DNA from: Variovorax sp. RA8
GTDB lineage: Bacteria > Pseudomonadota > Gammaproteobacteria > Burkholderiales > Burkholderiaceae_C
Direction: 5' to 3'
DNA: 64,000 bases
Assembly (NCBI RefSeq): GCF_901827175.1
Contig: NZ_LR594664.1
Span: 62,001-126,000, forward strand
Both the position numbers and the translations under genes were made by a program. The notes under the pieces were generated by a model. It did not search any database and was not told the DNA's origin. It was given only the letters and a program-made list of their open reading frames with translations. Numbering within the stretch: position 1 is the first letter of the stretch; each line of letters begins with the position of its first letter. Of this stretch, positions 1 to 64,000 are shown piece after piece.

Positions 1-244
1 TCAGAAGCTCGCCACGGAATCGCTGGACGACGTCATCGAGGGCATTTGTGGCCCGCTGCACATCGTCGGAGGGAGCGACCAGGAGCAGAGCAAGCGCCAT
101 TCGCTGATCGAGTTGTTCTCGATGCCTCAGAGCCGTGAAGCCCTTGAGGCTGTCGCCGAGACCTGGGGCGACGCAATGCTCCAGTCTCTTCCAGAGCAGG
201 AAGAGGACGAGGAGGCAGTTGGCCTGGAGGCGCCCACAGAATGA
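1..244 (+). CDS. Unknown protein, C-terminal 80 residues (cut by window start)
   Basis: An open frame enters from the left edge and ends at TGA 242-244. The visible tail is acidic, with a run of Glu and Asp near its end (EQEEDEEAV). No domain is recognised. The gene lies 65 bases upstream of the next plus-strand start, so the two may share a transcript. The start and function are outside the window. Confidence 0.5.
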   Translation, partial: QKLATESLDDVIEGICGPLHIVGGSDQEQSKRHSLIELFSMPQSREALEAVAETWGDAMLQSLPEQEEDEEAVGLEAPTE

Positions 245-309
245 CTGTCCCAGCCATGACCGCACGCAATCGAAGCGCTTCGAAGCAGGCGCCATCAACT
301 GGAGAAACC

Positions 310-1011
310 ATGCCCATCTTCGTCAAGGCCGTGTCCGGGAAGCCCTACGGCAAGACGCCGCGTGTCTGCCTCCAGATCGAGAGCGGCTACCGAGCCGGAG
401 AGCGTCCCGACCACCACTGGCTCAGCCGCTCGGAAGCAGAGAAGTGGGCGCGCGAAACCGGCTACACGGTGCTTGATGCCGATACCCGCGCGTCGAGCGC
501 ACTGCTGGTGAACCTGTTCGAGACCTTCAGCGACTTCCAGTTCGAGAACCGCGAGATCAGCGGCGCCGATCTGGTGGACGAACTCGGGGGCTGGCTGCGC
601 AAGCACAAAGCTACCGTGGGTAGCATGGCCGCACCTGAAGCTGATCCCGGGGCCGAAGTGCTGAAGGACCTTTTCAGGCTGTTCCGGCCCGTGCACAGCG
701 GCGACGATGAGGTGAACGGCGGCGACCTGGTGGGCAACTTTGGCGAGTGGCTGCTGGACGTGCAGGAAAGGATGCCCGCCATCACCGGCACGCATTTCGT
801 TCCGAAAGTTGCGAGACACCCGGATCGCTCGGAATACTGGAGCGAGGCGGGCGGCTGGGGCGACCTTGAGAGCGCGACGGCCTACTTCGTGAACGCGCCA
901 GCCGGCCTCAAGCGAAACGTGCTTCGCGAATGGATAGATGTCGAGCTCGCGGTCGAACTGGAAACTGGTGCAGAGTTTGAAGTCGACGCGGGCCCAGGCC
1001 CGCGGGCCTGA
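310..1011 (+). CDS. Unknown protein with an internal duplicated segment
   Basis: The start at 310 is chosen over the upstream in-frame ATG at 241 because GGAG at 301-304 sits six bases before it. The 233-residue product contains two similar segments, around LLVNLFETFSDF...GADLVDELGGWL and KDLFRLFRPV...GGDLVGNFGEWL, each pairing a hydrophobic helix with a GDLV-GxWL tail, which suggests an internal duplication. No catalytic motif or membrane segment is visible. It is not matched to a family I know. Confidence 0.6.
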   Translation: MPIFVKAVSGKPYGKTPRVCLQIESGYRAGERPDHHWLSRSEAEKWARETGYTVLDADTRASSALLVNLFETFSDFQFENREISGADLVDELGGWLRKHKATVGSMAAPEADPGAEVLKDLFRLFRPVHSGDDEVNGGDLVGNFGEWLLDVQERMPAITGTHFVPKVARHPDRSEYWSEAGGWGDLESATAYFVNAPAGLKRNVLREWIDVELAVELETGAEFEVDAGPGPRA

Positions 1012-1100
1012 TCGGAGGAGGCCATGCAAGCAAGCTTCGACTCGTCGCTGAAGCGGCGCCCACGCCGGCCGCGCGCCCCGGCAAGGCCCGGCATCCCACG

Positions 1101-1319
1101 GTGGCGTCAGCCGTTACGGACCCGTGCGGCGCAACGAGGACCCGGGCGCAGTTGTGCGAAGAACTTCTGGCTGCCAACGTGGCCACGGTGAAGTTCGATG
1201 CGGAAGCGGGCGAACTTACCCCATCTCCCAATTCCGGTCCGCTGGGAACCAGATCCTCAGGGCGGGTCGAGGTCGTGGACGAGGTCGACGACGAGGCCGC
1301 ACAGCGCTCCGAAAGTTAG
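1101..1319 (+). CDS. Possible small protein, start uncertain
   Basis: A 72-codon frame with a GTG start whose middle (CEELLAANVATVKFDAEAG) looks protein-like. A strong GGAGGAGG at 1015-1022 points instead to an ATG at 1024 in another frame, which closes after about 55 codons. The good ribosome site and the better-looking frame therefore do not agree, so a frame break between 1024 and 1101 is possible. Function unknown. Confidence 0.3.
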   Translation: MASAVTDPCGATRTRAQLCEELLAANVATVKFDAEAGELTPSPNSGPLGTRSSGRVEVVDEVDDEAAQRSES

Positions 1320-1432
1320 CAAGCAGGCCGCAAAAAATCGCACGCCCTTTGTCCTGGATGATTGAGAATTGCCCGTAGCAATGGCCGTTTGCGGAGCAAT
1401 AAGCACCGCCGAAACGACGCCCATCCTGACAC

Positions 1433-1897
1433 ATGAACAACGACCAGTACAAGATCTTCGAAGTAGCGGCCAAGCCGGCCATCGAGAGCGCGATGGAATC
1501 TCTCAACGCCCAGCTGAAGGCGCGAGGGCTTCGTTGCGGCCGGCTCGTCGAGATCGACCATGATGTGGAGCGCGGCGTCGGCTTCTCGATCCACTACGCT
1601 GACCTGGATGGGGCAGTGAACGTGGAGATGCTCCTGACCGACGGCGACGAACGTGCCTTCACCAAGGAGCCACGGGAGCCGGCCTGCGGCCTGCTGCTGA
1701 GCGTGATTGGTCCCGACGGCACCTTCCTCGGCGAATGGGCGCCCTACAACTACACCCCCGATGTCGGGACCGCCGATCCGCGGGAGATCGTGCGCCGCGT
1801 AGGCCTGATGAGCCCGCCGGATCTTGCGGAGAGCATTCACGGCCGCATCGCCGACTGGACGAACAGTCGGGTCGAAGCCGAAACGCCTCACTGCTGA
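1433..1897 (+). CDS. Unknown acidic protein, 154 aa
   Basis: A complete frame from ATG to TGA with a soluble, mixed alpha/beta composition. No signal peptide, membrane segment or catalytic motif is seen. No clear Shine-Dalgarno sequence precedes the start. It is followed after 31 bases by another unknown gene with a good ribosome site, so it is probably part of a plus-strand cluster of accessory genes. Confidence 0.55.
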   Translation: MNNDQYKIFEVAAKPAIESAMESLNAQLKARGLRCGRLVEIDHDVERGVGFSIHYADLDGAVNVEMLLTDGDERAFTKEPREPACGLLLSVIGPDGTFLGEWAPYNYTPDVGTADPREIVRRVGLMSPPDLAESIHGRIADWTNSRVEAETPHC

Positions 1898-1928
1898 TCG
1901 CCGGGTCCCACCTGAGGAAGGAGCCACC

Positions 1929-2594
1929 GTGCCCGCACCCATCATTCCCGAGGTCCCCGTTACGCCCTGGACGCTGTACCCAACCATCGCCGACATCCCT
2001 GCGAAGGGATTCAAGGCCATCGAGGTCGAGGCGGTAGCGATCGAGAAGGATTACGGCGGCAAGGTTTTCTGCACCCGCCTCGTGTTTTCGCCCGAGGACG
2101 GCCCCCTGAAAATGTGCTCCATTTTTCTGCGCGAGGAAGGCGGCGGCGCGGTGTGCATCGCCGACATGCCGACCAAGGAAGAGGCGATCGCCTACGCCAG
2201 GGAGGTGGCGCAGGCCCGGCGGTGGCCAGTGAACGGTTCGATCTGGGACCTGCGAATTTGCGAGGTCCCGGGCAAAGGCTTTGTCGCCGATCCGAGGGAG
2301 CCGGAGCCCTTCACGCTGAATCCTGCCAGGGCGGCGCTCTATCACCAAACCATCGCCAAGCCGGACCTCTTCGCCGGCGGCCCCGCAGAGTACGGCCGGT
2401 GGATCGCCTTCGCAGACGCCAGGAACCATGCCGTGGACCGCGCGGCGGAGAAGGCTGCACTGCTTGAGCGCGTGTTCAACGCGGCGCTTGCAGCATGGGG
2501 TCCAGCGCACCTACGGCGGGCACCCTCGAAGCGACCCGTATGCGAGAGATGCTCAAGGACGTGGTTGAGGCGAATCGGACGGACCGCCTGGTGA
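1929..2594 (+). CDS. Unknown protein, GTG start, 221 aa
   Basis: The start is put at GTG 1929 because AAGGAG lies about six bases before it; the longer frame from 1824 would run back into the previous gene. The protein is soluble and of unknown family. Its last 100 bases overlap the next gene (2495-2944) in another frame, and the last 25 residues are Arg/Cys-rich and look like out-of-frame reading. The true end may therefore be earlier, with a frame break near 2490. Confidence 0.5.
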   Translation: MPAPIIPEVPVTPWTLYPTIADIPAKGFKAIEVEAVAIEKDYGGKVFCTRLVFSPEDGPLKMCSIFLREEGGGAVCIADMPTKEEAIAYAREVAQARRWPVNGSIWDLRICEVPGKGFVADPREPEPFTLNPARAALYHQTIAKPDLFAGGPAEYGRWIAFADARNHAVDRAAEKAALLERVFNAALAAWGPAHLRRAPSKRPVCERCSRTWLRRIGRTAW

Positions 2595-2944
2595 TCTTCG
2601 ACGAAGTGCAGCGAGAGGTCCTCCACGAGACTTTCGCCGAAGGCCGGTTCGAGCTTGCTGGTCATGAGCCCGACGAGGAGCTTTGCGGCCTTATCCTGTC
2701 AGCATCGCCCGACGACTTGTTCGACAACATGGATGCCGATTTCGAGCACGACCTGCTCGAGGCGTTCGCGAGCGAGGCAGGCGCAGCGGCGATCGAGGCC
2801 GCCACCGCGGCATGCCCCCAGGTTCTGAGCGCTGCGATGCTCCCGGCGATTCAGCGCCGCCTCCAGCAGCACGGGATCGACAGCCCCTTTTCCCACCTTT
2901 TCGCAGATGCGGGGCGCGACGATGCGCAGGTCCCGCGCGGGTAG
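2495..2944 (+). CDS. Unknown acidic protein, 149 aa
   Basis: An acidic, helix-rich product with no recognised domain. Two starts are possible, ATG 2495 and ATG 2540 (MREMLKDVVEAN); neither has a clear ribosome site. The heavy overlap with the previous frame is unusual and suggests either translational coupling or a frame break. The protein ends in Pro-Arg-Gly, as do several other proteins of this window. Confidence 0.5.
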   Translation: MGSSAPTAGTLEATRMREMLKDVVEANRTDRLVIFDEVQREVLHETFAEGRFELAGHEPDEELCGLILSASPDDLFDNMDADFEHDLLEAFASEAGAAAIEAATAACPQVLSAAMLPAIQRRLQQHGIDSPFSHLFADAGRDDAQVPRG

Positions 2945-2973
2945 GTATTCAAGAGGACGGCAACGTCAGCAAC

Positions 2974-3228
2974 ATGATGCAGGCATTCCATTGCAAGGTG
3001 TGCCGGGCGGGCCAGTTGAACCCTGGCGTGATCGACATGCACGCGCGCATCGCTTTCCGTGTCGATCAACAGGCGCTCGCGGAGATCTTCGGCGAGGAAG
3101 CCAAGTGGCGCGAGCTCTGTCGTTCCGAGCCGCCGCCGCCGGGACCTGCTGAAGATCTCTCGGGCGGCAAGGTGCTCTTCGTCGACGACGAGGTTCGCCA
3201 GGATCGCCGACTCCATGCGCCAGAATGA
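2974..3228 (+). CDS. Small unknown protein with CxxC near the N-terminus
   Basis: An 84-codon frame starting at tandem ATG codons (2974, 2977). The N-terminus contains CKVC, which could bind a metal, followed by a charged, Pro-rich second half. AAGAGGA at 2951-2957 is rather far upstream for a ribosome site. No family is recognised. Confidence 0.4.
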   Translation: MMQAFHCKVCRAGQLNPGVIDMHARIAFRVDQQALAEIFGEEAKWRELCRSEPPPPGPAEDLSGGKVLFVDDEVRQDRRLHAPE

Positions 3229-3351
3229 CCAGGTGTCCGAGGGCGAGGCGCAGGCCACAGCGGATTGATAATGGTTTTCACCATGAATCGACGAAGCGCA
3301 CAGTCGCAGTGAAAACCCAACGTCTCCTTAAGTTGACGCAGCAAGGATCTC

Positions 3352-4983
3352 ATGCACGTGGGCCTGTTGATGGTCCTCGTCCACTCCATGTGCCTCCTCA
3401 TGCGTCCGGCGGCCGGGCCCAGCCGCCGATCAATCCATCAAGCTGAAATGGCCATTGCGCGCGACCTGTCTCCCGTCGTCTTTCGCGGCGAGCCCGACAA
3501 ACGCCTTCGTGAGCGCGGGGACTGGCAGCGGCCATGGTTCTTCACCGAGGCTTACTCGCAAGCAAGGCTCTACACCGGGAACCAAGAATGGCGCGATCCG
3601 AGAGACGAGCCGATTGCATGCGTCCTGTCCGGCCGCGCGGTGCTGGACCTGACCGCGCCAGACCCGGCCGACCCGCAGCACCGCGCGATCGTCGACGAGC
3701 TCATGGCGAGGTTCGACGACTGGACATGCCGGATCAGCGGGGAGCCGCGGGACGCGTGGAGCTACCTCGAGGCGGGCGATCTCTACGACTACGAGGGCAC
3801 CGGCAGCGCAGAACGCTGGAACGCTCTGTTCCGCATCGCCCTTGACCATGCCGACGCCGTGCGCGTGCTCGACATGACGGACGGCACCAACAGCCGACCT
3901 GCCCCCGTCTGGGTGACCCACCAGCGCGACACCATCCGCATGGCCACGCTGGGCGAGGAGATTGGCGCCCGGCTCAAGCAGCAGCCGTTTGAAGAGGTCG
4001 AGGCATGGCTTCAGGCCCACCATCCCCAGGCCGGTGTGCTGGAGCGCGTCGACCGGATGCGCCGCCCGGACCACGACCAGCGTGCAGATCGGGTGCACCG
4101 GGTGGTGCCTCGTCGCAACTTCGAAGCCATGGAGATCACCGGCGCGCCGCAGCCGGTGTATCGCGGCGTGCCGGCGGCCTACGAGGTCCTGCCGGGCGAC
4201 TGGATTGCACTCAATGCCCAGTACGCCAGCGAGCATCGTGGCCGAGGCCAGGGCTCGTTTGTGAAGGCGCTGCCGCTGGTGCATCCAGAGGACATCTTCT
4301 GGGCGGGCTCGGATGAACGCGAGTTCCTGTACCTGCCCGCGGCCTGGCGACGCGAAAGTGCAAGCCGCGAGGAATACCTGCGCTCGCTCACGCCCGAGCA
4401 GCTGCGCATGTTCTGTGACGGCGAGATGGCCAGCCTCACGCGGTACACGCGCGAGATCCGCAGGATCGAGGACCACGTGCACCGCAACTTCGACCCGGAA
4501 GCATGCGGCATGTACCACGGGCCCGACCATTGGGCCCGCGTGTGCCAGCATGCCCTGGCGGTGTCGCGCTCCCTCGGAATCGATCCGCTCGTGCCGTACA
4601 TCTTCGGCCTGGTGCACGACAGCCAGCGACTGGACGACGGTACCGACCCGGAGCACGGCCCGCGTGCCGCCGCGTTCGTGCGCGAGCGCCGGCAGGACCT
4701 CTTCGGCTTCCTGCCGGACGAGGCAGTGGAGGCGCTGGCGCTGGCCTGTGCTCTTCACAGCGACGGCCACACTGAGGGCGACGCTTGGGTGCGTGCCTGC
4801 TGGGACAGTGATAGGCTGGACCTCGGCCGAGTAGACGTCGTTCCCGACCCGGACTACCTCTGCACCGACTATGCCCGGCGGCCCGATGTGATCGCTGCGG
4901 CACTGGATATGAGCGGGCGCGGCGGCGAGGACTTCATCGAGGACGACCACTCCGAGGATCGCCTGGAGCGCTACGGGATTTGA
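3352..4983 (+). CDS. Tandem ADP-ribosyltransferase-like / HD-domain fusion protein
   Basis: The 543-residue product has three parts. Residues about 43-110 hold VVFRGEP and WFFTEAYSQARLY, a pattern of polyvalent-type ADP-ribosyltransferase folds. Residues about 267-330 hold VYRGVP, GDWIALNAQYASEH and DEREFLYLP, matching the R / S-T / E-x-E arrangement of ART domains. Residues about 388-490 look like an HD hydrolase, with H389, H393, the pair H422-D423, H469 and Asp residues near 485-490. AAGGA at 3343-3347 supports ATG 3352; ATG 3448 is an alternative. Inference: a protein that adds and/or removes a nucleotide-derived group, perhaps in defence or counter-defence. No partner gene is obvious. 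Confidence 0.6.
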   Translation: MHVGLLMVLVHSMCLLMRPAAGPSRRSIHQAEMAIARDLSPVVFRGEPDKRLRERGDWQRPWFFTEAYSQARLYTGNQEWRDPRDEPIACVLSGRAVLDLTAPDPADPQHRAIVDELMARFDDWTCRISGEPRDAWSYLEAGDLYDYEGTGSAERWNALFRIALDHADAVRVLDMTDGTNSRPAPVWVTHQRDTIRMATLGEEIGARLKQQPFEEVEAWLQAHHPQAGVLERVDRMRRPDHDQRADRVHRVVPRRNFEAMEITGAPQPVYRGVPAAYEVLPGDWIALNAQYASEHRGRGQGSFVKALPLVHPEDIFWAGSDEREFLYLPAAWRRESASREEYLRSLTPEQLRMFCDGEMASLTRYTREIRRIEDHVHRNFDPEACGMYHGPDHWARVCQHALAVSRSLGIDPLVPYIFGLVHDSQRLDDGTDPEHGPRAAAFVRERRQDLFGFLPDEAVEALALACALHSDGHTEGDAWVRACWDSDRLDLGRVDVVPDPDYLCTDYARRPDVIAAALDMSGRGGEDFIEDDHSEDRLERYGI

Positions 4984-5112
4984 CGACACAGCCTCGGCCC
5001 TTTGCAGTCATTCAACTACTGATCAGCTCCCAATTTATCGGTGCCCAAAAAGCGCTTCCAGTTGGAGAGTTCTTGCGGTGTGCCCTGATAAATTCGGAGA
5101 GCAAAAGAAAAA

Positions 5113-5700
5113 ATGACAAACTTCAATTCCGGCAACGACGGGCTGCTTTCCATCGTCCCGACTGCGCCAAGAGAAATGCGTGGAGGGTGGATCTACATTT
5201 TGATGACACGCAGCGACGGAAACAGGGTCAAGATTGGAAAGACCAAGAACAATCCGATTGAGCGATTGGCGAAGCTTCGATGCGGTGACCCTTACTTGGC
5301 AATGATCGGGTCGTTTTTCGTTCCTGAATCAATGGGTGAGATCAAGCACATCGAACAGTGGGTGCATGATTGGTTTGAAGGCAGCCGCATTAGGTTTGCA
5401 GAGCACATTCGACCATACGGCAACATGCCCGCACACTGGCTTGATGACGGCGACCTAATCGCTTACTCCGAGTGGTTCAAGATGGACGTGCTTGATGCTT
5501 CAGGCTATTTGCAACAGGCACTTGAAAAATGCCTCGAAGTCGATCGGATTTACTTGGCGAATTGGTATAGCGCCGGCTCCTATCCAACCGGGCTTGCCTT
5601 CTACACCCAAGAGATGCTGACGGAAATGTTCGGACGGCCTGTAAATGTGGATGACGACTACGAGCTAGGCGATCAGCCTGACGGTCGCATACCTTGGTAA
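5113..5700 (+). CDS. GIY-YIG-type protein (T5orf172-like domain)
   Basis: Residues 25-60 read GWIYILM...KIGKT...IERLAKL, the signature of the T5orf172 branch of GIY-YIG nucleases, often seen in phage and plasmid genes. The remaining 130 residues carry no recognised domain. GGAG at 5096 sits somewhat upstream of the start. Codon use is less GC-rich than in the neighbours, which suggests separate acquisition. Nuclease activity is inferred from the family only. Confidence 0.65.
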   Translation: MTNFNSGNDGLLSIVPTAPREMRGGWIYILMTRSDGNRVKIGKTKNNPIERLAKLRCGDPYLAMIGSFFVPESMGEIKHIEQWVHDWFEGSRIRFAEHIRPYGNMPAHWLDDGDLIAYSEWFKMDVLDASGYLQQALEKCLEVDRIYLANWYSAGSYPTGLAFYTQEMLTEMFGRPVNVDDDYELGDQPDGRIPW

Positions 5701-6113
5701 GAGATCTGGCTTGCAAAACATGTCTGCCGCCAGCCACCGAAAAGCGCCGTTTGAGGAGCTTTTCGAAGGGGCGACGTCAGGCTGCGCGAGCGGGGCCGCA
5801 GCGTAAGCAACCAGGCCGAGGGTGGAAACGGAGCGGGCCCATTGACGCATCATCGCTCTCCGGTATTCGCGTGATGGTGCTCAATGGTTCGAGCGGAGCG
5901 CAAGCGCTGCTTCGCGCGCGCAAAGCAAAGTCAGCAGGGCGGCCTCTTCACGGGGCGGATATGGGGAATCAGACCGGGTAGGAAACTGTTCGGGGTGGGG
6001 AGGTTCTCGGGCATCTTGGAAGATTCGCTGCCAAAATCTCGGGGGCGAAAACAAAATCGCGAAAATAGTGGGATGCGGGCGAGAATTTACGCATCAACGA
6101 AGGAGATTCCTCG
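5701..6113. other. Non-coding stretch, 413 bases
   Basis: Several open frames cross this region but none has a ribosome site or protein-like composition. The right end carries AAGGAG at about 6100, belonging to the gene at 6114. I see no repeat or terminator in it. Confidence 0.4.
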
Positions 6114-6998
6114 ATGTCCCGCTACGAACTTCCCGCCATCGGAGCCTGCTACGACGAGTGGCGCCTGTGCAAGTCACCGACTTTTGCACCCACACCTCGC
6201 CAGCGCCTGGTGATGGAGGCTGCCGAGCGGGCGATCGATGCCGGCCTGTTCTACAACGTAGAGGTGAACGCGGCGGTTGCGAAGGACCTGGGCGTGACGC
6301 AGGAGCAGCTGGCCCGCAACACCCAGCGGGTGGACGGCGGTGACTTTGCCTATGACGTCTACTTTGCGCGTAGCGCGGTCGAGGCGATCCGGCACCACCG
6401 CAAGCTCGTGGCCACGGCCCAGGCCTTGGCGTTCCAGCCCGGCGACAAAGTCGGCGCGCTGATCGTCAACGACGGCAAGCGCAATACAGGGATGGTCATC
6501 ACTAAGGTGGGGGCCGACGGCATCGAGCTGGAGATCGAAGGCAAGCGCGCCGGCAAGCCGATCGGGCTGCGCACCAACGTGGGTGCCGTCGCGAGCGCCA
6601 TCGCCAACGCGTTCGATCGCGGCGCGCGTAAGGACACCTACGATGAGTTCAAGCTCGCCCGCCTGCGCCACACCGCGGGCGCGCTCACCACGAAGGTTGC
6701 CGAGCGCCTGGCGCTGTTCGGCGCCCACGAGCTCGGCGAGGCGGATTTCCTCGCGGACCTCATCCGGCCGGATTCGATGTCTAAGCCGGTGTTCCAGGCG
6801 CTGCAGTCGATGGAGGAGTCCCTGGACCAGGCCGTAGCCCGAGGCGAGGACTGCTCGGCGAGCTTCAATGCCATCCATGGCGAGGTGGTGCGCCTTCTCG
6901 ATGCTGCCCCGTGGACGATGCATCCCGACTACGGATGCGTGCTGGCCTCCGAAGTCGAGGAGTCGGACCGGCAGGCCGTGGCCGCACCGGCCGGCTGA
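6114..6998 (+). CDS. Unknown protein, 294 aa, upstream of the tRNA array
   Basis: The start is supported by AAGGAG about eight bases upstream. The protein is soluble and mostly helical, with a central beta-rich part (FQPGDKVGALIVNDGKRN) resembling a small SH3/KOW-like barrel. No catalytic residues are recognised. It is the last plus-strand gene before the minus-strand tRNA array and is followed by a terminator. Confidence 0.6.
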   Translation: MSRYELPAIGACYDEWRLCKSPTFAPTPRQRLVMEAAERAIDAGLFYNVEVNAAVAKDLGVTQEQLARNTQRVDGGDFAYDVYFARSAVEAIRHHRKLVATAQALAFQPGDKVGALIVNDGKRNTGMVITKVGADGIELEIEGKRAGKPIGLRTNVGAVASAIANAFDRGARKDTYDEFKLARLRHTAGALTTKVAERLALFGAHELGEADFLADLIRPDSMSKPVFQALQSMEESLDQAVARGEDCSASFNAIHGEVVRLLDAAPWTMHPDYGCVLASEVEESDRQAVAAPAG

Positions 6999-7022
6999 CC
7001 ACTCTGCCCGGTCAATGAAATA

Positions 7023-7052
7023 GGGGCGTCCCTCTCAAGGAACGCCCCTTTT
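7023..7052 (+). terminator. Rho-independent terminator
   Basis: GGGGCGT (7023-7029) pairs with ACGCCCC (7042-7048) and is followed by TTTT on the plus strand. It lies 25 bases after the gene ending at 6998 and may also insulate the convergent HNH gene. Confidence 0.75.
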
Positions 7053-7063
7053 GCTTACTGGCA

Positions 7064-7627
7064 TCAGCACAGCCGAGACCCCTTCGGCAGCCGGCTCGCC
7101 AGCCACTCGTGCACGTCGGCCCGCACGTTCCGGCCTGCCAGAAGGAAGTCCTCGAAGCGGCTCGGCACGTAGGGGAGGTACACCAGCTTCATGCCGGCTT
7201 CCTCGGGGGTACGCGCTGCCTTGAGCGAGTTGCATGCCTTGCATGCGCTTACGCAGTTCATGAAGTCCCAGGCACCGCCGCGGCTCTCCGGGAGGATGTG
7301 CTCGACGGTCAGGTCCTGCTCGCGGAAGCGCTGCGCGCAGTAGGCGCACGTGTGGCGGTCGCGCACGAACAGCTTGCGTCGGCTGAAGGCCGGCGCCTGG
7401 TCGAACAGGTTCACTTTGGCGCAGCCCTTCAGGGCAATGATCGGCGAGATGTCGATGCGGGACTGAATGCCGCGCGCCACATTGAAGCCCCCGCGCATCG
7501 TGGCCAGCGGCCCCGCGCCGTCTTCCCAGACGACGGCGCCGGTGGCGTAGTGCGATGCAGCTTGCTCTTGCGAGATCCAGGCCTGCGGCGTTCCCTGGAT
7601 GTCGAGCTGTAGGACTTGGGGCTTCAT
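7064..7627 (-). CDS. HNH endonuclease at the 3' end of the tRNA array
   Basis: The start at 7627 has AAGGAGG just upstream on the minus strand; longer readings would run through tRNA genes. The 187-residue protein has an HNH_5-like core: RDRHTCAYC, then VEHILPESRGG, then CxxCN (ACKACN), giving the two Cys pairs and the His/Asn metal site. It is the last gene in the direction of the tRNA array. Stand-alone HNH genes of this type are common in phage genomes, including beside phage tRNA genes; whether this one is a homing enzyme or works in the array is unknown. Confidence 0.8.
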   Translation of the reverse strand: MKPQVLQLDIQGTPQAWISQEQAASHYATGAVVWEDGAGPLATMRGGFNVARGIQSRIDISPIIALKGCAKVNLFDQAPAFSRRKLFVRDRHTCAYCAQRFREQDLTVEHILPESRGGAWDFMNCVSACKACNSLKAARTPEEAGMKLVYLPYVPSRFEDFLLAGRNVRADVHEWLASRLPKGSRLC

Positions 7628-7760
7628 GGGGCGGCCTCCTTTCATGGCCGAGGTTGTGGAAGATCTCCTGCGTGATGGGGCCAGCCGGCTGGATCCGCCC
7701 CAGCGACCTCGCGCTTCGGAGGCGCGCGCGCTGTCTGACTGCGCTGCGGCTGAAATGTGT

Positions 7761-7847
7761 TGGTGCACGACCCCGGCCTCGAACCGGGATGCCCTTTCGG
7801 GCACGACGCCCTCAACGTCGCGCGTCTGCCTATTCCGCCAGCCGTGC
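7761..7847 (-). tRNA. tRNA-Leu(GAG)
   Basis: The acceptor GCACGGC pairs with GTCGTGC and is followed by A-CCA. The anticodon stem CGACG/CGTCG encloses TTGAGGG (GAG). A long variable arm and T-loop TTCGAGG are present, as expected of a class II leucine tRNA. It is the most promoter-distal tRNA of the array. Confidence 0.9.
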
Positions 7848-7856
7848 AGGTGTGTC

Positions 7857-7932
7857 TGGTGGTGCTGGATGGGAACGATCCATCGACCCCGTCCGTATGA
7901 AGGACGTACTCTGCCGACTGAGCTACAGCACC
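7857..7932 (-). tRNA. tRNA-Met(CAT), elongator type, atypical T-loop
   Basis: The acceptor GGTGCTG/CAGCACC is followed by A-CCA and the anticodon loop is TTCATAC (CAT). The G1:C72 pair excludes an initiator. The T-loop reads ATCGTTC rather than the usual TTCRANY, a strong deviation. An Ile(CAT) tRNA modified to lysidine cannot be excluded from sequence alone. Confidence 0.75.
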
Positions 7933-7989
7933 CGGCCGGAAAAAGGAATGAAGCAGCAGCAGCAGCGAATGAAAGGGGCAAGCGCCAAG

Positions 7990-8076
7990 TGGTCCCCGAG
8001 ATCCGATTCGAACGGATACGCCCTTGTGGGCCGCTGCGTTTGAGGCAGCCGCGTCTACCGGTTCCGCCACGCGGGG
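7990..8076 (-). tRNA. tRNA-Leu(CAA)
   Basis: The anticodon stem GCTGC/GCAGC encloses CTCAAAC (CAA). A long variable arm, T-loop TTCGAAT and CCA end are present. The acceptor has one mismatch (C6 against T67). Confidence 0.85.
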
Positions 8077-8093
8077 AAGTGATGTGCGAGGGA

Positions 8094-8168
8094 TGGGGCG
8101 ACTGCCGGGACTCGAACCCGAATCAGCGGGATCACAACCCGCGGCTCTGCCCTTGAGCTACGGCCGCC
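8094..8168 (-). tRNA. tRNA-His(GTG)
   Basis: The anticodon stem GCGGG/CCCGC encloses TTGTGAT (GTG). The encoded extra G at position -1 faces discriminator C73, the identity pair for HisRS, followed by CCA. The acceptor carries one mismatch. Confidence 0.9.
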
Positions 8169-8175
8169 ATCGAAC

Positions 8176-8250
8176 TGGTAGCTCTTGACGATTTTGAAAC
8201 GTCGACCTATCGGTTATCGACCGATTGCTCTGCCTCTGAGCTAAAGAGCT
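8176..8250 (-). tRNA. tRNA-Ile(GAT)-like, C33
   Basis: The acceptor AGCTCTT/AAGAGCT is perfect, with A73-CCA. The anticodon stem ATCGG/CCGAT encloses TCGATAA, which gives anticodon GAT but places C rather than the near-universal U at position 33. The T-stem has one mismatch around TTCAAAA. The identity as Ile follows from the anticodon only. Confidence 0.75.
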
Positions 8251-8262
8251 GGGGGGGAAAGG

Positions 8263-8339
8263 TGGCTCCTCGACCTGGGATCGAACCAGGGACCTGCGCA
8301 TTAACAGTGCGCCGCTGCTGCCAGCTGAGCTATGGAGGA
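8263..8339 (-). tRNA. tRNA-Asn(GTT)
   Basis: The anticodon stem GCGCA/TGCGC encloses CTGTTAA (GTT). The T-arm is canonical with loop TTCGATC, the discriminator is G and CCA is encoded. One acceptor mismatch is present. Confidence 0.9.
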
Positions 8340-8376
8340 ATGATCTGAGGACGTGGCGGCGCGCAGCCGCCACGGG

Positions 8377-8577
8377 CTACCACTCGCCGACCTCGCGCAC
8401 GCGCTGATCGAAGTCGAGCTTCTCGAAGCGTTCGCGAGCTCGCTCGGCGTCCCGGTGGCGCTTGCCCGTCATCGTGCCGAAGCCGTGAACGACGGCCTGC
8501 ACGACGGGGTTGCGGGGCTTGGAGCCAGGCACCGCTTTGCGGTTCGCCGGCCGGCGATGGCTGGTGGTGAGTCGCAT
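8377..8577 (-). CDS. Small basic protein inside the tRNA array
   Basis: A 66-codon frame with GGAGGA placed about six bases before its ATG on the minus strand. The product is Arg/Lys/His-rich in its first two thirds and may bind nucleic acid. It lies between tRNA-Asn and tRNA-Arg(CCT) in the same direction as the array, so it is probably co-transcribed. No family is recognised. Confidence 0.55.
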   Translation of the reverse strand: MRLTTSHRRPANRKAVPGSKPRNPVVQAVVHGFGTMTGKRHRDAERARERFEKLDFDQRVREVGEW

Positions 8578-8684
8578 GTGTGGTCCTCCAATCGGCGAGA
8601 TGGGGTGGTGGATCGATGATCTCTGCGAATCGGAGATCGGGGTGAGATTTTTCAGTGACGCACGTCACGCGACGGGCGTAAGGC

Positions 8685-8760
8685 TGGCGCCCTGCGGACC
8701 ATTCGAAGGTCCATCTGCCGCTTAGGAGGCGACCGCTCTATCCAGTTGAACTAGCAGGGC
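8685..8760 (-). tRNA. tRNA-Arg(CCT)
   Basis: The acceptor GCCCTGC/GCAGGGC is perfect, followed by G-CCA. The anticodon stem GTCGC/GCGGC encloses CTCCTAA (CCT), and the T-loop is TTCGAAT. It would read the AGG codon. Confidence 0.9.
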
Positions 8761-8771
8761 AGTGGTGGTGA

Positions 8772-8858
8772 TGGAGCCGCGAGTCGGGTTCGAACCGACG
8801 TGGAGCAATGCTCGCCGGGTTTGCAATCCGGCGCCTTCGACCTCTTGGCTATCGCGGC
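8772..8858 (-). tRNA. tRNA-Cys(GCA) with a long variable arm
   Basis: The acceptor GCCGCGA/TCGCGGC is perfect, followed by T73-CCA; U73 is the main CysRS identity base. The anticodon loop TTGCAAA gives GCA. The variable region contains GAGC...GCTC, an extra stem typical of class II tRNAs, whereas most bacterial tRNA-Cys have a short variable loop. Confidence 0.85.
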
Positions 8859-8898
8859 AGATCTGGGTAGGCGAAATGGGACTGCGCCGGCCCGGCCA

Positions 8899-9960
8899 TC
8901 AAGCACGAGCAGGGACAGTCTCTGTGGCGACGCGCGCCAGGCCGTTCGGGATGATCCTTTGGCCATGCATCCAGTGCGCGGTCGTCTGCACGTGATTCGC
9001 GCGAACGACCTTTGCGACATGGGTGCGGAACTGCCCGTAGCTGATGGCGTCCGCGACGGTGATGACGTAGCCCTCGCTGCGCGCCCAGTCCCGCTTGCTG
9101 TCGTACAGCCCACGAATGAGGCGCTCGTCGTAAATCCCGTCGTAGAGTACCGGGACGCTCACGATCCCGAGCAGCTCGAACCATTCCTTGGTTTCGTCCC
9201 AGCCCAGGCGTGTGTTGCATTCATCCCAGATCGAGAAGCCCATGAAGTAGCTGGGGAGGTCTCGATACTCGATCGAATGACGCGCATAGAGGTTCTCGCC
9301 GCACAAGCGCCAGCCTGGCGGCAGATCGGCGGCGATGCGGGCCCAGACCATGCCCTTCACCCAGTTGCGGCTGTCATGATGGCGGCCGTCAACGGAACGG
9401 GCATGCATGCCGTCCGAGTAGAGCGTCGTGTTCTCGCCGTCCTTCTTCTCGGTGACGATCACGCGCTTGCCGACGAAGGCGTCCATGCTGGCGATGCGGC
9501 GATCGTCGCCGTGCATGCCATCCGACCACGGGGCGTGATGCGTGCGCGGATACTTGATCCTGTCGCTGAAGTCGCCGAGGACGCCGGCGGATGCCAGGAT
9601 CTTCTGCACGCTCTCGTCGAAGAAGAGCTCGCCCTTCAACCTGGTGCCGTTGGCCATGACCGGGTTGCCCCACTTGTCATAGACCTGGTCGTCGTAGAGG
9701 TGCGAAGGGATCACGGGCTTGCGGATGCCGCAGGCGTCGCGCACCATCTCCACCGAGATGGTTGTCATCTCGCAGGCCAGGTGATGCTCCTCGCAGACGG
9801 AGGCGCCGTTGGCGAGGTAGTAGCCGCCATCGGCCCAGAGCCGACGCTCGAGGATGTGGTGGGCATCCACGGCACGCCGATCGCAGAACACACAGCCGTG
9901 ACCGTCCCTGGAGAACACGGCGTCGCGGAATGCGTCGCGCGTGAGAAGCCGCGGTTCCAT
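8899..9960 (-). CDS. HNH domain fused to an Rnl2-like RNA ligase
   Basis: AAGGAGG precedes ATG 9960 on the minus strand. Residues 15-65 form an HNH-like module (SRDGHGCVFC, DAHHILERR, CEEHH). Residues about 165-325 carry the covalent nucleotidyltransferase motifs of RNA ligases: EKKDGEN around K172 (motif I), CGENLYARHS (motif III), SEGYVI (motif IV) and VAKVVR with K317 (motif V). This arrangement resembles T4 RNA ligase 2 rather than DNA ligases. The gene lies inside the tRNA array, in the same direction, between tRNA-Cys and tRNA-Gly. Inference: repair of tRNAs cleaved by anticodon nucleases, or processing of the array transcript. The role of the HNH part is unknown. Confidence 0.8.
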   Translation of the reverse strand: MEPRLLTRDAFRDAVFSRDGHGCVFCDRRAVDAHHILERRLWADGGYYLANGASVCEEHHLACEMTTISVEMVRDACGIRKPVIPSHLYDDQVYDKWGNPVMANGTRLKGELFFDESVQKILASAGVLGDFSDRIKYPRTHHAPWSDGMHGDDRRIASMDAFVGKRVIVTEKKDGENTTLYSDGMHARSVDGRHHDSRNWVKGMVWARIAADLPPGWRLCGENLYARHSIEYRDLPSYFMGFSIWDECNTRLGWDETKEWFELLGIVSVPVLYDGIYDERLIRGLYDSKRDWARSEGYVITVADAISYGQFRTHVAKVVRANHVQTTAHWMHGQRIIPNGLARVATETVPARA

Positions 9961-9984
9961 GGTGGTCCTCCTTGGGAATGTGGA

Positions 9985-10058
9985 TGGAGCGAGCCGCGGG
10001 AGTCGGACCCGCCTCTACGCCTTGGAAGGGCGCCGCCTAACCGCTCGGCCAGGCTCGC
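9985..10058 (-). tRNA. tRNA-Gly(TCC)
   Basis: The acceptor GCGAGCC/GGCTCGC is perfect and the discriminator is U, as in bacterial glycine tRNAs. The anticodon stem GCGCC/GGCGT encloses CTTCCAA (TCC). The T-loop is TCCGACT. Confidence 0.85.
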
Positions 10059-10065
10059 GTGTGGA

Positions 10066-10150
10066 TGGTGAAGCGCCAGGGTTTCGAACCCCGTATGTCA
10101 GAGACGCCGGATTTACAGTCCAGTGCAGTCACCCATGCTGCTCGCGCTTC
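10066..10150 (-). tRNA. tRNA-Tyr(GTA)
   Basis: The acceptor GAAGCGC/GCGCTTC is perfect with A73-CCA. The anticodon loop CTGTAAA gives GTA. A long variable arm is present, as in normal bacterial tRNA-Tyr, and the T-loop is TTCGAAA. Confidence 0.9.
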
Positions 10151-10159
10151 AGGTGTAGG

Positions 10160-10236
10160 TGGTCCCGCGCACACGGCTCGAACGTGCAACCCCCGGCTTC
10201 GTAGGCCAGTGCTCTATCCAATTGAGCTAACGCGGG
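10160..10236 (-). tRNA. tRNA-Arg(ACG)
   Basis: The acceptor CCCGCGT pairs with GCGCGGG, followed by A-CCA. The anticodon stem CTGGC/GCCGG encloses CTACGAA (ACG), which needs A34-to-inosine editing by host TadA to read CGC and CGA. The T-loop is TTCGAGC. Confidence 0.9.
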
Positions 10237-10257
10237 AGGGAATGAGGTTGTGGGTGA

Positions 10258-10349
10258 TGGCGGATGCGGAGCGAGTCGAACGCTCGTGACGGCTTGCGCC
10301 ATCCATCTGATTTCGAATCAGCGCCCTTAGACCACTCGGGCACGCATCC
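10258..10349 (-). tRNA. tRNA-Ser(CGA)
   Basis: The acceptor GGATGCG/CGCATCC is perfect with G73-CCA. The anticodon loop TTCGAAA gives CGA, and a long variable arm is present. The outer base pair of the anticodon stem is mismatched. Confidence 0.85.
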
Positions 10350-10367
10350 AGGGGAGGTTGAAGAGGT

Positions 10368-10459
10368 TGGAGGAGAAGAGGGGATTCGAACCCCTGTGCC
10401 GCATTCCTGCGACCACCGCATTTCCAATGCGAGCCATTGAGCCGCTCTGGCACTTCTCC
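10368..10459 (-). tRNA. tRNA-Ser(GGA), U73
   Basis: The acceptor GGAGAAG/CTTCTCC is perfect. The anticodon loop TTGGAAA gives GGA, and the long variable arm is clear. The discriminator is U instead of the G usual in bacterial serine tRNAs. Confidence 0.85.
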
Positions 10460-10476
10460 GCGGATTGACGGAAGGC

Positions 10477-10570
10477 TGGAGGAAGACGCGGGATTCGGAC
10501 CCGCGACCGAGGGGTAAGCCTCGATACCTGGGTTCAAGCCAGGCGCAATAAGCCGCTCTGCCAGTCTTCC
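10477..10570 (-). tRNA. tRNA-Ser(TGA), U73
   Basis: The acceptor GGAAGAC/GTCTTCC is perfect. The anticodon stem CCTGG/CCAGG encloses CTTGAAC (TGA). The long variable arm is present and the discriminator is again U. Confidence 0.85.
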
Positions 10571-10579
10571 GGCTATTGG

Positions 10580-10655
10580 TGGTGCAGCCCCGAGGTGTCG
10601 AGCCTCGCCCTCCTGCGTTTCAGACAGGCGCTTCCACTGGGTTAGCTTGAGCTGC
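10580..10655 (-). tRNA. tRNA-Phe(GAA)
   Basis: The acceptor GCAGCTC/GGGCTGC pairs with G-U wobbles and is followed by A-CCA, with a second CCA directly after it in the DNA. The anticodon stem CCTGT/GCAGG encloses CTGAAAC (GAA). The T-loop is CTCGACA. Confidence 0.85.
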
Positions 10656-10660
10656 GAGGT

Positions 10661-10736
10661 TGGCGCTCCGAGGGGGGATCGAACCCCCGGCTTCCTCCTA
10701 GACAGGGAGGCACTCTCGCCGCTGAGTTATCGGAGC
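10661..10736 (-). tRNA. tRNA-Asp(GTC)
   Basis: The acceptor GCTCCGA/TCGGAGC is perfect with G73-CCA. The anticodon stem CCTCC/GGAGG encloses CTGTCTA (GTC). The T-loop is TTCGATC. It lies five bases from tRNA-Phe. Confidence 0.9.
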
Positions 10737-10745
10737 CCTGTTGAT

Positions 10746-10821
10746 TGGTGGAGAAGATCGGGATCGAACCGATGACCCTCTGCTTGCAAAGCAGGCGCTC
10801 TCCCAGCTGAGCTACCTCCCC
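10746..10821 (-). tRNA. tRNA-Ala(TGC)
   Basis: The anticodon loop TTTGCAA gives TGC and the discriminator is A. The acceptor GGGGAGG/CTTCTCC pairs with two G-U wobbles; the G3:U70 wobble that marks alanine tRNAs is present. The T-loop is TTCGATC. Confidence 0.9.
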
Positions 10822-10829
10822 AGGGAAAC

Positions 10830-10918
10830 TGGCGGGGCGTACTCGATTCGAACGAGTGGGCCGCGTGAGCGACCACGGCTTAGCAAGCCGCTGCCTTGGA
10901 CCTCTCGGCCAACGCCCC
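10830..10918 (-). tRNA. tRNA-Ser(GCT)
   Basis: The acceptor GGGGCGT/ACGCCCC is perfect with G73-CCA. The anticodon loop TTGCTAA gives GCT. The variable arm is long and the T-loop is TTCGAAT. Confidence 0.9.
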
Positions 10919-11015
10919 GGTATGGTGTCCGGTTACGAGTTCCGGAGTCCGCCCTATCTTGCGGCCGGTTTCCGCGAGAGGACGATCTGTGCATCGCCCA
11001 GTCTCGCTTCTTGTT

Positions 11016-11091
11016 TGGTCGGGGTGGCAGGTCTCGAACCTGCGGCCTGAAGCTCCCAAAGCTACCGCGCTACCAGCTGCGCCACACCCCG
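11016..11091 (-). tRNA. tRNA-Pro(TGG)
   Basis: The acceptor CGGGGTG/CACCCCG is perfect with A73-CCA; C1:G72 is typical of proline tRNAs. The anticodon stem GTAGC/GCTTC encloses TTTGGGA (TGG). The T-loop is TTCGAGA. Some 97 bases with no recognisable gene separate it from tRNA-Ser(GCT). Confidence 0.9.
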
Positions 11092-11105
11092 GCGTGCGAA
11101 CAAAT

Positions 11106-11182
11106 TGGCAGACCGTGCACGATTCGAACGTGCGGATGCCGGAATCAAAATCCGGTGCCTTAACCAGCTTGGCGAACGGCCC
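11106..11182 (-). tRNA. tRNA-Gln(TTG)
   Basis: The anticodon stem CCGGA/TCCGG encloses TTTTGAT (TTG). The acceptor GGGCCGT/ACGGTCT contains G-U wobbles, including a weak first pair as favoured by GlnRS. The discriminator is G and CCA is encoded. Confidence 0.9.
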
Positions 11183-11232
11183 ATGTGCTTCGAAGTCAAC
11201 GTAGAGTCGTGAGAATCAACGTCGGCTGATAT

Positions 11233-11311
11233 TGGTTGCGCGAGCCAGATTTGAACTGGCGATCTCGAGCGTATGAAACTCGCGGGGACGACCAGGCTCC
11301 CCCATCGCGCG
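11233..11311 (-). tRNA. tRNA-fMet(CAT)-like initiator with C1xA72
   Basis: The acceptor CGCGCGA faces TCGCGCA, leaving a C1xA72 mismatch, the hallmark of bacterial initiator tRNA. A73-CCA follows, the anticodon loop is TTCATAC (CAT), and the D-loop has AGCCTGGT, as in initiators. The three consecutive G:C pairs normally at 29-31:39-41 are absent (AGT against GCT), so function at the ribosomal P site is uncertain. Confidence 0.8.
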
Positions 11312-11339
11312 GAATTTTGACGAACGATGCGTCTGTAAC

Positions 11340-11416
11340 TGGAGTCGCGTGCGGGATTCAAACCCGCGTCTACGGGCATGAAAGGCCCGTGTCCTGGATC
11401 GCTAGACGAACGCGAC
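11340..11416 (-). tRNA. tRNA-Glu(TTC)
   Basis: The acceptor GTCGCGT/ACGCGAC is perfect. The anticodon stem CGGGC/GCCCG encloses CTTTCAT (TTC). The T-loop is TTTGAAT. The discriminator is U rather than the usual G. Confidence 0.85.
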
Positions 11417-11426
11417 GTTGTGATCG

Positions 11427-11503
11427 TGGTGCCCAAGGTCTCGATTCGAACGGACGACCGTCTCCTTACAGGGGAGCTACTCTGCCAGCTGAGTTACAAG
11501 GGC
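11427..11503 (-). tRNA. tRNA-Thr(TGT)-like, degenerate
   Basis: The anticodon arm GCTCC/GGAGA encloses CCTGTAA, giving TGT with C at position 33. The acceptor GCCCTTG against CTTGGGC has two T-T mismatches, and the T-stem beside TTCGAAT hardly pairs. It may be a decayed gene or an unusually divergent tRNA. Confidence 0.55.
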
Positions 11504-11534
11504 GGGGGGCGAATGCGGTTGGTGCGACGGGGTG

Positions 11535-11610
11535 TGGCGGGCATCACAGGAGTCGAACCTGTAACCTCCGGTTTTGGAGACCGGCGCTCTGCCAGTTGAG
11601 CTAGACACCC
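11535..11610 (-). tRNA. tRNA-Trp(CCA)
   Basis: The anticodon stem CCGGT/ACCGG encloses CTCCAAA (CCA). The acceptor GGGTGTC/GATGCCC pairs with wobbles, the discriminator is G and CCA is encoded. The T-loop is TTCGACT. Confidence 0.9.
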
Positions 11611-11618
11611 GAATTATT

Positions 11619-11703
11619 TGGTCCCCTGAGAAGGCCTCGAACCTTCATGCCTTGCGGCGCCGCGCCCTGAACGCGGTGTGTCTGCCAATTCCACCATCGG
11701 GGG
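11619..11703 (-). tRNA. tRNA-Leu(CAG)
   Basis: The anticodon stem CCGCG/CGCGG encloses TTCAGGG (CAG). A long variable arm and T-loop TTCGAGG are present. The acceptor CCCCCGA/TCAGGGG has one mismatch. A73-CCA follows. Confidence 0.85.
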
Positions 11704-11857
11704 ATGAATCTTCCATTTCGGTTGTGTCTTCACGCGATTCGAGCGCTTGCGCACTCACGTCGACATCGCTGCACGATGGTTGGGTCCAGACCATGCACAT
11801 CCCCCCAGGCCGCCGACGCGGTTGGCCTCTGAAGGTGCTGCAAAGGCACACCCGAAA

Positions 11858-11935
11858 TGGAGCAGCACGGAGGGCTTCGATCCCTCGGCCTCAACGTTGG
11901 CGACGTTGCGCTCTTCCTGGCTGAGCTACGGCTGC
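11858..11935 (-). tRNA. tRNA-Gly(GCC)-like, C33
   Basis: The anticodon stem CAACG/CGTTG encloses TCGCCAA, giving GCC with C at position 33. The T-arm GAGGG/CCCTC encloses ATCGAAG. The discriminator U fits glycine, but the acceptor has two imperfect pairs and one extra base. It is the first tRNA of the array from the promoter side. Confidence 0.65.
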
Positions 11936-12110
11936 ATGTTTTGCGAGTCGGAGGCCCCACCAGTGAGGGGCGCGGCTCGCGGCGAATTTTTAAGGATCAC
12001 CCACCGGCGCCACTCGGCGGGTGAGTTCACGGCAGCGCGATCACTGCTGTGGCGGCCGGCACGCATGCCATTCGCGGTTGTGTGCGGATCGAGATCTGCA
12101 CGGGGGAAAA

Positions 12111-12145
12111 CAAAAAGGCCCGGATTCGATTCGGAATCCGGGCCT
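12111..12145 (-). terminator. Strong minus-strand terminator
   Basis: Twelve bases at 12116-12127 (AGGCCCGGATTC) pair perfectly with 12134-12145 around a six-base loop. On the minus strand the stem is followed by TTTTTGTTTT. It ends transcripts from the gene at 12174-12368, so the tRNA array must have its own promoter downstream. Confidence 0.85.
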
Positions 12146-12173
12146 CTGGTGAGAGAGCTTGGAAGGTAAGCGC

Positions 12174-12368
12174 CTACGCGCTACCTCCACCCGGGTGCAA
12201 CTGATCCTCATACTGTCCAAGCCACAAAGCGGCCGGGATCGATTGAATGGAGTTCAGTTGCGAATGCATCTTGGATGTCGTCAGACTGCGACCACCACAA
12301 AACGCGACGCGCACGAACGCACGGCCCGATGCGGGTCGAACGTTCAGTGAGGTCAGGTTTGCTTTCAC
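12174..12368 (-). CDS. Small unknown protein, GTG start
   Basis: A 64-codon frame beginning at GTG 12368 and ending 28 bases before the terminator stem at 12145. The sequence is moderately basic, with no recognised domain. The position directly before a strong terminator is the main reason to believe in it; no clear ribosome site is seen. Confidence 0.4.
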   Translation of the reverse strand: MKANLTSLNVRPASGRAFVRVAFCGGRSLTTSKMHSQLNSIQSIPAALWLGQYEDQLHPGGGSA

Positions 12369-12453
12369 GATGGTTCCAGTTGCTGGCGAAGTTCTCGATG
12401 AATCGATGTTGGGTTGAAGAATCGGGACGAAGCAAGTTCGTCGATGGGTGTAA

Positions 12454-12470
12454 TGTAAACCCGGTTTACA
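12454..12470. promoter_or_regulatory. Perfect palindromic operator candidate
   Basis: TGTAAACCCGGTTTACA has 8-base arms around a single central C. It lies 45-60 bases upstream of the HTH regulator start at 12515, the place expected for an autoregulatory operator. Confidence 0.6.
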
Positions 12471-12514
12471 CTGCCGTGCAATCTTTTTTTCGGGCGTTGT
12501 GTTTTTTTCTCAAC

Positions 12515-12946
12515 ATGGCGGCGCGCGCACTTCGTTCCACCGCCCCTACTGCCTCCAGCATGTCACTTTCCACCATTCGTCGCAACAACGTTCTCATCCT
12601 CTTCGGGGAGTTCGTCGCCGAGCAGGCAGTGCAGGGAGTCCAGCCGCTGGGCATGGCCGAGCGGTTCGCGAAGAAACTGCAGATCTCCGCGAGCATGTGG
12701 ACGCAGATCAGGTCCGAGACGACGCAGAGGAACATCTCGGACAAGCTGGCAAGGCAGATCGAGGCCGCTTGCGCCAAGCCCCAGGGGTGGATGGATTTGG
12801 AGCAGCCCGCGACGGGGCCTGAAGTGGACCACGGCGAGGAGCGCTTCATCGAGCTGGCGCGCCGCGCCTACCGTAGCCAGAATGCGCGCGGCAAGCGGGC
12901 GTTGCGCACCCTGATGGTGGAGCACACGAAGCCGCCTGAGGCGTGA
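12515..12946 (+). CDS. HTH regulator of the phage-repressor (XRE/CI-like) kind
   Basis: Start ATG 12515 or ATG 12560 (MSLSTIRRNNVLILF); the upstream part of the frame is rejected because it runs through the operator. The core reads MAERFAKKLQIS...WTQIR...RNISDKLARQIEAACAKP and then QGWMDL, a pattern of short XRE-type repressors in proteobacterial prophages and plasmids in which the second helix pair ends in KPxGWMD. The palindrome just upstream suggests autoregulation. There is no peptidase domain, so SOS-type self-cleavage is not expected. Confidence 0.65.
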   Translation: MAARALRSTAPTASSMSLSTIRRNNVLILFGEFVAEQAVQGVQPLGMAERFAKKLQISASMWTQIRSETTQRNISDKLARQIEAACAKPQGWMDLEQPATGPEVDHGEERFIELARRAYRSQNARGKRALRTLMVEHTKPPEA

Positions 12947-12971
12947 CGCAGCGGCCGGGAGCTTGCTGCGT

Positions 12972-13628
12972 TCAGGTGGGCAGCATCGGCGTGATGCAGT
13001 CCTCGAACCCCTGGTGCACGTAGTTCATTCGCCGCGCGAGCACGCTGTCTCCTGACAGAATCGCCAGCAACATCGCGCCGATCGTCACCAGGCCGTTCGA
13101 GCACTCCACGAGCTGGCGCACGAGCTGAACCGGGTAGCCCTCCTCATGGCGGCGCAGCGCATGGATGCCGCCGTGCACGAAGGAATTGAGGGCGTTGCGC
13201 TGCATCTTGTTGAACTGCCCAAGCATGACTGCCGGGGCGTTCGCAGCTGGCACGGTCGCGGCCACCTTCGCAAGTGCCTTGATCATGTCGGTCGCCATTG
13301 GCAGGCCGCGCGCAGCCTCCTCGCTCTCTTCGGTGAGCGGCGCACCGGCGAGGGCGACCTGGGTGTCGCTCGCCGCGAAGAGCAGCCAGGCCGAACGCGT
13401 TGTCGCTTCGAACTGCATCCGCATGGTCGGCACGGCCGAAGAGACAAAGCCGCCGGCGACCAGCAGGCGCAGCGCGCGGGCATGCTCCAGTGAGAGGGAT
13501 GCGGCTGTGACGCTCAGGCCCATTCGCAACCTGTCGGGACCATACACGGGGTAGCTATCGGAGTCGAGCATCCGGACGATGGTGTCGTCAAGCTCTTCCG
13601 AACGGCGTAGGATCTGCTCGATGGGCAT
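12972..13628 (-). CDS. Unknown helical protein (DUF6988-like)
   Basis: A 218-residue soluble protein with long helices. The phrase SLEHARALRLLVAGGFVSSAVPTMRMQ, read in parts, and the following FEATTRSAWLLF resemble a family of unknown function (DUF6988, from memory) common in proteobacterial accessory regions. It is transcribed towards the HTH regulator and ends 26 bases from it. Confidence 0.55.
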   Translation of the reverse strand: MPIEQILRRSEELDDTIVRMLDSDSYPVYGPDRLRMGLSVTAASLSLEHARALRLLVAGGFVSSAVPTMRMQFEATTRSAWLLFAASDTQVALAGAPLTEESEEAARGLPMATDMIKALAKVAATVPAANAPAVMLGQFNKMQRNALNSFVHGGIHALRRHEEGYPVQLVRQLVECSNGLVTIGAMLLAILSGDSVLARRMNYVHQGFEDCITPMLPT

Positions 13629-13711
13629 GGTGCGAAGGTCTTTCGTCGTGATAGCGGATTATTTTCGAGTTGCCCTTACGGATCGCTTTCCTGCTCCGTA
13701 TTCTGGTCCTC

Positions 13712-13998
13712 ATGAGAACGAAATCCATGAACCGCTTCTTCCTCGTCGCCATGCTCTTGGCCAGTGTGTTTGCAGCCGGCTGCGAGTCCGACGAAGCCAA
13801 GAGCTGGCGCGAGCTGAAAGAGGCTCGGAGGCGCAGGACAAGGCCAAGGCTGCAGAGGTGCCCGCTTGGCAGGATCCCGAGTGCATCAGGCAGAAAGACG
13901 CTCGCTTGAGGGGCGAGATCGGGCAGGAGGGGATGACCGAACGCTGCAGCCGCGCCTTCGGCTGGTCCATCCCCGCGCCGGGCGGGTCCGGTGGATGA
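13712..13998 (+). pseudogene. Lipoprotein gene with a frame break
   Basis: The first part encodes a signal peptide with lipobox VFAAGC and then DEAKSWRELKE. The sensible continuation (AQDKAKAAEVPAWQDPEC...MTERCSRAFGW) lies in the next frame, joining near 13820-13835. The stop in that second frame at 13996-13998 overlaps the next ATG as ATGA, as in an intact coupled pair. The break is therefore either recent or a sequencing error. The function of the lipoprotein is unknown. Confidence 0.6.
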
Positions 13999-14447
13999 GC
14001 GCAGCCACGACGGGGGCGTCGCCCCCAAGCAAGGTTGCCCCCACCCCAGCGATGCGGACGGCGTTCGCATCCCTGCTTGACCGTGTGGGCGCCAGCCCCT
14101 TTCGTCGCCAGGATCTGCACGCGCTGATCTATCCCCTGACAAAGTCCCGCGACAGGGAACGCACGAGCGTCATCGCCGACGGGCTGATCCGGGAAGCTGC
14201 GAAAGCGGGCAAGGTCGTGCGCCATGGCCATCTCCACTGGGTCAAGGTGCAGTCTGGTCGCACGCTTCGCTCGGGGCGAGAGGTTCCCGAGCAGCGCGAG
14301 GTGTGCGAGCTGAAATTGTCCACCCGGGTGCCCAGCAAATGGGTGGCCGTTGACATGGAGACCGGTGAGGCTTGGGTCGGCACGCCCGGGGGCTGGGCGC
14401 GCGCAACGCGAGAGCGGGCAGCGGAAGCAGTCAAGTGCCTGGGCTGA
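13995..14447 (+). CDS. Unknown basic protein, 150 aa, coupled to the lipoprotein
   Basis: ATG 13995 overlaps the preceding stop (ATGA), indicating translational coupling. The N-terminal half is helical and resembles a small winged-helix region (DLHALIYPLTKSRDRERTSVIADGLIREA). The C-terminal half contains VPSKWVAVDMETGEAW and GGWARAT, a beta-rich pattern seen in plasmid and phage small proteins. No enzyme motif is visible. Confidence 0.55.
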   Translation: MSAATTGASPPSKVAPTPAMRTAFASLLDRVGASPFRRQDLHALIYPLTKSRDRERTSVIADGLIREAAKAGKVVRHGHLHWVKVQSGRTLRSGREVPEQREVCELKLSTRVPSKWVAVDMETGEAWVGTPGGWARATRERAAEAVKCLG

Positions 14448-14504
14448 GCAGCGCTGCGATGGCGCGCCGCGCTGCCTGGCCGAGCGACCCCCGCGCTTTC
14501 AGGG

Positions 14505-14999
14505 CTAAGGCCTGTGGGCCTCGGCGCCTTCAAAATCGGCGGCATCTTGCCCATCGTCGTCGAGTGCCGTGAGGATGGCGGCATTCGGATCGAGGTCGCG
14601 CCGGACCAGGTCGGCCAGACCACCTGGACCCATTGCCTCCAACGCCCCGTCGTATCGATCGTTGGCGCGCCCCCAAACCTCACGGCGAGCCTTGTCCGGA
14701 TGATTGCAGAGGCTTTGCACGCGGGCCATCTCCTTCGCTCGCTCAACCAAGTTCTGTGTGGCCTCGGCCGAGCCGCCTCCAACTGATCCCTCCGCCCGCG
14801 CGAGGGATCGCTCGGCCAGCGCCGCGATATTGCGCGGCCCCAGCTCGAAGAGGTTCCAGTCGTATCGGAAGCGAGCGTCCCTGAGCGCTCGACCAAGATC
14901 CTCGCCGCGGGCTTCGCGTTCAAGGACCGCCGCATATGCAGCGGCGCTCTCGATCAGCCGAAGCTTCAGCTTGCGCCAGTAGGTGGGCGTTTGGCTCAT
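14505..14999 (-). CDS. Unknown helical protein, 164 aa
   Basis: A charged, helix-rich soluble protein. It starts six bases after the proposed end of the paralogue at 15005, so it belongs to the same minus-strand string that begins at about 20.9 kb. No domain is recognised. Confidence 0.55.
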   Translation of the reverse strand: MSQTPTYWRKLKLRLIESAAAYAAVLEREARGEDLGRALRDARFRYDWNLFELGPRNIAALAERSLARAEGSVGGGSAEATQNLVERAKEMARVQSLCNHPDKARREVWGRANDRYDGALEAMGPGGLADLVRRDLDPNAAILTALDDDGQDAADFEGAEAHRP

Positions 15000-15004
15000 G
15001 GCGA

Positions 15005-15696
15005 TCAGCCGCGGGGGACGCGGCGTTCCGTTTCCCCGTCGGCCTCGATCGCCGCCGACGCTCCCGGCCGAGCCGAAAGTCGAAGCTCATCCCCGGCGAT
15101 CTCGCGCGCTAGCGCCGTGGCCAGCCGGGCGTTCGGTCGCGGCGCGCCGCGTCGAAGTCAAGGCCCGTGAGATCCAACGCGATCCGCGCCACTTCATCAA
15201 GCGCGCCTGGAGCCATCGTCGAGAAGGTCATCGTGTCCTGCGCTGCCAGTTCGGCGACCGACACGCCCGGCGTGCCAGGCGGCAGATCGATGTCCTTGAG
15301 TTGCTCCTCAATGGCGCATCGAGCTCGGCGGAAGCGGAACTCGCCGAGCTGGTCGGCGGGCCCGGCTTGCACCACGAACTCGCGGGAGTCCTCGTTGCTC
15401 GTGTCCTCGTTCAGGAGGGTCGCGGCGAAAGGCTCGGCAGCCAATTCCCCGATGGCCAGCACCAGCGGCTGGAAGGTGTCTGTAGCGAAGCCGTGCGGGC
15501 ATTCGCACGTGATCTGCAGCGTGAAAAGCTGCGTCGAGACGTCGTAGGCGACGCCCGTCTCATGCAGGTCGAAGTCGTCGCCGAGCAGTTCGTAGCCGCG
15601 CCAGTCGAGGAAGTCACGGCACGTGGCCTCCACCTGTTCGCGCGTGACATCTGTCCGCAGGGTTGCCTGGACCCGTGCATATGCGTTGAATCCCAT
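15005..15696 (-). pseudogene. Paralogue of the 15706-16584 gene, frameshifted near its 3' end
   Basis: Residues 1-185 align with the neighbouring gene product: both share a FxLVxAxGxLAxxxFxATLxNxDT block and a later DLxGLxxDxARR block. The reading frame then hits a stop at 15109, while another frame continues as ARLATALAREIAGDEL, matching the neighbour's ARLAVLLAREIAGDEL, and stops at 15005-15007. One base gain or loss near 15135-15150 explains this. The function of the family is unknown. Confidence 0.65.
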
Positions 15697-15705
15697 GTCC
15701 GTCTA

Positions 15706-16584
15706 TCAGCCCCGGGGGGCGCTCGCTTGATCGGTGTTGCCCTCGTTCTCCGCCACCGATGCCGCAACGGCGTTGGCGCGAGCCACAGCCTCCTTTCGCA
15801 CGCGCCCGAGTCCGGACTTCACGAGATCGAGAAGCGCCTCAAAGTCGGCGCCCTCGGGCGGCCTGCCCGCGCCGGCGTTCAGGCCCGTATCGAACTCGTT
15901 CACCGCGCGCATGACCCCGCCTGCGGCGTCCAGCACGCGCTCGGCAGCGCCGTAGCCCGGGCGGGGATGCAGGATCAGCTCGTCGCCGGCAATCTCGCGC
16001 GCGAGCAGCACTGCCAGGCGCGCGATGCGATTGCGGCGAGCTCCGTCCAGCTCCAGGCCCACCAGGTCGACGGACACTCGAGACACGGCTTCCGTTTGGT
16101 GGCCATCCTTCGGGAAGGCGGCGATCGTCATGCACTCGCGCGTGGCGATGTCCTCCAGCGGCCAGCCGCGGGCGCTCAGGGGCAGAGCGATGTCCTCCAC
16201 TCGAAGGCCCCAGCGCGCAGCGCGCGATTTGTACTCGGGGATGAGGTGAGCGGGGCCGGCGATGACATCCGTGTAGCGTTCCTCGGCGTCGCCCGTATCC
16301 TGATTCTCGAGCGTCGCTTCGAAGGCGTCTTCAGCGAGAGCGCCGACAGCCTCTACGACTGGAAGGAACACATGGTCGTGGAAGTTGTAGCCCGCCGTGA
16401 TGTCTGCGCGGACGATCAGGATGCCATCGACCAGCGCGGCCAACCTTTCCTCCATTGGATCGTCGTGGTCGAGGAGGTCAAACTTCGCATCGTCCAGCCG
16501 GGGCTGGAGAGCTGCCTTGACAGCCTCCTTCGTTACGCCATCGCGGATGGTGACTTCAAAACTGACTCGTGCGTCGTATCCCAT
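15706..16584 (-). CDS. Unknown protein, intact member of a local paralogue family
   Basis: A 292-residue product with N-terminal RVSFEVTIRDGVTKEAVKAAL, similar in pattern to the starts of two neighbours (15696 and 18166). The middle holds the FLPVVEAVGALAEDAFEATLENQDTG block, read in parts, and the C-terminus is helical, ending in APRG. It overlaps the end of the upstream ADP-ribosyltransferase-like gene by 52 bases. No catalytic motif is recognised. Confidence 0.6.
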   Translation of the reverse strand: MGYDARVSFEVTIRDGVTKEAVKAALQPRLDDAKFDLLDHDDPMEERLAALVDGILIVRADITAGYNFHDHVFLPVVEAVGALAEDAFEATLENQDTGDAEERYTDVIAGPAHLIPEYKSRAARWGLRVEDIALPLSARGWPLEDIATRECMTIAAFPKDGHQTEAVSRVSVDLVGLELDGARRNRIARLAVLLAREIAGDELILHPRPGYGAAERVLDAAGGVMRAVNEFDTGLNAGAGRPPEGADFEALLDLVKSGLGRVRKEAVARANAVAASVAENEGNTDQASAPRG

Positions 16585-17348
16585 GCTATTGATTCCTCAG
16601 CCCCATGGGGCGCTTGCCCTGCGGTTGTGAGCTCGGTCTCGGCTGCGTGGTCTCCGAGGAGGTACAGCTGCCGGGCCCGCTCGATGATTTGGTCGGCCCA
16701 TTCGGAGTCAGCGTCCAACTGCTCCGCCGAGCAGCCGTGGGCAAGGGCTTCGGTGATCAACTGGTCCCGCGTGACCACGCGGCCGCCGGTGAAGTCGCTC
16801 TCGCCCTGCCAGTCGAAGGTGCGGCCGCCGGCGCGCACGTAAGCGTGCGTGAAGCCGTCCCGCAGGACGATCTCGCTACCCGGTCCCAGCGCTGTGCGCA
16901 GCGCCAGCGCCATGCCCCAGCAGCCGTCTTCCTCGAAGTGCCATCCAGCCTCGGCCTGGTCGCTGGCGGCCTGGAGGTGCTCGACGAAGCAGGTCGGAGC
17001 GACGGCGTGATCCACGATGCCGATCTGCTCGGGCTCAAATGCGACCCAGACCCGTTCGTGGGGCATGTACATCCCGTCGAAGCCGCGGGCCTTGAGCGCA
17101 GTAGCGGACTGGTCGGCCTGCTGGCTGTACGGCACGTCCAGCCCGTAGCGGATGATGGTCCAGGGGTTCCTGATGTCCACGCTCGCGGCGATCACGCGCG
17201 GCTCGCCGGCCTTGCGGATGCGCTGGTAGGACGCGGCGGAGTTGAACTGTTCCGCGAAGAAGATGCCGCGCGGGTTGGGCGCGAACGCGTCGAACGTCGC
17301 GCTTGTGCCGTGGAAGACAATTGTCGGCGGAATGGGGCGGGCGCTCAT
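16533..17348 (-). CDS. Polyvalent-type ADP-ribosyltransferase-like protein
   Basis: Residues 9-115 contain IVFHGTS, GIFFAEQFNSAASY, SVDIRNPW, GFDGMY and VAFEPEQIGIVDH, in the order typical of the ART domain found in polyvalent proteins of phages and plasmids. The remaining 150 residues are unclassified. Its ATG overlaps the preceding stop (ATGA). The 3' end runs 52 bases into the next gene, and a TGA in another frame at about 16598 resembles the usual gene end of this cluster, so the C-terminus may be altered. Substrate unknown. Confidence 0.6.
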   Translation of the reverse strand: MSARPIPPTIVFHGTSATFDAFAPNPRGIFFAEQFNSAASYQRIRKAGEPRVIAASVDIRNPWTIIRYGLDVPYSQQADQSATALKARGFDGMYMPHERVWVAFEPEQIGIVDHAVAPTCFVEHLQAASDQAEAGWHFEEDGCWGMALALRTALGPGSEIVLRDGFTHAYVRAGGRTFDWQGESDFTGGRVVTRDQLITEALAHGCSAEQLDADSEWADQIIERARQLYLLGDHAAETELTTAGQAPHGAEESIAWDTTHESVLKSPSAMA

Positions 17349-18022
17349 CGAGGGGAGTCCAATTCGACCTCGGTCTCGTGCGGCCCTTCCCGGTACTTCT
17401 GCGTGTACTCACGCACCTGCTCGTCGGTGTACAGGAAGGAACCGTCCAGGCCGAACTCCTCGCAGATGGCTTCCCATTCATCGGCGTCCGGCATGTTCGG
17501 GTCTTCGGCGAGCAGGCCCTCGGCAACGCAGCGGCCGAATAGAGCTGACTCGAAGTCGGCCGTCTCGGAAAGCTCGTCCATCTTGAAGAGCAGCGAGCGG
17601 GCCGTTTCGCGGGTCACCTTCGGCGCGGGGTCGAGGTTCTGGGCGTGCTCCAGCACGTCGGCCACTGCCCAGCCCTGCGTGGTCCGGAGGTCGGCGAACT
17701 CGGCCACGGCCTTGAGAAGGCGGTCGTGAACCGGCCCACCGGGAACCTGCCCGGCGGCTTGGAGAGCGGCGTCGATCAGGTCGTGCACGGGCTGCAGCTG
17801 CGGCAGCACCGAGGTGGCGCCCACGGTCTTGCTGATCCGCGGGGTGGCGGGCGTGAGCGGGCCGTAGACGCGATGCTGAAGATCGAAGACGGCGATCGCC
17901 GCGGGGCTTGCGGCGAGCGGCTCGAGCGCACTGAGGGACGGTTCGAGGACGCGATGGGCGAAGTCTTCGGAGACCTTCCCGTCAAAGCGAACCGAAAGCT
18001 CACGTTCGGAGGGCATCATCAC
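17345..18022 (-). CDS. Unknown protein, 225 aa
   Basis: A soluble, acidic, helical protein starting at a run of ATG codons (18022, 18019, 18016). It ends with the ATGA overlap that starts the ART-like gene, so both are probably translated from one mRNA. No family recognised. Confidence 0.55.
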   Translation of the reverse strand: MMMPSERELSVRFDGKVSEDFAHRVLEPSLSALEPLAASPAAIAVFDLQHRVYGPLTPATPRISKTVGATSVLPQLQPVHDLIDAALQAAGQVPGGPVHDRLLKAVAEFADLRTTQGWAVADVLEHAQNLDPAPKVTRETARSLLFKMDELSETADFESALFGRCVAEGLLAEDPNMPDADEWEAICEEFGLDGSFLYTDEQVREYTQKYREGPHETEVELDSPR

Positions 18023-18034
18023 CCAGGTGCTCTT

Positions 18035-18166
18035 CTACTCCAGGTCCGCCGCAGCGACGGTGAGCTTGAAGTAGTCGGTGAGCGGACGAACGGCGGCCTC
18101 GACATCCGCGCGGGTGACTCCCTCGCGCAGCGGGACGGTGAAGATGGAGTGGGCCAGCCAGGTCAT
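18035..18166 (-). CDS. 43-residue mini-member of the local paralogue family
   Basis: ATG 18166 overlaps the stop of the upstream gene (ATGA at 18163-18166). The product reads MTWLAHSIFTVPLREGVTRADV and on to AAADLE. Its FTVPLREGVTRADVEAAVRP segment matches the first 35 residues of the 15706-16584 product (VTIRDGVTKEAVKAALQP). It therefore looks like a stand-alone N-terminal domain of that family. Confidence 0.55.
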   Translation of the reverse strand: MTWLAHSIFTVPLREGVTRADVEAAVRPLTDYFKLTVAAADLE

Positions 18167-18648
18167 GCGCGCGGCGCCGCAGGGGCGTCCTGTACGGTTT
18201 CATCGTGCTGCACCTGGCCCGCGGCCGGGTGCACGGCGTTCAACATGCTCACGGCGAGGGCGAACGGGTCGCGGCTTTCGATGAACTCCATCGAAGCCGA
18301 GCGGGCGACGATGGTCGCCACTCCTCGCCCCAGCTCGGCGGGGGGCAGGTTGAACTGCTTTGCCGTGCCTCGGATCGCGATCTCGGCGTTGCCGGGCTTC
18401 ATCCGCGCGGCGCCGGCGATCGCGAGCTTGGCTTTATCCTCGAGAACGGCCTGCATGACTTCCTCGATCGAGTGGTTCACCCGACCGAGGAACATGTTGT
18501 CCTGGCCGTTGAACTTCGTGCAGAAGCTCTTGGCGGCCGTGCGCAGCGACTTGCCCTTGAAGAGCTCGCGCGTCACGTACTCGATAGTCATGAGGGAGAC
18601 ACTGGAAGGCGGGGCCGCGGAGGGGGCGGCAGCGATGAGGCTGGACAT
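18163..18648 (-). CDS. Unknown protein, 161 aa
   Basis: AAGGA lies upstream of ATG 18648 on the minus strand; the longer frame has no ribosome site and is Arg-rich nonsense. The protein is helical, soluble and without a recognised motif. It ends in APRA and is coupled to the mini-gene through ATGA. Confidence 0.55.
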   Translation of the reverse strand: MSSLIAAAPSAAPPSSVSLMTIEYVTRELFKGKSLRTAAKSFCTKFNGQDNMFLGRVNHSIEEVMQAVLEDKAKLAIAGAARMKPGNAEIAIRGTAKQFNLPPAELGRGVATIVARSASMEFIESRDPFALAVSMLNAVHPAAGQVQHDETVQDAPAAPRA

Positions 18649-18668
18649 GTGCTCTTTTCCTTGGAGGG

Positions 18669-19067
18669 TCAGCCGGCGTACCCGGGGGCGTTGGCGGCTT
18701 CGCTGAAGGGGTGCTTGGCGAGCACGCCTTCCTCGATGAGCCCTTCGATGACGCGCTCGCGCATGTCGTCGTCGGCGACGTGGTGGAGGGCGCCGAGCCA
18801 TTGCCGGCAGGCGGCCGCGCAGATCTCGTCCGTCTGCTCGACCACGAACTGGAGGGCGTCGCCGTCCTGCTCAACGGCCGCGAGGACGACGGCCGGGCTG
18901 GGCTCGGCAATGAGCTGCAGGGCACGGCCTTCGCTCCGAACCGCTGCGAGCTTCAGCTCCTCGGTCCATTCCCGGCGTGGAATGGTGCGCAGGAGGCAGC
19001 CGTTGTACTTGACCGCTTCGATCTGGCGGGCGCAGTAGGTGTCGGTGGTTTGAAGAGCGGCGTTCAT
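18669..19067 (-). CDS. DUF4116-like repeat protein
   Basis: Three copies of a roughly 23-residue unit occur, for example LAAVRSEGRALQLIAE, LAAVEQDGDALQFVVE and AACRQWLGALHHVAD, the AVxxDGxAL pattern of DUF4116 repeats. Such repeats form short helical solenoids of unknown role. It belongs to the minus-strand gene string. Confidence 0.6.
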   Translation of the reverse strand: MNAALQTTDTYCARQIEAVKYNGCLLRTIPRREWTEELKLAAVRSEGRALQLIAEPSPAVVLAAVEQDGDALQFVVEQTDEICAAACRQWLGALHHVADDDMRERVIEGLIEEGVLAKHPFSEAANAPGYAG

Positions 19068-19106
19068 CGGGGTGATGTGGGATTCGGGGCGGGGCGGGAA
19101 GGCGGA

Positions 19107-19364
19107 TCAGCCGCGCACGGTCGGCGCGGCGCAGGGCTCTTCGGGCGGGTTGAGGGCGGCGTCCGCGTCGGCGCGGATGTGGGGCGGGACGGCGAGGCGA
19201 TCCAGCACGTAGCCTTCGTTGTCGCGGATCTGCAGGGTGCTGCCGTTGGGCTTGCAGGAGACTTGCATGCCGAGGACCTCGACGGTCTCGCCGGGCGCCA
19301 CGAGACGCGAAAGGGCAGCGGTCAGAAGGTCGCGGGCGATCAGTTCGGTGAGCATCTGCGTCAT
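19107..19364 (-). CDS. Small unknown protein coupled to the methyltransferase
   Basis: ATG 19364 overlaps the stop of the methyltransferase gene (ATGA). The 85-residue product is beta-rich in the middle (EVLGMQVSCKPNGSTLQIRD) and has no recognised domain. Confidence 0.5.
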   Translation of the reverse strand: MTQMLTELIARDLLTAALSRLVAPGETVEVLGMQVSCKPNGSTLQIRDNEGYVLDRLAVPPHIRADADAALNPPEEPCAAPTVRG

Positions 19365-20887
19365 CCCCGTGGCGCTTCGGCCAGCTCTTCCGGCTCCTCT
19401 TCCGCCTCTTCTTGCTGGTCTTCCTCAGCGAGGTGCCAAGGGAAGTTGCAGGCGTCCATCTTTAGGAGCACAGTGGCGACTTCGGTACCAGATTCGCGGA
19501 AGGTGCCCGCCGGGATGTCCTCCGCGTCGGCCTGGGCCGCGTCCATGAAGTCACGGAATGCTGTGGCGGCAGCGGTGTTGCGGTGCTGGTAGCTGGGGCT
19601 CGTGATGGCGATCAACACGCCGTCGGGCTTCAGAAATCGCGCGGCATGCTCGACGTGCCTGACGTCCTGCAAATTCCCGAAGGGCGGATTCATGATCACG
19701 GCGTCGTAAATGGGCGCTGGGTCCGTCGCGAGGAAATCGCCGTGGATCACGTCGGTCAGGCCCGCGGCCTTGAGCTTGGCAACGTTTCGGTCCAGGAACT
19801 CGCAAGCCGTGACGTTCTGTGCACCCACGATGGCCGCGGCGCGCAGCGCGAGGCTCCCATCACCGGCGCTCGGCTCGAGCACCTTCATGCCGGGGGCCAG
19901 GCCCGCCATGGCCACGGCCCGATCGGCCAAGCCGGCAGGAGTCGGGAAGAAGCCAAAATCCTTGGCGGTGAGGTACTCGCCCGAGGCGATGACGGCGGCC
20001 ACGGCCTCGTCGGCGGCACCTTCGAAGACGTGGGCCCGCGTCTTGCCACCTTTCCAGGCGCCACCCAGGTCTTTCAGCACGGCATTCACGCGCTTGTAGA
20101 GCTTGGGGTCGAGCTGTTCCGGCCCGAGGAAGAACTTGTTGTCCTCGGTGCGCCCGGCGCGTAGGACCGCGAGCACGTCCTTGTCGATGCGGCGGCCGCG
20201 CGATCCAGCGGCATCGGGCAGGGCGGCGCCGTCCAGCGTGAGAGCGGGGGCAACTGCTTGTGCAGGTGCGACCGCGGTGGGCGCACCGCCGGCAGAGCGA
20301 CCCATAGCCCTCGCCGCGTTCGGCTGGTCGGCCAGGGCTTCGGCTGGCGCGATCTGCGCTGCGGGTGGCTGCATGGTCGACTGGATCTTGTTCAGGAGCG
20401 AGCCGATTCGCGCATTGCCGGCGGCAAGGGCCGGGACCTCGCGTGCGTGCGCGACGACCGGGCCGGCTTTGAACTCGGGCAAGGGCAGACGACCCTCGAA
20501 GCGGGCGCGAAGCGTCTCCATCTGCTCATCGGAGACGCCGCCGAGTAGCCGCGAGCCGAGGATGTGCTGGTACTTCAGGTACAGGTCATGCGCGCCATCG
20601 ACTCTTTCGACGAGTTCGACGTAGTAGTGGCTTGCGGCCGTATCGTTGCCGACGACGTGGTACAGGGTTTCGCGACCGAAAAGGCTCATCAGATCGGGCG
20701 TCGCATCGATACCGCCGAATGCGCCCTGGCGCCACTTGCCGTTGTTGGGCAGGCTCAGCCACATCTGCGACTTGATGGGACCGCCGGCAGTCTGCGATGG
20801 GGACGCGCAGACCCGTTCGAGAAGGTCGGCAACCTGGGAGTCCGTAAGTATGGGGCGGCGGCGGAAGAAAGCATCGCGGGAATTCAT
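19361..20887 (-). CDS. DNA adenine methyltransferase-like protein
   Basis: Residues about 325-450 carry a class I SAM-dependent methyltransferase core: LEPSAGDGSLAL (motif I, SAM binding) and AVIMNPPFGN (NPPF catalytic motif of N6-adenine or N4-cytosine enzymes). The first 320 residues are unlike restriction-modification enzymes and include a Pro/Ala-rich linker. No restriction gene stands beside it, so an orphan or anti-restriction role is likely. It heads the minus-strand string that runs down to 14505. Confidence 0.7.
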   Translation of the reverse strand: MNSRDAFFRRRPILTDSQVADLLERVCASPSQTAGGPIKSQMWLSLPNNGKWRQGAFGGIDATPDLMSLFGRETLYHVVGNDTAASHYYVELVERVDGAHDLYLKYQHILGSRLLGGVSDEQMETLRARFEGRLPLPEFKAGPVVAHAREVPALAAGNARIGSLLNKIQSTMQPPAAQIAPAEALADQPNAARAMGRSAGGAPTAVAPAQAVAPALTLDGAALPDAAGSRGRRIDKDVLAVLRAGRTEDNKFFLGPEQLDPKLYKRVNAVLKDLGGAWKGGKTRAHVFEGAADEAVAAVIASGEYLTAKDFGFFPTPAGLADRAVAMAGLAPGMKVLEPSAGDGSLALRAAAIVGAQNVTACEFLDRNVAKLKAAGLTDVIHGDFLATDPAPIYDAVIMNPPFGNLQDVRHVEHAARFLKPDGVLIAITSPSYQHRNTAAATAFRDFMDAAQADAEDIPAGTFRESGTEVATVLLKMDACNFPWHLAEEDQQEEAEEEPEELAEAPRG

Positions 20888-21038
20888 GTCCGCGATAGTA
20901 GATAGACACGAATCTAAAGGGTGAGATGATTTAGCCTGTGTGTTTCACGCACTAAGCCGAAAGTAGCAGCTGCTCGTTTGCTTGTGAGAAAAAATCGGTG
21001 ACGAGGGAGGAAGTCCGGGGCGCGAGGTCTTGGCAACG

Positions 21039-21059
21039 GTCGGTGAGTAACATACCGAC
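21039..21059. promoter_or_regulatory. Inverted repeat in the divergent intergenic region
   Basis: GTCGGT and ACCGAC face each other across nine bases, about 20 bases before the plus-strand gene at 21081. The 193-base gap separates divergent genes, so this may be an operator or a leader hairpin. Confidence 0.35.
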
Positions 21060-21080
21060 ACAACCAAGAAGGAGAAGACC

Positions 21081-21904
21081 TTGCCAATCCAAATCGTCGA
21101 GAACGAGCACAAAGAGATCGAAGTTGCCTTCGAGGATGGTAAGAAGCGCAGGTACTACCCTGGATGGCAGGTGATCTTGGACGTGCACTCTATCCAGGAG
21201 GCAATGCAGATCCAAGACGAAACGGATGAAGGCGTCCAGGCCAAGCGGTACATCACAGGCACCGCGGTGCTTCAGGACCGCGACATTTCCATCATCGGCG
21301 AGCCCGACAAGAAGACCAGAACCCTTGAGCTGGGCATCTGGGATCGGGAAGTTCCGCTCCGAGACGACGGTGAACAGCCTGGTTTCTCAGCCCGGCTGGC
21401 TTCGCCAACATCGGGTTCAACAGGGCCGATTGGGAGCACGGCACCAAGGATCAGTGGTACGTCGCGCTGTACCTGCCCAAGGCAGCGTTCGAGCCTCTGA
21501 TTGCCGCGATCGCAGAAGGCAAGGTCGCCAGCATGATCCTGGTGCTGCGCCTAAAGGTATTCACGACCCATCACCCGATGGCACCCGGCGCCCGCAACGA
21601 GAACTTGTTCTTGCGGCCGGCAGACCCAGGCGATACCTTGGACTGGCCGAAGCACGCCAACGGGTACGTGAACAGCATCATCACGAAGAACACCCTTCAC
21701 GCCATCGCGCCCCCTCCGGAGCCGGACCCTTACGTATCCGAAGATGAGCCGAACACGGAAATCCCGGCTTCCGCACTGATCCCAGCCGACCCCGTTGCCG
21801 CCGCAGTCGTGGCCTTGAGCGCGAACGTAGAGAAGCTCAGAACATCCTTGAAATGGGGCGCCGGCCTGATCTTCGTCGCGCTACTCTTCCTGGTCGGGAA
21901 GTGA
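21081..21904 (+). pseudogene. Unknown membrane-anchored protein gene with a frame break
   Basis: The first frame (from ATG 21081, preceded by AAGGAG) gives about 105 sensible residues (PIQIVENEHKEIEVAFEDG). From about 21390 the sensible reading moves to another frame: AGFANIGFNRADWEHG, then QWYVALYLPKAAFEPL, ending in a single membrane segment WGAGLIFVALLFLV. Joined, the product would be about 270 residues with a C-terminal tail anchor. Function unknown. Confidence 0.6.
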
Positions 21905-22065
21905 CCCGTTTCCTGTAACAAGCCTTGGGGCACTTTCAATAGCTCTACTGAAAATAGAGTTTGCCGATGGTCGCAACCCCCATGCTGGAGTAGAGGGAGG
22001 CGCCTGCTAAGCGGCGCGTTGCCTGTGCACCGTGGATAAGGTAGCTGCGTCTTCTTGCCTTCCTG

Positions 22066-22179
22066 GCAAGCGACGATGGCGTGAGACGATCTTGGAGGGA
22101 GCTTCCAGCCGACGCGATCAAGCCGCCGCCTCGCTTCGAGCTACGAGGCGGCCCGTCGGCGCCTCCCTCCGTCGCTTGC
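22066..22179. repeat. Long nested hairpin with four matched arm pairs
   Basis: Four perfect arm pairs nest within 114 bases: GCAAGCGACG (22066-22075) with 22170-22179; GGAGGGA (22094-22100) with 22164-22170; GCCGAC (22108-22113) with 22155-22160; and GCCGCCTCG (22125-22133) with 22144-22152. It lies between the 21.1 kb gene and xseB. A structured RNA, a cruciform site or a bidirectional terminator are all possible; no T-run follows either arm. Confidence 0.65.
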
Positions 22180-22195
22180 GGCCGCGCCGCTCTCC

Positions 22196-22405
22196 TCACT
22201 CGATACCGTTGACGCCGGCCCCCTCAAGCGCAGCCTTGAGGGCTTCCTCCACCGCGTCGATGCGCTTCGTGCAGACCTTGTAGGCAGCGACGGATTCGGT
22301 CACGATCTTGAGCAGATCGTCGATATTGGGCTCTTTCTGCTCACGTAAGGTCTCCGCGTGCTTCTGGAGCACGTCGTACGCGGTGCGAAAGGTCTGCTGT
22401 TCCAT
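22196..22405 (-). CDS. xseB: Exodeoxyribonuclease VII small subunit
   Basis: The 69-residue product has the two-helix pattern of XseB (EPNIDDLLKIVTESVAAY, then CTKRIDAVEEALKAAL). AAGGA precedes ATG 22405, and the gene starts 12 bases after xseA in the same direction, the natural order for subunits of one complex. Exonuclease VII degrades single-stranded DNA from both ends. Having both subunits on an accessory element suggests a role in its own DNA processing or in evading host defence. Confidence 0.7.
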   Translation of the reverse strand: MEQQTFRTAYDVLQKHAETLREQKEPNIDDLLKIVTESVAAYKVCTKRIDAVEEALKAALEGAGVNGIE

Positions 22406-22417
22406 GCTGGATGTCCT

Positions 22418-24201
22418 TCACTTCGGTTTGCCGGAACGCGCAGCCATGGTGCCGTCCCGGAACTGGATTTCAATGGGCTGCTCTGGCGCGGCCTGCGCCA
22501 GGCTGGTGATGGGCTGGCCCGCTGCGTCGCGGACGATGGCGAAACCCCGATTGAGGGTCTTCTCGGGGCCTTGCCCGGTGACCTCGCGGATCAGCGCTTC
22601 TGAGTTCGCGCGGGCGCGGCTCAGCGTGGTTGTGGCCCGCTCACCCATCACCGCGAACTGGGTGTCCGCCTGGCGCCGCGCAGCGCGCGCGCCGGCGCTG
22701 GCCCGGTCGAGGACGGTGTTGAGCGCGAGCCGCGAGCTGCTGCGGGCTTCCGCCAGGCCGGAGGTGGCGCGAGCCTGTACCTCGGCCATGTGCTTCGGCA
22801 CGAGCTGGCGCGCGGTGGCCACCTGGGCCGCGGCGCCCTCGCGCACCTGGGTCATCAGCCGCAGGCTGTCCCGGCCGGCCTGGTGGACGTCTCGCACGGC
22901 CGCCAAACCGATCGCATTATCGCGTCCCGGCTCTTCTGGCGCACGCGCGCCACGCTTGCGGTAGCGTCCGCCGCCACCTGGCCATGGGCGCGCTCAACGG
23001 CCGCCCGCATCTCGCGAACCGCCCGCGCTGCGGCGCCCATGATCGCATCGGAGGCGGCCTTGGCCTCGCGCGCCCGGCGGGCGATGAGCTTCTCGATCGC
23101 GCCGATCACCTTGCTGGGCGTGTCGAACTTCGCGAATGCGACCTCGTCGAGGATGGTGCTGTCGCGTTCGTGCCCGATGCCGGTCAGGACCGGGAGGGGC
23201 TGATCGCAGATAAATCTTGCCAGGTCGTAGTTGTCGAGCCATGCAAGATCGTTCACCGCGCCGCCGCCGCGGATGATGGCGATCGCATCGGGCAGGTCAT
23301 CATCCGCTGCGCATTCGTCCAGCGCGGCCGATAGCGCCGCGACGATCTCGCGGGCCGCACCTTCGCCCTGGAAGCGACTGTGCACGTAGGTGAAGCGGCA
23401 GATCCCGAACTGCGCGAGGCGATCGGATTCCTTGCGGAAGTCGCCGAGGCCGGCCGCCTCGTGCGGCGCAACGACCAGCACCGAGGTGAAGTCCCACGGC
23501 GGTGGCACATGCTTGTTCTGCTCGAAGACGCCCTCGCGCTGCAGGCGCGCCCGGATCTCCCTCTTGCGGGCTTCCAGATCGCCCAGCGTGTACTCCGAGT
23601 CGATGGCATCGATCTCGAGGCTGAAGCCGTACTGGGCCTTGAAGGTTGGCCTGGCGCGAACGAGCAGCTTGATGCCCGCGGCGATCGAGGCGCCGGTGGC
23701 GCGCTCGAACTCGGGCAGGATCTTGCTCGCGACGTTTGCCCAGATCATGGCGTGCGCCTTTGCGAGCACCTGGCCGGCCTTGTCCCGCTCCGACACTTCG
23801 AGGTAGACGTGGCCACTGCCGAGCTTCGCGTTCACGACTTCGACCATCGTCCAGACGCCGCCCTTGAAAGCCTGTGCGATCGCGGTGGCCACGCCACCCA
23901 GCAGGCGCGACAAGGGGATGCCCTTCGCCGTCGGTGCTAGCTCGCCGCCGGCTGGGACGGCGACCTCCCGCGGGGCGAACAGGTCCGAGGCGTTGGCCGA
24001 CGGGGCTGCTGGCACCGCGGGCGAGCCGGTGGTGGTCGGCAGGTGGTCCCACTTCGCGAAGGCCGACAGATCTACATCGGGACGAACCCACCAACGTCGG
24101 CACTCGGGGTCATAGCGCGCGCCCAACGCCTTCGCGGCATCTTTCTCCTTGAAGGGGACGTTGAGGTAGTGGCGCTCTTCCATGAGGTGATTTTCGGGCA
24201 T
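22418..24201 (-). pseudogene. xseA: Exodeoxyribonuclease VII large subunit with N-terminal DUF5710 domain, frame broken
   Basis: Residues 10-50 (LNVPFKEKDAAKALGARYD, then RRWWVRPD) match DUF5710. The rest follows XseA: GSGHVYLEV of the OB-fold region, IAIIRGGGAVNDLAWL and LTGIGHERDSTILDEVA of the catalytic core, then coiled helices. The first frame stops at 22855; the C-terminal part (NRGFAIVRDAAGQPI, IEIQFRDGTMAA) continues in another frame and stops at 22418. One indel near 22890-22910 explains this. The product may be inactive unless the break is a sequencing error. Confidence 0.75.
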
Positions 24202-24433
24202 TCCGCCAGAAGAAACTCGGCGCGAGAGACGTTCCTCAAGCCTCGCTGGATCAGACCTTCATGAACGACCCGGTCCAGACTGGTTTTCAGCGCAGTCCTT
24301 CCATGACGGCGAACTCCCGGTGACCTTCAACCGCCAAACCTGCAGCCTCCTCAATGAGTTTGTGACTTAGCCGGATCAGCTGCGCGACAAGTTGAGATTT
24401 CCCAGTTTGAATCCTCTGGCCGCGCCCATCGCT

Positions 24434-24775
24434 TTAGGGGATGAGAAGGAGGATCGCCCTCATTAGGCCAATGAGTTTGCGGGGATCGCGGGCAGCCCAG
24501 AAGAATATCCTTGCCTCGCCTTCGTCGCGCAGCTGATCGAAGGTGCGTTTGCTCTGAAAGTCGTGAACGAGCAGCATCCCGGTTTCGGGGTCAGTCTTCG
24601 CCTGCATCGGGTAGAACTCGTACACCATCCTCATGTCGGCGACCGCAATCCACCAGGCCCCTTCGCTGGCGCCGACGCCGTCGCCCAAGAGTGACCCTCT
24701 GTAGGTCTTGAAATCACCATAGGAGTGAAGAAACAGCGCGTTCTTCAGGTCTTCGGGACCCGTTTCAGCTGTCAT
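24434..24775 (-). CDS. Unknown protein, 113 aa
   Basis: ATG 24775 overlaps the stop of the upstream 633-residue gene (ATGA). The product has a beta-rich centre (WWIAVADMRMVYEFYPMQ) and a short hydrophobic C-terminus. No family recognised. Confidence 0.5.
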   Translation of the reverse strand: MTAETGPEDLKNALFLHSYGDFKTYRGSLLGDGVGASEGAWWIAVADMRMVYEFYPMQAKTDPETGMLLVHDFQSKRTFDQLRDEGEARIFFWAARDPRKLIGLMRAILLLIP

Positions 24776-26673
24776 TGTTCAGTCCCTTGCATCGCCCATG
24801 GCCACAAGGCTGTCCATCGCGGCGCTGGGGCGTAGAGGTACGGATAGGTCTTCATGGCATCAGCGAGTGCTTCAGGCTCCGCGGACTTGTCAGTCTTGAA
24901 GTGCTGGAAGATCGCCTTGTTAGAGGCCGTGCCGCCAACGGACCGAAGGAAGTCGATCAGATCGCGCTCCACCGGCCGCCAGGCCGCCCAGTAGTCCGAC
25001 TTGGGCTTGTGCATGAGCGCGAGCGATGCGTGGCCGACCCTGCGCATCTTGCCCGATGCAGCCAGGGCCTCGAGTAGCACCTCCTTCTCGACGAGCCCCG
25101 CCTCTTGCCCTCGAAGCCTTGCGCGAGCGGAGAGGATGTCTCGGGGCACTGCTCTGAGCATGTCCAGCGCCTCGACGACCTTGTCGATGGGCACGGCATG
25201 GGGCCAGGCCGCGTGGAGCATTTGTTCGACGATGCCAACGATCTGGCTTGCGCCGATGACGACGCCATACCCGGGCAGATCGAGCCAGTGCACGGCACTC
25301 CACTCGTTCAAGATCTCCCGGATCAGCATTTCCTGGCGGGAAGTCTCGAAGCGCTTCCCGAAAGCGGCGACGATCTCTTCAAGCCGGAACGCGCCCCTCG
25401 CAGCCGTCAGATCCCGGGCCAGGTCACACACGTCGAGGACGCTGGAGAGCTGGATGTCCTGATTCCAGTAGAACAGGTCGCAGGTGCGGCCATCGAGCGC
25501 CACCGGGACGTTGTCCATGCGTCCTAGCTTCACCTGAGCAACGTCTGTCATGAATCGCGCCACGCCGATGACGTTCGAATCTCCGACGACCGGCCCGAGC
25601 CGCGTCCGGAGGTGGCGAGAGCCCATGAAGGGCAATGACGTGAGGTGATCCGCCATCTCCGCCAAGGCCGGCGAGTAGAAGGCGGATGCGCGGAATGGCG
25701 CGGTGATTGTCCCGAGCTTGCGGCGGAGATGGAATGTGTTCGGGGGCGCGGCAGCTGACCAGAAATGCGGGTCGAACTTGCCGTCCTCGGAGACCCCGAA
25801 GGCCCAAAGGAGGCTCTCCAGCGTCCACGGCTTGGGGGAGGAGGTGTTCGCATGAAGCTCCCGCAGGATCCAACGAATCTCCTGCGTGATATCCATATTC
25901 TCCAACGCGTTGAGCTGGGTCTCGAGGATCTTCGCGAGGTCCGTTGCGCCAGGGATGATGCTGCGCGAGAGCTTCCCGATGACGTGATCCGCATCGAAGA
26001 TCTCCGGTCGGTTCAGGGACACCACCTTGTGGGCCTCGAAGAGCAGCCAGCCGAGCCGATAGTCGTCGCCCTTGATCGTGTGGCCTGATTTCGATCGAAG
26101 CCGCAGCGCGTCGTCCTGGCGCTTGCGGCGCTCCATTTTGTTGGCCGGTGGCGTCAGCAGCAGTTTTGCAGGACGTCTGACCGGAGGCGATCCAGGCTTC
26201 GGCCCTCGTGGGGCCGCCGGCGGCGCGTCTTCATATCCGATCGTCACCCAGTCCGTTTCGGTGAACTGATTCTGATACTCAGGCTGCCGGGTGCCGGGGT
26301 CCGGGCGCAGCGCTTTCACTAGGCGGCTCAGGCTGGTGTCGACCCACACGAGAGCCTGATGCAGGGTGTACCGCAAGGAGCCCAGTGAGACCTTCAGTCC
26401 GGGGGGCGAGAGCTGCGCGAACAGGATCTCAGAAGTGCTCAGGTTCACGTGTGCCCGCCCGAGCGAGTTCGGAAGCTTGCGGGCCGCCAGCATCTTTGTG
26501 AGGCGGGCGGCGAGAACGATCTCGCAGTACTCAAGCTCGCCCGGAGTCAGGCTGGCAACGAAATCCGGGTAGGCGAGACGCTCCAATAGCACTGGCGCTC
26601 GCTTCGTCGGGAAAACGATCCTCCAGGGCAGTCCGTAGGCGATAGCGGGCGGCAGAGGAAGGAGGGTAGCCAT
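24772..26673 (-). CDS. Large unknown protein, 633 aa, possible C-terminal winged helix
   Basis: A soluble protein without signal peptide or membrane segments. The last 60 residues (DLIDFLRSVGGTASNKAIFQHF ... LYAPAPRWTALWPW, in parts) resemble a winged-helix domain of the kind ending in a short beta-hairpin around a Trp. The middle has no known motif. A perfect palindrome lies 21-37 bases upstream, so expression may be controlled by a dimeric repressor. Role unknown; DNA binding is only a guess. Confidence 0.5.
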   Translation of the reverse strand: MATLLPLPPAIAYGLPWRIVFPTKRAPVLLERLAYPDFVASLTPGELEYCEIVLAARLTKMLAARKLPNSLGRAHVNLSTSEILFAQLSPPGLKVSLGSLRYTLHQALVWVDTSLSRLVKALRPDPGTRQPEYQNQFTETDWVTIGYEDAPPAAPRGPKPGSPPVRRPAKLLLTPPANKMERRKRQDDALRLRSKSGHTIKGDDYRLGWLLFEAHKVVSLNRPEIFDADHVIGKLSRSIIPGATDLAKILETQLNALENMDITQEIRWILRELHANTSSPKPWTLESLLWAFGVSEDGKFDPHFWSAAAPPNTFHLRRKLGTITAPFRASAFYSPALAEMADHLTSLPFMGSRHLRTRLGPVVGDSNVIGVARFMTDVAQVKLGRMDNVPVALDGRTCDLFYWNQDIQLSSVLDVCDLARDLTAARGAFRLEEIVAAFGKRFETSRQEMLIREILNEWSAVHWLDLPGYGVVIGASQIVGIVEQMLHAAWPHAVPIDKVVEALDMLRAVPRDILSARARLRGQEAGLVEKEVLLEALAASGKMRRVGHASLALMHKPKSDYWAAWRPVERDLIDFLRSVGGTASNKAIFQHFKTDKSAEPEALADAMKTYPYLYAPAPRWTALWPWAMQGTEQ

Positions 26674-26693
26674 GGCGCGGAAGGATACTGACT

Positions 26694-26710
26694 TTTCGCA
26701 TATAGCGAAA
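26694..26710. promoter_or_regulatory. Palindromic operator candidate
   Basis: TTTCGCATATAGCGAAA has six-base arms around ATATA and lies just upstream of the minus-strand gene starting at 26673. The centre could overlap a -10 box. Confidence 0.5.
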
Positions 26711-26794
26711 TTCAGGTGCGCGCTTTTTTCAGCCCGAATCCCAACTGATTCGCCTCGAACTGACCCCGCTTGCCCAGGGCGGGTGCCACGACTT

Positions 26795-27394
26795 TCAGTC
26801 GAGAAGGTGGTTCTGGCGAAGTACGAATAGAGCTCGCGCTCGATTATTCACGCCAAGCTTCTGATACAGACGCCAAAGGTGGATCTTGACGCTGGGCGCT
26901 TCCAAGCCGAGTGCCGTCGCCATTTCCGCGTTGGTGAGGCCCCGATCCATCAACTGCACGATCTGGCGCTGGCGTTCGGACAGCTTGAACGCGGGGGCTC
27001 CGGATGAGATGTCGTCCTCTGAGCGGGGTCCCACGGCCAGAAGGGTCTTCAGGGCTGCGACGTACTCATTGCGGCCGCTCGCCTTCTCGATGTAGATGTC
27101 CGCGCCAGAGTTGATGCAGATCTCCTCCATCGCGCTCGCCGGGTGCGTAGAGAACACTGCGATCCGCGCGTCGGGGAACATGGAGCGGACCTTGGCAACA
27201 CCCGCATGGGAGTCGTTGTCCGGGAGGTTGATGTCGATCGAGACCAGGTCTGGCGGCCCGTGATTGATGACGGCGGCATCGAGTTCGGCGAGGCTGGCCA
27301 GCTCGACTATGTTCGCGCGTGGTCGCAGGCGCTTCATGGCCATGACGATGGCGTCCAACAGCATCGGATGATCGTCGATCGCGTAGATCGTCAT
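26795..27394 (-). CDS. NarL/FixJ-type response regulator
   Basis: The start at 27394 (MTIYAIDDHPMLLDA) is preferred because the extra upstream residues are basic and not part of the fold. The receiver domain has the acidic DD pair, the phosphorylation Asp in SIDINLPDND and a late Lys (YIEKASG). The C-terminal LuxR-type HTH reads LSERQRQIVQLMDRGLTNAEMA then VKIHLWRLYQKLGVNNRA. No sensor kinase lies nearby, so its partner may be elsewhere on the element or in the host. Confidence 0.8.
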   Translation of the reverse strand: MTIYAIDDHPMLLDAIVMAMKRLRPRANIVELASLAELDAAVINHGPPDLVSIDINLPDNDSHAGVAKVRSMFPDARIAVFSTHPASAMEEICINSGADIYIEKASGRNEYVAALKTLLAVGPRSEDDISSGAPAFKLSERQRQIVQLMDRGLTNAEMATALGLEAPSVKIHLWRLYQKLGVNNRARALFVLRQNHLLD

Positions 27395-27652
27395 CGCCAC
27401 GAAAAAAGCCCTCCTGACCCCTCGCATCCGGGGCGGCAAAAGTTGAATGTGGTGTCGTTGCCGACGTTCGCTGCAACGGCTCTGCTGCGGCGTGAAAGGA
27501 GGCGTTCTGTCCAGGCGATCTGCTCGAAGGATGATGCCAGTGCGGTGCGATCGCGTCCTTTCCGGTGCGGAGTCTCGCGTAGAACTGGCCGGGCCGCCCC
27601 TTCCAGCGGGAAAACACCCCCGAGGAGCGCGAACATTTGCGCGGTTTCGCCA

Positions 27653-28900
27653 TCAGTTGCGACCCGCTGAGGCAGGCGGCTCCCATCCTTCCAGATCGAA
27701 TGAGGCACGGAAGCCCGGGCGATCGCTCATGCGCAGGCCGCCGCCGGCGGCGTACTCGGCCATCATCTCCAGGATTATCCAGCGGTAGCCGGCCTCGTCG
27801 CAGGCCATCGCCGTCGAGCCCCAGCCGCCAAAGGGATCGAGCACCAGGCCACCGGGCGGTGTCAGGAACTCGACCAGCAGCTTCGCCAGCTTCACCGGCA
27901 TCAGGGCGCCGTGCACCGGGAGACCGTGCGCCTTCGCCTGCTTGCGGGTCTTCTCGACCTCCCTACTGACATGGGCGATCGAGATCACGTTCTTGGGGAT
28001 CTTCCCGGCCGTGGCGCTGCCAAATGAACCGGGCCGCAGCTTGAACGCCCCGTCGCCGTAAGTGGCAGTGCGGGCCTCGCCGCCGGCGGCCAGCAGCTGG
28101 GCGTGGCGCTTCGAATGGGGCTGCAGCACGCGCCGGTTGTCGGCGACGCATCGCACAGGGTCGTTGCAGAAGATCAGCACCGGCTCGTAGCCGACGTTGA
28201 GCTGCTGGCGGGTGATTGACGCCCAGTAGGTCGGGCCTAGGAGCTTGGACGGGTTGTGCCAAACCACGCGATCAATCAGATGCAGATTCAGGCGGGTATG
28301 CAGCGCCAGTGTGAGCCTCTCGACATACATCGAGCGGGCAGGAGACTTCGACAGGAAGATGTCGATACTGACATTCAGCGCGATGCAGCCCCCGGCGATC
28401 AGGTTCTTCAGGAGCGGCTCCAGCGCGCCGCAGATGAAGTCGACGTACTCGGTCTCAGAGCAGTTCCCGTACGCGCGCGCCTCGCGCAGCGGGTACGGCG
28501 GCGAGGTGATGATCGCGGAGATCTGGTCCGTGAGCTTGCCCGCAAGCGTCTCGGTGCGCGTCCAGATGGCGAGGCCCAGGTCCGTGCTGAAGGCGACGAG
28601 GGCTACGCCCTCGGGGGCTGGTGTCAGGGCGCCGTCCTTCTGCGCCTTTGGCGTGAGGCGCCAGCGGCCCCTCTGACCGGGGACTCGCTCGAGGAGGCCC
28701 AGGCGCCGCAGCGTCTGCTGCTGCCAGCGAATCTTCCGGTGTTCCAGGTTGTGCGGTGCGCGTGCGCGGCCAACCGGCTTGCGCTCGCCTTCAACCAAGT
28801 TCAACGCCTGGTAGAGCGCGGCGTTGGTGATCCCCTCGTCGTCGATCTGGACGTTGCGATACGCCGCAAGCACGGGCTCGAAAAGGTCTGGCTGCTGCAT
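27653..28900 (-). CDS. Beta-class DNA methyltransferase
   Basis: ATG 28900 (MQQPDLFEPVLAAY) is chosen; upstream residues are basic and unlikely. The order is catalytic motif first, AIITSPPYPLREAR, then the SAM-binding motif near the C-terminus, LVLDPFGGWGSTAMACDEAG, the arrangement of N4-cytosine or N6-adenine enzymes of the beta group. An N-terminal region of about 90 residues resembles a winged helix (LRRLGLLERVPGQRGRWRLT). No restriction enzyme is next to it. Confidence 0.75.
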   Translation of the reverse strand: MQQPDLFEPVLAAYRNVQIDDEGITNAALYQALNLVEGERKPVGRARAPHNLEHRKIRWQQQTLRRLGLLERVPGQRGRWRLTPKAQKDGALTPAPEGVALVAFSTDLGLAIWTRTETLAGKLTDQISAIITSPPYPLREARAYGNCSETEYVDFICGALEPLLKNLIAGGCIALNVSIDIFLSKSPARSMYVERLTLALHTRLNLHLIDRVVWHNPSKLLGPTYWASITRQQLNVGYEPVLIFCNDPVRCVADNRRVLQPHSKRHAQLLAAGGEARTATYGDGAFKLRPGSFGSATAGKIPKNVISIAHVSREVEKTRKQAKAHGLPVHGALMPVKLAKLLVEFLTPPGGLVLDPFGGWGSTAMACDEAGYRWIILEMMAEYAAGGGLRMSDRPGFRASFDLEGWEPPASAGRN

Positions 28901-29019
28901 CGAATTGTGGCCTGCGAAGTTGCTGTTACTGCAGAACAAGATCGCACAATCGCACTGGAACCCGCAAGGACAGCGAACGAAAATGATATGGTCGGTTGCC
29001 GCCGCCTGACAATGAAAGC

Positions 29020-29571
29020 ATGACCAGTGCCGCTTCGCGCTCCTCAAAGGCCTTGCTCGCCCGGGCGTTCGCCGTCCAGGCCCACGGCGACCAGATGTAC
29101 GGTCCTCACCCATACGTGCACCACCTCGATGCGGTGGCGGCGCTAGCTCGGACCTATGGAGAGGACGCCGAGGTGACCGCGTACCTGCATGACGTGAAGG
29201 AGGACGTGGCCGGTATGTCGCTCGACGCGCTTCGTGAGCGCTTCGGCGATGAGGTGACGGAGGCGATCGACTCGCTGAGCGATCCGCCAGGCGCCAATCG
29301 CGGGGAGAGGAAGGCAAGGGCCTATGCCCGACTTGCGGGCACCACGAGTCGGCTCGCCCTCACCGTGAAGCCCTGCGATCGCCTGGCTAACATGAGGGCT
29401 TGTGTCGAGGACGGCAACGAGAGGCTCCTGGGCGTCTATCGCTCGGAGCATGAAGCGTTTCGGACGGCGGCATATCGCTCGGGCCTGTGCGACGCAATCT
29501 GGGACGAATTGGACGTGTTGGCTCAGCGGCCGATCAACGGGGATTTCAAGGAGCTGCGTCCGCGCGCCTGA
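29020..29571 (+). CDS. RelA/SpoT-like HD-domain protein, single domain
   Basis: ATG 29020 (MTSAASRSSKALLARAF) is preferred to an upstream TTG. The HD motifs of the (p)ppGpp hydrolase fold are present: HGDQMYGPHPYVHHLDAV, then TAYLHDVKED with the HD pair, and KPCDRLANMRA later. There is no synthetase domain, so the protein resembles small alarmone or nucleotide hydrolases. The 3' end overlaps the convergent next gene by 49 bases. Confidence 0.7.
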   Translation: MTSAASRSSKALLARAFAVQAHGDQMYGPHPYVHHLDAVAALARTYGEDAEVTAYLHDVKEDVAGMSLDALRERFGDEVTEAIDSLSDPPGANRGERKARAYARLAGTTSRLALTVKPCDRLANMRACVEDGNERLLGVYRSEHEAFRTAAYRSGLCDAIWDELDVLAQRPINGDFKELRPRA

Positions 29572-29879
29572 ACGGGGTCCTCTTCGATGCCGAAGGAGGG
29601 ATTCAGCAGATCGATCCCGGCTCCCTTGCACTTGATCCACGGGCCGCCGGGGTGGCCCTGCCCATCCCAGGCCTCAAGCGCCACCAGCGCGTACTTGGCG
29701 CTCTCGTAGCAGTACCGCCTATCGTGTCCCTCCCAGGTCAGGCCAACGACGAGGCCAACTGTGCAGTTGAGCTGCAGCAGGCCGACGAACGTCTCGCCGA
29801 GCCGCCGCACGTGGGTGTAGCCGTTCTGGGCGAGCATCGCAAGGAAACGAGGGTCTTCGGCCGGTGCGAATCTGGACAT
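29523..29879 (-). CDS. Unknown small protein, 118 aa
   Basis: ATG 29879 (MSRFAPAEDPRFLAMLAQ) is chosen as the start. The centre (YCYESAKYALVALEAWDG, then WIKCKGAGIDLLNP) is conserved-looking and resembles short proteins often seen on Burkholderiales mobile elements. Function unknown. Its 3' end overlaps the RelA/SpoT-like gene. Confidence 0.5.
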   Translation of the reverse strand: MSRFAPAEDPRFLAMLAQNGYTHVRRLGETFVGLLQLNCTVGLVVGLTWEGHDRRYCYESAKYALVALEAWDGQGHPGGPWIKCKGAGIDLLNPSFGIEEDPVQARGRSSLKSPLIGR

Positions 29880-30018
29880 GCGCTCTATGCTAGTCGGGGT
29901 TGCGGTCGCCCAGCGAGACGGGGTGCAGGAGGCGCTGGGCGAAATTCTGATCCCGGCTCGCGTGCCGGCCGCGGCCGTGAGCAAGGTCGACGCACGTGAT
30001 TGAAACTGGAGGGGCTCG

Positions 30019-31647
30019 CTATCGAGGGCAGCTCGCCGCATAGATCGCCACGCTTACCCCGGTACCAGCGAACTCGTTCGAGAACACGCTGGACCATTCC
30101 CCCTCCCAGCCCTCGAGCAGATCCTTGCCGCGCATCGACGCCGGCAGAATGGCGACGATCCGCCCTCCAGCCCTGACGAGCGTTGAGGCCTCCTGCAGAT
30201 GCGCCAGGGCGCGGCCGTCGGCGTAGGGCGGATTCATCAGGCATTTGTTCCACCTGGTGCTGCCCGCGCGCGCCGCTGCCGCCCACTCGATGAAGTCCGC
30301 CTGTTGTGCCTGGTAGCCGCGGGCGCGCAGCACGCCGCACCTTAGGCTGGAGATCTCGACGCAGGTGGTCCGATCGCGCGGCAGCAGGGCCGCGAGCCCG
30401 CCAATGCCTGCGCTCGGCTCGAGGTAGGCGTCCCCCGGCTGATCTGCGCCGAGCATCTCGTCGGCGGCCTCGGCCACCGTGATCGGCGTAGGATAGTACT
30501 GGAAGGACGCGGCATCCGGAATGCACCCCGAGATCCGGATCGTGTTGAGCACGGCGGTCGGGTTGTAGTCGAACATGAAGCCGTACTTCGAAGGCACGCC
30601 CCCGATGCTCTCCAGCACGCGCTCTGTTTCGCGGACCGCGGGCTTGCCTTCATCCTTGCCGCTGTATGAAAACGAGAATTCCCAGGTGCCGGCCGCCTCG
30701 TGTCGGCCCACGCCGCCAGCCTCCAGCAGGCGCAGCACTGCGAACGGCAGCGGGCGCTCCATGAGCTTGAAGGTCTTCGATTTCGACTTCGGACGCGTGC
30801 GGAACTTGGCCGGGATCGCCGTCGGATAAAGGCTGGCCAAGACCCCGTTCAGGCGGTACGCCACGTCAGGGTGGATCTCGACGTGTGCCGTACCCACCCC
30901 GCGGTAGATGCGAATGCGCACCGCGCCACCATCGATGTCGTGCCACTCGCCCCAGGCATGGCTTTCCGCGATGCGGCGAAGAAGGTTTCCGGTCTCGTAG
31001 TGCTTGAGGCCCGGCCGGTCCATGAAGGTCCCGATCACCGAGCGCAGATCGTTGATTAGGCCCGCGCGGCTGTGGTTCGGGTACCCATCGCGCAGGACAT
31101 AGCTCAGGATCATCCGCTTAGAGAATCCCTGCGGCTCGTTGGTTACGTGCGTGCCGGACAGGCCCCGGAAGATGCCGTCCACCCGCTCGCAGAAGTACTT
31201 GTGGCGCGAGGCGAGCATGTCAGCGATCGTGGGCCGCACGGCCTCTTCGGCGAAGGGCACGGTCTTGCGCTCGGAGATCGCTTTGTTCCATTCGTCCCTG
31301 CGTGACTGGGGCATACAGTCCAGGACGTCGGTGAGGGCGAGTGCCTTTGACCAGTAGCTGGCATCGAGCACGGCGATCGCGGCGTCGACATTGGCAAGCG
31401 AGCTGAGCGAGAGGTAGTGTCCCCCGCGGACTTCGCTGGCCTCCAGGAAGTAGCTCATCGCGGCCCGGAACTCGTCACCGAGCAGCGCCTCGGCGAGCTG
31501 CTCGATGCCGCGCTTGTGAGCCTGGTACTGGCCGAGTAGCCCATCGAGCATATCGCTGCTGACGGGTGCGAAGAAGGTTGCGCTCTCGTCGACCAGCTCG
31601 GACTCGGCGCGCTCGACGGCTTGTAATTCTTGGGCGTTGCTATTCAT
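30019..31647 (-). CDS. DUF4942 protein with methyltransferase domain
   Basis: ATG 31647 (MNSNAQELQAVERAE) is chosen. Residues about 120-280 match DUF4942: FCERVDGIFRGLSGTHVTN, FSKRMILSYVLRDGYP, then GGAVRIRIYRGVGTAHVEIHP in parts. The last third is a class I methyltransferase core with DAYLEPSAGIGGLAALLP (motif I) and CLMNPPYADGRAL (NPPY). This domain pair is typical of orphan DNA methyltransferases on plasmids and ICEs. Confidence 0.75.
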   Translation of the reverse strand: MNSNAQELQAVERAESELVDESATFFAPVSSDMLDGLLGQYQAHKRGIEQLAEALLGDEFRAAMSYFLEASEVRGGHYLSLSSLANVDAAIAVLDASYWSKALALTDVLDCMPQSRRDEWNKAISERKTVPFAEEAVRPTIADMLASRHKYFCERVDGIFRGLSGTHVTNEPQGFSKRMILSYVLRDGYPNHSRAGLINDLRSVIGTFMDRPGLKHYETGNLLRRIAESHAWGEWHDIDGGAVRIRIYRGVGTAHVEIHPDVAYRLNGVLASLYPTAIPAKFRTRPKSKSKTFKLMERPLPFAVLRLLEAGGVGRHEAAGTWEFSFSYSGKDEGKPAVRETERVLESIGGVPSKYGFMFDYNPTAVLNTIRISGCIPDAASFQYYPTPITVAEAADEMLGADQPGDAYLEPSAGIGGLAALLPRDRTTCVEISSLRCGVLRARGYQAQQADFIEWAAAARAGSTRWNKCLMNPPYADGRALAHLQEASTLVRAGGRIVAILPASMRGKDLLEGWEGEWSSVFSNEFAGTGVSVAIYAASCPR

Positions 31648-31808
31648 GCACTTCAAGATACTGACCGCGGCGGGAATCCGTAAGTGCAAGGTGGGCGAGA
31701 GGACGAAAGGTGTCCTACGCCCCCACTGGATCTGCGACTACCAGCGTGGAAGCTTGGGGTGCCTACCTTGCCATCGGAGCGTTGTTGCTCCGATTACTCG
31801 AGAGGCAA

Positions 31809-32063
31809 ATGATGAACCAAGGGCAAGACAGCACTCAGTCCGGCAACCAGAATCCCGGCCAACAGCAGCAGGAGCCGGGCAAGTCCCAGCAACCCGGGCA
31901 AGGCGGAGAGGGAACAGGCCAGCAGCAGCAGAACCCGGGCAAGCCGCAGCAACCCGGGCAAGCCGGCCAAGGCGCAGGCCAGCAGCAGCAGGATCCTGGC
32001 AAGCAGCAGACCGGCCAGCAACCTGGTCAAGGCACGCAGCAGCAGCCGAGCCAGAAGCAGTGA
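31809..32063 (+). CDS. Gln/Pro/Gly-rich repeat protein
   Basis: The product is almost entirely QQQQxPGKxQQPGQ-type repeats, three imperfect copies at both protein and DNA level. GAGAGG precedes ATG 31809. A GTG at 31710 with GAGAGGA upstream would add a membrane segment (AWGAYLAIGALLLRLL) and is a serious alternative. Function unknown; such low-complexity tails are disordered. Confidence 0.45.
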   Translation: MMNQGQDSTQSGNQNPGQQQQEPGKSQQPGQGGEGTGQQQQNPGKPQQPGQAGQGAGQQQQDPGKQQTGQQPGQGTQQQPSQKQ

Positions 32064-32103
32064 CGCTTCAAGGGCGAGGCCGTGCGACGGCCCGCCCTTG
32101 CGC

Positions 32104-32724
32104 CTACAGCCACCAGGTAAAGGCGTGGTTCCCCGGATGCCGTACCGGCCGCAGCCAGCGCTCTTCCTTGAGCCGCCGCACATACGCTGCGCCGTCCTCA
32201 TGAAGCAGCCGCGGCGGCGCCCCCAGAGCCGCGAGACGCTCCATTGCGTAGCGCTCACCGGTCTCGGAGTTGCGCACCTTGGATAGCAGGCGATCTGCGA
32301 GGCTGGCGCCATTCGGTGCGAGCCACAGCGTGCGTGCGCTGGACAGGCCGCGGTAAGCGGCGTTGGTTGCTTTGTAGATCGTGCCCACATGGCCGCGCTT
32401 CACGCAAGGTCCTGAAAATAGGCCGGGATCACCTTCTGATTCATTGGCACGCTGAACACGCCGACGCCGGGCAGCCGGGCCTGTTGGAACGGCTCCTTCA
32501 CGAAAATGCCGGCTCTACATCTGGCCGCTGGATAGCTGCCGGAGTAGTGCATTTCTTCGACGAAGGCCTTCGCCTCGCGTTCGTCAAGGGGCTCGCTCGC
32601 TCCGCTCCACGCCGGCGCGCCGCGGATCGAAAACTTCACCAGCCGGTCGGTAGCTGGCGCGACGACGGTTCCAGCGCTGGCAATGCAGCTCGAGCTGGTG
32701 TGGATGAGGGTTGCATGAAGTCAT
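32104..32724 (-). pseudogene. Mom-like (GNAT-fold DNA modification) gene, broken
   Basis: Pieces of one protein lie in order in different frames. From ATG 32724: HQLELHCQRWNRRRASYRPAG and FDPRRAGVE; then in another frame KAFVEEMHYSGSYPAARCRAG and GVGVFSVPMNQKVIP (stop at 32400); then GHVGTIYKATNAAYRGLSS, LWLAPNGASL, LSKVRN and VRHPGNHAFTW (stop at 32104). The HYSGSYPAAR and RHPGNH motifs are those I associate with Mom-family proteins. A frame break near 32600 and a loss of sequence near 32402 make function unlikely. Confidence 0.5.
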
Positions 32725-32728
32725 GCAA
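32711..32728. promoter_or_regulatory. Perfect inverted repeat at the start of the Mom-like gene
   Basis: TTGCATGAAGTCATGCAA has 8-base arms around AG and overlaps the proposed ATG at 32724. Another TTGCATGA half-site occurs at 33503-33510, just upstream of the YkgJ-family gene. A shared regulator is possible. Confidence 0.45.
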
Positions 32729-32837
32729 CCAAGATACGGGACGGGTCGGAAACGCGATAGGTCCTCGCCAGGTCGTACTCGCGACGTCACGTCGACGACG
32801 ACGCGACAACGACCTCGTTGACCCGTAGCAACGGGAC

Positions 32838-33500
32838 CTAGTTTGGAAACCAGTCGCGGATGTCGGCGAACCGCTCGCCGTTACCAAGGATCACGCTGCA
32901 GGCAGCCTTGTACTTTTCGGTGTTCAGGTAGGGCACGCGGGGCATGTAGCCATCTTCCGCGGTCGTCAGCCGGCAGAGCAGCTCGTCCTCGTCGACGTTG
33001 ACTTGAGCTCGACAGGCGAACGGACGCGCCACATAGATCGAACAAGCGCCCCTGGCCAGGAACGCACAGGAGACCCCGAGAGCGCGCCGCTGCCGTTCTG
33101 GGATCCGCTGCTCCGCGTCATCTCCGTTGAGACCGGCTTTGAGATTGAGCCGGCGGCCGCTTGCCTTCTGGATGGCACGTGCCTCTGACTCTCCGACGTC
33201 TACGGAGATGTGGCAGCAATGAACGCAGCCCTTGCGGCAAGCGGCTAATCCTTCGGACGGGGCGACCCCGAGGTCGATGGCCTTGTGGAGCCATTCGATC
33301 TTGCTGCGGGCATTGCGGGACTTGTCGGCGCGGTCGAGTATATCGCTGGCGCGTTCTTCGGTCCGGTGCGTTGTCGCCACAGCTCGCATGCGAAGCAGCT
33401 TGTCATCGAGCATCGGACCGTCTTGCAGCTTCGCCCAGCGCGCGTCGCAAGCGGCGCCGTATTCGTGGTCGTCGGCTGGGATGAGCGGGTACGGAGTCAT
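32838..33500 (-). CDS. YkgJ-family cysteine cluster protein
   Basis: The CxxxCxxCC cluster (CRKGCVHCC) around residue 110, and later CAFLARGACSIYVARPFACR, fit the YkgJ/zinc- or iron-chelating family. ATG 33500 (MTPYPLIPADD) is preferred; ATG 33560 would overlap the upstream gene. Members probably bind a metal or an Fe-S cluster; their role is not established. The gene belongs to a minus-strand string with the next two. Confidence 0.65.
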   Translation of the reverse strand: MTPYPLIPADDHEYGAACDARWAKLQDGPMLDDKLLRMRAVATTHRTEERASDILDRADKSRNARSKIEWLHKAIDLGVAPSEGLAACRKGCVHCCHISVDVGESEARAIQKASGRRLNLKAGLNGDDAEQRIPERQRRALGVSCAFLARGACSIYVARPFACRAQVNVDEDELLCRLTTAEDGYMPRVPYLNTEKYKAACSVILGNGERFADIRDWFPN

Positions 33501-33546
33501 CGTTGCATGATAGTGATGGTGCAGCGGCGCTGAAGCGACCGCACGG

Positions 33547-33936
33547 TCATTCGAAGACATAGGTCACGTCTTTCCCGATCAATCGCCGCTCAAGAGCGTT
33601 CAGGGACGCGCGCGATCCCACCTGGACCTTCTTGCCGACCGAGCTGCGGAAGCAGGCACCTGGCGTTGACTTCAGCCACTCGTCGGCCGTGCCATTGGAG
33701 AAGCAGAGGCCCAGTTGCTCCGCGACCTGGTAACCCCTGTCCAGACCGTGCTGAAACGCAAGCAGGACGCTCATTGCGTGCTGGTGCTGACCAAACGGGA
33801 CGTAGAAGACGCCGTAGCGGCGCTCATAGACGAACGGCTGCTGCAGATCGGCCTTTGCGAAAGGGACGAGCAGTGACATGTTCGCGTCGCACATGCTCCA
33901 CCATTGCTCGTCGGAAAATGGGGCGGTATCAAGCAT
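33547..33936 (-). CDS. Unknown protein, 129 aa
   Basis: A soluble protein that overlaps the upstream gene's end by eight bases, so the two are likely coupled. No motif recognised. Confidence 0.5.
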   Translation of the reverse strand: MLDTAPFSDEQWWSMCDANMSLLVPFAKADLQQPFVYERRYGVFYVPFGQHQHAMSVLLAFQHGLDRGYQVAEQLGLCFSNGTADEWLKSTPGACFRSSVGKKVQVGSRASLNALERRLIGKDVTYVFE

Positions 33937-34288
33937 CGGCGAACGCGAACATGCGGGTGATGCGGCCGCTATCTCCGATGACCTGGACCGGGTTCAGCCC
34001 AATCAGGCCCCCACCGGCATAGTTGCAGGGCCCGCCAGCCTTCTTGAAGGTGTTCGAGTCGTCGGCGCCTGTGTAGCGGCCGACACAGGAGAATCCCGCC
34101 TGCGACTGGGTGGCGCCCGCGTTCTTCCAGTCCTCGACAGCTGCTACGTGACCGCAGCTCGGACACACGAAGCGCCACCTCAAGGCATCGGCGCCGAACA
34201 GATGGATCGCCTGCGCGCGCCATTCGTCGGCACTGAGAGGATGTGGGGTGACGCTCGAAGGTGCTGCTGCAGATGCGAAGTTGCTCAT
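33929..34288 (-). CDS. VVA0879-like zinc-ribbon protein
   Basis: The sequence FVCPSCGHVAAVEDWKNAGA, then FSCVGRYTGA, GGPCNYAGGGLIGLNPV fits the VVA0879 family of short phage and plasmid proteins (family name from memory). The two Cys pairs suggest a zinc ribbon. Function unknown. Confidence 0.6.
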   Translation of the reverse strand: MSNFASAAAPSSVTPHPLSADEWRAQAIHLFGADALRWRFVCPSCGHVAAVEDWKNAGATQSQAGFSCVGRYTGADDSNTFKKAGGPCNYAGGGLIGLNPVQVIGDSGRITRMFAFADA

Positions 34289-34456
34289 TTGAGTCCCGAG
34301 GAGAAGTACTGAAAATCAGTATGGGGAAACGCGTTCGCGCGCGTCAAGGTCGCATCGAAATATTGCCCGCGTTGCATAAGACGGCGAGCGCTGCATAAGC
34401 CTCGGCCGGAAGGCGTTTAAGCTACCGCTTTCGTTCGAACGACACAGAGGTATCCG

Positions 34457-34948
34457 ATGGCACAGACCTACGCCCAGATTCAAAAGAAGATCTCGGCTCT
34501 TCAGAAGGAAGCCGATGCGCTCCGAAAGCGAGAAGTCGAGGGCGTCGTATCACGAATCAGGGTCGCGATTGAACACTATGGTTTAACCTCAGAGCAACTT
34601 GGTCTCACTGGCGAAAAGGCTCTCACCAAGGCCTCTGCCAGTAAGAAGGTCGGGAAGGCCGGCAGCGCCGCAAAGTTCAGTGATGGCAATGGAAACACGT
34701 GGTCAGGCATGGGGAAGCGTCCGCACTGGTTGCGGGACGCCCTGGCGGCTGGCAAGTCGCTCGAGGAGTTTCGTACTGGTAGCGTTGCGGCTACGCCGAA
34801 GACAAAAGGAGGGGCGAAGAAGCGTCGCCCCTCGACGGTTCTGTACCGCGATGGTCGGGGAAATGCATGGACGGGCCGCGGGCCCCAGCCCCGCTGGCTG
34901 AAAGAGGCGGTTGCAACCGGCAAGACGCTTGAAGAGCTGAAGGCCTGA
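34457..34948 (+). CDS. H-NS-like protein with two DNA-binding domains
   Basis: The N-terminal 35 residues form a coiled coil for dimerisation (QIQKKISALQKEADALRKRE). Two copies of the H-NS C-terminal domain follow: DGNGNTWSGMGKRPHWLRDA then AGKSLEEF, and DGRGNAWTGRGPQPRWLKEA then TGKTLEEL. Bacterial H-NS and MvaT/Bv3F relatives normally have one. AGAGG precedes the start. The protein probably silences AT-rich foreign DNA or masks the element's genes in the host. Confidence 0.8.
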   Translation: MAQTYAQIQKKISALQKEADALRKREVEGVVSRIRVAIEHYGLTSEQLGLTGEKALTKASASKKVGKAGSAAKFSDGNGNTWSGMGKRPHWLRDALAAGKSLEEFRTGSVAATPKTKGGAKKRRPSTVLYRDGRGNAWTGRGPQPRWLKEAVATGKTLEELKA

Positions 34949-34994
34949 GGTCGTTCAAGGCTCTGCCTCGGCTGCACGCCCAACGGAGCGCCCA

Positions 34995-35591
34995 ATGCCA
35001 TTGAACGTGGCCGTTTCCCCGCCCAATCCGACATCGGATGACCTCGCCGCAATGTTTCGCGAGTTGGAGGCGCTGGCCGCCGCCCGGCCGCGGAGGATCA
35101 CCGATGTCATGCTCATGGACTACCACGGGCAGTATCTGATCTCCCCGCGATGGCGGCGCATCAAGAAACGTGTTCTGGCGCGAGACAAGGGGATCTGCCA
35201 GTCTTGCGGCGGCCGCGGTAGCTTAGTGCACCACCGAAGCTACGAGCGCGACGTTCTAGAGGGAAAGAACGACGCCATGCTGGCGACTGTCTGCGAGGGA
35301 TGCCACAACATCATCCATTTCACCGACGATGGGTCCGCGCGCCCGGAAGAAGAGTGGGATTCCGTGTTCCTTGCCGGCCAGCATCAGGAGGACATTCCAC
35401 CGGTCGGGAAGATCGATCTGCGCAGGCCCGTCTTTGACCTTCCAGCAGGCTTCGATCGCTCGCGCATGACAGCGCGTCAGTTCGAGCTGCTCAGGCAGGC
35501 CCACCTGCAAGCGATACGCGATAAGCGCCAGGCGAATGCCTTGCGGATCGGGAAAAGAACCTTGAAGGCCGGCGCGCAAGATCAAGATTGA
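34995..35591 (+). CDS. HNH-type nuclease-like protein
   Basis: GGAG lies seven bases before ATG 34995. Residues 50-110 read RWRRIKKRVLARDKGICQSC, VHHRSYERD and CEGCHNIIHF, the Cys/His pattern of HNH nucleases. The C-terminal half is charged and unclassified. It lies 46 bases after the H-NS-like gene and may share its promoter. Confidence 0.65.
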   Translation: MPLNVAVSPPNPTSDDLAAMFRELEALAAARPRRITDVMLMDYHGQYLISPRWRRIKKRVLARDKGICQSCGGRGSLVHHRSYERDVLEGKNDAMLATVCEGCHNIIHFTDDGSARPEEEWDSVFLAGQHQEDIPPVGKIDLRRPVFDLPAGFDRSRMTARQFELLRQAHLQAIRDKRQANALRIGKRTLKAGAQDQD

Positions 35592-35688
35592 GAACGGTTG
35601 TCCGCAGTAGGGAGGTTGGGAGCGATCGCCAGTGAGTTCATTGCGATCTCAGCATACGGACCGCGCATCGAAACGCGCTAGGTCAATG

Positions 35689-35724
35689 AACAAAAATAGT
35701 CCGCGCCAGAGTAAAGGCGCGGAC
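35689..35724 (-). terminator. Minus-strand terminator of the phosphoesterase gene
   Basis: GTCCGCGCC (35699-35707) pairs with GGCGCGGAC (35716-35724). On the minus strand the stem is followed by TATTTTTGTT. It lies three bases after the stop of the gene at 35727. Confidence 0.75.
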
Positions 35725-35726
35725 GC

Positions 35727-36557
35727 TCAGACCTCGACAATCAGGGCAGGTTGGAAGCGAGCGTTGACCTCGGGCTTGTAAGAACTTGCATAGCCGCGCC
35801 GGTTGCACACGATACGGCTGTTGCCGACCCGATAGTCCAGGCTCTCGTGGATGTGTCCGTGCACCCAAAGGACGGGGACTTCGAAGAAGCTGTCAGGCAG
35901 TGCGTTGACGTACGCTGCGGACAACCAGTTCGACGCGAACTTCGGGTGAAGTGAACCGCGGTGAGGCGCGTGGTGCGTGACCACCACCGTGGGCCCATCG
36001 AATCGCTCGGCCAGTTTGTCCGCCAGCCATCGCCGCTGTGCATGATGGAGCGCGAGGGTGTCTTTCGGGGTAAGGAGTCGCTTCCGGCGCTCTGCGGTGC
36101 CGACATGGCCGCTTCTCCGAATGTTCTCGGCGAGACGGATGTTCCGGTAGTCGTTCATCTTCGACTGTGCGGTGGCCATGGCGCGCGGTGCGTCGCTCAC
36201 GGGACCCTCATCTGTCTCGATCGCCAGCGCGAAGTCCGTCCAGAGCGTAGCGCCTAGGAAACGGACTCCGTTGAGAATGACTTCGCTGCGATCAAGTGGG
36301 TAGGCATTCGAGGCACCGGCGGCCTGGTGCATGTCCGCGATGGTGGTCTGCAGGACGCCTCCATAGAACTCGTGGTTGCCGGGCACGAAGACGAGCGGGG
36401 TCTTCTGGCCAAAGTTGCCGTCTCGCCTAACCCACCTCAGCGCCTTTGCCGCAGACGCGGCGATGTCGCCGGCCAGATCCACGACGTCGACATCTACATT
36501 GGGGACGCGGAACGTGCCGGACTCGATGTGCAGATCTGAGAGGATCAGGAGCTTCAT
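35727..36557 (-). CDS. Calcineurin-like metallophosphoesterase
   Basis: All metal-binding motifs are present: SDLHIE near the N-terminus, DLAGDIA, VPGNHEFYGG, VVTHHAPHRGS and VHGHIHESLD. The 276-residue size fits a stand-alone phosphoesterase. It could act on nucleotides, nucleic acids or phosphoproteins; the sequence does not decide. A terminator follows directly. Confidence 0.8.
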   Translation of the reverse strand: MKLLILSDLHIESGTFRVPNVDVDVVDLAGDIAASAAKALRWVRRDGNFGQKTPLVFVPGNHEFYGGVLQTTIADMHQAAGASNAYPLDRSEVILNGVRFLGATLWTDFALAIETDEGPVSDAPRAMATAQSKMNDYRNIRLAENIRRSGHVGTAERRKRLLTPKDTLALHHAQRRWLADKLAERFDGPTVVVTHHAPHRGSLHPKFASNWLSAAYVNALPDSFFEVPVLWVHGHIHESLDYRVGNSRIVCNRRGYASSYKPEVNARFQPALIVEV

Positions 36558-36703
36558 GTCTGGTACAGCTTATAGATCCAGGCCCGGCCCGCGATAGGGG
36601 CGCGGCAACGCATTGAGATGGCCGAATCGCGCGCCAGCCGACCTACGATTGGAAGTGAGCTTCACGCGGGTACCATGCGGGCCAGCTCCGTTGGAACCTA
36701 AAG

Positions 36704-37048
36704 TTGTCATCCCTCAAGACCCAGGCGCTTTTGCGGCGCATCGCCTCCAGCTCGGCGCCGGAGCAGGCGTTCTGGAAAGCCGTGGTTTCGCATGCGCACG
36801 AAGCCAGGCCGAACTGGGGTCTCGACCTGCATCCGGGGAGAGCGCCCCTGGCCGCGGACGCGTTTGTCTACCTGGTCGACACGAGCAACCTTTGGGTAGC
36901 GGCCGCAGCGATCTCGCCGGCGCAGCTGGTGTCCGTGAGGACTGAAGTAGGCAAGACGGGCGCTGTTGGAAACCGGCCGACGCCGCTGCGGCGATGGCAA
37001 GAGCCAGCGCGATGGCCCGGGCAGGGAGGGGGCGATGTCCTCCCCTGA
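36704..37048 (+). CDS. Unknown small protein, TTG start
   Basis: A 114-codon frame whose first 75 residues look protein-like (FWKAVVSHAHEARPNWGLDL, YLVDTSNLWVAAAAIS), while the last 30 are less so. It overlaps the next start by 14 bases. The TTG start has no good ribosome site. Confidence 0.35.
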   Translation: MSSLKTQALLRRIASSSAPEQAFWKAVVSHAHEARPNWGLDLHPGRAPLAADAFVYLVDTSNLWVAAAAISPAQLVSVRTEVGKTGAVGNRPTPLRRWQEPARWPGQGGGDVLP

Positions 37049-37370
37049 GACGCTTAGTACGTTCGCTGCCGGGATCAGGGCGATTGCCACCTCACCGGCA
37101 TTCGGCGCTGCCGCTGCGCAGACCGTCATGCTCGATAACCACCATTGGATGCTGCTGCTCTATCGACTCGCCGATGGCGACATGGTTGCGGGGCTCGGCT
37201 ATGTGGCCGACGCTTACCCAGGCATGCTCGACGCCGCTTCGCTGCGCGAATACATTAGCTCGATGGTGGAGATGGACCTTGCATCTGAAGGGTCGATCGT
37301 CGGCGAGGCCGTGGGCGCTCATGGTGGGGTGATGCTTGCCTCGGCGCTATCTCACGCTCGACCCGACTGA
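37035..37370 (+). CDS. Unknown protein, 111 aa
   Basis: GGGAGGGGG stands directly before ATG 37035. The product is soluble and helical, with no recognised motif. It may be coupled to the preceding small gene through the overlap. Confidence 0.5.
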   Translation: MSSPETLSTFAAGIRAIATSPAFGAAAAQTVMLDNHHWMLLLYRLADGDMVAGLGYVADAYPGMLDAASLREYISSMVEMDLASEGSIVGEAVGAHGGVMLASALSHARPD

Positions 37371-37402
37371 GCAGGACGCCGCAGCAACTTCAAGCCCGTG
37401 CT

Positions 37403-37555
37403 CTAGGCTTCCGCGAGCCTGTCGAACAGAGCTTTGTGTTCTCGCAGGATCTTTCGCATCCTTGCGCGGACTTGGGCTGCCGAAGGCGATTTCGCCAGCG
37501 GCGATGGCCGAGCCGCTGGTGGCCGAAACAACTTCCGGCGGGCGCGCTGCTTCAT
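37403..37555 (-). CDS. Small basic protein, 50 aa
   Basis: The frame runs from ATG 37555, 11 bases after the stop of the membrane-protein gene, to 37403. The product is Arg/Lys-rich with a helical tail (AQVRARMRKILREHKALFDR). It may be co-transcribed with its upstream neighbour. Confidence 0.4.
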   Translation of the reverse strand: MKQRARRKLFRPPAARPSPLAKSPSAAQVRARMRKILREHKALFDRLAEA

Positions 37556-37566
37556 TAGGTCGTCTG

Positions 37567-37881
37567 CTACCCCAGGTACGAAGCGAACGAAGCACCGGCG
37601 ACCAGACCAAACGCATTGCCGAGAACAATGCCAAGGGGATAGCAGGCGCCTTGTGCCAATCCCGTGAATCTGCGGATGATCGCCGCGACTGGGCGCCCGC
37701 TGAGGGCGAACCCGACGCATGCCGCAACAATCATCCCGGCAGCTGCGTAATAGCTGTTCGACACGGAGGTGATCATGACCAAGGCGCCGATGCCGTAGTT
37801 GATCCATGCCATGGCTATGGCCGGATGGACCGCGAGAGGGCTCGCGCCGTAGTGCTGCTCTTCGAAATCGCTTGTGCGCAT
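37567..37881 (-). CDS. Small membrane protein, 104 aa
   Basis: Two to three membrane segments are visible: AMAWINYGIGALVMI, YYAAAGMIVAACVGFAL and CYPLGIVLGNAFGLVAGA. No family recognised. Confidence 0.55.
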   Translation of the reverse strand: MRTSDFEEQHYGASPLAVHPAIAMAWINYGIGALVMITSVSNSYYAAAGMIVAACVGFALSGRPVAAIIRRFTGLAQGACYPLGIVLGNAFGLVAGASFASYLG

Positions 37882-38006
37882 GGACGGATCTTCATTCCCG
37901 CCAAGGGGCGGTACGGTTGTGGCTGCAGGTTTCAGTCATGCGAGCATTGTGCTCAATCGCCCACGGTTCGCGCTAGGTCAGGTCCTTCAGAGCGCAGCGA
38001 CTGCGG

Positions 38007-38117
38007 TCAATCGTCAGTGGCTCTCAGTCTCGCGAGCGCAGCCTGGCGTTCGTCCTCCGTCCCACCATAGACGATGTCCTGGAACGTGCCGTCGCTCCTG
38101 AAAACGCGGTGAGCCAT
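38007..38117 (-). CDS. Possible 36-residue protein
   Basis: MAHRVFRSDGTFQDIVYGG then TEDERQAALARLRATDD is protein-like and free of codon anomalies. No strong ribosome site is seen. It may belong to the minus-strand string 38007-38565. Confidence 0.35.
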   Translation of the reverse strand: MAHRVFRSDGTFQDIVYGGTEDERQAALARLRATDD

Positions 38118-38132
38118 GACAACGTCGTCCAG

Positions 38133-38222
38133 CTATCCGGCCTTTGCGGCTGCGCGGAGCTTCTCGAGGTGTTCAACCACCGCCTCTTGACCCCACACGA
38201 TTGTTTTGCGTTCGGAAGTCAT
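38133..38222 (-). CDS. Possible 29-residue protein
   Basis: MTSERKTIVWGQEAVVEHLE then KLRAAAKAG forms a short amphipathic helix. It starts 22 bases after the stop of the membrane-protein gene at 38245. Support is weak. Confidence 0.25.
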   Translation of the reverse strand: MTSERKTIVWGQEAVVEHLEKLRAAAKAG

Positions 38223-38244
38223 GGCGTGCCTCGTAGTGGATAGA

Positions 38245-38565
38245 TCAGGCCCCAGCATCGCGCAGATCTGCGTGTCGGGCCCGGAAACGGACACGCAGCT
38301 GGATGGTTGACCACCACAGCAGAGCAGCGTTCGTGCAAAGCCCGATGCAGACGACGAGGGCAGCACGATCGGCGAACCCTTCACCGAAGTCGAGGAGGAG
38401 CAGGGCGAGAGACCAGGGCAGGGCACATAGGATCGCGACCGATAGGAGGATGCTCTGTTCGCTCGGCCTCAGCGTGGCCACTACCAGGGCGAGTGTGAAC
38501 GCCGAGCAGGCACCAGGCAGCCACCAAACGTGGCGGTACCAGAGGGGCGTGCGAGTGGTGCTCAT
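38245..38565 (-). CDS. Small membrane protein, 106 aa
   Basis: ATG 38565 (MSTTRTPLWYRHVWW) is chosen over a TTG further upstream. Three membrane segments: ACSAFTLALVVATL, ILLSVAILCALPWSLALLLL and AALVVCIGLCTNAALLWW. No family recognised. Confidence 0.5.
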   Translation of the reverse strand: MSTTRTPLWYRHVWWLPGACSAFTLALVVATLRPSEQSILLSVAILCALPWSLALLLLDFGEGFADRAALVVCIGLCTNAALLWWSTIQLRVRFRARHADLRDAGA

Positions 38566-38682
38566 AGGCGGAAATTGTGAGACGGGCAAGCGTGAAAGCG
38601 CCGCGCAAAATCACACGTTGATCCCAAAAACCGAGATCTGTCGCGCGCCTCCCACAGGGCGTACGGCAGCGCGACACTCGCG

Positions 38683-38715
38683 AAAAGGCCCTCCGGCAAC
38701 GATTCACCGGAGGGC
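38683..38715 (-). terminator. Minus-strand terminator
   Basis: GCCCTCCGG (38688-38696) pairs with CCGGAGGGC (38707-38715). On the minus strand the stem is followed by CTTTT. It would end the transcript of the two small genes between 38886 and 39302. Confidence 0.7.
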
Positions 38716-38885
38716 TAGGGCAATCACGACTGTAAGAGGAGGGGGGAGCGGGTGTCGTGATCGCAAGAACAGTCTCTGTTCGTGCTTGCGCTACCGCGCA
38801 TCGGTCGAAGCCTTCTTACGCGGCAGGACCCGTCCTAACCAAGAAGTTCGCGCCAGTTGGTTACTTCCCCAAGGCGCCGCGCGGC

Positions 38886-39110
38886 CTATGCCTTGAGAAT
38901 TTCCACCGGGCCAATGCCGGAGTAGACAGTTTCGCCAGTCTTCAGAGCGGTGACGGACCAGCGCTCGCCAGGCGTGATCTTGTAGTCACCCGGCTCGAAC
39001 GGGAGATCGCTTTCTTCATGGACGCCGGGGCCAAGCCAGGACGGCATGCGCAGAATGGAGGCTGAGCTGACGAAGAGGTCGTGGTTCTTGGGCATGTCTG
39101 GGATATGCAC
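38886..39110 (-). CDS. Unknown small protein, GTG start
   Basis: The GTG at 39110 follows the upstream stop with no gap; ATG 39095 is an alternative. The beta-rich C-terminus (KITPGERWSVTALKTGETVY) suggests a compact fold. Function unknown. Confidence 0.45.
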   Translation of the reverse strand: MHIPDMPKNHDLFVSSASILRMPSWLGPGVHEESDLPFEPGDYKITPGERWSVTALKTGETVYSGIGPVEILKA

Positions 39111-39302
39111 CTATGGGCACTTGGGAGCGCAAACGAGGTGGTTCTTGCCAAGGAAGCGCCGCGAAGTCATCTCCGTGCGGAAGGCAAACTTCCCACACTT
39201 GAAGCACGACATCATGGCATCGGCGCGCGGCGTTGTGATGATGGAGCCTGGTGCCTTCTTGACGTAGTGCAGGCCATCTTGAGTAAGTTGGGTGTCGGAC
39301 AT
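39111..39302 (-). CDS. Unknown small protein with possible zinc site
   Basis: The 63-residue product has CFKCGKF and a later CAPKC pair, consistent with a small zinc ribbon. It abuts the next gene and shares its terminator. Confidence 0.45.
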   Translation of the reverse strand: MSDTQLTQDGLHYVKKAPGSIITTPRADAMMSCFKCGKFAFRTEMTSRRFLGKNHLVCAPKCP

Positions 39303-39373
39303 TCCGCATTTTACCCGGATGCAATTTGACGCAGGCCCCAGGAGCCGGACCGGCCCGGACGGACAATGCCTCC

Positions 39374-39784
39374 ATGAGTTTCAAGACCACCTTGTTTAAG
39401 GCACTGGCGGCGGCTGACAGCACCGTTTGCAACGGTCAACGGGTCACAAGCAAGATGTTGGACAACGGCCCGGAAGTGCTGCTCAGGCCTTACGTCGACC
39501 TTGCCAACGGTGCGACGCAGTACATCCAAGATCAGGAGATGCTCGTCGATGACACAGGCCGGGCTTACACCCACGCCATGGATGGCGAGGGCGAGCCGAT
39601 AGTTTGGAGCTTCCAGGTCGTACGGCCAATGAGGGCGGCCGATGTTCACACGATCGACGCGCCGCCGCTGAAGGTCGAGGAAGTTGTCGATCGCCTCATG
39701 AAGATCGAGCGTGAAGGAAGCGCGGCGGGGCCTGATTTCACGAACATCCAATCGTGGGTGCGTGGCAAATGTCACGCGGCCTGA
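39374..39784 (+). CDS. Unknown protein, 136 aa
   Basis: ATG 39374 (MSFKTTLFKALAAADS) is chosen over the upstream in-frame start because the extra residues are Pro/Gly-rich. Soluble, mixed alpha/beta, no recognised motif. Confidence 0.5.
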   Translation: MSFKTTLFKALAAADSTVCNGQRVTSKMLDNGPEVLLRPYVDLANGATQYIQDQEMLVDDTGRAYTHAMDGEGEPIVWSFQVVRPMRAADVHTIDAPPLKVEEVVDRLMKIEREGSAAGPDFTNIQSWVRGKCHAA

Positions 39785-39863
39785 CGCTGGGCCGTATGCC
39801 CCAGGGCAAGTCCACTGCGATGATGGGGTGAGCCGCGCCGCTACGGCGCGCGAAGGGACTCGT

Positions 39864-40736
39864 GTGGGACGAAAGAGGTCAGGCGGAGCAGAGGACTTTG
39901 TGGATGTGTTGGCGAAGCTGCCGTGGTGGGTGGGTGTCGCCATTGCTGCAGTCGCGTACTGGCTGCTGCACGGGGTCGCGGTGGCGCCGATTGGCTCGGA
40001 TCCCCGAGCGATGGCCAGCGCGGCCGTGATGAAGGGGCTGGTCACCGCTGGCCAGTACTTGGTCCCGGGCCTGTGCCTGGCCGGCGCGGCGCTTTCGGCT
40101 CTGCGGCGTTGGCAACGCAAGGGCCTGGTGGATCATGTGGCGGCCGGCGCCGGCGCCGATGTTCTGGAGGGGATGACGTGGCGCGAGTTTGAGATGCTGG
40201 TGGGCGAGGCATTCCGTCTCAAGGGATACCGCATCGAGGAAACGGGCGGCCACGGTGCCGACGGCGGCATTGACCTGGTGCTGCGCAAGAGCGGCAAGAA
40301 GTTCTTGGTGCAGTGCAAACAGTGGCGCTCGTTCAAGGTCGGCGTCGGAGTCATTCGAGAGCACTTCGGCGTGATGACCGCGGAGAAGGCCGACGGCGGT
40401 TTCGTGGTCACATCAGGACGGTTCACCGCTGAGGCGAAGGTGTTCGCGAAGGGATTCCACATCGAGCTCATCGAGGGCGAAGCGCTCTTTCAGATGATCA
40501 GGCAGGCGCGCGCCTCCGCCGGCCGCCCTGACGCGCAACCCAGGCGCGATCCAGCTCCGATTCGGTCGCCTGAGCCGAGCCCAGTGGCTGCACCGGATGC
40601 CGGCACGTCCGATGCAGGTCCAAGCTGCCCACAGTGCGCGTCGGAGATGGTTCGCCGGACGGCGAAGCGCGGGTCGAATGCCGGAAACTCATTCTGGGGC
40701 TGCTCGAACTACCCGCGTTGTCGCGGTACCGCATAG
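39864..40736 (+). CDS. Membrane-anchored Mrr-type nuclease with zinc ribbon
   Basis: GTG 39864 has GAAGGGA about five bases upstream. Residues 15-80 contain two membrane segments (WWVGVAIAAVAYWLLHGVA and LVPGLCLAGAALSAL). Residues about 100-215 form an Mrr_cat domain with GHGADGGIDLVLRK and FLVQCKQW, the D...QxK catalytic signature. The C-terminus has a topoisomerase-type zinc ribbon (CPQCASEMVRR, FWGCSNYPRCRGT). Such proteins cut modified or foreign DNA; the membrane anchor is a common variant in proteobacteria. Confidence 0.75.
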   Translation: MGRKRSGGAEDFVDVLAKLPWWVGVAIAAVAYWLLHGVAVAPIGSDPRAMASAAVMKGLVTAGQYLVPGLCLAGAALSALRRWQRKGLVDHVAAGAGADVLEGMTWREFEMLVGEAFRLKGYRIEETGGHGADGGIDLVLRKSGKKFLVQCKQWRSFKVGVGVIREHFGVMTAEKADGGFVVTSGRFTAEAKVFAKGFHIELIEGEALFQMIRQARASAGRPDAQPRRDPAPIRSPEPSPVAAPDAGTSDAGPSCPQCASEMVRRTAKRGSNAGNSFWGCSNYPRCRGTA

Positions 40737-40778
40737 CTTGGCCACGTCCAGATCCGAGAACCAACTAGTCACCTTCTG

Positions 40779-41204
40779 ATGCCACGTCCCGTACAGCTAC
40801 CCCGCACAGAATTGACCGGCCTTTTGGGCGCGAGACTTCTCGAGGCCATGGAGGCCCATCCAAAGCTGAAGACCCAGGCGTCGCTCGCGACGAAATGCGG
40901 CGTCGCGCAGTCAAGCATCAGCAGGATTTTGCGAGGTAACTCCGACCCGCCGGTGAGCACGATGCTCGCCATCGCAGACGCGCTTGGTGTCTCGGTCTTG
41001 AACCTATTGCCAGAGCGACCTGCCGCCCAAGTAGCCAGCGATGACGATTGGACCCCGCTGACAACCCGCGCGGCGCAACGACTGTCCCCTGTGCGCCGGG
41101 CCTTTGTCGACACCGCGGCACGAGCTGCAGAGCATGGCAAAGTGTCTGAAGTGGAATGCGTTGAACACATGCGGGTCTGGATGGAGCGGCTGGCCGCGCC
41201 CTGA
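40779..41204 (+). CDS. XRE-family regulator
   Basis: The HTH region reads TQASLATKCGVAQSSISRIL then STMLAIADALGVSVLNLLP, the classic XRE pattern. The C-terminal 60 residues are helical and lack an effector domain. It follows the Mrr-type gene by 42 bases and may regulate it. Confidence 0.7.
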   Translation: MPRPVQLPRTELTGLLGARLLEAMEAHPKLKTQASLATKCGVAQSSISRILRGNSDPPVSTMLAIADALGVSVLNLLPERPAAQVASDDDWTPLTTRAAQRLSPVRRAFVDTAARAAEHGKVSEVECVEHMRVWMERLAAP

Positions 41205-41308
41205 GGTATGGATGCGGTGCGGTCTGACTCGTACGCAGCGTCTACCCAAGGCCCAGGTCTTCTGGCCATACGAACGTTCTGCTTCACCTGAAACCAAGGC
41301 TGTACAGC

Positions 41309-41554
41309 ATGACCGCACCCAAGGCAAAGGTCGAGTTCCACCTGCGCATCTCCCTCGGCGCCGTGATTCAGACAGTCGACGGGCCTGTTGACATGGAACG
41401 GTACGTGCGCAAGTTCTACGGGGTCAACTGCAAAAGGTGCAGCCTCCTGAAGGACAAGAAGGTCGACGGCGAACTGCTGTTCTCCTTTCGGTGCCTGAAC
41501 AGAGACGCTGCAGCAGCAATCACGCTACAGCTCGTCGGCGTCCCGCGCGCCTGA
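41309..41554 (+). CDS. Unknown small protein, 81 aa
   Basis: A beta-rich N-terminus (KVEFHLRISLGAVIQTVDG) followed by CKRC. No clear family. No overlap with its neighbours. Confidence 0.4.
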   Translation: MTAPKAKVEFHLRISLGAVIQTVDGPVDMERYVRKFYGVNCKRCSLLKDKKVDGELLFSFRCLNRDAAAAITLQLVGVPRA

Positions 41555-41574
41555 TGGGGTTGCGTCACTTCGCT

Positions 41575-41925
41575 TCAGGGGTCGTCGCTGTCGGTCTTTG
41601 GGACCACGCGCAACTCCGGCGTCTTGCGCTCGGGCGGTGACTTGGGCCGGAGTCGCGTGGACAAAGTGAAGGTGATGGGCCCGCCCCGCTTCGGCGGCGG
41701 CTCCAGTTCGGGGAAATCATTCGCGTCGATAGTCGGCTTGCCGCACGCTTCCTCCATCAGCCGCAGGTCGGCCAAGATCGCGGCTGGGTCGTCACCGCCC
41801 AGGGTGACGAATGGAACATGCGCTCGGAGTGAGCCGTCGTCGTTGTAGTAGACCTTGCGCAACTCCAAAGGCGGATCGCCCTCCGCAAACAGGTTGATGG
41901 CGACCAGGCGGTATTCCCAAGTCAT
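41575..41925 (-). CDS. Unknown protein, 116 aa
   Basis: AAGGA precedes ATG 41925 (MTWEYRLVAINLFAEGD) on the minus strand. The protein has a small alpha/beta first half and a charged tail. Function unknown. It is the last accessory gene before the metal-resistance genes. Confidence 0.5.
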   Translation of the reverse strand: MTWEYRLVAINLFAEGDPPLELRKVYYNDDGSLRAHVPFVTLGGDDPAAILADLRLMEEACGKPTIDANDFPELEPPPKRGGPITFTLSTRLRPKSPPERKTPELRVVPKTDSDDP

Positions 41926-42376
41926 CACAGGTGTCCTTTTGGTGATGGTCGCCATCATCGCGGATCGTGCGGGTGGACCGCCCAACAAGGTCATCACCAG
42001 CGCCACGTGGAGGTCTGGTGAGCTTGCGCGACCGGGCACCGACACCAACTTGGTCCAGGCACAAGGAAGACCATGCCATCGTTTGAAGCGCGAGGTGGAG
42101 AGACCGGAGCGACGGCGGCTATTGGCGCATAGCCCTGTGACGAGTTGGCGAGTTGGCTGCAGCGTTCGACCTCAGACCGATGAGAGTGGGGTAGAACCGT
42201 CAGCTCAGCAGGACCTTGGCTGCGAACCGACGCCACGAAGGCTTCTTTTCCCACAAGAATGCGTCGCGCGCGACTTTCTGATCTACCGGCCTAAGGCGGG
42301 GCGCAAACATCTATTCTCCGTCCGAGGCGCTTACCCGGCTTTCTATCAACGGTCCAACTTGTGCCAAGGAGAAGTC
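41926..42376. other. Non-coding stretch between accessory and metal-resistance blocks
   Basis: The plus-strand frame of the DUF305 gene stays open through this 451-base region, but composition and the strong AAGGAG before 42377 argue that it is untranslated. No repeat, insertion sequence end or attachment site is recognised. It is the natural place for the junction between the two blocks. Confidence 0.4.
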
Positions 42377-43117
42377 ATGAACCAGAAGTCAGCCACCGTC
42401 CCTCGGCGTCGATCCCTTGTCGATTCATGTTTGAGAATCCCAGCGGTCGCGGTAACTCTGTTTGCCGCTGCCGCCGTGGCGCATGCCGATGCGCCGGGGG
42501 TAGGGCTGACTGCCCAGTTCGAGCGAGAGTTCCTCACTTCGATCATCGACCATCACTTCTCCGCGCTCAGGATGACTGAGTTGGCCGCTGGGACGGACCC
42601 CACGCGCGACCCGACGCTCTCGAACTCGGCGGAAGGAACCTCGGGCACACCAGGCTTTCAGCCCACTCAGGCCAAGGCCCAAATGGATGAAATCAAGTCC
42701 ATGGCGAGGCGTGAGAATCGGATGCAGCGAGAAGAAATCATGACGGCCCAGCGATTTTTGAGGGAGTGGTACGGGACGAACCATGAACCGGCGTTGACGC
42801 CGCAGGGCCGTCGGCAGATCCGCCTACTGGAGGAAGCACGGCCAGGTGCTGATTTCGACCATCTTTGGATGGAAGTGTTGAGCCGCCACCACTACCTCGC
42901 AATCACGGCGGCGACAGACTGTCTCGTCGCCTCGGACCTCAAGCATGCGGCCCTCCAGCGCTACTGCAGCGGCATTCAGCATGCGCAGATTGAGGGCATC
43001 AACGACATGCGGGAGATGCTCTGCAAGACGAAGAACATCTGCGACTACCAGCCGTTGCGCGGGCTCAAAGGGCGCCATACCGGGAGCAATGGCGAGGCGG
43101 CGGCGGACGGCGACTGA
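42377..43117 (+). CDS. DUF305-family periplasmic protein
   Basis: AAGGAG stands just before ATG 42377. A signal peptide (VAVTLFAAAAVAHADA) is followed by two DUF305-like helical repeats: FLTSIIDHHFSALRMTELA and then MARRENRMQREEIMTAQRFL, later MEVLSRHHYLAITAATDCL. The His/Met-rich HHxxA-MTE pattern is typical of the family, which is frequently linked to copper resistance. It opens the metal island; a periplasmic metal-binding role is inferred. Confidence 0.65.
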   Translation: MNQKSATVPRRRSLVDSCLRIPAVAVTLFAAAAVAHADAPGVGLTAQFEREFLTSIIDHHFSALRMTELAAGTDPTRDPTLSNSAEGTSGTPGFQPTQAKAQMDEIKSMARRENRMQREEIMTAQRFLREWYGTNHEPALTPQGRRQIRLLEEARPGADFDHLWMEVLSRHHYLAITAATDCLVASDLKHAALQRYCSGIQHAQIEGINDMREMLCKTKNICDYQPLRGLKGRHTGSNGEAAADGD

Positions 43118-43603
43118 CGGGATCACGCAAGCAGAGCGACGATCCGGCGTTATAGCCACGGCCGTGCGGCAGGCAGGTCTGTCATGCTTCGCCTTGTCGG
43201 ATGCTCTGTACTGCTGATCTCGGGCCTCTTTGCGTCGAGGTTCATGCGCAGATTCAAAAATGCTCTGGTGAGGGGTTGACGGACACCACTTTGGTCTCTT
43301 GTACGATTCCGTCGAGTTGGGTGCGGCTATCTACTCGCCATCTGCAACTGAATCCGGCGATCTGGCGACCAGAGTTCACGCCCCTCCAACCGACGCTCCC
43401 GCCGAGGGCGCATCCGAGCTTGCAGCGACCGCCATGGTTTCCGTGGCATGCCTACTGGGCTTGGCTTGGCTAGTCCGGTTTGCGCTGATCGTCTAAGTCC
43501 GTCCTTTTCCGCTATTCACCGGCCGCGAGCTTCAAGATCCGGTTGCCGCTTATGCCGTCATTGACGGGCTGCGTTCGGAAAAGCGCCAAGTGGAGAGTTG
43601 AAT
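43118..43603. other. Mostly non-coding stretch, 486 bases
   Basis: Only a 65-codon frame (43299-43496, TTG start) with a hydrophobic tail (MVSVACLLGLAWLVRFALIV) stands out; without a ribosome site it is not called as a gene. The rest shows no recognised element. Confidence 0.35.
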
Positions 43604-44197
43604 TCAGCGGGCGGAGAACCACTGGACAGAGCGCAGTCCAGCCAAAGTGACCGCGACGAGCCGGTGAACTGCAGCCTTGGAGCGCATGCTGCTCGCCGCC
43701 TCAAGAGAGTGCAAACAGAAGCTCGCGAGCTCGTCAGGCGAGACATCATTGCGGAGCTCGCCGGCCCCCGCGGCATCCGCCAGCAGGTCTCTGATCATGT
43801 CGCGCAGCTGCTGCTGTGCTCGGGCCACTTCCTTGTCTCGATGCAGGAGTGCAACGAAGCCGGAGCCGTGGTGACCATGGCGCTCATGGGAAATCAGCGC
43901 ATAGGCCTCGAGTACGGCTTCAAGCCGCTCGCGAGCGCCGCCTGCTTGGTCTCGAATCGTCGCGAGATGTACGAGATGGTGAGCGATCTGACGCCTGTGC
44001 CAGGCGAAGAGGATCGCTTCGACGCTCGGGAAGTACTTGTATAGCGTCGCTCGGCCGATTCCGGTCTTCTCGGCAATCTTGGACATCGTTACCGAGAGCA
44101 GTCCGTCCCCAGCTACCAGCGCCGCGGCCGTGTCCAGGATCGCGTCCTGTACGGCACGGCGGTGCACTTCGATCGTCTCGTTCCACAGTTTTGGCAC
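43604..44197 (-). CDS. TetR-family regulator
   Basis: The N-terminal HTH reads AILDTAAALVAGDGLLSVTM, SKIAEKTGIGRATLYKYF, typical of TetR proteins; the rest is the helical ligand-binding domain. It is divergent from the membrane-protein gene at 44320 and probably represses it and itself. The inducer is unknown. Confidence 0.75.
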   Translation of the reverse strand: MPKLWNETIEVHRRAVQDAILDTAAALVAGDGLLSVTMSKIAEKTGIGRATLYKYFPSVEAILFAWHRRQIAHHLVHLATIRDQAGGARERLEAVLEAYALISHERHGHHGSGFVALLHRDKEVARAQQQLRDMIRDLLADAAGAGELRNDVSPDELASFCLHSLEAASSMRSKAAVHRLVAVTLAGLRSVQWFSAR

Positions 44198-44319
44198 CGC
44201 GCCAGTATAGGTGCCGGGACAGAAATGTCGAAGGAGGAGACGTCATGAATTGATATGGACGGAATGTATCGATAAACTGCCGGCGTGAAAGCTCCAACAC
44301 TGCAAGGCGGCGGCCGGCT

Positions 44320-44997
44320 ATGACGATGACACCGAGCCTGCGCAGATTCGTCCTCACCGCGCATGTCACTTCTTCAGTCGGCTTGCTCGGGGCGGTCGCT
44401 TGTTTCCTGGCGCTCGCTGTCGCCGGTCTGATCAATCGGGATGCCCAGATGGTCCGTGCCGCCTATCTCGCGATGGATTTGACCGCCTGGTTTGTCATCG
44501 TTCCGTAGGCCTTCGCTTCGGTGCTCACAGGGCTTGTCCAATCACTGGGCACCACATGGGGTTTGTTTCGGCACTATTGGGTCCTCGTGAAACTCCTGCT
44601 CACCGTTCTTGTCACCATCGTCTTATTGTTGAAGATGGAGCTGATTGCTTACGTGGCAGGCGTAGCGGCACAGATGACGTTGTCCGATGCGGATCTTCGC
44701 GCGGCGAGGATGGAACTCGTGGTTCATGCCGGTGGGGGCCTGCTGGTTTTACTAGCGCCCGTGGCACTGTCGCTGTACAAGCCATGGGGCATGACCCGGT
44801 ATGGGAAGCGCAGGCAGTACGAGCGGCGCATGTTGTCGCAGCCTGACAACGCCTACGTAGAACCCGACCGCGAACCAAGAACGAGCACAGCACGCTGGGC
44901 GTACGTGGTTGGAACGGCCGTGCTCGTCCTGATCATGCTGCTTGTCGTCCTGATGCACATCGGCGGTGGTCACGGCCCGGGCCGCCACGCACTGTAG
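44320..44997 (+). pseudogene. Membrane protein gene (DUF2269-like) with in-frame TAG
   Basis: A single frame runs from ATG 44320 to 44997 with one TAG at 44506-44508, between FVIVP and AFASVLTGLVQSLGTTWGLF. Four membrane segments are visible, two of them flanking the stop. The pattern resembles the DUF2269-type integral membrane family. A single T-to-A change from TTG would create the stop. Either the gene is inactive or the amber codon is read through. Confidence 0.6.
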
Positions 44998-45293
44998 CGA
45001 CCGTTGCGCCGGAGTGCGGCGCTCGCGCTTCCGTGAAAGTTCGTTGCGACTGGAGGTCTGCTACGGGAAGAGGCCCCGCGCTTCCTTATGCGCGGCATGG
45101 CGTACTAGAATCTATCGACGTCCGGGCATCGTCCGCTCAGACGTTCACCTTACATGAGTGACAACCTGATCATTGCTCACGCACGCCACGATGCACGTCG
45201 TGGTGCGGGTGCGCGGTTGCCAACAATGGCTCGTTGTCTGGCTTGGGGAATGGCATCGTCACTTGCCTGCTCGACGGCCCCGGAGGTGCTTCC

Positions 45294-45734
45294 GTGAAGC
45301 GTCAACTCCTCAAAACAATAGGTCGCGCGCTGATTGGCGTTCTGATTTTCGCGCAGATGGCGATCGCCGCCTATGCATGCCCCACGCTTTTGTCCAGCGC
45401 CGCAACCACGATGGAAATGTCGTCGGGCAGCGAGGCGCTGCGCGAGCCGAGCGGCAACCCGCAGCAGGCTGGAGCTCAGGTCGCAGAGTGCGGCGATATG
45501 GCCGGAGCGGCCGACACGTCCTCTCCGAATCTCTGTGCGGAGCATTGCCGCACCAGTCAGCAAAGCGATCACGCCTCGACGCTGACGGTGCCCTTCGTAC
45601 TCCTCACAACACTTCTCATCACCCCCTACGCGACCGATGTCGCGATGCGGCCGCGCCCTGCGGCCGCTGCGTCGAGTGCATTGGCTTCGGTGGATCCGCC
45701 GCACGCCATCCTGCACTGCTGTTTCCGAACTTGA
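45294..45734 (+). CDS. Exported protein preceding the efflux operon
   Basis: GGAGG lies before GTG 45294. A signal peptide (IGVLIFAQMAIAAYACP) is followed by Met- and Cys-containing segments (MEMSSGSE, CGDMAGA, NLCAEHC) and a second hydrophobic stretch. The C-terminus PPHAILHCCFRT resembles the end of the 52017 product ([11 protein letters not shown]), so the two flanking proteins may be relatives. A metal-related role is inferred from context. Confidence 0.5.
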   Translation: MKRQLLKTIGRALIGVLIFAQMAIAAYACPTLLSSAATTMEMSSGSEALREPSGNPQQAGAQVAECGDMAGAADTSSPNLCAEHCRTSQQSDHASTLTVPFVLLTTLLITPYATDVAMRPRPAAAASSALASVDPPHAILHCCFRT

Positions 45735-45876
45735 TCTCTCAGACGACGTTGCGCTGACGGCCCCTCAATGGGGTCGGCTCGGTGCATCGGTCGTGCTCGC
45801 CTGCGCCCGTGAGCTTCTGCTCGCGCTGGCGCACCGGGCGCAACACGAAGCCATTGTTTCGCTGTCTGGAGATTTC

Positions 45877-47202
45877 ATGTTCATCGTTTCATTCCTGGCT
45901 GCACCACGAGGAAGGCGAGCTCGCCTGTCGCTCGCGGCAACTGCGTTGTGCCTGACCCTCACAACCCTGAGCGCGTACGCCGAGCCCGCGCTGACGCTCG
46001 AACGCGCAGTGGAGCTGGCGCAGCAACGCTCGCGTCAACTCACTGCACAGGATGCCGCCGCGTCAGCCTCGCGCGAGATGGCGGTCGCCGCCGGGCAGTT
46101 GCCCGATCCAACGCTCAAGGCCGGAATCAACAATCTGCCCGTCAATGGTGAAGACCGCTTCAGCCTGACGCGCGATTTCATGACCATGCGCTCCATTGGC
46201 GTGATGCAGGAGTTCACGCGCGGCGACAAGCGCCAAGCCAGGGCGACTCGCTTCGAACGAGAGGCCGAGGCGGCCGAAGCAGGACGTGCCGTGGCACTCG
46301 CCAGTCTGCAGCGGGACACTGCAGCCGCCTGGCTGGACCGCCACTACCAGGAACGTGTGCGTGCCATTCTGGTCGCTCAGCGTGACGAAGCAGGCCTTCA
46401 GATCGAGGCTGCCGACGCCGCCTACCGAGGGGGCCGAGGCTCGCAGGCCGATGCGTTCGCCGCGCGTTCGGCCGTCGCACAGATCGATGACCGCATCCGA
46501 CAAGCCGACAGGCAGATCGCGACGGCCAAAACGAAGCTTGCGCGCTGGGTCGGTGATGGCGCCAATCAGGAGCTTGCCGCCCCGCCGGACCTAGCGGACG
46601 TCCAGCTCGATGCACGCAGCCTCGACATCCAGATCGCGAACCACCCGCAGATCGCCATGCTGGCCAGGCAAGAGGAAGTCGCGCGCGCTGAGGCCGAGGT
46701 GGCCCGAAGCAACAAGCACTCCGATTGGAGCGTGGAACTGATGTACAGCCAGCGCGGCTCCGCCTACTCGAACATGGTCTCGCTCAATGTCTCGATCCCG
46801 CTGCAAGTCGACCCGGCGAAACGACAGGATCGCGAGCTTGCCGCCAAGCTGGCCCTGGCGGATCAGGCACACGACCAGCGCGAGGAAGCCATTCGCGAGC
46901 GTCTGGCGGAAGCACGCAGCTGGCTGCAAGAGTGGCAGAGCAACCGGGACCGCCTGACTCAATACGACAGGACGTTGATCCCACTTGCCTCAGAGCGCAC
47001 GCGCGCCGCGATGGCGGCGTATCGGGGAGGTGGGCTGCTCACCAGCGTGCTCGAGGCCCGGCGCATGGAGATCGACACGCGCATGGAACGGGTTCGTCTC
47101 GAGATGGAGACTGCTGGCCTGTGGGCGCAACTCAACTACTTGATTCCGATCGAGCGCCGATCGGCTCTGCAGGGTCGCGCATCGGAAGCGACGGAGAAGT
47201 GA
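45877..47202 (+). CDS. cusC: Outer-membrane efflux protein, CusC-like
   Basis: GGAGA precedes ATG 45877; the longer frame upstream overlaps the previous gene. A signal peptide ends near AYAEPALT. The rest shows the two TolC-family repeats with long coiled helices (LTLERAVELAQQRSRQL and later EAIRERLAEARSWLQEW). It is two bases from the adaptor gene, so cusC-cusB-cusA form one operon that exports Cu(I)/Ag(I) across the envelope. Confidence 0.8.
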   Translation: MFIVSFLAAPRGRRARLSLAATALCLTLTTLSAYAEPALTLERAVELAQQRSRQLTAQDAAASASREMAVAAGQLPDPTLKAGINNLPVNGEDRFSLTRDFMTMRSIGVMQEFTRGDKRQARATRFEREAEAAEAGRAVALASLQRDTAAAWLDRHYQERVRAILVAQRDEAGLQIEAADAAYRGGRGSQADAFAARSAVAQIDDRIRQADRQIATAKTKLARWVGDGANQELAAPPDLADVQLDARSLDIQIANHPQIAMLARQEEVARAEAEVARSNKHSDWSVELMYSQRGSAYSNMVSLNVSIPLQVDPAKRQDRELAAKLALADQAHDQREEAIRERLAEARSWLQEWQSNRDRLTQYDRTLIPLASERTRAAMAAYRGGGLLTSVLEARRMEIDTRMERVRLEMETAGLWAQLNYLIPIERRSALQGRASEATEK

Positions 47203-47204
47203 AC

Positions 47205-48863
47205 ATGAAGCTCAAACCCCTTTTGATCGGATCGATCGCCGCCGGCGTCCTCGCCGCGGCGGGCTTCGGCTTGTACACCCTCGGCATGCAGCGCGGCATG
47301 GGCTTGGCGGGAGCGCCCGCCGTATCTGGCAGTGCGGCGCCCGCGCCGGCTGCCGCGGCAACGGCAGCACAGGGCAACGAGACGGGCGAGGACGCCACTC
47401 GGCGCCATATGGCCGCCGGCCTCAAAGCCGGCGACACCGACCCCGCGAACGGAAAGAAGATCCTCTACTACCACGACCCCATGGTGCCGGGAAACAAGTT
47501 CGACAAGCCGGCCAAGTCGCCTTTCATGGACATGATGATGTCGCCGGTCTATTCCGGTGGCGACGGCGACCAGAACAACGTGACCGTGAGCCCGCGCGTC
47601 CAGCAAAACCTGGGCGTGCGCACTGCAGTCGTGTCGGAGGGCACGCTGTCGCCGCAGGTCGCCGCGGTCGGCAGTATCGCCTTCAACGAGCGCGACCAGG
47701 TCATCGTGCAGGCGCGGGCAACCGGCTACGTCGAGCGCCTGCACGTGCGTGCCACGCTCGACCGCGTGTCCAGGGGTCAGCCGCTCGCCGAACTTTACGT
47801 TCCCGACTGGATTGCAGCCCAGGAGGAGTTCCTGTCGGTTCAGCGCATGCGTGGGACCGACCTGGCCCCATTGGTCGATGGTGCTCGCCAGCGCATGCGA
47901 CAGGTCGGTATGAGTGAGGGCCAGATCGAACTCGTGGCACGCACCGGCCGCACGCAGCCCCGCATCACGCTGGTTGCGCCGATCGGTGGCGTCATCACCG
48001 AATTGACGACGAGAGAGGGGATGACGGTGATGCCGGGCGCCACGCTGTTTCGCATCAACGGCCTTTCCACTGTCTGGGCCAACGCCGAGGTGCCGGAAAG
48101 CCAGGCGGCTCTGCTGCGACCAGGCGCCAAGGTGCAGGCCAGGAGCCCGGCCGCACCCGGCGAAACCTTCGACGGCAAGGTGCAGGCCATCCTCCCCGAC
48201 GTCAACCCGGCGACGCGCACCCTGAAGGCGCGGCTGGAGCTCGCGAACCCGGGCGCGCGGCTGGTGCCGGGCATGTTCGTGTCGATGCAGTTCATGGACA
48301 TGCGCGCCGGCAAGGTGCTGCTGATTCCGACCGAGGCCGTCATCCAGACGGGCAAGCGCACCGTCGTCATGCTGGCCGAGGAGAACGGCCGCTTCAGCCC
48401 GGTGGATGTCGAGATCGGCATCGAGAGCGGCGGCCAGACCGAGGTCAAGGGCGGCCTGCAGGCCGGCCAGCGCGTGGTGGTGTCTTCCCAGTTCCTGATC
48501 GACTCGGAGGCCAGCCTCAAGGGCGTCGAGGCGCGCCTGAACAGCGTGCCGGCATCGGGCGCTGCGCCTTCCGGCGCTGCAGCCGCGAGCGCTCCAAGAC
48601 ACGTGGGCGAAGGCAAGGTGGAAAGCCTGAGCAAGGATGCGATGACCTTGTCGCATGGCCCCATCTCCACGATGAAGTGGGGCCCGATGACGATGGACTT
48701 CAAGCTGCCCACGGGCGGCGCACCGCGCAATGTCCAGACCGGCGACCGTGTGACCTTCGAGTTCTTCATGGACAAGGACGACCTGCCGCAGCTCACCCGG
48801 GTGACGCCGATGGCGCCCGAGGCCAAGGCGGCAGCGCCCGCTGCAACGGGAAGCAAGCAATGA
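47205..48863 (+). CDS. cusB: Membrane-fusion adaptor CusB with C-terminal CusF-like domain
   Basis: An N-terminal membrane anchor is followed by a heavy-metal-binding motif ([20 protein letters not shown] then MDMMMSPVY). The adaptor core includes [14 protein letters not shown] and [17 protein letters not shown]. Residues about 470-540 form a CusF-like domain ([36 protein letters not shown]) with the His, Trp and two Met residues that bind Cu(I)/Ag(I). The fusion puts the periplasmic metal chaperone on the adaptor. The stop overlaps the cusA start (ATGA). Confidence 0.85.
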
Positions 48864-51800
48864 TCGCCAGGCTCATTCGATGGTCGATCGGCAACCGCTT
48901 CCTGGTGTTGCTGGCCACGCTGATGATCAGCGCCTGGGGCGTGTATTCGGTGTCGAAGGCGCCACTCGACGCGCTGCCGGATCTGTCGGACGTGCAGGTC
49001 ATCATCCGCACGACCTATCCGGGGCAGGCACCGCGCATCGTCGAGAACCAGATCACCTATCCGCTGACGACGACGATGCTGTCGGTGCCGGGCGCGAGGA
49101 CGGTGCGCGGCTATTCGTTCTTCGGCGACTCGTTCGTGTACGTGCTGTTCGACGACGGCACCGACCTGTACTGGGCGCGCTCACGCGTGCTCGAATACCT
49201 GAACCAGGTGCAGTCGCGCCTGCCGGCCGGCGCGAAGGCTGCGCTCGGCCCCGACGCCACCGGCGTGGGCTGGATCTACCAGTACGCGCTGGTCGACCGC
49301 AGCGGCACGCAAGACGCCTCGCAGCTGCGCGCCCTGCAGGACTGGTTCCTGAAGTACGAGTTGAAGACCGTCCCCAACGTTGCCGAGGTGGCCTCGGTGG
49401 GCGGCATGGTGCGGCAGTACCAGGTCGTGCTGGACCCCGACAAGCTCGCCGCCTACAGGATTCCGCACACCAAAGTCGTCGAAGCGATCCAGAAGGCCAA
49501 CCAGGAGACGGGCGGGTCGGTGCTCGAGCTCGGTGAGGCCGAGTACATGGTCCGCGCCTCAGGCTACCTCCAGAGCTTGGATGATTTCCGCAAGGTGCCG
49601 CTCATGACGACCGATGCCGGCGTGTCGGTGCGCCTGGGCGATGTGGCACGCATCCAGGTCGGCCCCGAGATGCGCCGCGGCATCGGCGAGCTCGACGGCG
49701 AGGGCGAAGCAGCAGGCGGCGTGATCGTGATGCGCTCGGGAAAGAACGCGCTGGAGACCATTGCCGCGGTGAAGGAAAAGCTCAAGACGCTGCAGGCAAG
49801 CCTGCCCCGGGGCGTGGAGATCGTGCCGACCTACGACCGGTCGAGCCTGATCGAGCGCGCGGTGCAGAACCTGAGCCACAAGCTGCTGGAGGAGTTCCTC
49901 GTCGTCGCGGTGGTGTGTTTCATCTTCCTGTTCCACCTGCGATCGGCCTTCGTTGCCATCGTGTCGCTGCCGATCGGCATCCTGGCCGCCTTCATCGTGA
50001 TGCACTACCAGGGCGTCAATGCCAACATCATGTCGCTCGGCGGCATCGCGATCGCCATCGGTGCGATGGTCGATGCGGCGGTCGTGATGATCGAGAACGC
50101 CCACAAGCACATCGAGCAGTGGAACCACGAACATCCGGGCCAGACATTGCGCGGTGAGCCGCACTGGCGCGTGATCGCCGATTCGGCGGCCGAGGTGGGG
50201 CCGGCGCTGTTCTTCTCGCTGCTGATCATCACGCTGTCCTTCATTCCGGTGTTCACGCTGGAGGCGCAGGAGGGGCGGCTGTTCTCGCCGCTGGCCTTCA
50301 CCAAGACCTACGCGATGGCGGCCGCGGCCGGCCTTTCGGTGACCCTGATCCCCGTGCTGATGGGCTACCTGATCCGCGGCAAGATTCCCGACGAGAAGAC
50401 CAATCCGCTCAATCGCTTTCTCATCGCGGCCTATCGGCCGTTGCTGAACGCGGTGCTGCGCTGGCCGAAGCTGACGCTGGTGGGCGCCGCAATCGTTCTG
50501 GTGCTGAGCCTGTGGCCGCTGCAGCACATCGGCGGCGAGTTCATGCCGCGGTTGGACGAGGGCGACCTGCTCTACATGCCGTCGGCACTTCCGGGCCTGT
50601 CGGTGGGCAAGGCCGGCGAGCTGCTGCAGCAGACCGATCGCCTGATCAAGACCGTGCCGGAGGTGGCCAGCGTCTTCGGCAAGGCCGGGCGCGCGGAGAC
50701 GGCCACTGATCCGGCGCCGATGGAGATGTTCGAGACCACGATCCAGTTCAAGCCGCAGAACGAGTGGCGAGCCGGCATGACGCAGGACAAGCTGGTCGAG
50801 GAGCTCGACCGCATCGTCAAAGTGCCGGGCCTGACCAACATCTGGGTGCCGCCGATCCGCAACCGCATCGACATGTTGGCCACGGGCATCAAGAGCCCTG
50901 TCGGCGTGAAGGTCGCAGGCACTGACCTCGTCACGATCGACCGCTTGACGGGTGAGATCGAACGTGCGCTCAAGAACGTGCCAGGCGTGTCGAGCGCATT
51001 GGCCGAGCGCCTCACCGGTGGCCGCTACGTGGATGTGAACATCAAACGCGACGAGGCGGCGCGCTTTGGCATGAACATCGCAGACGTGCAGTCGGTGATC
51101 GCCTCGGCGGTGGGCGGCGAGAACATCGGCGAGACGGTCGAAGGCCTGCAGCGCTTCCCCATCAACATGCGCTACCCGCGCGAGATCCGCGATTCTCTGG
51201 AGAAGCTGCGGACGCTTCCGATCGTCACCGAACGCGGCGCGCGGCTGGTGCTTTCCGACGTGGCGGATATCCGCATCACCGACGGCCCGCCGATGCTGCG
51301 CAGCGAGAACGCGCGGCTGTCCGGCTGGGTGTATGTGGACATTCGTGGGCGCGACCTCCGCTCGGCGGTGCAGGACATGCAGCGCGTGGTCGCGAAAGAG
51401 GTGAAGCTGCCGCCGGGCTATTCGATCTCCTGGTCGGGGCAGTTCGAGTTTCTGGAGCGCGCCACCGCGAAGCTGAAGGTGGTCGTTCCCTTTACGCTCC
51501 TGATCATCTTCGTGCTGCTGTACCTGACCTTCAAACGCTTCGACGAGGCGCTGCTGATCATGGCCGCACTGCCCTTCGCGCTGGTGGGCGGCATCTGGCT
51601 GCTGTACCTGCTCAGCTATAACCTGTCCGTCGCCGGGGCGGTTGGATTCATTGCACTCGCCGGCGTGTCCGCCGAGTTCGGCGTGATCATGCTGCTGTAC
51701 CTCAAGCACGCTTGGCAGGACCGCATCGACGAGGGACGCACCGAAATCGCCGACCTGCTGGAAGCCATCCGCGAAGGCGCGGTGCTGCGCGTGCGGCCCA

Positions 51801-52030
51801 AGGCGATGACGGTCGCCGTCATCCTGGCCGGCCTGTTCCCGATCATGTGGGGCAGCGGCACCGGCTCGGAGGTGATGCAGCGCATCGCGGCGCCGATGGT
51901 GGGCGGGATGATCACTGCGCCGCTGCTGTCGATGTTCGTGATTCCGGCGGCGTACTTGCTGATGCGCCGGCCCCGTGAGCAACGCGCACCTGGGCTTGCG
52001 TTCTGGAGAAGGCGCCATGGCACGAGCTGA
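48860..52030 (+). CDS. cusA: Heavy-metal RND efflux pump CusA
   Basis: The 1056-residue length and twelve membrane segments fit the HME-RND family. The N-terminus ([18 protein letters not shown]), the [15 protein letters not shown] motif, [19 protein letters not shown] in the fourth membrane region and [16 protein letters not shown] are characteristic of CusA/SilA proteins. It exports monovalent copper or silver using the proton gradient with CusB and CusC. Confidence 0.9.
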
Positions 52031-52379
52031 ATGCCTCCGACGATGGCGTGCACGCTTTGGCGTCGCGCTGTTCCTGTGCCTGGCGCTGCTCGGCGCGGGA
52101 GCGCGGGCGTCGATGCCTGTGATGCAGCAGGCCGGGCCGCAAGCGATCTCGATCATTGCCTCGGAGTCGATGCCGATGGCCTCGGACCGCATGCCCTGCG
52201 CGCGCTGCTACGTCGCTCCGGCACCAGCGTCGCACGGCTTCAGTGGCGAGTGCAGGGAGCATGAAGCGCCAATTTGGAGGGTTCATGCCCCGTCGATGCT
52301 CGATGCGGAGAATTTCGACATGGGAGGCCAGCTTGTACGGTTGCCAGTGCGCATCCTGTACTGCCGGTGGCTGGATTGA
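52017..52379 (+). CDS. Exported protein following cusA
   Basis: GGAGAAGG precedes ATG 52017, which overlaps the end of cusA by 14 bases. A signal peptide ([17 protein letters not shown]) is followed by Met/Cys/His-containing stretches ([24 protein letters not shown]) and a C-terminus [11 protein letters not shown]. It is likely part of the operon; the function is unknown but a periplasmic metal role fits. Confidence 0.55.
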
Positions 52380-52440
52380 TCGGTAGCGCGAGCTTCATCG
52401 CTCGCGCTCGCTTTGTACCGATCAACTTCAGGAGCTCATC

Positions 52441-52735
52441 ATGAAAAGGCTACTCATCACCTTCATCGGCGCCCTCACGCTGGCGGCCACCTTGCCGGTC
52501 CTTGCCGGCCCCGACCTCCAGGCCATCGAGCAGGCGCGCAAGGCGAAGCAGGTCGCGCAGGCCGACCTCCGTGCGACCCGGCCCGTCTCCGGAGCGAGAT
52601 CCCCGAGATGTCCGCCCAAGCCGCTGGTGCTGCCGCTGGACCATGGCCCGCGCGCAGACCACGCCTGCCGAGAACCAGCGGCGCAAGAACCGCCATGAGA
52701 CGCAGGTGAAGGCGTGCAAGGAAGGGATGAAGTGA
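52441..52735 (+). pseudogene. Small periplasmic protein gene with a frame break
   Basis: The first frame has a signal peptide (LITFIGALTLAATLPVLAG) and CPPKPLVLPLDHGPRA; the matching end (QTTPAENQRRKNRHETQVKA then CKEGMK) is in another frame. The break falls in the short GC repeat at about 52650 and equals a loss of two bases or gain of one. Related small proteins follow copper-efflux genes elsewhere (from memory). Product role unknown. Confidence 0.55.
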
Positions 52736-53076
52736 ATCCACTGCGCCAATAGCGACCTCGTTGTTGGCGCTTGCCGCGATCGGCCCAGAATCGCACCAAG
52801 GTGCCTGCGATGCCGGTCTGCCGCGGCGCGCCGCGAGGACCGCTTCGATGGGGCGTGGCGCCCAGGAATCCAGGTCCGCAGGGGGCGGCGGTGTGGCCGA
52901 TCGTGCCCGCTATGGTTATTGCTGCAGCGCCGCGATTGCACGCCCGCGCCGCCATGGCCTTGCCGTGTACGCGGACGGGCGTTGGTCCAAGGCGGAGGGG
53001 CCGGCGCACGTGCGTCCAGAAGGACTGCTCAATCCGTAAAAAGATGATCTAGCCGGGCTTAGCCTGCAGATAGCGG
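52736..53076. other. Non-coding stretch upstream of the P-type ATPase gene
   Basis: Several open frames cross it but none has a ribosome site or family signal. The right end leads into the metal-responsive promoter at 53077-53107. Confidence 0.35.
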
Positions 53077-53107
53077 TTGACCTTCCCAGGGTGGGAGGGT
53101 TGAGACT
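53077..53107 (+). promoter_or_regulatory. CueR-type promoter of the His-rich ATPase gene
   Basis: TTGACC (-35) and GAGACT (-10) are separated by 19 bases, the long spacer of MerR-family promoters. The spacer holds the dyad ACCTTCCC...GGGAGGGT. The same elements occur before copZ and copA. Confidence 0.75.
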
Positions 53108-53126
53108 CGCGATATAGGAGATATCA

Positions 53127-55397
53127 ATGAAGCCACATTCCCACCATCCCACGCCCATCGCAACTCCCCAGGAAGCTTCGCACGGACACGATCATCGACA
53201 TCATGGTGCTGATGGTCAGGGTGCCGCAGGTGGACATGGTGGTCACCGTGGGGCTGCGAGAAAGATGGGCGGCAGTGCGGACGTCGAGTACACCTGTCCC
53301 ATGCATCCCCAGGTGCGCCAGATGGGCCCGGGCAACTGCCCCATTTGCGGGATGGCGCTGGAGCCGGTTGTTGCGACCGAGGCGACCGAGGAAAGCGCGG
53401 AGCTGAGGGACATGAGCCGCCGGTTCTGGATCGGATTGGCGCTCAGCCTGCCCGTTGTCGCGCTCGAGATGGGTGGACACCTCATCGACTTGCATCGATT
53501 GCTGAGCCAGCAAACGTCCAATTGGGTGCAGATGCTCTTCGGCACACCCGTCGTGCTGTGGGCCGGCTGGCCGTTTTTTGTGCGAGGCTGGGCTTCGGTG
53601 AAAAGCCGCAATCTCAACATGTTCAGCCTCATTGCGCTGGGAACCGGCGTCGCGTGGATGTACAGCGTTGTCGGCACCGTGGCGCCTGCGCTGTTCCCGG
53701 CGGAACTGCGCATCATGGATGGCGCGGTCCCCATCTACTTCGAGGCCGCGTCAGTCATCACCGTCCTGGTCCTCCTCGGGCAGGTGCTGGAACTGCGGGC
53801 GCGTGAGAAGACATCTGGAGCGATACGTGCATTGCTCGACCTCGCGCCGAAAACGGCGGTACGAGTGAAGAGCGACGGGTCCGATGAAACGGTCGAAATC
53901 GACACCATCGCCGTGGGCGAGCACCTGCGGGTTCGACCGGGCGAAAAGGTGCCCGTGGACGGCGAAGTGGTAGAGGGCAAGGGAACGGTCGACGAGTCGA
54001 TGGTCACCGGCGAACCGATTCCGGTGGCCAAGGCGCCGGGCTCCAAGGTCACGGCGGGAACCCTGAACCAGACCGGCGGCTTCGTGATGCGAGCCGAAAA
54101 GGTGGGAGCAGACACCTTGCTTGCCCAGATCGTCCACATGGTCGCATCGGCCCAGCGCAGCCGTGCGCCGATTCAGCGCATGGCAGATCAGGTTGCCGGC
54201 TGGTTCGTACCGGTAGTGATCATGGTCGCGGTCCTGACATTCCTCGCCTGGCTCATCTGGGGCCCCAGCCCGGCCTTGTCGTATGCACTCATCTCGGCCG
54301 TCGCCGTCCTCATCATCGCGTGCCCCTGTGCGCTCGGCCTGGCCACGCCCATGTCCATCATGGTTGGGGTCGGCAAGGGGGCCCAGCACGGGGTCCTCAT
54401 CCGCGACGCCGAGGCGCTGGAACGCATGGAAAAGGTGGACACGCTGGTGGTCGACAAGACAGGCACATTGACCGAAGGCCGGCCGAAGGTGGTGCACGTC
54501 GAGCCGGCGCCGGGCTTCGATGCCGCTACCGTGCTTCAGAAGCTTGCCAGTGTGGAAAGAGCGAGCGAACACCCGCTTGCAGCGGCCATCGTCGCGGAGG
54601 CCCAGGAGCGCCGATTGCCGTTGTCGCCGGTCACTGATTTCGACTCCCCCGTTGGCAAGGGCGTGGTGGGGACCGTGGACGGCGCACGTGTGATCTCGGG
54701 AAGCGCGAAGTTCCTGGCCGAACAAGGCATCGAGCCCGGTGGCTTGAATACGGTCGCCGAAGGCGTGCGGGCCAAGGCCGCGACCGTCATCTTCGTGGGC
54801 ATCGATGGGCGCATCGCCGGCTTTGTCGGCATCGCGGACCCGATCAAGGACAGCACGCCTCAGGCCATCTCCGCATTGCGGCAGGAAGGCATCCGAGTCG
54901 TCATGCTTACCGGCGACGGGCGTACCACTGCACAGGCCGTTGGGCGTGAGCTCGGCATCGACGAAGTGATCGCCGAGGTCCTGCCACAGGACAAGTCGTC
55001 GGTGGTCGAGAGACTGAAGGCCGAGGGCCGCGTCGTGGCGATGGCGGGCGATGGCGTCAACGATGCTCCCGCCCTGGCTGCTGCAGACGTCGGCATCGCC
55101 ATGGGAACCGGCACCGACGTGGCGATGGAGAGCTCGGGCGTGACGCTGCTGCACGGCGATCTGATGGGCATCGCACGTGCTCGTTGGCTCTCCCAGGCTA
55201 CGATGAAGAACATCCGAATGAATCTGTTCTTCGCCTTCGTTTACAACGCGGCCGGTATACCTCTGGCGGCCGGCGTGCTCTACCCATTTTTTGGCATCCT
55301 TTTGTCGCCTGTGATTGCAGCGGCTGCGATGGCGCTGTCTTCGGTCAGCGTCATCGCAAACTCGCTGCGCCTGCGCACAAGCCGGGTGATTGACTGA
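53127..55397 (+). CDS. Copper/silver P1B-type ATPase with His-rich N-terminus
   Basis: The first 50 residues are His/Gly-rich ([13 protein letters not shown]), followed by a metal-binding domain [11 protein letters not shown] and [12 protein letters not shown]. Catalytic features are complete: TGEPIPV of the actuator domain, CPC in [13 protein letters not shown], phosphorylation motif [15 protein letters not shown] and [10 protein letters not shown]. It pumps Cu(I) or Ag(I) out of the cytoplasm, like CopF/SilP. The CueR-type promoter upstream indicates induction by monovalent metals. Confidence 0.9.
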
Positions 55398-55440
55398 ACT
55401 GCTGGCGCCAGCGAGCACAAGCACATTTGAAAGGACTCAC

Positions 55441-55887
55441 ATGAAAAGACGTTCACTCCTCCTCGCGATCACAGCGGCTCCCATCCTGCAGCCAAGCCAG
55501 TCTTTCGCAGCTGATGCGATCCATGTCTACAAGAACCCGGATTGCGGCTGCTGCAACGCCTGGATCAACCACCTAAAGGCGGCCGGTTTTGCTGTGCAAG
55601 TCACCGATACTGCAGACACCTCTAGCGTGCGAAAGCGCTTCGGAATGCCGGAGCGCCTTGCAGGTTGCCACACGGCAACGCTGGATGGATACGTCGTGGA
55701 AGGTCACGTTCCCGCGGCTGACATCAAGCGCCTGCTGGCCATGAAGCCGCAGGCGATCGGCATCGCTGTACCAGGAATGCCGGTGGGGTCCCCTGGGATG
55801 GAACTCGGCGACCGGCGTGAGCCTTACCAAGTACTTCTTGTCGATCGCAATGGACGGGAGAGAGTCTTCGCCAGCTATCCCAGGTAG
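55441..55887 (+). CDS. DUF411 metal-binding periplasmic protein
   Basis: GAAAGGA precedes ATG 55441. The signal peptide begins MKRRSLLLAITAAPILQ. The mature part has VYKNPDCGCCNAWINHLKAA, the CxCC motif of DUF411, then GMPERLAGCHTATLDGYVVE and GMPVGSPGME. DUF411 proteins often accompany copper ATPases. It follows the ATPase gene by 43 bases and is probably in the same operon. Confidence 0.8.
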   Translation: MKRRSLLLAITAAPILQPSQSFAADAIHVYKNPDCGCCNAWINHLKAAGFAVQVTDTADTSSVRKRFGMPERLAGCHTATLDGYVVEGHVPAADIKRLLAMKPQAIGIAVPGMPVGSPGMELGDRREPYQVLLVDRNGRERVFASYPR

Positions 55888-56070
55888 GCGCCTCGTCAGC
55901 CCGCGTCAGGAGAGACGGGATCCCACAAGGCGCGCAATTCGAGGGTCGCGCCCGGTCGACCGATTCCATGTTGACGACGCGACGCGGCGCTCGTCGCCCA
56001 TGCAAAAGGGTTCTTTCAGGCTAAACCACTTCTGCTGCGCCCACGGGCCCGGGTGCGGGGAAGCCAATTG

Positions 56071-57231
56071 TTACCGCGTGATCGCCTCATGACGTTCGAA
56101 CTTGTGTGACTCAACTAGAGGCGCGAGAAAGCGCTCGACCTCCTCATCGGAAATCGGGGTCACGCCCAGGCCGAATACCTGGTTAAGGCGCTGAACCAAC
56201 GACTGCGCCCATAGCGTATTCCACGCAAGGCCGGGGTGAAGATCCTTCAGCAGAGCGTTGCGCGGATCGTCGCCGGCGGAATAGGTCACCCGCAGAGTCG
56301 TTCCAATCTCGACGGCGCTGAACGCTGGCTTGCCATCGTTCGTGCGTGAACCCCAAAGCCGCTCAAACCATTCGAAGTCATCAAAGTAGGCGATCCGAGG
56401 GGCGCCGCTCGCCAGATTGCGCAGCGCGTCGTTGAAGTTCGCCACGGCTGCGCGTAGGTTGCGCGTCTGGGCCTCGGTTTGATAGCTCTCCAGGTTGGAA
56501 GGGTCATCGGCCTCGTTCCCGACGCCGACCACGAGGATTCGGGTTGACGGATGGGACGCGCGAATTAGTGCCATGGCCGCAGCAATCTCGCCTTTGCAGT
56601 ACGCGATGGTCTCATGAAGCCTCGCGGCGTTTGGATCATGTGCTTGCAGATCGAGCAGGCCGCTCCAGTCGTTGTGGCCGATCCGGATCACCACAACCCC
56701 GCGTTGCCAGTGTTCTGGCCTTTGGTTCATCAACGCGACCAGCCTCGGTGCCTGCCGGAATCGGCCTCGCATGAGATTCCGGCAGGCGGCGCCCGAGTTC
56801 GCGAAGTTGTAGAGATAGTCCTGCTTGGGCGGTGAGCGTCCGCCGGCCAGCCCAAGCCACTCGCGTCCGCGCGCGATTGGTCCGGGCCACCCCCATTGGA
56901 CCCATGGCCCCAGATCGAACTCCTCCCCCCGCAGGCGCGCCAAAACTTCGGTCCACTGAAAGGTTCGCGAACGAAATGCGCCGCCCCGCTCGCCGTTTTG
57001 CATTGGAAACCAGACGGGGTCATGATACGACTGGCTATTGGAATCGCCCAGCACGGCAAGCGGAATGGCCGCGGCATGCGCATTGGACTCTGCGCCCTTG
57101 GAAGGCAGGCCATCGGGCCACACTCTCAGCATGAAGACCGCCAAGATGATGACGACAACTGCCACGGTGCAGGCCGCGAATCCGATGTGCCAATAAAAAT
57201 TAAACCGGTGAGTGTCTGGCTGATCGAGCAT
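56071..57231 (-). CDS. Membrane-anchored SGNH-hydrolase-like protein
   Basis: One N-terminal membrane segment (ACTVAVVVIILAVFML) is followed by AVLGDSNSQS (block I with Ser), RIGHNDWSG (block III) and KDLHPGLAWN (block V with the Asp-x-x-His pair). This fits an esterase or acyl-group hydrolase facing the periplasm. It has no evident link to metal resistance and may be a passenger gene. Confidence 0.65.
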   Translation of the reverse strand: MLDQPDTHRFNFYWHIGFAACTVAVVVIILAVFMLRVWPDGLPSKGAESNAHAAAIPLAVLGDSNSQSYHDPVWFPMQNGERGGAFRSRTFQWTEVLARLRGEEFDLGPWVQWGWPGPIARGREWLGLAGGRSPPKQDYLYNFANSGAACRNLMRGRFRQAPRLVALMNQRPEHWQRGVVVIRIGHNDWSGLLDLQAHDPNAARLHETIAYCKGEIAAAMALIRASHPSTRILVVGVGNEADDPSNLESYQTEAQTRNLRAAVANFNDALRNLASGAPRIAYFDDFEWFERLWGSRTNDGKPAFSAVEIGTTLRVTYSAGDDPRNALLKDLHPGLAWNTLWAQSLVQRLNQVFGLGVTPISDEEVERFLAPLVESHKFERHEAITR

Positions 57232-57723
57232 TTCACCATCAGGCCTGCGAAGTCCTCGAGATCACGGACGGCGCCGCCTTCGCAGAGGTCCATCGTTCCC
57301 ATTTCCAATGCTTTAACCCGCCCGATTTGCATTGCGGGCCACCCACTCTCGAGTGGGCACAAACCGCCGCCGCGCTGTCGATTTTTTCGCGTGGAACCAT
57401 GAGGGAACTCCAAGAGTGGTTGAGGGGGGCGAACCAAGATCCCATCCTCTTGCGCAGCAGATTGATACGAGGGCACATTCCATCACTTTAGGGAGCCGCC
57501 GACAAGCATTCGCGAGACGCTAATCCTGCGAAACGCTATTGGGGTGGTCTTGCAGCCTGGCGACCGATTCCACATCCACTACGCCGAGGAAGACCTCGGG
57601 GTTTGTGGGCGTTTCGACGCGTATGCGATGGCGAGCGGAAGCATCCTGAAACTGCCGCTCCGGTAGGCCCCAACGCCGAAGCCCCGATTCAAATCGGATG
57701 GCATCTGCGTCCAATAGGTCTGC
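57232..57723. other. Stretch without a secure gene, 492 bases
   Basis: A minus-strand frame at 57520-57714 (TTG start, 64 codons, containing VETPTNPEVFLGVVDVESV) looks partly protein-like and could be a remnant. Nothing else is recognised. Confidence 0.3.
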
Positions 57724-57969
57724 TCAGCCGCAGCAAGGGCTTTGCGCCTGAACTGGCGGACACGGCACCGATCCGAACGAGCAGAACACGCAGCAGTCAC
57801 CAGGTTTGGGGCGCAGCATCACCTTGCAGCCTTCGCATTTATAGAAGAATAAGCAGGCGTCAGCTGGCATCGTCTCGACCTTGGCGTGGCCGCAGTGAGG
57901 GCAGGTCACCAGCGAGTTGAACAGCGCGGCGTTGATCGTGGGTTGCGAAGCGATCCTGGACTCAGGCAT
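57724..57969 (-). CDS. Cys-rich GDCCVFC-motif protein
   Basis: The 81-residue product has two CxxC pairs (CPHCGHAK, CEGCKVM) and the motif GDCCVFCSFGSVPCPP near its C-terminus, recurrent in proteins found beside CcdA-like and MerR genes. A metal- or thiol-related role is inferred. Its ATG overlaps the stop of the CcdA-like gene, so it is the last gene of the MerR operon. Confidence 0.65.
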   Translation of the reverse strand: MPESRIASQPTINAALFNSLVTCPHCGHAKVETMPADACLFFYKCEGCKVMLRPKPGDCCVFCSFGSVPCPPVQAQSPCCG

Positions 57970-58664
57970 CAGATGGCCAGCTCCGGTATCCAGAAGAACT
58001 GGGCGTTGAGCATGTACAGGCCCATGAGGACGAGTGCGATACCGCCAACAATGTCGAACGCGCGCTGGTAACCGGCAAGCGGCTGCAGCTTCTCAAGCCA
58101 GCCCATGGCGCCCGCGCCTAGTGCGATCGGCACAGCGCGCCCGAGCGCGAAGGCGAGCAGCAGCAACGCACCCCAGGCCGGCGAACCGATGCCGGCTACG
58201 ACGCCGAGGAGCACGATCAGCGCCGGCGTGCATGCCGGGCAGATTGCGATGGCAAAGGGAACACCCAATGCGAAGGCGCCCCAGGAGCCCGTGACGCGCT
58301 TGGCGTGCAACGAGAGGCCCTTGAACGGCATGCGAATCCAACCAGGCCACAGAAGGCCCATCAAAATGAGCCACGGCCCGAGCACCAGTCCCCAGTAGCG
58401 CCCGAGCAAGGATTGCACCCCCTTGCCGCCGGAGCCGGCTACCGCACCAAGCAGTACGTGCGTGAGCACCATGCCGGCGATGAACATGCCGCCAAAGACC
58501 AATGCCTGGCGCGGCGCGCGTGCCTTGGTCACGTAGGCCAGGGAGACGGGGATTGCGGCCAGTGCGACCGGGTTGAAGCTGAAGAAGAAGCCGGTCAGGA
58601 AACTGACCACAAGCGCCGCCACGCCGGCGTGCTGCACGGCCTGCTGGAATGCGTCGTTGTCCAT
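57969..58664 (-). CDS. CcdA/DsbD-like membrane protein
   Basis: Six membrane segments with FFFSFNPVALAAIPVSLAYV and AIAICPACTPALIVLLG, the two regions carrying the conserved Pro and Cys of the CcdA/DsbD family. It probably moves reducing equivalents, or a metal, across the inner membrane. ATG 58664 is used because the upstream in-frame start is only a TTG. It lies between the thioredoxin-like and Cys-rich genes in one operon. Confidence 0.75.
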   Translation of the reverse strand: MDNDAFQQAVQHAGVAALVVSFLTGFFFSFNPVALAAIPVSLAYVTKARAPRQALVFGGMFIAGMVLTHVLLGAVAGSGGKGVQSLLGRYWGLVLGPWLILMGLLWPGWIRMPFKGLSLHAKRVTGSWGAFALGVPFAIAICPACTPALIVLLGVVAGIGSPAWGALLLLAFALGRAVPIALGAGAMGWLEKLQPLAGYQRAFDIVGGIALVLMGLYMLNAQFFWIPELAI

Positions 58665-58666
58665 AA

Positions 58667-58927
58667 TCAACCCACGCGCCGGCGACGCTCGTGAATCGCC
58701 GCGGCGAGTGCCTCAGGCGTGGGTAGGGATGCGAACACCAGTACGCCATCGATAGCAACGGCAGGCGGCCGGAGCACCCCCAGCTCGATGGCATAGTCGA
58801 GGGCCGCGACGATTTCGAGTTCTTTCCACTCCAAAGCCGGGTCGGCCCGCCAGGCCGCAGCGCGCAGATCGTCCAGTTCGCGACTGCATTTCGCGCACCC
58901 AGAAGCGCAAAGCACTTCGATCTTCAT
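58667..58927 (-). CDS. Thioredoxin-fold protein with CxxxxC
   Basis: The N-terminus MKIEVLCASGCAKCSRELDD and the later RPPAVAIDGVLVFAS with the cis-Pro fit the small thioredoxin-like family. ATG 58927 overlaps the merR stop (ATGA), so it is translated with the regulator. It may pass electrons to or from the CcdA-like partner. Confidence 0.7.
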   Translation of the reverse strand: MKIEVLCASGCAKCSRELDDLRAAAWRADPALEWKELEIVAALDYAIELGVLRPPAVAIDGVLVFASLPTPEALAAAIHERRRRVG

Positions 58928-59370
58928 CGCGTGGGTCCTTGGTCGCTTCCGGAAAGGGCAGCGAGAATTGAGCAATCCTCGGCCGGCCGGGTGTCGTTGC
59001 TGCAGTCGGAGATGAGTTGGTCCAGCCCTTTGGACATCTCTTTCATGGCTTTGATGCGTGCCTCCAGCTCGAGCTTCTTCTCGATCACTTTGCCGCGCAC
59101 GTCGCTGCAACACGTCGAGGCCTTGTCGCGCAACTGCAGCAGCGCCTGAATTTCCGATAACGTAAAGCCGCAGTTCTGCGCCTGCTTGATGAAGCGCAGT
59201 CGCTGCACCGCCTCCAGCCCGTACAGTCGGTAGCCGCTTTCGGACTTGCTCGGCACCTGCATCAGACCTTCGCGCTCGTAAAAGCGAACGGCATTGGCTG
59301 AGACCTCCGCCAGCGCGGCAAGTTTGCCCACGGTCAGCCGTTCGGGCGCGGAGGGAGGAGCGGCAGCCAT
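58924..59370 (-). CDS. MerR-family metal regulator
   Basis: The HTH reads LTVGKLAALAEVSANAVRFY then YEREGLM and SGYRLY, as in all MerR proteins. The C-terminal part has TCCSDVRGKVIEKKLELEAR and the metal loop CSNDTRPAEDCSIL; two separate Cys sites suggest a divalent metal or Hg/Pb/Cd rather than copper. It heads a four-gene operon and sits between two divergent MerR-type promoters. Confidence 0.8.
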   Translation of the reverse strand: MAAAPPSAPERLTVGKLAALAEVSANAVRFYEREGLMQVPSKSESGYRLYGLEAVQRLRFIKQAQNCGFTLSEIQALLQLRDKASTCCSDVRGKVIEKKLELEARIKAMKEMSKGLDQLISDCSNDTRPAEDCSILAALSGSDQGPTR

Positions 59371-59376
59371 ACTGAA

Positions 59377-59407
59377 GAATAAACCTTCGCCCTAAGACGA
59401 AGGTCAA
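59377..59407 (-). promoter_or_regulatory. MerR-type promoter of the merR operon
   Basis: On the minus strand TTGACC and TTATTC are 19 bases apart. The spacer contains the perfect dyad ACCTTCG...CGAAGGT. It drives the regulator and the three genes behind it. Confidence 0.75.
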
Positions 59408-59419
59408 GCGACCCCTCAC

Positions 59420-59450
59420 TTGACCATACCATAGGACGAAGGTTTACGCT
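59420..59450 (+). promoter_or_regulatory. Divergent MerR-type promoter
   Basis: TTGACC and TACGCT are 19 bases apart on the plus strand and flank a partial copy of the same dyad ending in CGAAGGT. It points to the small gene at 59474. Confidence 0.65.
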
Positions 59451-59473
59451 GCTGGCAGCGGCAAGAAGCCGCG

Positions 59474-59695
59474 ATGGGAGATGCAGTGATAGAGCAACTT
59501 GACGTCGGCAGTACCACCCTGGAACAGGGGCTGCTACGGCTTTACAAGCAGGCAGTGGCTGAACGACGCATGGATGTTGCCGAGCAGTTGCTGTGCGCGC
59601 TGGAGCAACTCGCGAAGTCCGATCCCGCCGGCAAGCACGCAGTAGAGGAAGCGTACCTTTGGATCTGCTGCGGTCATCGCCATGTCGATGCCTGA
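59474..59695 (+). CDS. Small protein under MerR-type control
   Basis: The 73-residue product is helical (LEQGLLRLYKQAVAERRMDV, AEQLLCALEQLAKSD) and ends in LWICCGHRHVDA, with Cys and His residues able to bind a metal. Position just after the divergent promoter suggests induction together with the merR operon. Function unknown. Confidence 0.6.
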   Translation: MGDAVIEQLDVGSTTLEQGLLRLYKQAVAERRMDVAEQLLCALEQLAKSDPAGKHAVEEAYLWICCGHRHVDA

Positions 59696-59713
59696 GTGAC
59701 ACTCTCGATTTCT

Positions 59714-60115
59714 TCAGGGACTTGCCGCTGTTCGATCGTGCGCGTTTTGCACCTCGACTGGCGTGCCGCAGCGCAAGATGTTCGTGCGGATGACATCGCC
59801 CGGGTTCACACTTGAACCCTCTTCCAACAAGACGACATGGCTGTGTCGACGGCTTGCCGTTCGGTCGATGACAACAGCGAAGCGACGTTGCTCAAGCTGT
59901 TCGGCAGAGGCCACTTTCCGACAATCTGTCATGGCTGCGCGGCGGAGTTGAGCGGCCGGACCTACTTCAAGCACCACGGCAGTTCGCCAACCACGCTGAA
60001 ACGCATCGACCTCTTCGAGAAAGGTCGAGCAGCCGAGGACGCTGGCGGCGAGCACCAGACCCACCCCCAAGGGCAAGCGCCCGATGGAATGTGGCCATTT
60101 GGGTCTATTCGACAT
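59714..60115 (-). CDS. Lipoprotein, 133 aa
   Basis: ATG 60115 (MSNRPKWPHSIGRL) is chosen. The signal peptide ends in the lipobox ASVLGC. The mature part has a beta-rich pattern (FAVVIDRTASRRHSHVVLLE, VNPGDVIRTNIL) but no named family. It is convergent to the small gene ending at 59695. Confidence 0.55.
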   Translation of the reverse strand: MSNRPKWPHSIGRLPLGVGLVLAASVLGCSTFLEEVDAFQRGWRTAVVLEVGPAAQLRRAAMTDCRKVASAEQLEQRRFAVVIDRTASRRHSHVVLLEEGSSVNPGDVIRTNILRCGTPVEVQNAHDRTAASP

Positions 60116-60270
60116 CGACAGATGCCGGCAACTCACGCTGCCACCGAGCGGCGTGCCGAATATCGGAAGAGCAGCCATCAGCATACTTCTGGGCATGCGC
60201 GGTCCCGTTTGCTCACGTGACATCCGTCTGCGGGCGCAGCAGGCACGTCTTTGCCTGACCGAGCTCAACG

Positions 60271-60603
60271 CTACTTCTCGCCGGAAGGAATTTCGTTCTT
60301 CCGCATGGCTTCGAGAGTCTCTTGACGAACCTGCTCGCGTGTCTTGCCTGGGCCGGCCTTGGCAACAGGCCACGGAGCGCCGTATCGACTCGCCCAGGTC
60401 CAATGACGCTGCTTGCTTGCAGTCTCGAGTTCAGTCACAACTTGGGCCCTGGGCATTTCCTTGCCGGCGTCATGATCGCGGTGGTACACCACCCCGGCTT
60501 CATTTGGCGCAAAGTGAGAGGGGGCGTCAGCGGAGGCTGCGAAAGGTACTGCAGCTGAGACACCAAAGACGATTGTGAATGCCAGCGATGGTTTGGTTAG
60601 CAT
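60271..60603 (-). CDS. DUF4148-type periplasmic protein
   Basis: The signal peptide LAFTIVFGVSAAVPFAASAD is followed by a short mature part ending in KTREQVRQETLEAMRKNEIP, the motif of DUF4148 proteins, which are common exported proteins in Burkholderiales. Function unknown; metal response is possible by context. Confidence 0.65.
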   Translation of the reverse strand: MLTKPSLAFTIVFGVSAAVPFAASADAPSHFAPNEAGVVYHRDHDAGKEMPRAQVVTELETASKQRHWTWASRYGAPWPVAKAGPGKTREQVRQETLEAMRKNEIPSGEK

Positions 60604-60845
60604 GATGTGGCTCCCATAGTGTTTGCCGTGATCACCTTGATCGGGCGATGTCGATCCAGTCGACATGCAACTCACTCTACGGGTCCAAGCTTTGCACCCA
60701 GCCGACACGCGCATTACAAATGCGTTATCCCGTTCGATTGCCAACTCCGCAAGCAAAAGAGAAGGCACGCAGCGGGCAGATGCCCGCTGCGTGCATGTGT
60801 CGCTTTGCGCGGTGGCGCGCGCTGCATCCGCAGCCTCTCGCGATA

Positions 60846-61283
60846 TCAGCGGCTGGCCGTCCTTGCCGAGGCGCGGTTGCTTTCGATGCTTTGCACCAAT
60901 GCTGTGTACTCTGGACCAGAACGCAGCCGCGCGTATTCGGCAGCAGCTTGCCTGTAAGCCGGGCGCGACAGGTCGGAGCCAGCTTCGCCGTTCTGCGCCG
61001 CCGCCAGACCCGATCGCATCCAGATCAGCGTGTCGGCCATCACGGCGCCCCGGCTGTTTGCTGAGACCATGGCAACAGCGCGCGGATCGCCTTCGGGATA
61101 GCCCTGCGTGGGAGCAGCCTGAGCCCAGCGTTGCGCGTCGGCAGAGACTTCCGCGCGGTTCAACGACGAAACGATCGGAGCGGGCCGGGGATCCCCCTCA
61201 GCATAGTTTCCGGCAAGCGCGGGGGCGCCGTATGCGGTCAGAAGGGCGGCAAGGGCGAGGGAAGTCTTGAAAGCGTGCTTCAT
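60846..61283 (-). CDS. Periplasmic protein with repeated EGDPR motif
   Basis: Signal peptide SLALAALLTAYGAPALAG. The mature part contains NYAEGDPRPAPIVSSLNRAE and GYPEGDPRAVAMVSANSRGA, a duplicated unit. The helical C-terminus is unclassified. Similar exported proteins occur with DUF4148 genes. Confidence 0.55.
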   Translation of the reverse strand: MKHAFKTSLALAALLTAYGAPALAGNYAEGDPRPAPIVSSLNRAEVSADAQRWAQAAPTQGYPEGDPRAVAMVSANSRGAVMADTLIWMRSGLAAAQNGEAGSDLSRPAYRQAAAEYARLRSGPEYTALVQSIESNRASARTASR

Positions 61284-61394
61284 TTGAATCTCCAGAGAAA
61301 TAGTGCTCAACGCTCGGTGAGTCGACGTCCGCTTGCGCGGCTTGTCGGCTACCGGAAAAAAAAGAATGACCTGTGACGCTCAGCTGCCTGGGCG

Positions 61395-61439
61395 CGTCTC
61401 AATCGGCAGCTCCAAGGGGAGCTGCGGCGCGATGAGACG
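61395..61439. repeat. Two-step hairpin between small periplasmic genes
   Basis: An inner stem GCAGCTCC/GGAGCTGC with loop AAGG lies inside outer arms CGTCTCA/TGAGACG. No T-run follows, so a structured leader or mRNA-stabilising element is as likely as a terminator. Confidence 0.5.
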
Positions 61440-61475
61440 GCGGTTTGAGCGGCCTCATCACGGCGAGTGGCCTGC

Positions 61476-61769
61476 TTACTGCGGCGTCCCGCCCGGCACG
61501 GGGTGCTGATGAGGACGTGCCTCGCGCGCTTGCTGGCGATCTTGGCCCCTCATTTCGGACTTGGTGGTCTTCTTCACGCCAGAGCCTTCGCCCTCGGCAG
61601 TGCTGCCGTCCCGGATCTGCCTGACGCCTGCCGGCTTCGCGCTTTTCTTGGCTTCAGCCGCGGCTTGTGATTTGGTGTTCGTCTGCGGTGCAGCTTCCTG
61701 CGTGTGGCTCTGCGCGTAAGCGCCGCCGAAGAACATGGTGGCCGCAATGGCAAGGAGAGTCTTTTTCAT
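61476..61769 (-). CDS. Small exported charged protein
   Basis: ATG 61769 (MKKTLLAIAATMFFGGAYAQ) gives a clear signal peptide; the upstream part of the frame is not used. The mature 77 residues are disordered, rich in Ala, Lys, Gln and Thr, with His near the end. Function unknown. Confidence 0.55.
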   Translation of the reverse strand: MKKTLLAIAATMFFGGAYAQSHTQEAAPQTNTKSQAAAEAKKSAKPAGVRQIRDGSTAEGEGSGVKKTTKSEMRGQDRQQAREARPHQHPVPGGTPQ

Positions 61770-62005
61770 TTCAGTTCCTTCTAAGTTGGGCATGACGCAG
61801 ACGCACCGTCTGTGGTGCCGGTTTCGCTGCATCATGGCCAAACTGTAGAAAGTAGGGCGCGACGAGAGGCTTACCCGTACATGACAACTTTGTTATCTAA
61901 TGCCGTCACGAAGCACGATCGCAGGACATGGACGCGCCGCAACGATGGAGCAAGCCCAGCGCCTCGTATCATTCGTTCCTAGCGGGGTACCCAGCGCGGT
62001 ACCCT

Positions 62006-62197
62006 TTAGGCTGCCGGGTAGCCTGCCTCGGCCAGCGCGGTGGCAACGCTGGCGCGGTCCTCGGCGCTCTCGACGCGCACTTTCTTGGTGGGCAGATTCA
62101 CTTCGATCTTGGCTTGCGGGTCCAAGCCTTTGACCGCTTGGGTGACGCGGCTCGCGCAATGGCCGCAGGTCATTGATTGGATTTCGAACTCATGCAT
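62006..62197 (-). CDS. copZ: Copper chaperone CopZ
   Basis: AAGGAG precedes ATG 62197. The 63 residues form one HMA domain: [20 protein letters not shown] with the MTCxHC metal site, then [20 protein letters not shown]. It carries Cu(I) to the CopA ATPase encoded divergently. A CueR-type promoter lies about 35-65 bases upstream. Confidence 0.85.
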
Positions 62198-62230
62198 CAG
62201 TAGCTCCTTCGGTGGATGGGAAGATGGCAA

Positions 62231-62261
62231 GTCTCTGGTTTCCCACCATGGGAAGGTCAAC
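62231..62261 (-). promoter_or_regulatory. CueR-type promoter of copZ
   Basis: On the minus strand TTGACC and GAGACT are 19 bases apart around CTTCCCATGGTGGGAA. The -10 sequence is identical to that of the promoter at 53077. Confidence 0.8.
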
Positions 62262-62310
62262 CCGCGATGCGAGATTAACCTTGAGAAACTCGGGATTTGC
62301 CGAGGGCGGC

Positions 62311-62341
62311 TTGACCTTCCCATGATGGGAAAGATGACATT
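62311..62341 (+). promoter_or_regulatory. CueR-type promoter of copA
   Basis: TTGACC and GACATT are 19 bases apart around the dyad ACCTTCCCATGATGGGAAAG, the classic CueR box. It is divergent from the copZ promoter, so one regulator can control both. Confidence 0.8.
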
Positions 62342-62378
62342 CCTGAACTTCGGATACTTGGATACACAGGAGATGTCG

Positions 62379-64000
62379 ATGAATAGCAGTTTCACAATGC
62401 CGTTACCCGCCCACGGCTTGCAGGAGTGGTCCCTGCCCATTGAGGGGATGACGTGTGCCTCCTGCGTTGCACGGGTAGAGAAGTCCCTTGCCGGCGTGCC
62501 GGGTGTCATCGACGCCACCGTTAACTTGGCGACAGAGGCGGCCAAAATTCGCGCCGACAGCTCTGTCGACCTGGGCGCGCTGAGAGGCGCGGTCGAGAAG
62601 GCGGGCTACGGCGTCGGTGAGCAGACGCTCGGCTTGCAGATCGAAGGCATGACCTGCGCGTCATGTGTCGCGCGCGTCGAGAAGGCGCTGGCCAAGGTTC
62701 CCGGCGTGGCTTCCGCCACGGTGAACCTCGCCACGGAAAAGGCCGAGGTCAAACTCGCAAGCCGAGATGTTGACGTGTCGGCATTGATCGCGGCGGTTCA
62801 TGAGGCCGGCTATGGCGCGCGCCAAGCAGACGATGCCGGCGCTGTGTCCGACAAGCCAGCACGCCGTTTGCCCGATTGGTGGCCCGTCGCCGTGGCTGCG
62901 CTGTTGTCGGCACCGCTGCTGCTTCCGATGTTCGGATTGCTCTTTGATAGGGAATGGATGCTCGATGGGTGGCTGCAGCTCGCGTTGGCAACCCCGGTTC
63001 AGTTTTGGCTAGGCGCACGCTTCTACCGCGCCGGGTGGAAGGCGTTGAAGGCCGGCGCTGGCAACATGGATTTGCTGGTGGCCCTGGGCACCAGCGCCGG
63101 CTACGGACTGAGCGTCTACCTGCTCTACGCGCATGCGGGCCATGGCATGCCGCCGCACCTGTACTTCGAAGCGTCGGCGGTGGTGATCACGCTGGTGCTG
63201 CTGGGCAAGTGGCTGGAGGTTCGGGCCAAGCGTCAGACCACCGAGGCCATTCGATCCTTGAATGCGCTGCGCCCCGAGCGGGCGCGCATACGCCGCGACG
63301 ACATGGAGCAGGACGTGCCCGTGGAGCAGGTCCGAGTCGGTGATCTGGTGGTCGTTCGTCCCGGCGAACGTGTACCGGTGGATGGCGTCATCGTCGAAGG
63401 CTCCAGCGACATCGACGAATCGCTGATCACCGGCGAGAGCCTGCCTGTTGCCAAGCATGTGGAGGATGCCGTGACAGGCGGCTCGGTCAATGGTCAGGGG
63501 CTACTCATCGCGAGCACTACCGCCGTGGGTGCCGAATCGACGCTCGCGCGTATCGTGCGGCTGGTGGAATCGGCTCAGGCCAAGAAGGCGCCGATCCAGC
63601 GCCTGGTCGACCGGGTCAGCAGCGTCTTCGTGCCGGTCGTCATCGGCATCGCGCTCGTGACCGTGCTCGGCTGGGGCCTCGGCACAGGAGACTGGGAGGC
63701 CGCGATCCTCAACGCGGTGGCCGTGCTGGTGATCGCCTGCCCCTGCGCGCTCGGCCTCGCAACGCCGACCGCAATCATGGCCGGCACCGGCGTGGCCGCG
63801 CGGCACGGGGTGCTGATCAAGGACGCCGAGGCACTCGAAGTGGCGCACGGCGTGAAGATCGTTGCCTTCGACAAGACGGGCACGTTGACCGAAGGCCGGC
63901 CCGAGCTGGTGGCCTCCGAGGCAACCGACGGCGATGCGGCCGCCTTGCTGCGGGCGAGTGCGGCCATCCAGGCGGGCAGTGAGCATCCGCTCGCCCGGGC
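62379..64000 (+). CDS. copA: Copper-exporting P1B-type ATPase CopA (cut by window end)
   Basis: AGGAG lies seven bases before ATG 62379; ATG 62373 is too close to it. Two HMA domains, each with [15 protein letters not shown], precede the membrane core. [29 protein letters not shown] and SEHPLA are visible; the hinge and GDGxND part lie beyond the window. It exports Cu(I) from the cytoplasm, fed by CopZ. Confidence 0.9.

Follow-up and report, generated by a model that had tools for sequence, protein, structure and literature searches.

A ligase gene inside a tRNA array

The window, by which we mean the whole 64,000-nucleotide stretch analyzed here, encodes a dense tRNA array in which one spacer is filled by a gene joining an HNH module to an RNA ligase domain (Table 1). 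ARAGORN identified 23 tRNAs at 7761-11703, every one on the minus strand, and Rfam added a tRNA-Thr (11430-11503) and a tRNA-Phe (10583-10655), giving a total of 25 tRNAs in ~4 kb, a density that places the locus among tRNA array units as defined by at least 20 clustered tRNA genes. The array serves 18 amino acids, with Lys and Val missing, and all 24 of the array tRNA genes inspected encode their CCA end. Outside the ligase gap, spacers are shorter than 60 nt with three exceptions (97, 90 and 345 nt), and the 90-nt spacer contains the tRNA-Phe. The ligase ORF itself occupies the 1126-nt gap between tRNA-Gly(tcc) and tRNA-Cys(gca).

Table 1. Features of the tRNA array and of the HNH-ligase gene, in window coordinates.
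Feature	Position	Strand	Details
HNH2 (second HNH gene)	7064..7645	minus	PF14279, 193 aa; just after the last tRNA
tRNA array, 25 tRNA genes	7761..11703	minus	ARAGORN and Rfam
66-aa ORF	8377..8577	minus	In the array's other large gap; kept in other arrays
tRNA-Cys(gca)	8772..8858	minus	ARAGORN; directly downstream of the ligase gene (40 nt)
HNH-RNA ligase fusion gene	8899..9960	minus	ORF, 353 aa, ATG start
Rnl2-like adenylyltransferase (ligase) domain	8938..9564	minus	Residues 133-341
Linker	9565..9705	minus	Residues 86-132; K96, W97, R107, V118 invariant in 99 rows
HNH module	9706..9960	minus	~Residues 1-85; C23, C26, H34, H35, N51, C56, H60
Shine-Dalgarno-like AAGGAGG	9967..9973	minus	6 nt upstream of the ligase ATG; direct reading
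tRNA-Gly(tcc)	9985..10058	minus	ARAGORN; directly upstream of the ligase gene

The genome (7.42 Mb in 4 contigs) has 67 Rfam tRNA matches, of which 19 lie on the window's contig (C3), all of them inside the array. Since the other 48 are all on contig C1, the array constitutes a second tRNA set. Related arrays reside on plasmids of 0.56 to 1.19 Mb, which suggests that C3 is a plasmid as well. The 66-aa ORF has counterparts in the arrays of Variovorax sp. JS1663 (88%), Variovorax WDL1 (94%) and Polaromonas (44% over 52 aa), and a Pfam scan of it returned zero matches. Elsewhere in the window, a T5orf172 gene, of the GIY-YIG type, lies near the array end at 5113-5697 on the plus strand. A single minus-strand ORF at 22858-24201 combines an Exonuclease VII large-subunit domain with DUF5710, and heavy-metal efflux genes (OEP, an ORF with CusB/HlyD and CusF domains, and a P-type ATPase) span 45637-55394.

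Domains and conservation of the HNH-ligase protein

The ligase half of the protein is recognized by Pfam RNA_ligase (PF09414) at residues 166-319 (E 3.8e-28), and PHROG 24030 ('RNA ligase') matches nearly end to end, over residues 4-341 (E 2.1e-134). The HNH half was without a match among the HNH models in a Pfam search of the 353-aa protein; several HNH PHROGs match it inside residues 6-117 (best E 9.7e-05), and the IscB HNH also matches the module (best E 0.0063). The linker has no family match in the Pfam search. Comparison of the window gene with the 90%-identical copy in JS1663 gave a dN/dS of 0.13, and this value, together with the Pfam and PHROG matches, rules out chance as the source of the ORF.

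Both halves keep their signature residues. In a 99-row alignment, which leaves out L051, L057, L060, L086 and L092 (their matched stretch runs past a stop codon) and other rows, every HNH residue listed in Table 1 is invariant, as are K172, D174, G175, E176, E222, E296, G297 and K317 of the ligase domain. We take K172 to be motif I, E296-G297 motif IV and K317 motif V, so that the motif I lysine, the motif IV EG and the motif V lysine of Rnl2 adenylyltransferases are all present; the HNH nuclease signature, comprising the H-N-H residues H35, N51 and H60 and the zinc cysteines C23, C26 and C56, is likewise complete. A larger set of 218 rows, near-duplicates included, brought together the window, 80 viral loci, 120 listed homologues and 17 rows of further loci in genomes, phages and plasmids, the last taking in two separate proteins of Variovorax sp. 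SRS16 and the HNH-less ligase of D. radiodurans. There, K172, D174, G175, E222, E296 and G297 are constant in 217/217 ligase-bearing rows, K317 is kept in 216/217 and E176 in 214 rows, and H35 and N51 are constant in 216/216 aligned rows. H34 is altered in 4 rows and H60 in 4 (L012, L155, L157 and L161). These H60-less proteins are Pseudomonas megaplasmid relatives that form one clade in a quick tree (96% SH-aLRT) and keep the zinc cysteines C26 and C56 as well as the ligase lysine K172; as they form one clade, the HNH cutting site may have been lost there once. Judged from its sequence, the window protein holds an intact HNH module and an intact Rnl2-like, ATP-type adenylyltransferase, both strongly constrained.

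The predicted structure is confident in blocks over residues 1-90 (pLDDT 91-98), and residues 345-353 are disordered. It contains a nucleotidyltransferase domain, and the modeled fold of that domain is nearest RNA ligases, not DNA ligases. The preliminary description of this DNA had reported an HNH module and RNA ligase core motifs in one protein, encoded between tRNA genes of the same strand, and had named the nucleotidyltransferase fold as the feature to look for; the domain matches, the conserved K172, E296-G297 and K317, the predicted fold and the gene's position all bear it out. The fusion is not new, as HNH modules fused to the N-terminus of Rnl2-family ligases are already in print in passages of PMC7824862.

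Sister arrays, relatives and their genomic company

The array matches 600 plasmid records, and in the four that we compared (Variovorax WDL1, V. paradoxus SPNA7, Methylibium RPME01 and Polaromonas P1-6) the ligase is absent from the stretch compared; none of these records is among the 56 ligase-matching plasmids. HNH2, in contrast to the ligase, follows the tRNA genes in 6/6 arrays compared. It also lies beside tRNA genes (2 up to 13) in 30/30 loci examined in the genus (L162-L195 range), many of which are short tRNA groups, and the ligase was not seen within the 1.5-kb flanks of these loci, a distance that does not imply a wider absence. Some HNH2 match is found in 98/101 genus genomes, many through a paralogue of ~52% identity (50-53%). 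Among the arrays compared, it is thus HNH2, not the ligase, that accompanies the tRNA genes throughout.

Some arrays lacking the ligase bear traces of it. WDL1 and JS1663 share their tRNA order along most of the array, and the Gly-Cys spacer of WDL1 retains a remnant made up of the final codons of the ligase gene and the spacer downstream of that gene (local score 117, against at most 29 in 500 shuffles). Three further loci of the genus gave graded results: in L175, 31 nt of the ligase 3' end are left (score 42 vs 32), L171 probably has a scar that is borderline (score 26, equalled by 1/500 shuffles), and in L173 none was found (score 18, equalled by 123/500), the shuffles in all cases preserving base composition only. 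The scars indicate that the ligase was present in the ancestor of these arrays and was then lost. A homing insertion into an empty site was rejected, because the WDL1 array keeps the ligase's last codons. Loss has probably occurred more than once, since the WDL1 and L175 scars differ at both their left and right ends and since the HNH2 of WDL1 (95%) is closer to that of the window than is that of L175 (87%). V. paradoxus ISL-3 (L015, equal to G328:C38 and L127) encodes a C-terminal ligase fragment in a setting free of tRNAs for 10 kb on each side, a further sign of ligase loss. Two intact Variovorax copies, those of the window and JS1663, are under purifying selection inside the array. In the Methylibium petroleiphilum plasmid array (L164 4097-5449), an HD_4 protein and an AlkB-like 2OG oxygenase are encoded between tRNA genes, which suggests that array cargo is exchangeable; a NADAR protein is encoded ~2 kb before this array.

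Relatives of the protein are numerous, with 6,686/8,000 scored candidates matching at E up to 1e-3. Among annotated phages we found 33 matching records (144 to 735 kb), 16 of them covering >80% of the query, and among annotated plasmids 56 matching records, 11 covering >80% (records of 0.39 to 1.32 Mb); where records are named, full-length relatives sit on large phages and plasmids. Within bacterial genomes full-length copies are scarce: 2/101 genus genomes have one, the window's own counted, and among 299 genomes drawn from the family the window's own stands alone. The remaining matches in the genus and family genomes are to the ligase part or the HNH part alone.

We then asked how often these relatives lie near tRNA genes. 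Among 80 viral loci (the best 80 of 317, near-duplicates included), a tRNA is found <1 kb from the ligase in 12 and on both sides within that distance in 2; the other 68 have none that close in the stretch examined, and any tRNA occurs in the stretch in 36. Every listed tRNA (up to 12 per locus) is on the ligase strand in 32 of these 36, a figure uncorrected for phage strand bias. Plasmid loci have a tRNA in the stretch in 1/9 cases and none in 8/9, and six further phage and plasmid loci (L008-L013) have none (0/6). We also compared the ligase with random positions in the same contig, using the best-scoring tRNAs listed for 28 viral contigs; these were drawn from 35 of at least 100 kb, of which 29 were used and one (G418) dropped for being tRNA-less among the matches listed. 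On those best-scoring tRNAs, a tRNA lies within 2 kb in 5/28 contigs vs 3.1 expected (P 0.18), within 5 kb in 8/28 vs 5.3 (P 0.12) and within 10 kb in 14/28 vs 8.0 (P 0.008, uncorrected over the three thresholds). Averaged over all 28 contigs, the percentile comes to 0.38 (one-sided KS P 0.045, Fisher P 0.056), and the first 16 contigs alone give no excess (mean percentile 0.41, KS P 0.12, Fisher P 0.36). On an 84-row tree from which eleven names were omitted, the near-tRNA label (21 rows <2 kb) requires 16 changes vs a shuffled mean of 18.8, with 29/500 shuffles as low.

The tRNA link of the family is thus at most modest, regional, recurrent and labile, and a fixed partnership is not supported. 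A fixed tRNA-array system was rejected on the viral, plasmid, distance and tree results alike. The preliminary description had made association of homologues with tRNA genes a touchstone, and neither on this count nor by the predicted fold is it refuted, since such association does recur in viral loci; its interpretation is nevertheless supported in part only, as tRNA proximity is rare among plasmids and shows no significant excess at 2 and 5 kb. In one phage clade (L053/L064/L065) the HNH-ligase lies 8 to 203 nt upstream of a tRNA-Cys(gca), the spacing in the window being 40 nt. Phage stretches L051, L067, L076, L087, L106, L110 and L122 contain tRNAs named Pyl by ARAGORN, which are possible amber suppressors (anticodon CTA where given).

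The neighbors of some relatives point to end healing. On a plasmid of Pseudomonas sp. FeN3W, the HNH-ligase gene is overlapped at its start by the gene for an AAA_33 protein, whose HD match is weak (below the cut-off). This AAA_33 protein shares 49% identity with the HD-polynucleotide kinase (HD-Pnk) of the Variovorax sp. SRS16 plasmid and 28% with that of D. radiodurans. In SRS16 (L153 3123-5616), the ligase, a stand-alone HNH protein 50% identical to window residues 2-129, and HD-Pnk are encoded by three consecutive genes, as if the fusion had been split. D. radiodurans has the same kinase type beside its ligase, DR_RS15960, which we identify as DRB0100 because the order ligase-TIGR02452-AAA/HD matches DRB0100-0099-0098 in passages of PMC1997131 and PMC11833690. 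HD-Pnk neighbors were thus found in two relatives, FeN3W and SRS16, and the kinase was absent from the other loci of the 106 searched (duplicates included). The same 106 loci have Thg1-like genes in 8, CCA-adding enzymes in 8 and macro domains in 6. In one of the neighbor comparisons 14 names were dropped as near-duplicates, which left L058, L068/L069 and L075 without any copy. Thg1 and RlaP are frequent in whole phage records (13/29 and 14/29) and seldom adjacent, with Thg1 within 5 kb of the ligase in 2/13 places and RlaP in 1/15, and we rejected both as close ligase partners. In the window's own genome neither a relative of the FeN3W-type HD-Pnk (in a search run without a positive control) nor an RlaP match was found, and a Pfam scan of 20 window ORFs returned no kinase-phosphatase. 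Overall, the company of the relatives suggests that nucleic acid ends are being healed and sealed, RNA being a more probable substrate than DNA.

Proposed function and comparison with known systems

We tentatively propose, at a little under even confidence, that the HNH-ligase repairs RNA by sealing it and serves mobile elements as an accessory enzyme encoded with spare tRNAs. Its substrate is most likely cut RNA, perhaps tRNA. In our model, the ligase gene would be transcribed together with the tRNA array, and the ligase, charged with AMP on K172, would reseal 5'-phosphate/3'-OH breaks in structured RNA, the likeliest such RNA being tRNA cut by host or rival defense nucleases. Breaks with other ends would first be healed by an HD-polynucleotide kinase of the kind seen beside some relatives. 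The HNH module may grip damaged nucleic acid and, in most members, also cut it. HNH nucleases leave ends of the kind that the ligase uses, so such cutting would yield just the ends to be sealed, and in the H60-less plasmid clade the grip would have been kept and the cut seemingly lost. In this array the gene would act as optional cargo that adds repair to the spare tRNA set.

Several results cast doubt on parts of this proposal. DRB0100, the closest studied relative, consists of an adenylation domain only; it took AMP on K40 but sealed none of the DNA or RNA substrates tried in vitro, and DNA remained unligated when its operon partners were added (passages of PMC1997131). Further points against the proposal are that a tRNA excess appears only at 10 kb, that the near-tRNA label is scattered on the tree, that Thg1 and RlaP are rarely near the ligase and that searches of the window's genome turned up neither RlaP nor HD-Pnk. 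Sealing by this class of ligase depends on 5'-phosphate and 3'-OH ends (passages of PMC7824862). Because PrrC-type breaks require end healing, the enzymes for which were not found in this genome (for HD-Pnk, in the search lacking a positive control), we rejected PrrC rescue by the ligase gene alone. The tRNA cuts made by PARIS AriB have a 3'-OH, as shown, and a 5'-phosphate, as expected from the mechanism (passages of PMC12409363), ends that a ligase without a kinase could rejoin.

The position in the array may instead be incidental, with the enzyme repairing RNA or DNA of large mobile elements in a general way, and with tRNA islands being simply the places where these elements collect translation and repair cargo. 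We regard this as unlikely though a serious contender. It fits the placement of most relatives away from tRNA genes, both viral and plasmid, the four sister arrays without ligase, with 3'-end scars in WDL1, L175 and probably L171 and none in L173, and the other cargo in Methylibium; against it stand the finding that relatives lie within 10 kb of a tRNA more often than expected, the shared strand of ligase and tRNAs in most tRNA-bearing viral loci (subject to the phage strand bias mentioned above) and the two intact Variovorax copies kept by purifying selection inside the array.

A role in DNA metabolism, with the HNH module cutting or nicking rival or host DNA and the ligase closing DNA or RNA/DNA breaks in the element's own molecule, seems to us rather improbable. 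Passages of PMC7824862 do propose, for HNH-Rnl2 fusions, RNA repair together with HNH attack on the DNA of superinfecting phages or of the host, and irradiation strongly induces DRB0100 (passages of PMC1997131). Moreover, the relative is preceded by an ATP-dependent DNA ligase gene, at 174-354 nt upstream in L052, L055, L056 and L079 and at 650 nt upstream in L060, an assignment for which Pfam was run on the L056 protein only; L052, L055, L056 and L060 are close kin of one another on the tree. The modeled fold nearest RNA ligases, the clade that lost H60 yet keeps K172, and the failure of DRB0100 to ligate DNA under the conditions tried (PMC1997131, same passages) argue the other way. Finally, spread of a free-standing homing-type HNH gene into tRNA arrays with the ligase as passenger is very improbable: HNH genes often occur in tRNA arrays, where passages of PMC5966550 and PMC6409571 interpret them as homing enzymes, and the gene sits just upstream of tRNA-Cys(gca) in two separate settings (Variovorax and the phage clade L053/L064/L065), but at least two ligase-free sister arrays (WDL1 and L175) show deletion scars, not clean empty sites, the ligase part is as constrained as the HNH part, and the neighbors of the relatives are many and varied.

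Taking the RNA-sealing proposal further, we speculate, with little confidence, that tRNA arrays of megaplasmids and giant phages are counter-defense islands that couple spare tRNAs with an exchangeable repair gene. The HNH-ligase would directly reseal tRNAs cut by metal-dependent nucleases that leave 5'-phosphate/3'-OH ends (PARIS AriB type), without end healing, and the HNH module would recognize or trim the cut tRNA. If so, the counter-defense cargo would be the HNH-ligase here and the AlkB-like and HD proteins in Methylibium. Arrays that keep the ligase and sister arrays that have lost it form natural pairs in which to examine whether RNA repair and spare tRNAs cooperate against tRNA-cutting immunity, and the H60-less clade offers a natural separation of cutting from sealing. 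For all the size of this family, we found in the accessible text of the open-licence literature no description of an HNH-ligase fusion inside tRNA arrays and no experimental test of any HNH-ligase, the HNH-less DRB0100 alone having been tested.

The fusion itself is already described, and what is uncommon is its setting between the tRNA genes of an array. The source cited for the HNH-Rnl2 fusion is Burroughs and Aravind 2016. With its N-terminal HNH module, Rnl2-type ligase and full-length match to PHROG 24030, the window protein resembles the HNH-Rnl2 ligases of jumbo phages, relatives occurring in Caulobacter, Salicola and Acinetobacter phages and in Halogranum virus HGTV-1; unlike these, it is encoded on a bacterial plasmid-like contig amid the tRNA genes of a long array. 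T4 Rnl2 has its own specific C-terminal domain, which the window protein lacks while carrying an N-terminal HNH. Consistent with this, full-length chains of T4 Rnl2, 317-319 residues long, cease to align after residue 231-234, and the predicted window chain leaves no room for an extra domain beyond the ligase domain. In Rnl5 ligases (Naegleria, DraRnl), an OB-type module lies N-terminal to the ligase domain; some structural alignments to the Naegleria ligase start at model residue 88 and chain residue 3, and residues 1-85 of the window protein are the HNH module. T4 Pnkp-Rnl1 repairs PrrC-cut tRNA (cited in PMC12409363), with Rnl1 belonging to a ligase family other than that of the window protein, and the likeness lies in RNA sealing as the proposed answer to tRNA cutting.

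The ligase domain is 51% identical over 210 aa to DRB0100, the closest studied enzyme. DRB0100 is 210 aa long, lacks the HNH module and neighbors TIGR02452 and HD-Pnk genes, not tRNAs, unlike the window ligase, whose neighbors are tRNAs, the 66-aa ORF and HNH2. A parallel is offered by Anabaena. There, a tRNA operon on a plasmid is under the control of the repressor TrcR and is switched on by translational stress, and mutation of trcR brings a rise in RtcB ligase, in an HNH gene and in a TIGR02452 gene (passages of PMC10272220). The tRNA array units of Mycobacterium, which carry a conserved HNH gene, are read as a putative antidefense system in passages of PMC5966550 and PMC12803027, and the word 'ligase' is absent from the main texts of both. 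What the Variovorax locus has in common with them is a mobile element that bears an HNH gene and a dense, redundant set of tRNAs; the HNH gene that is constant in the arrays compared here is HNH2 and not the fusion.
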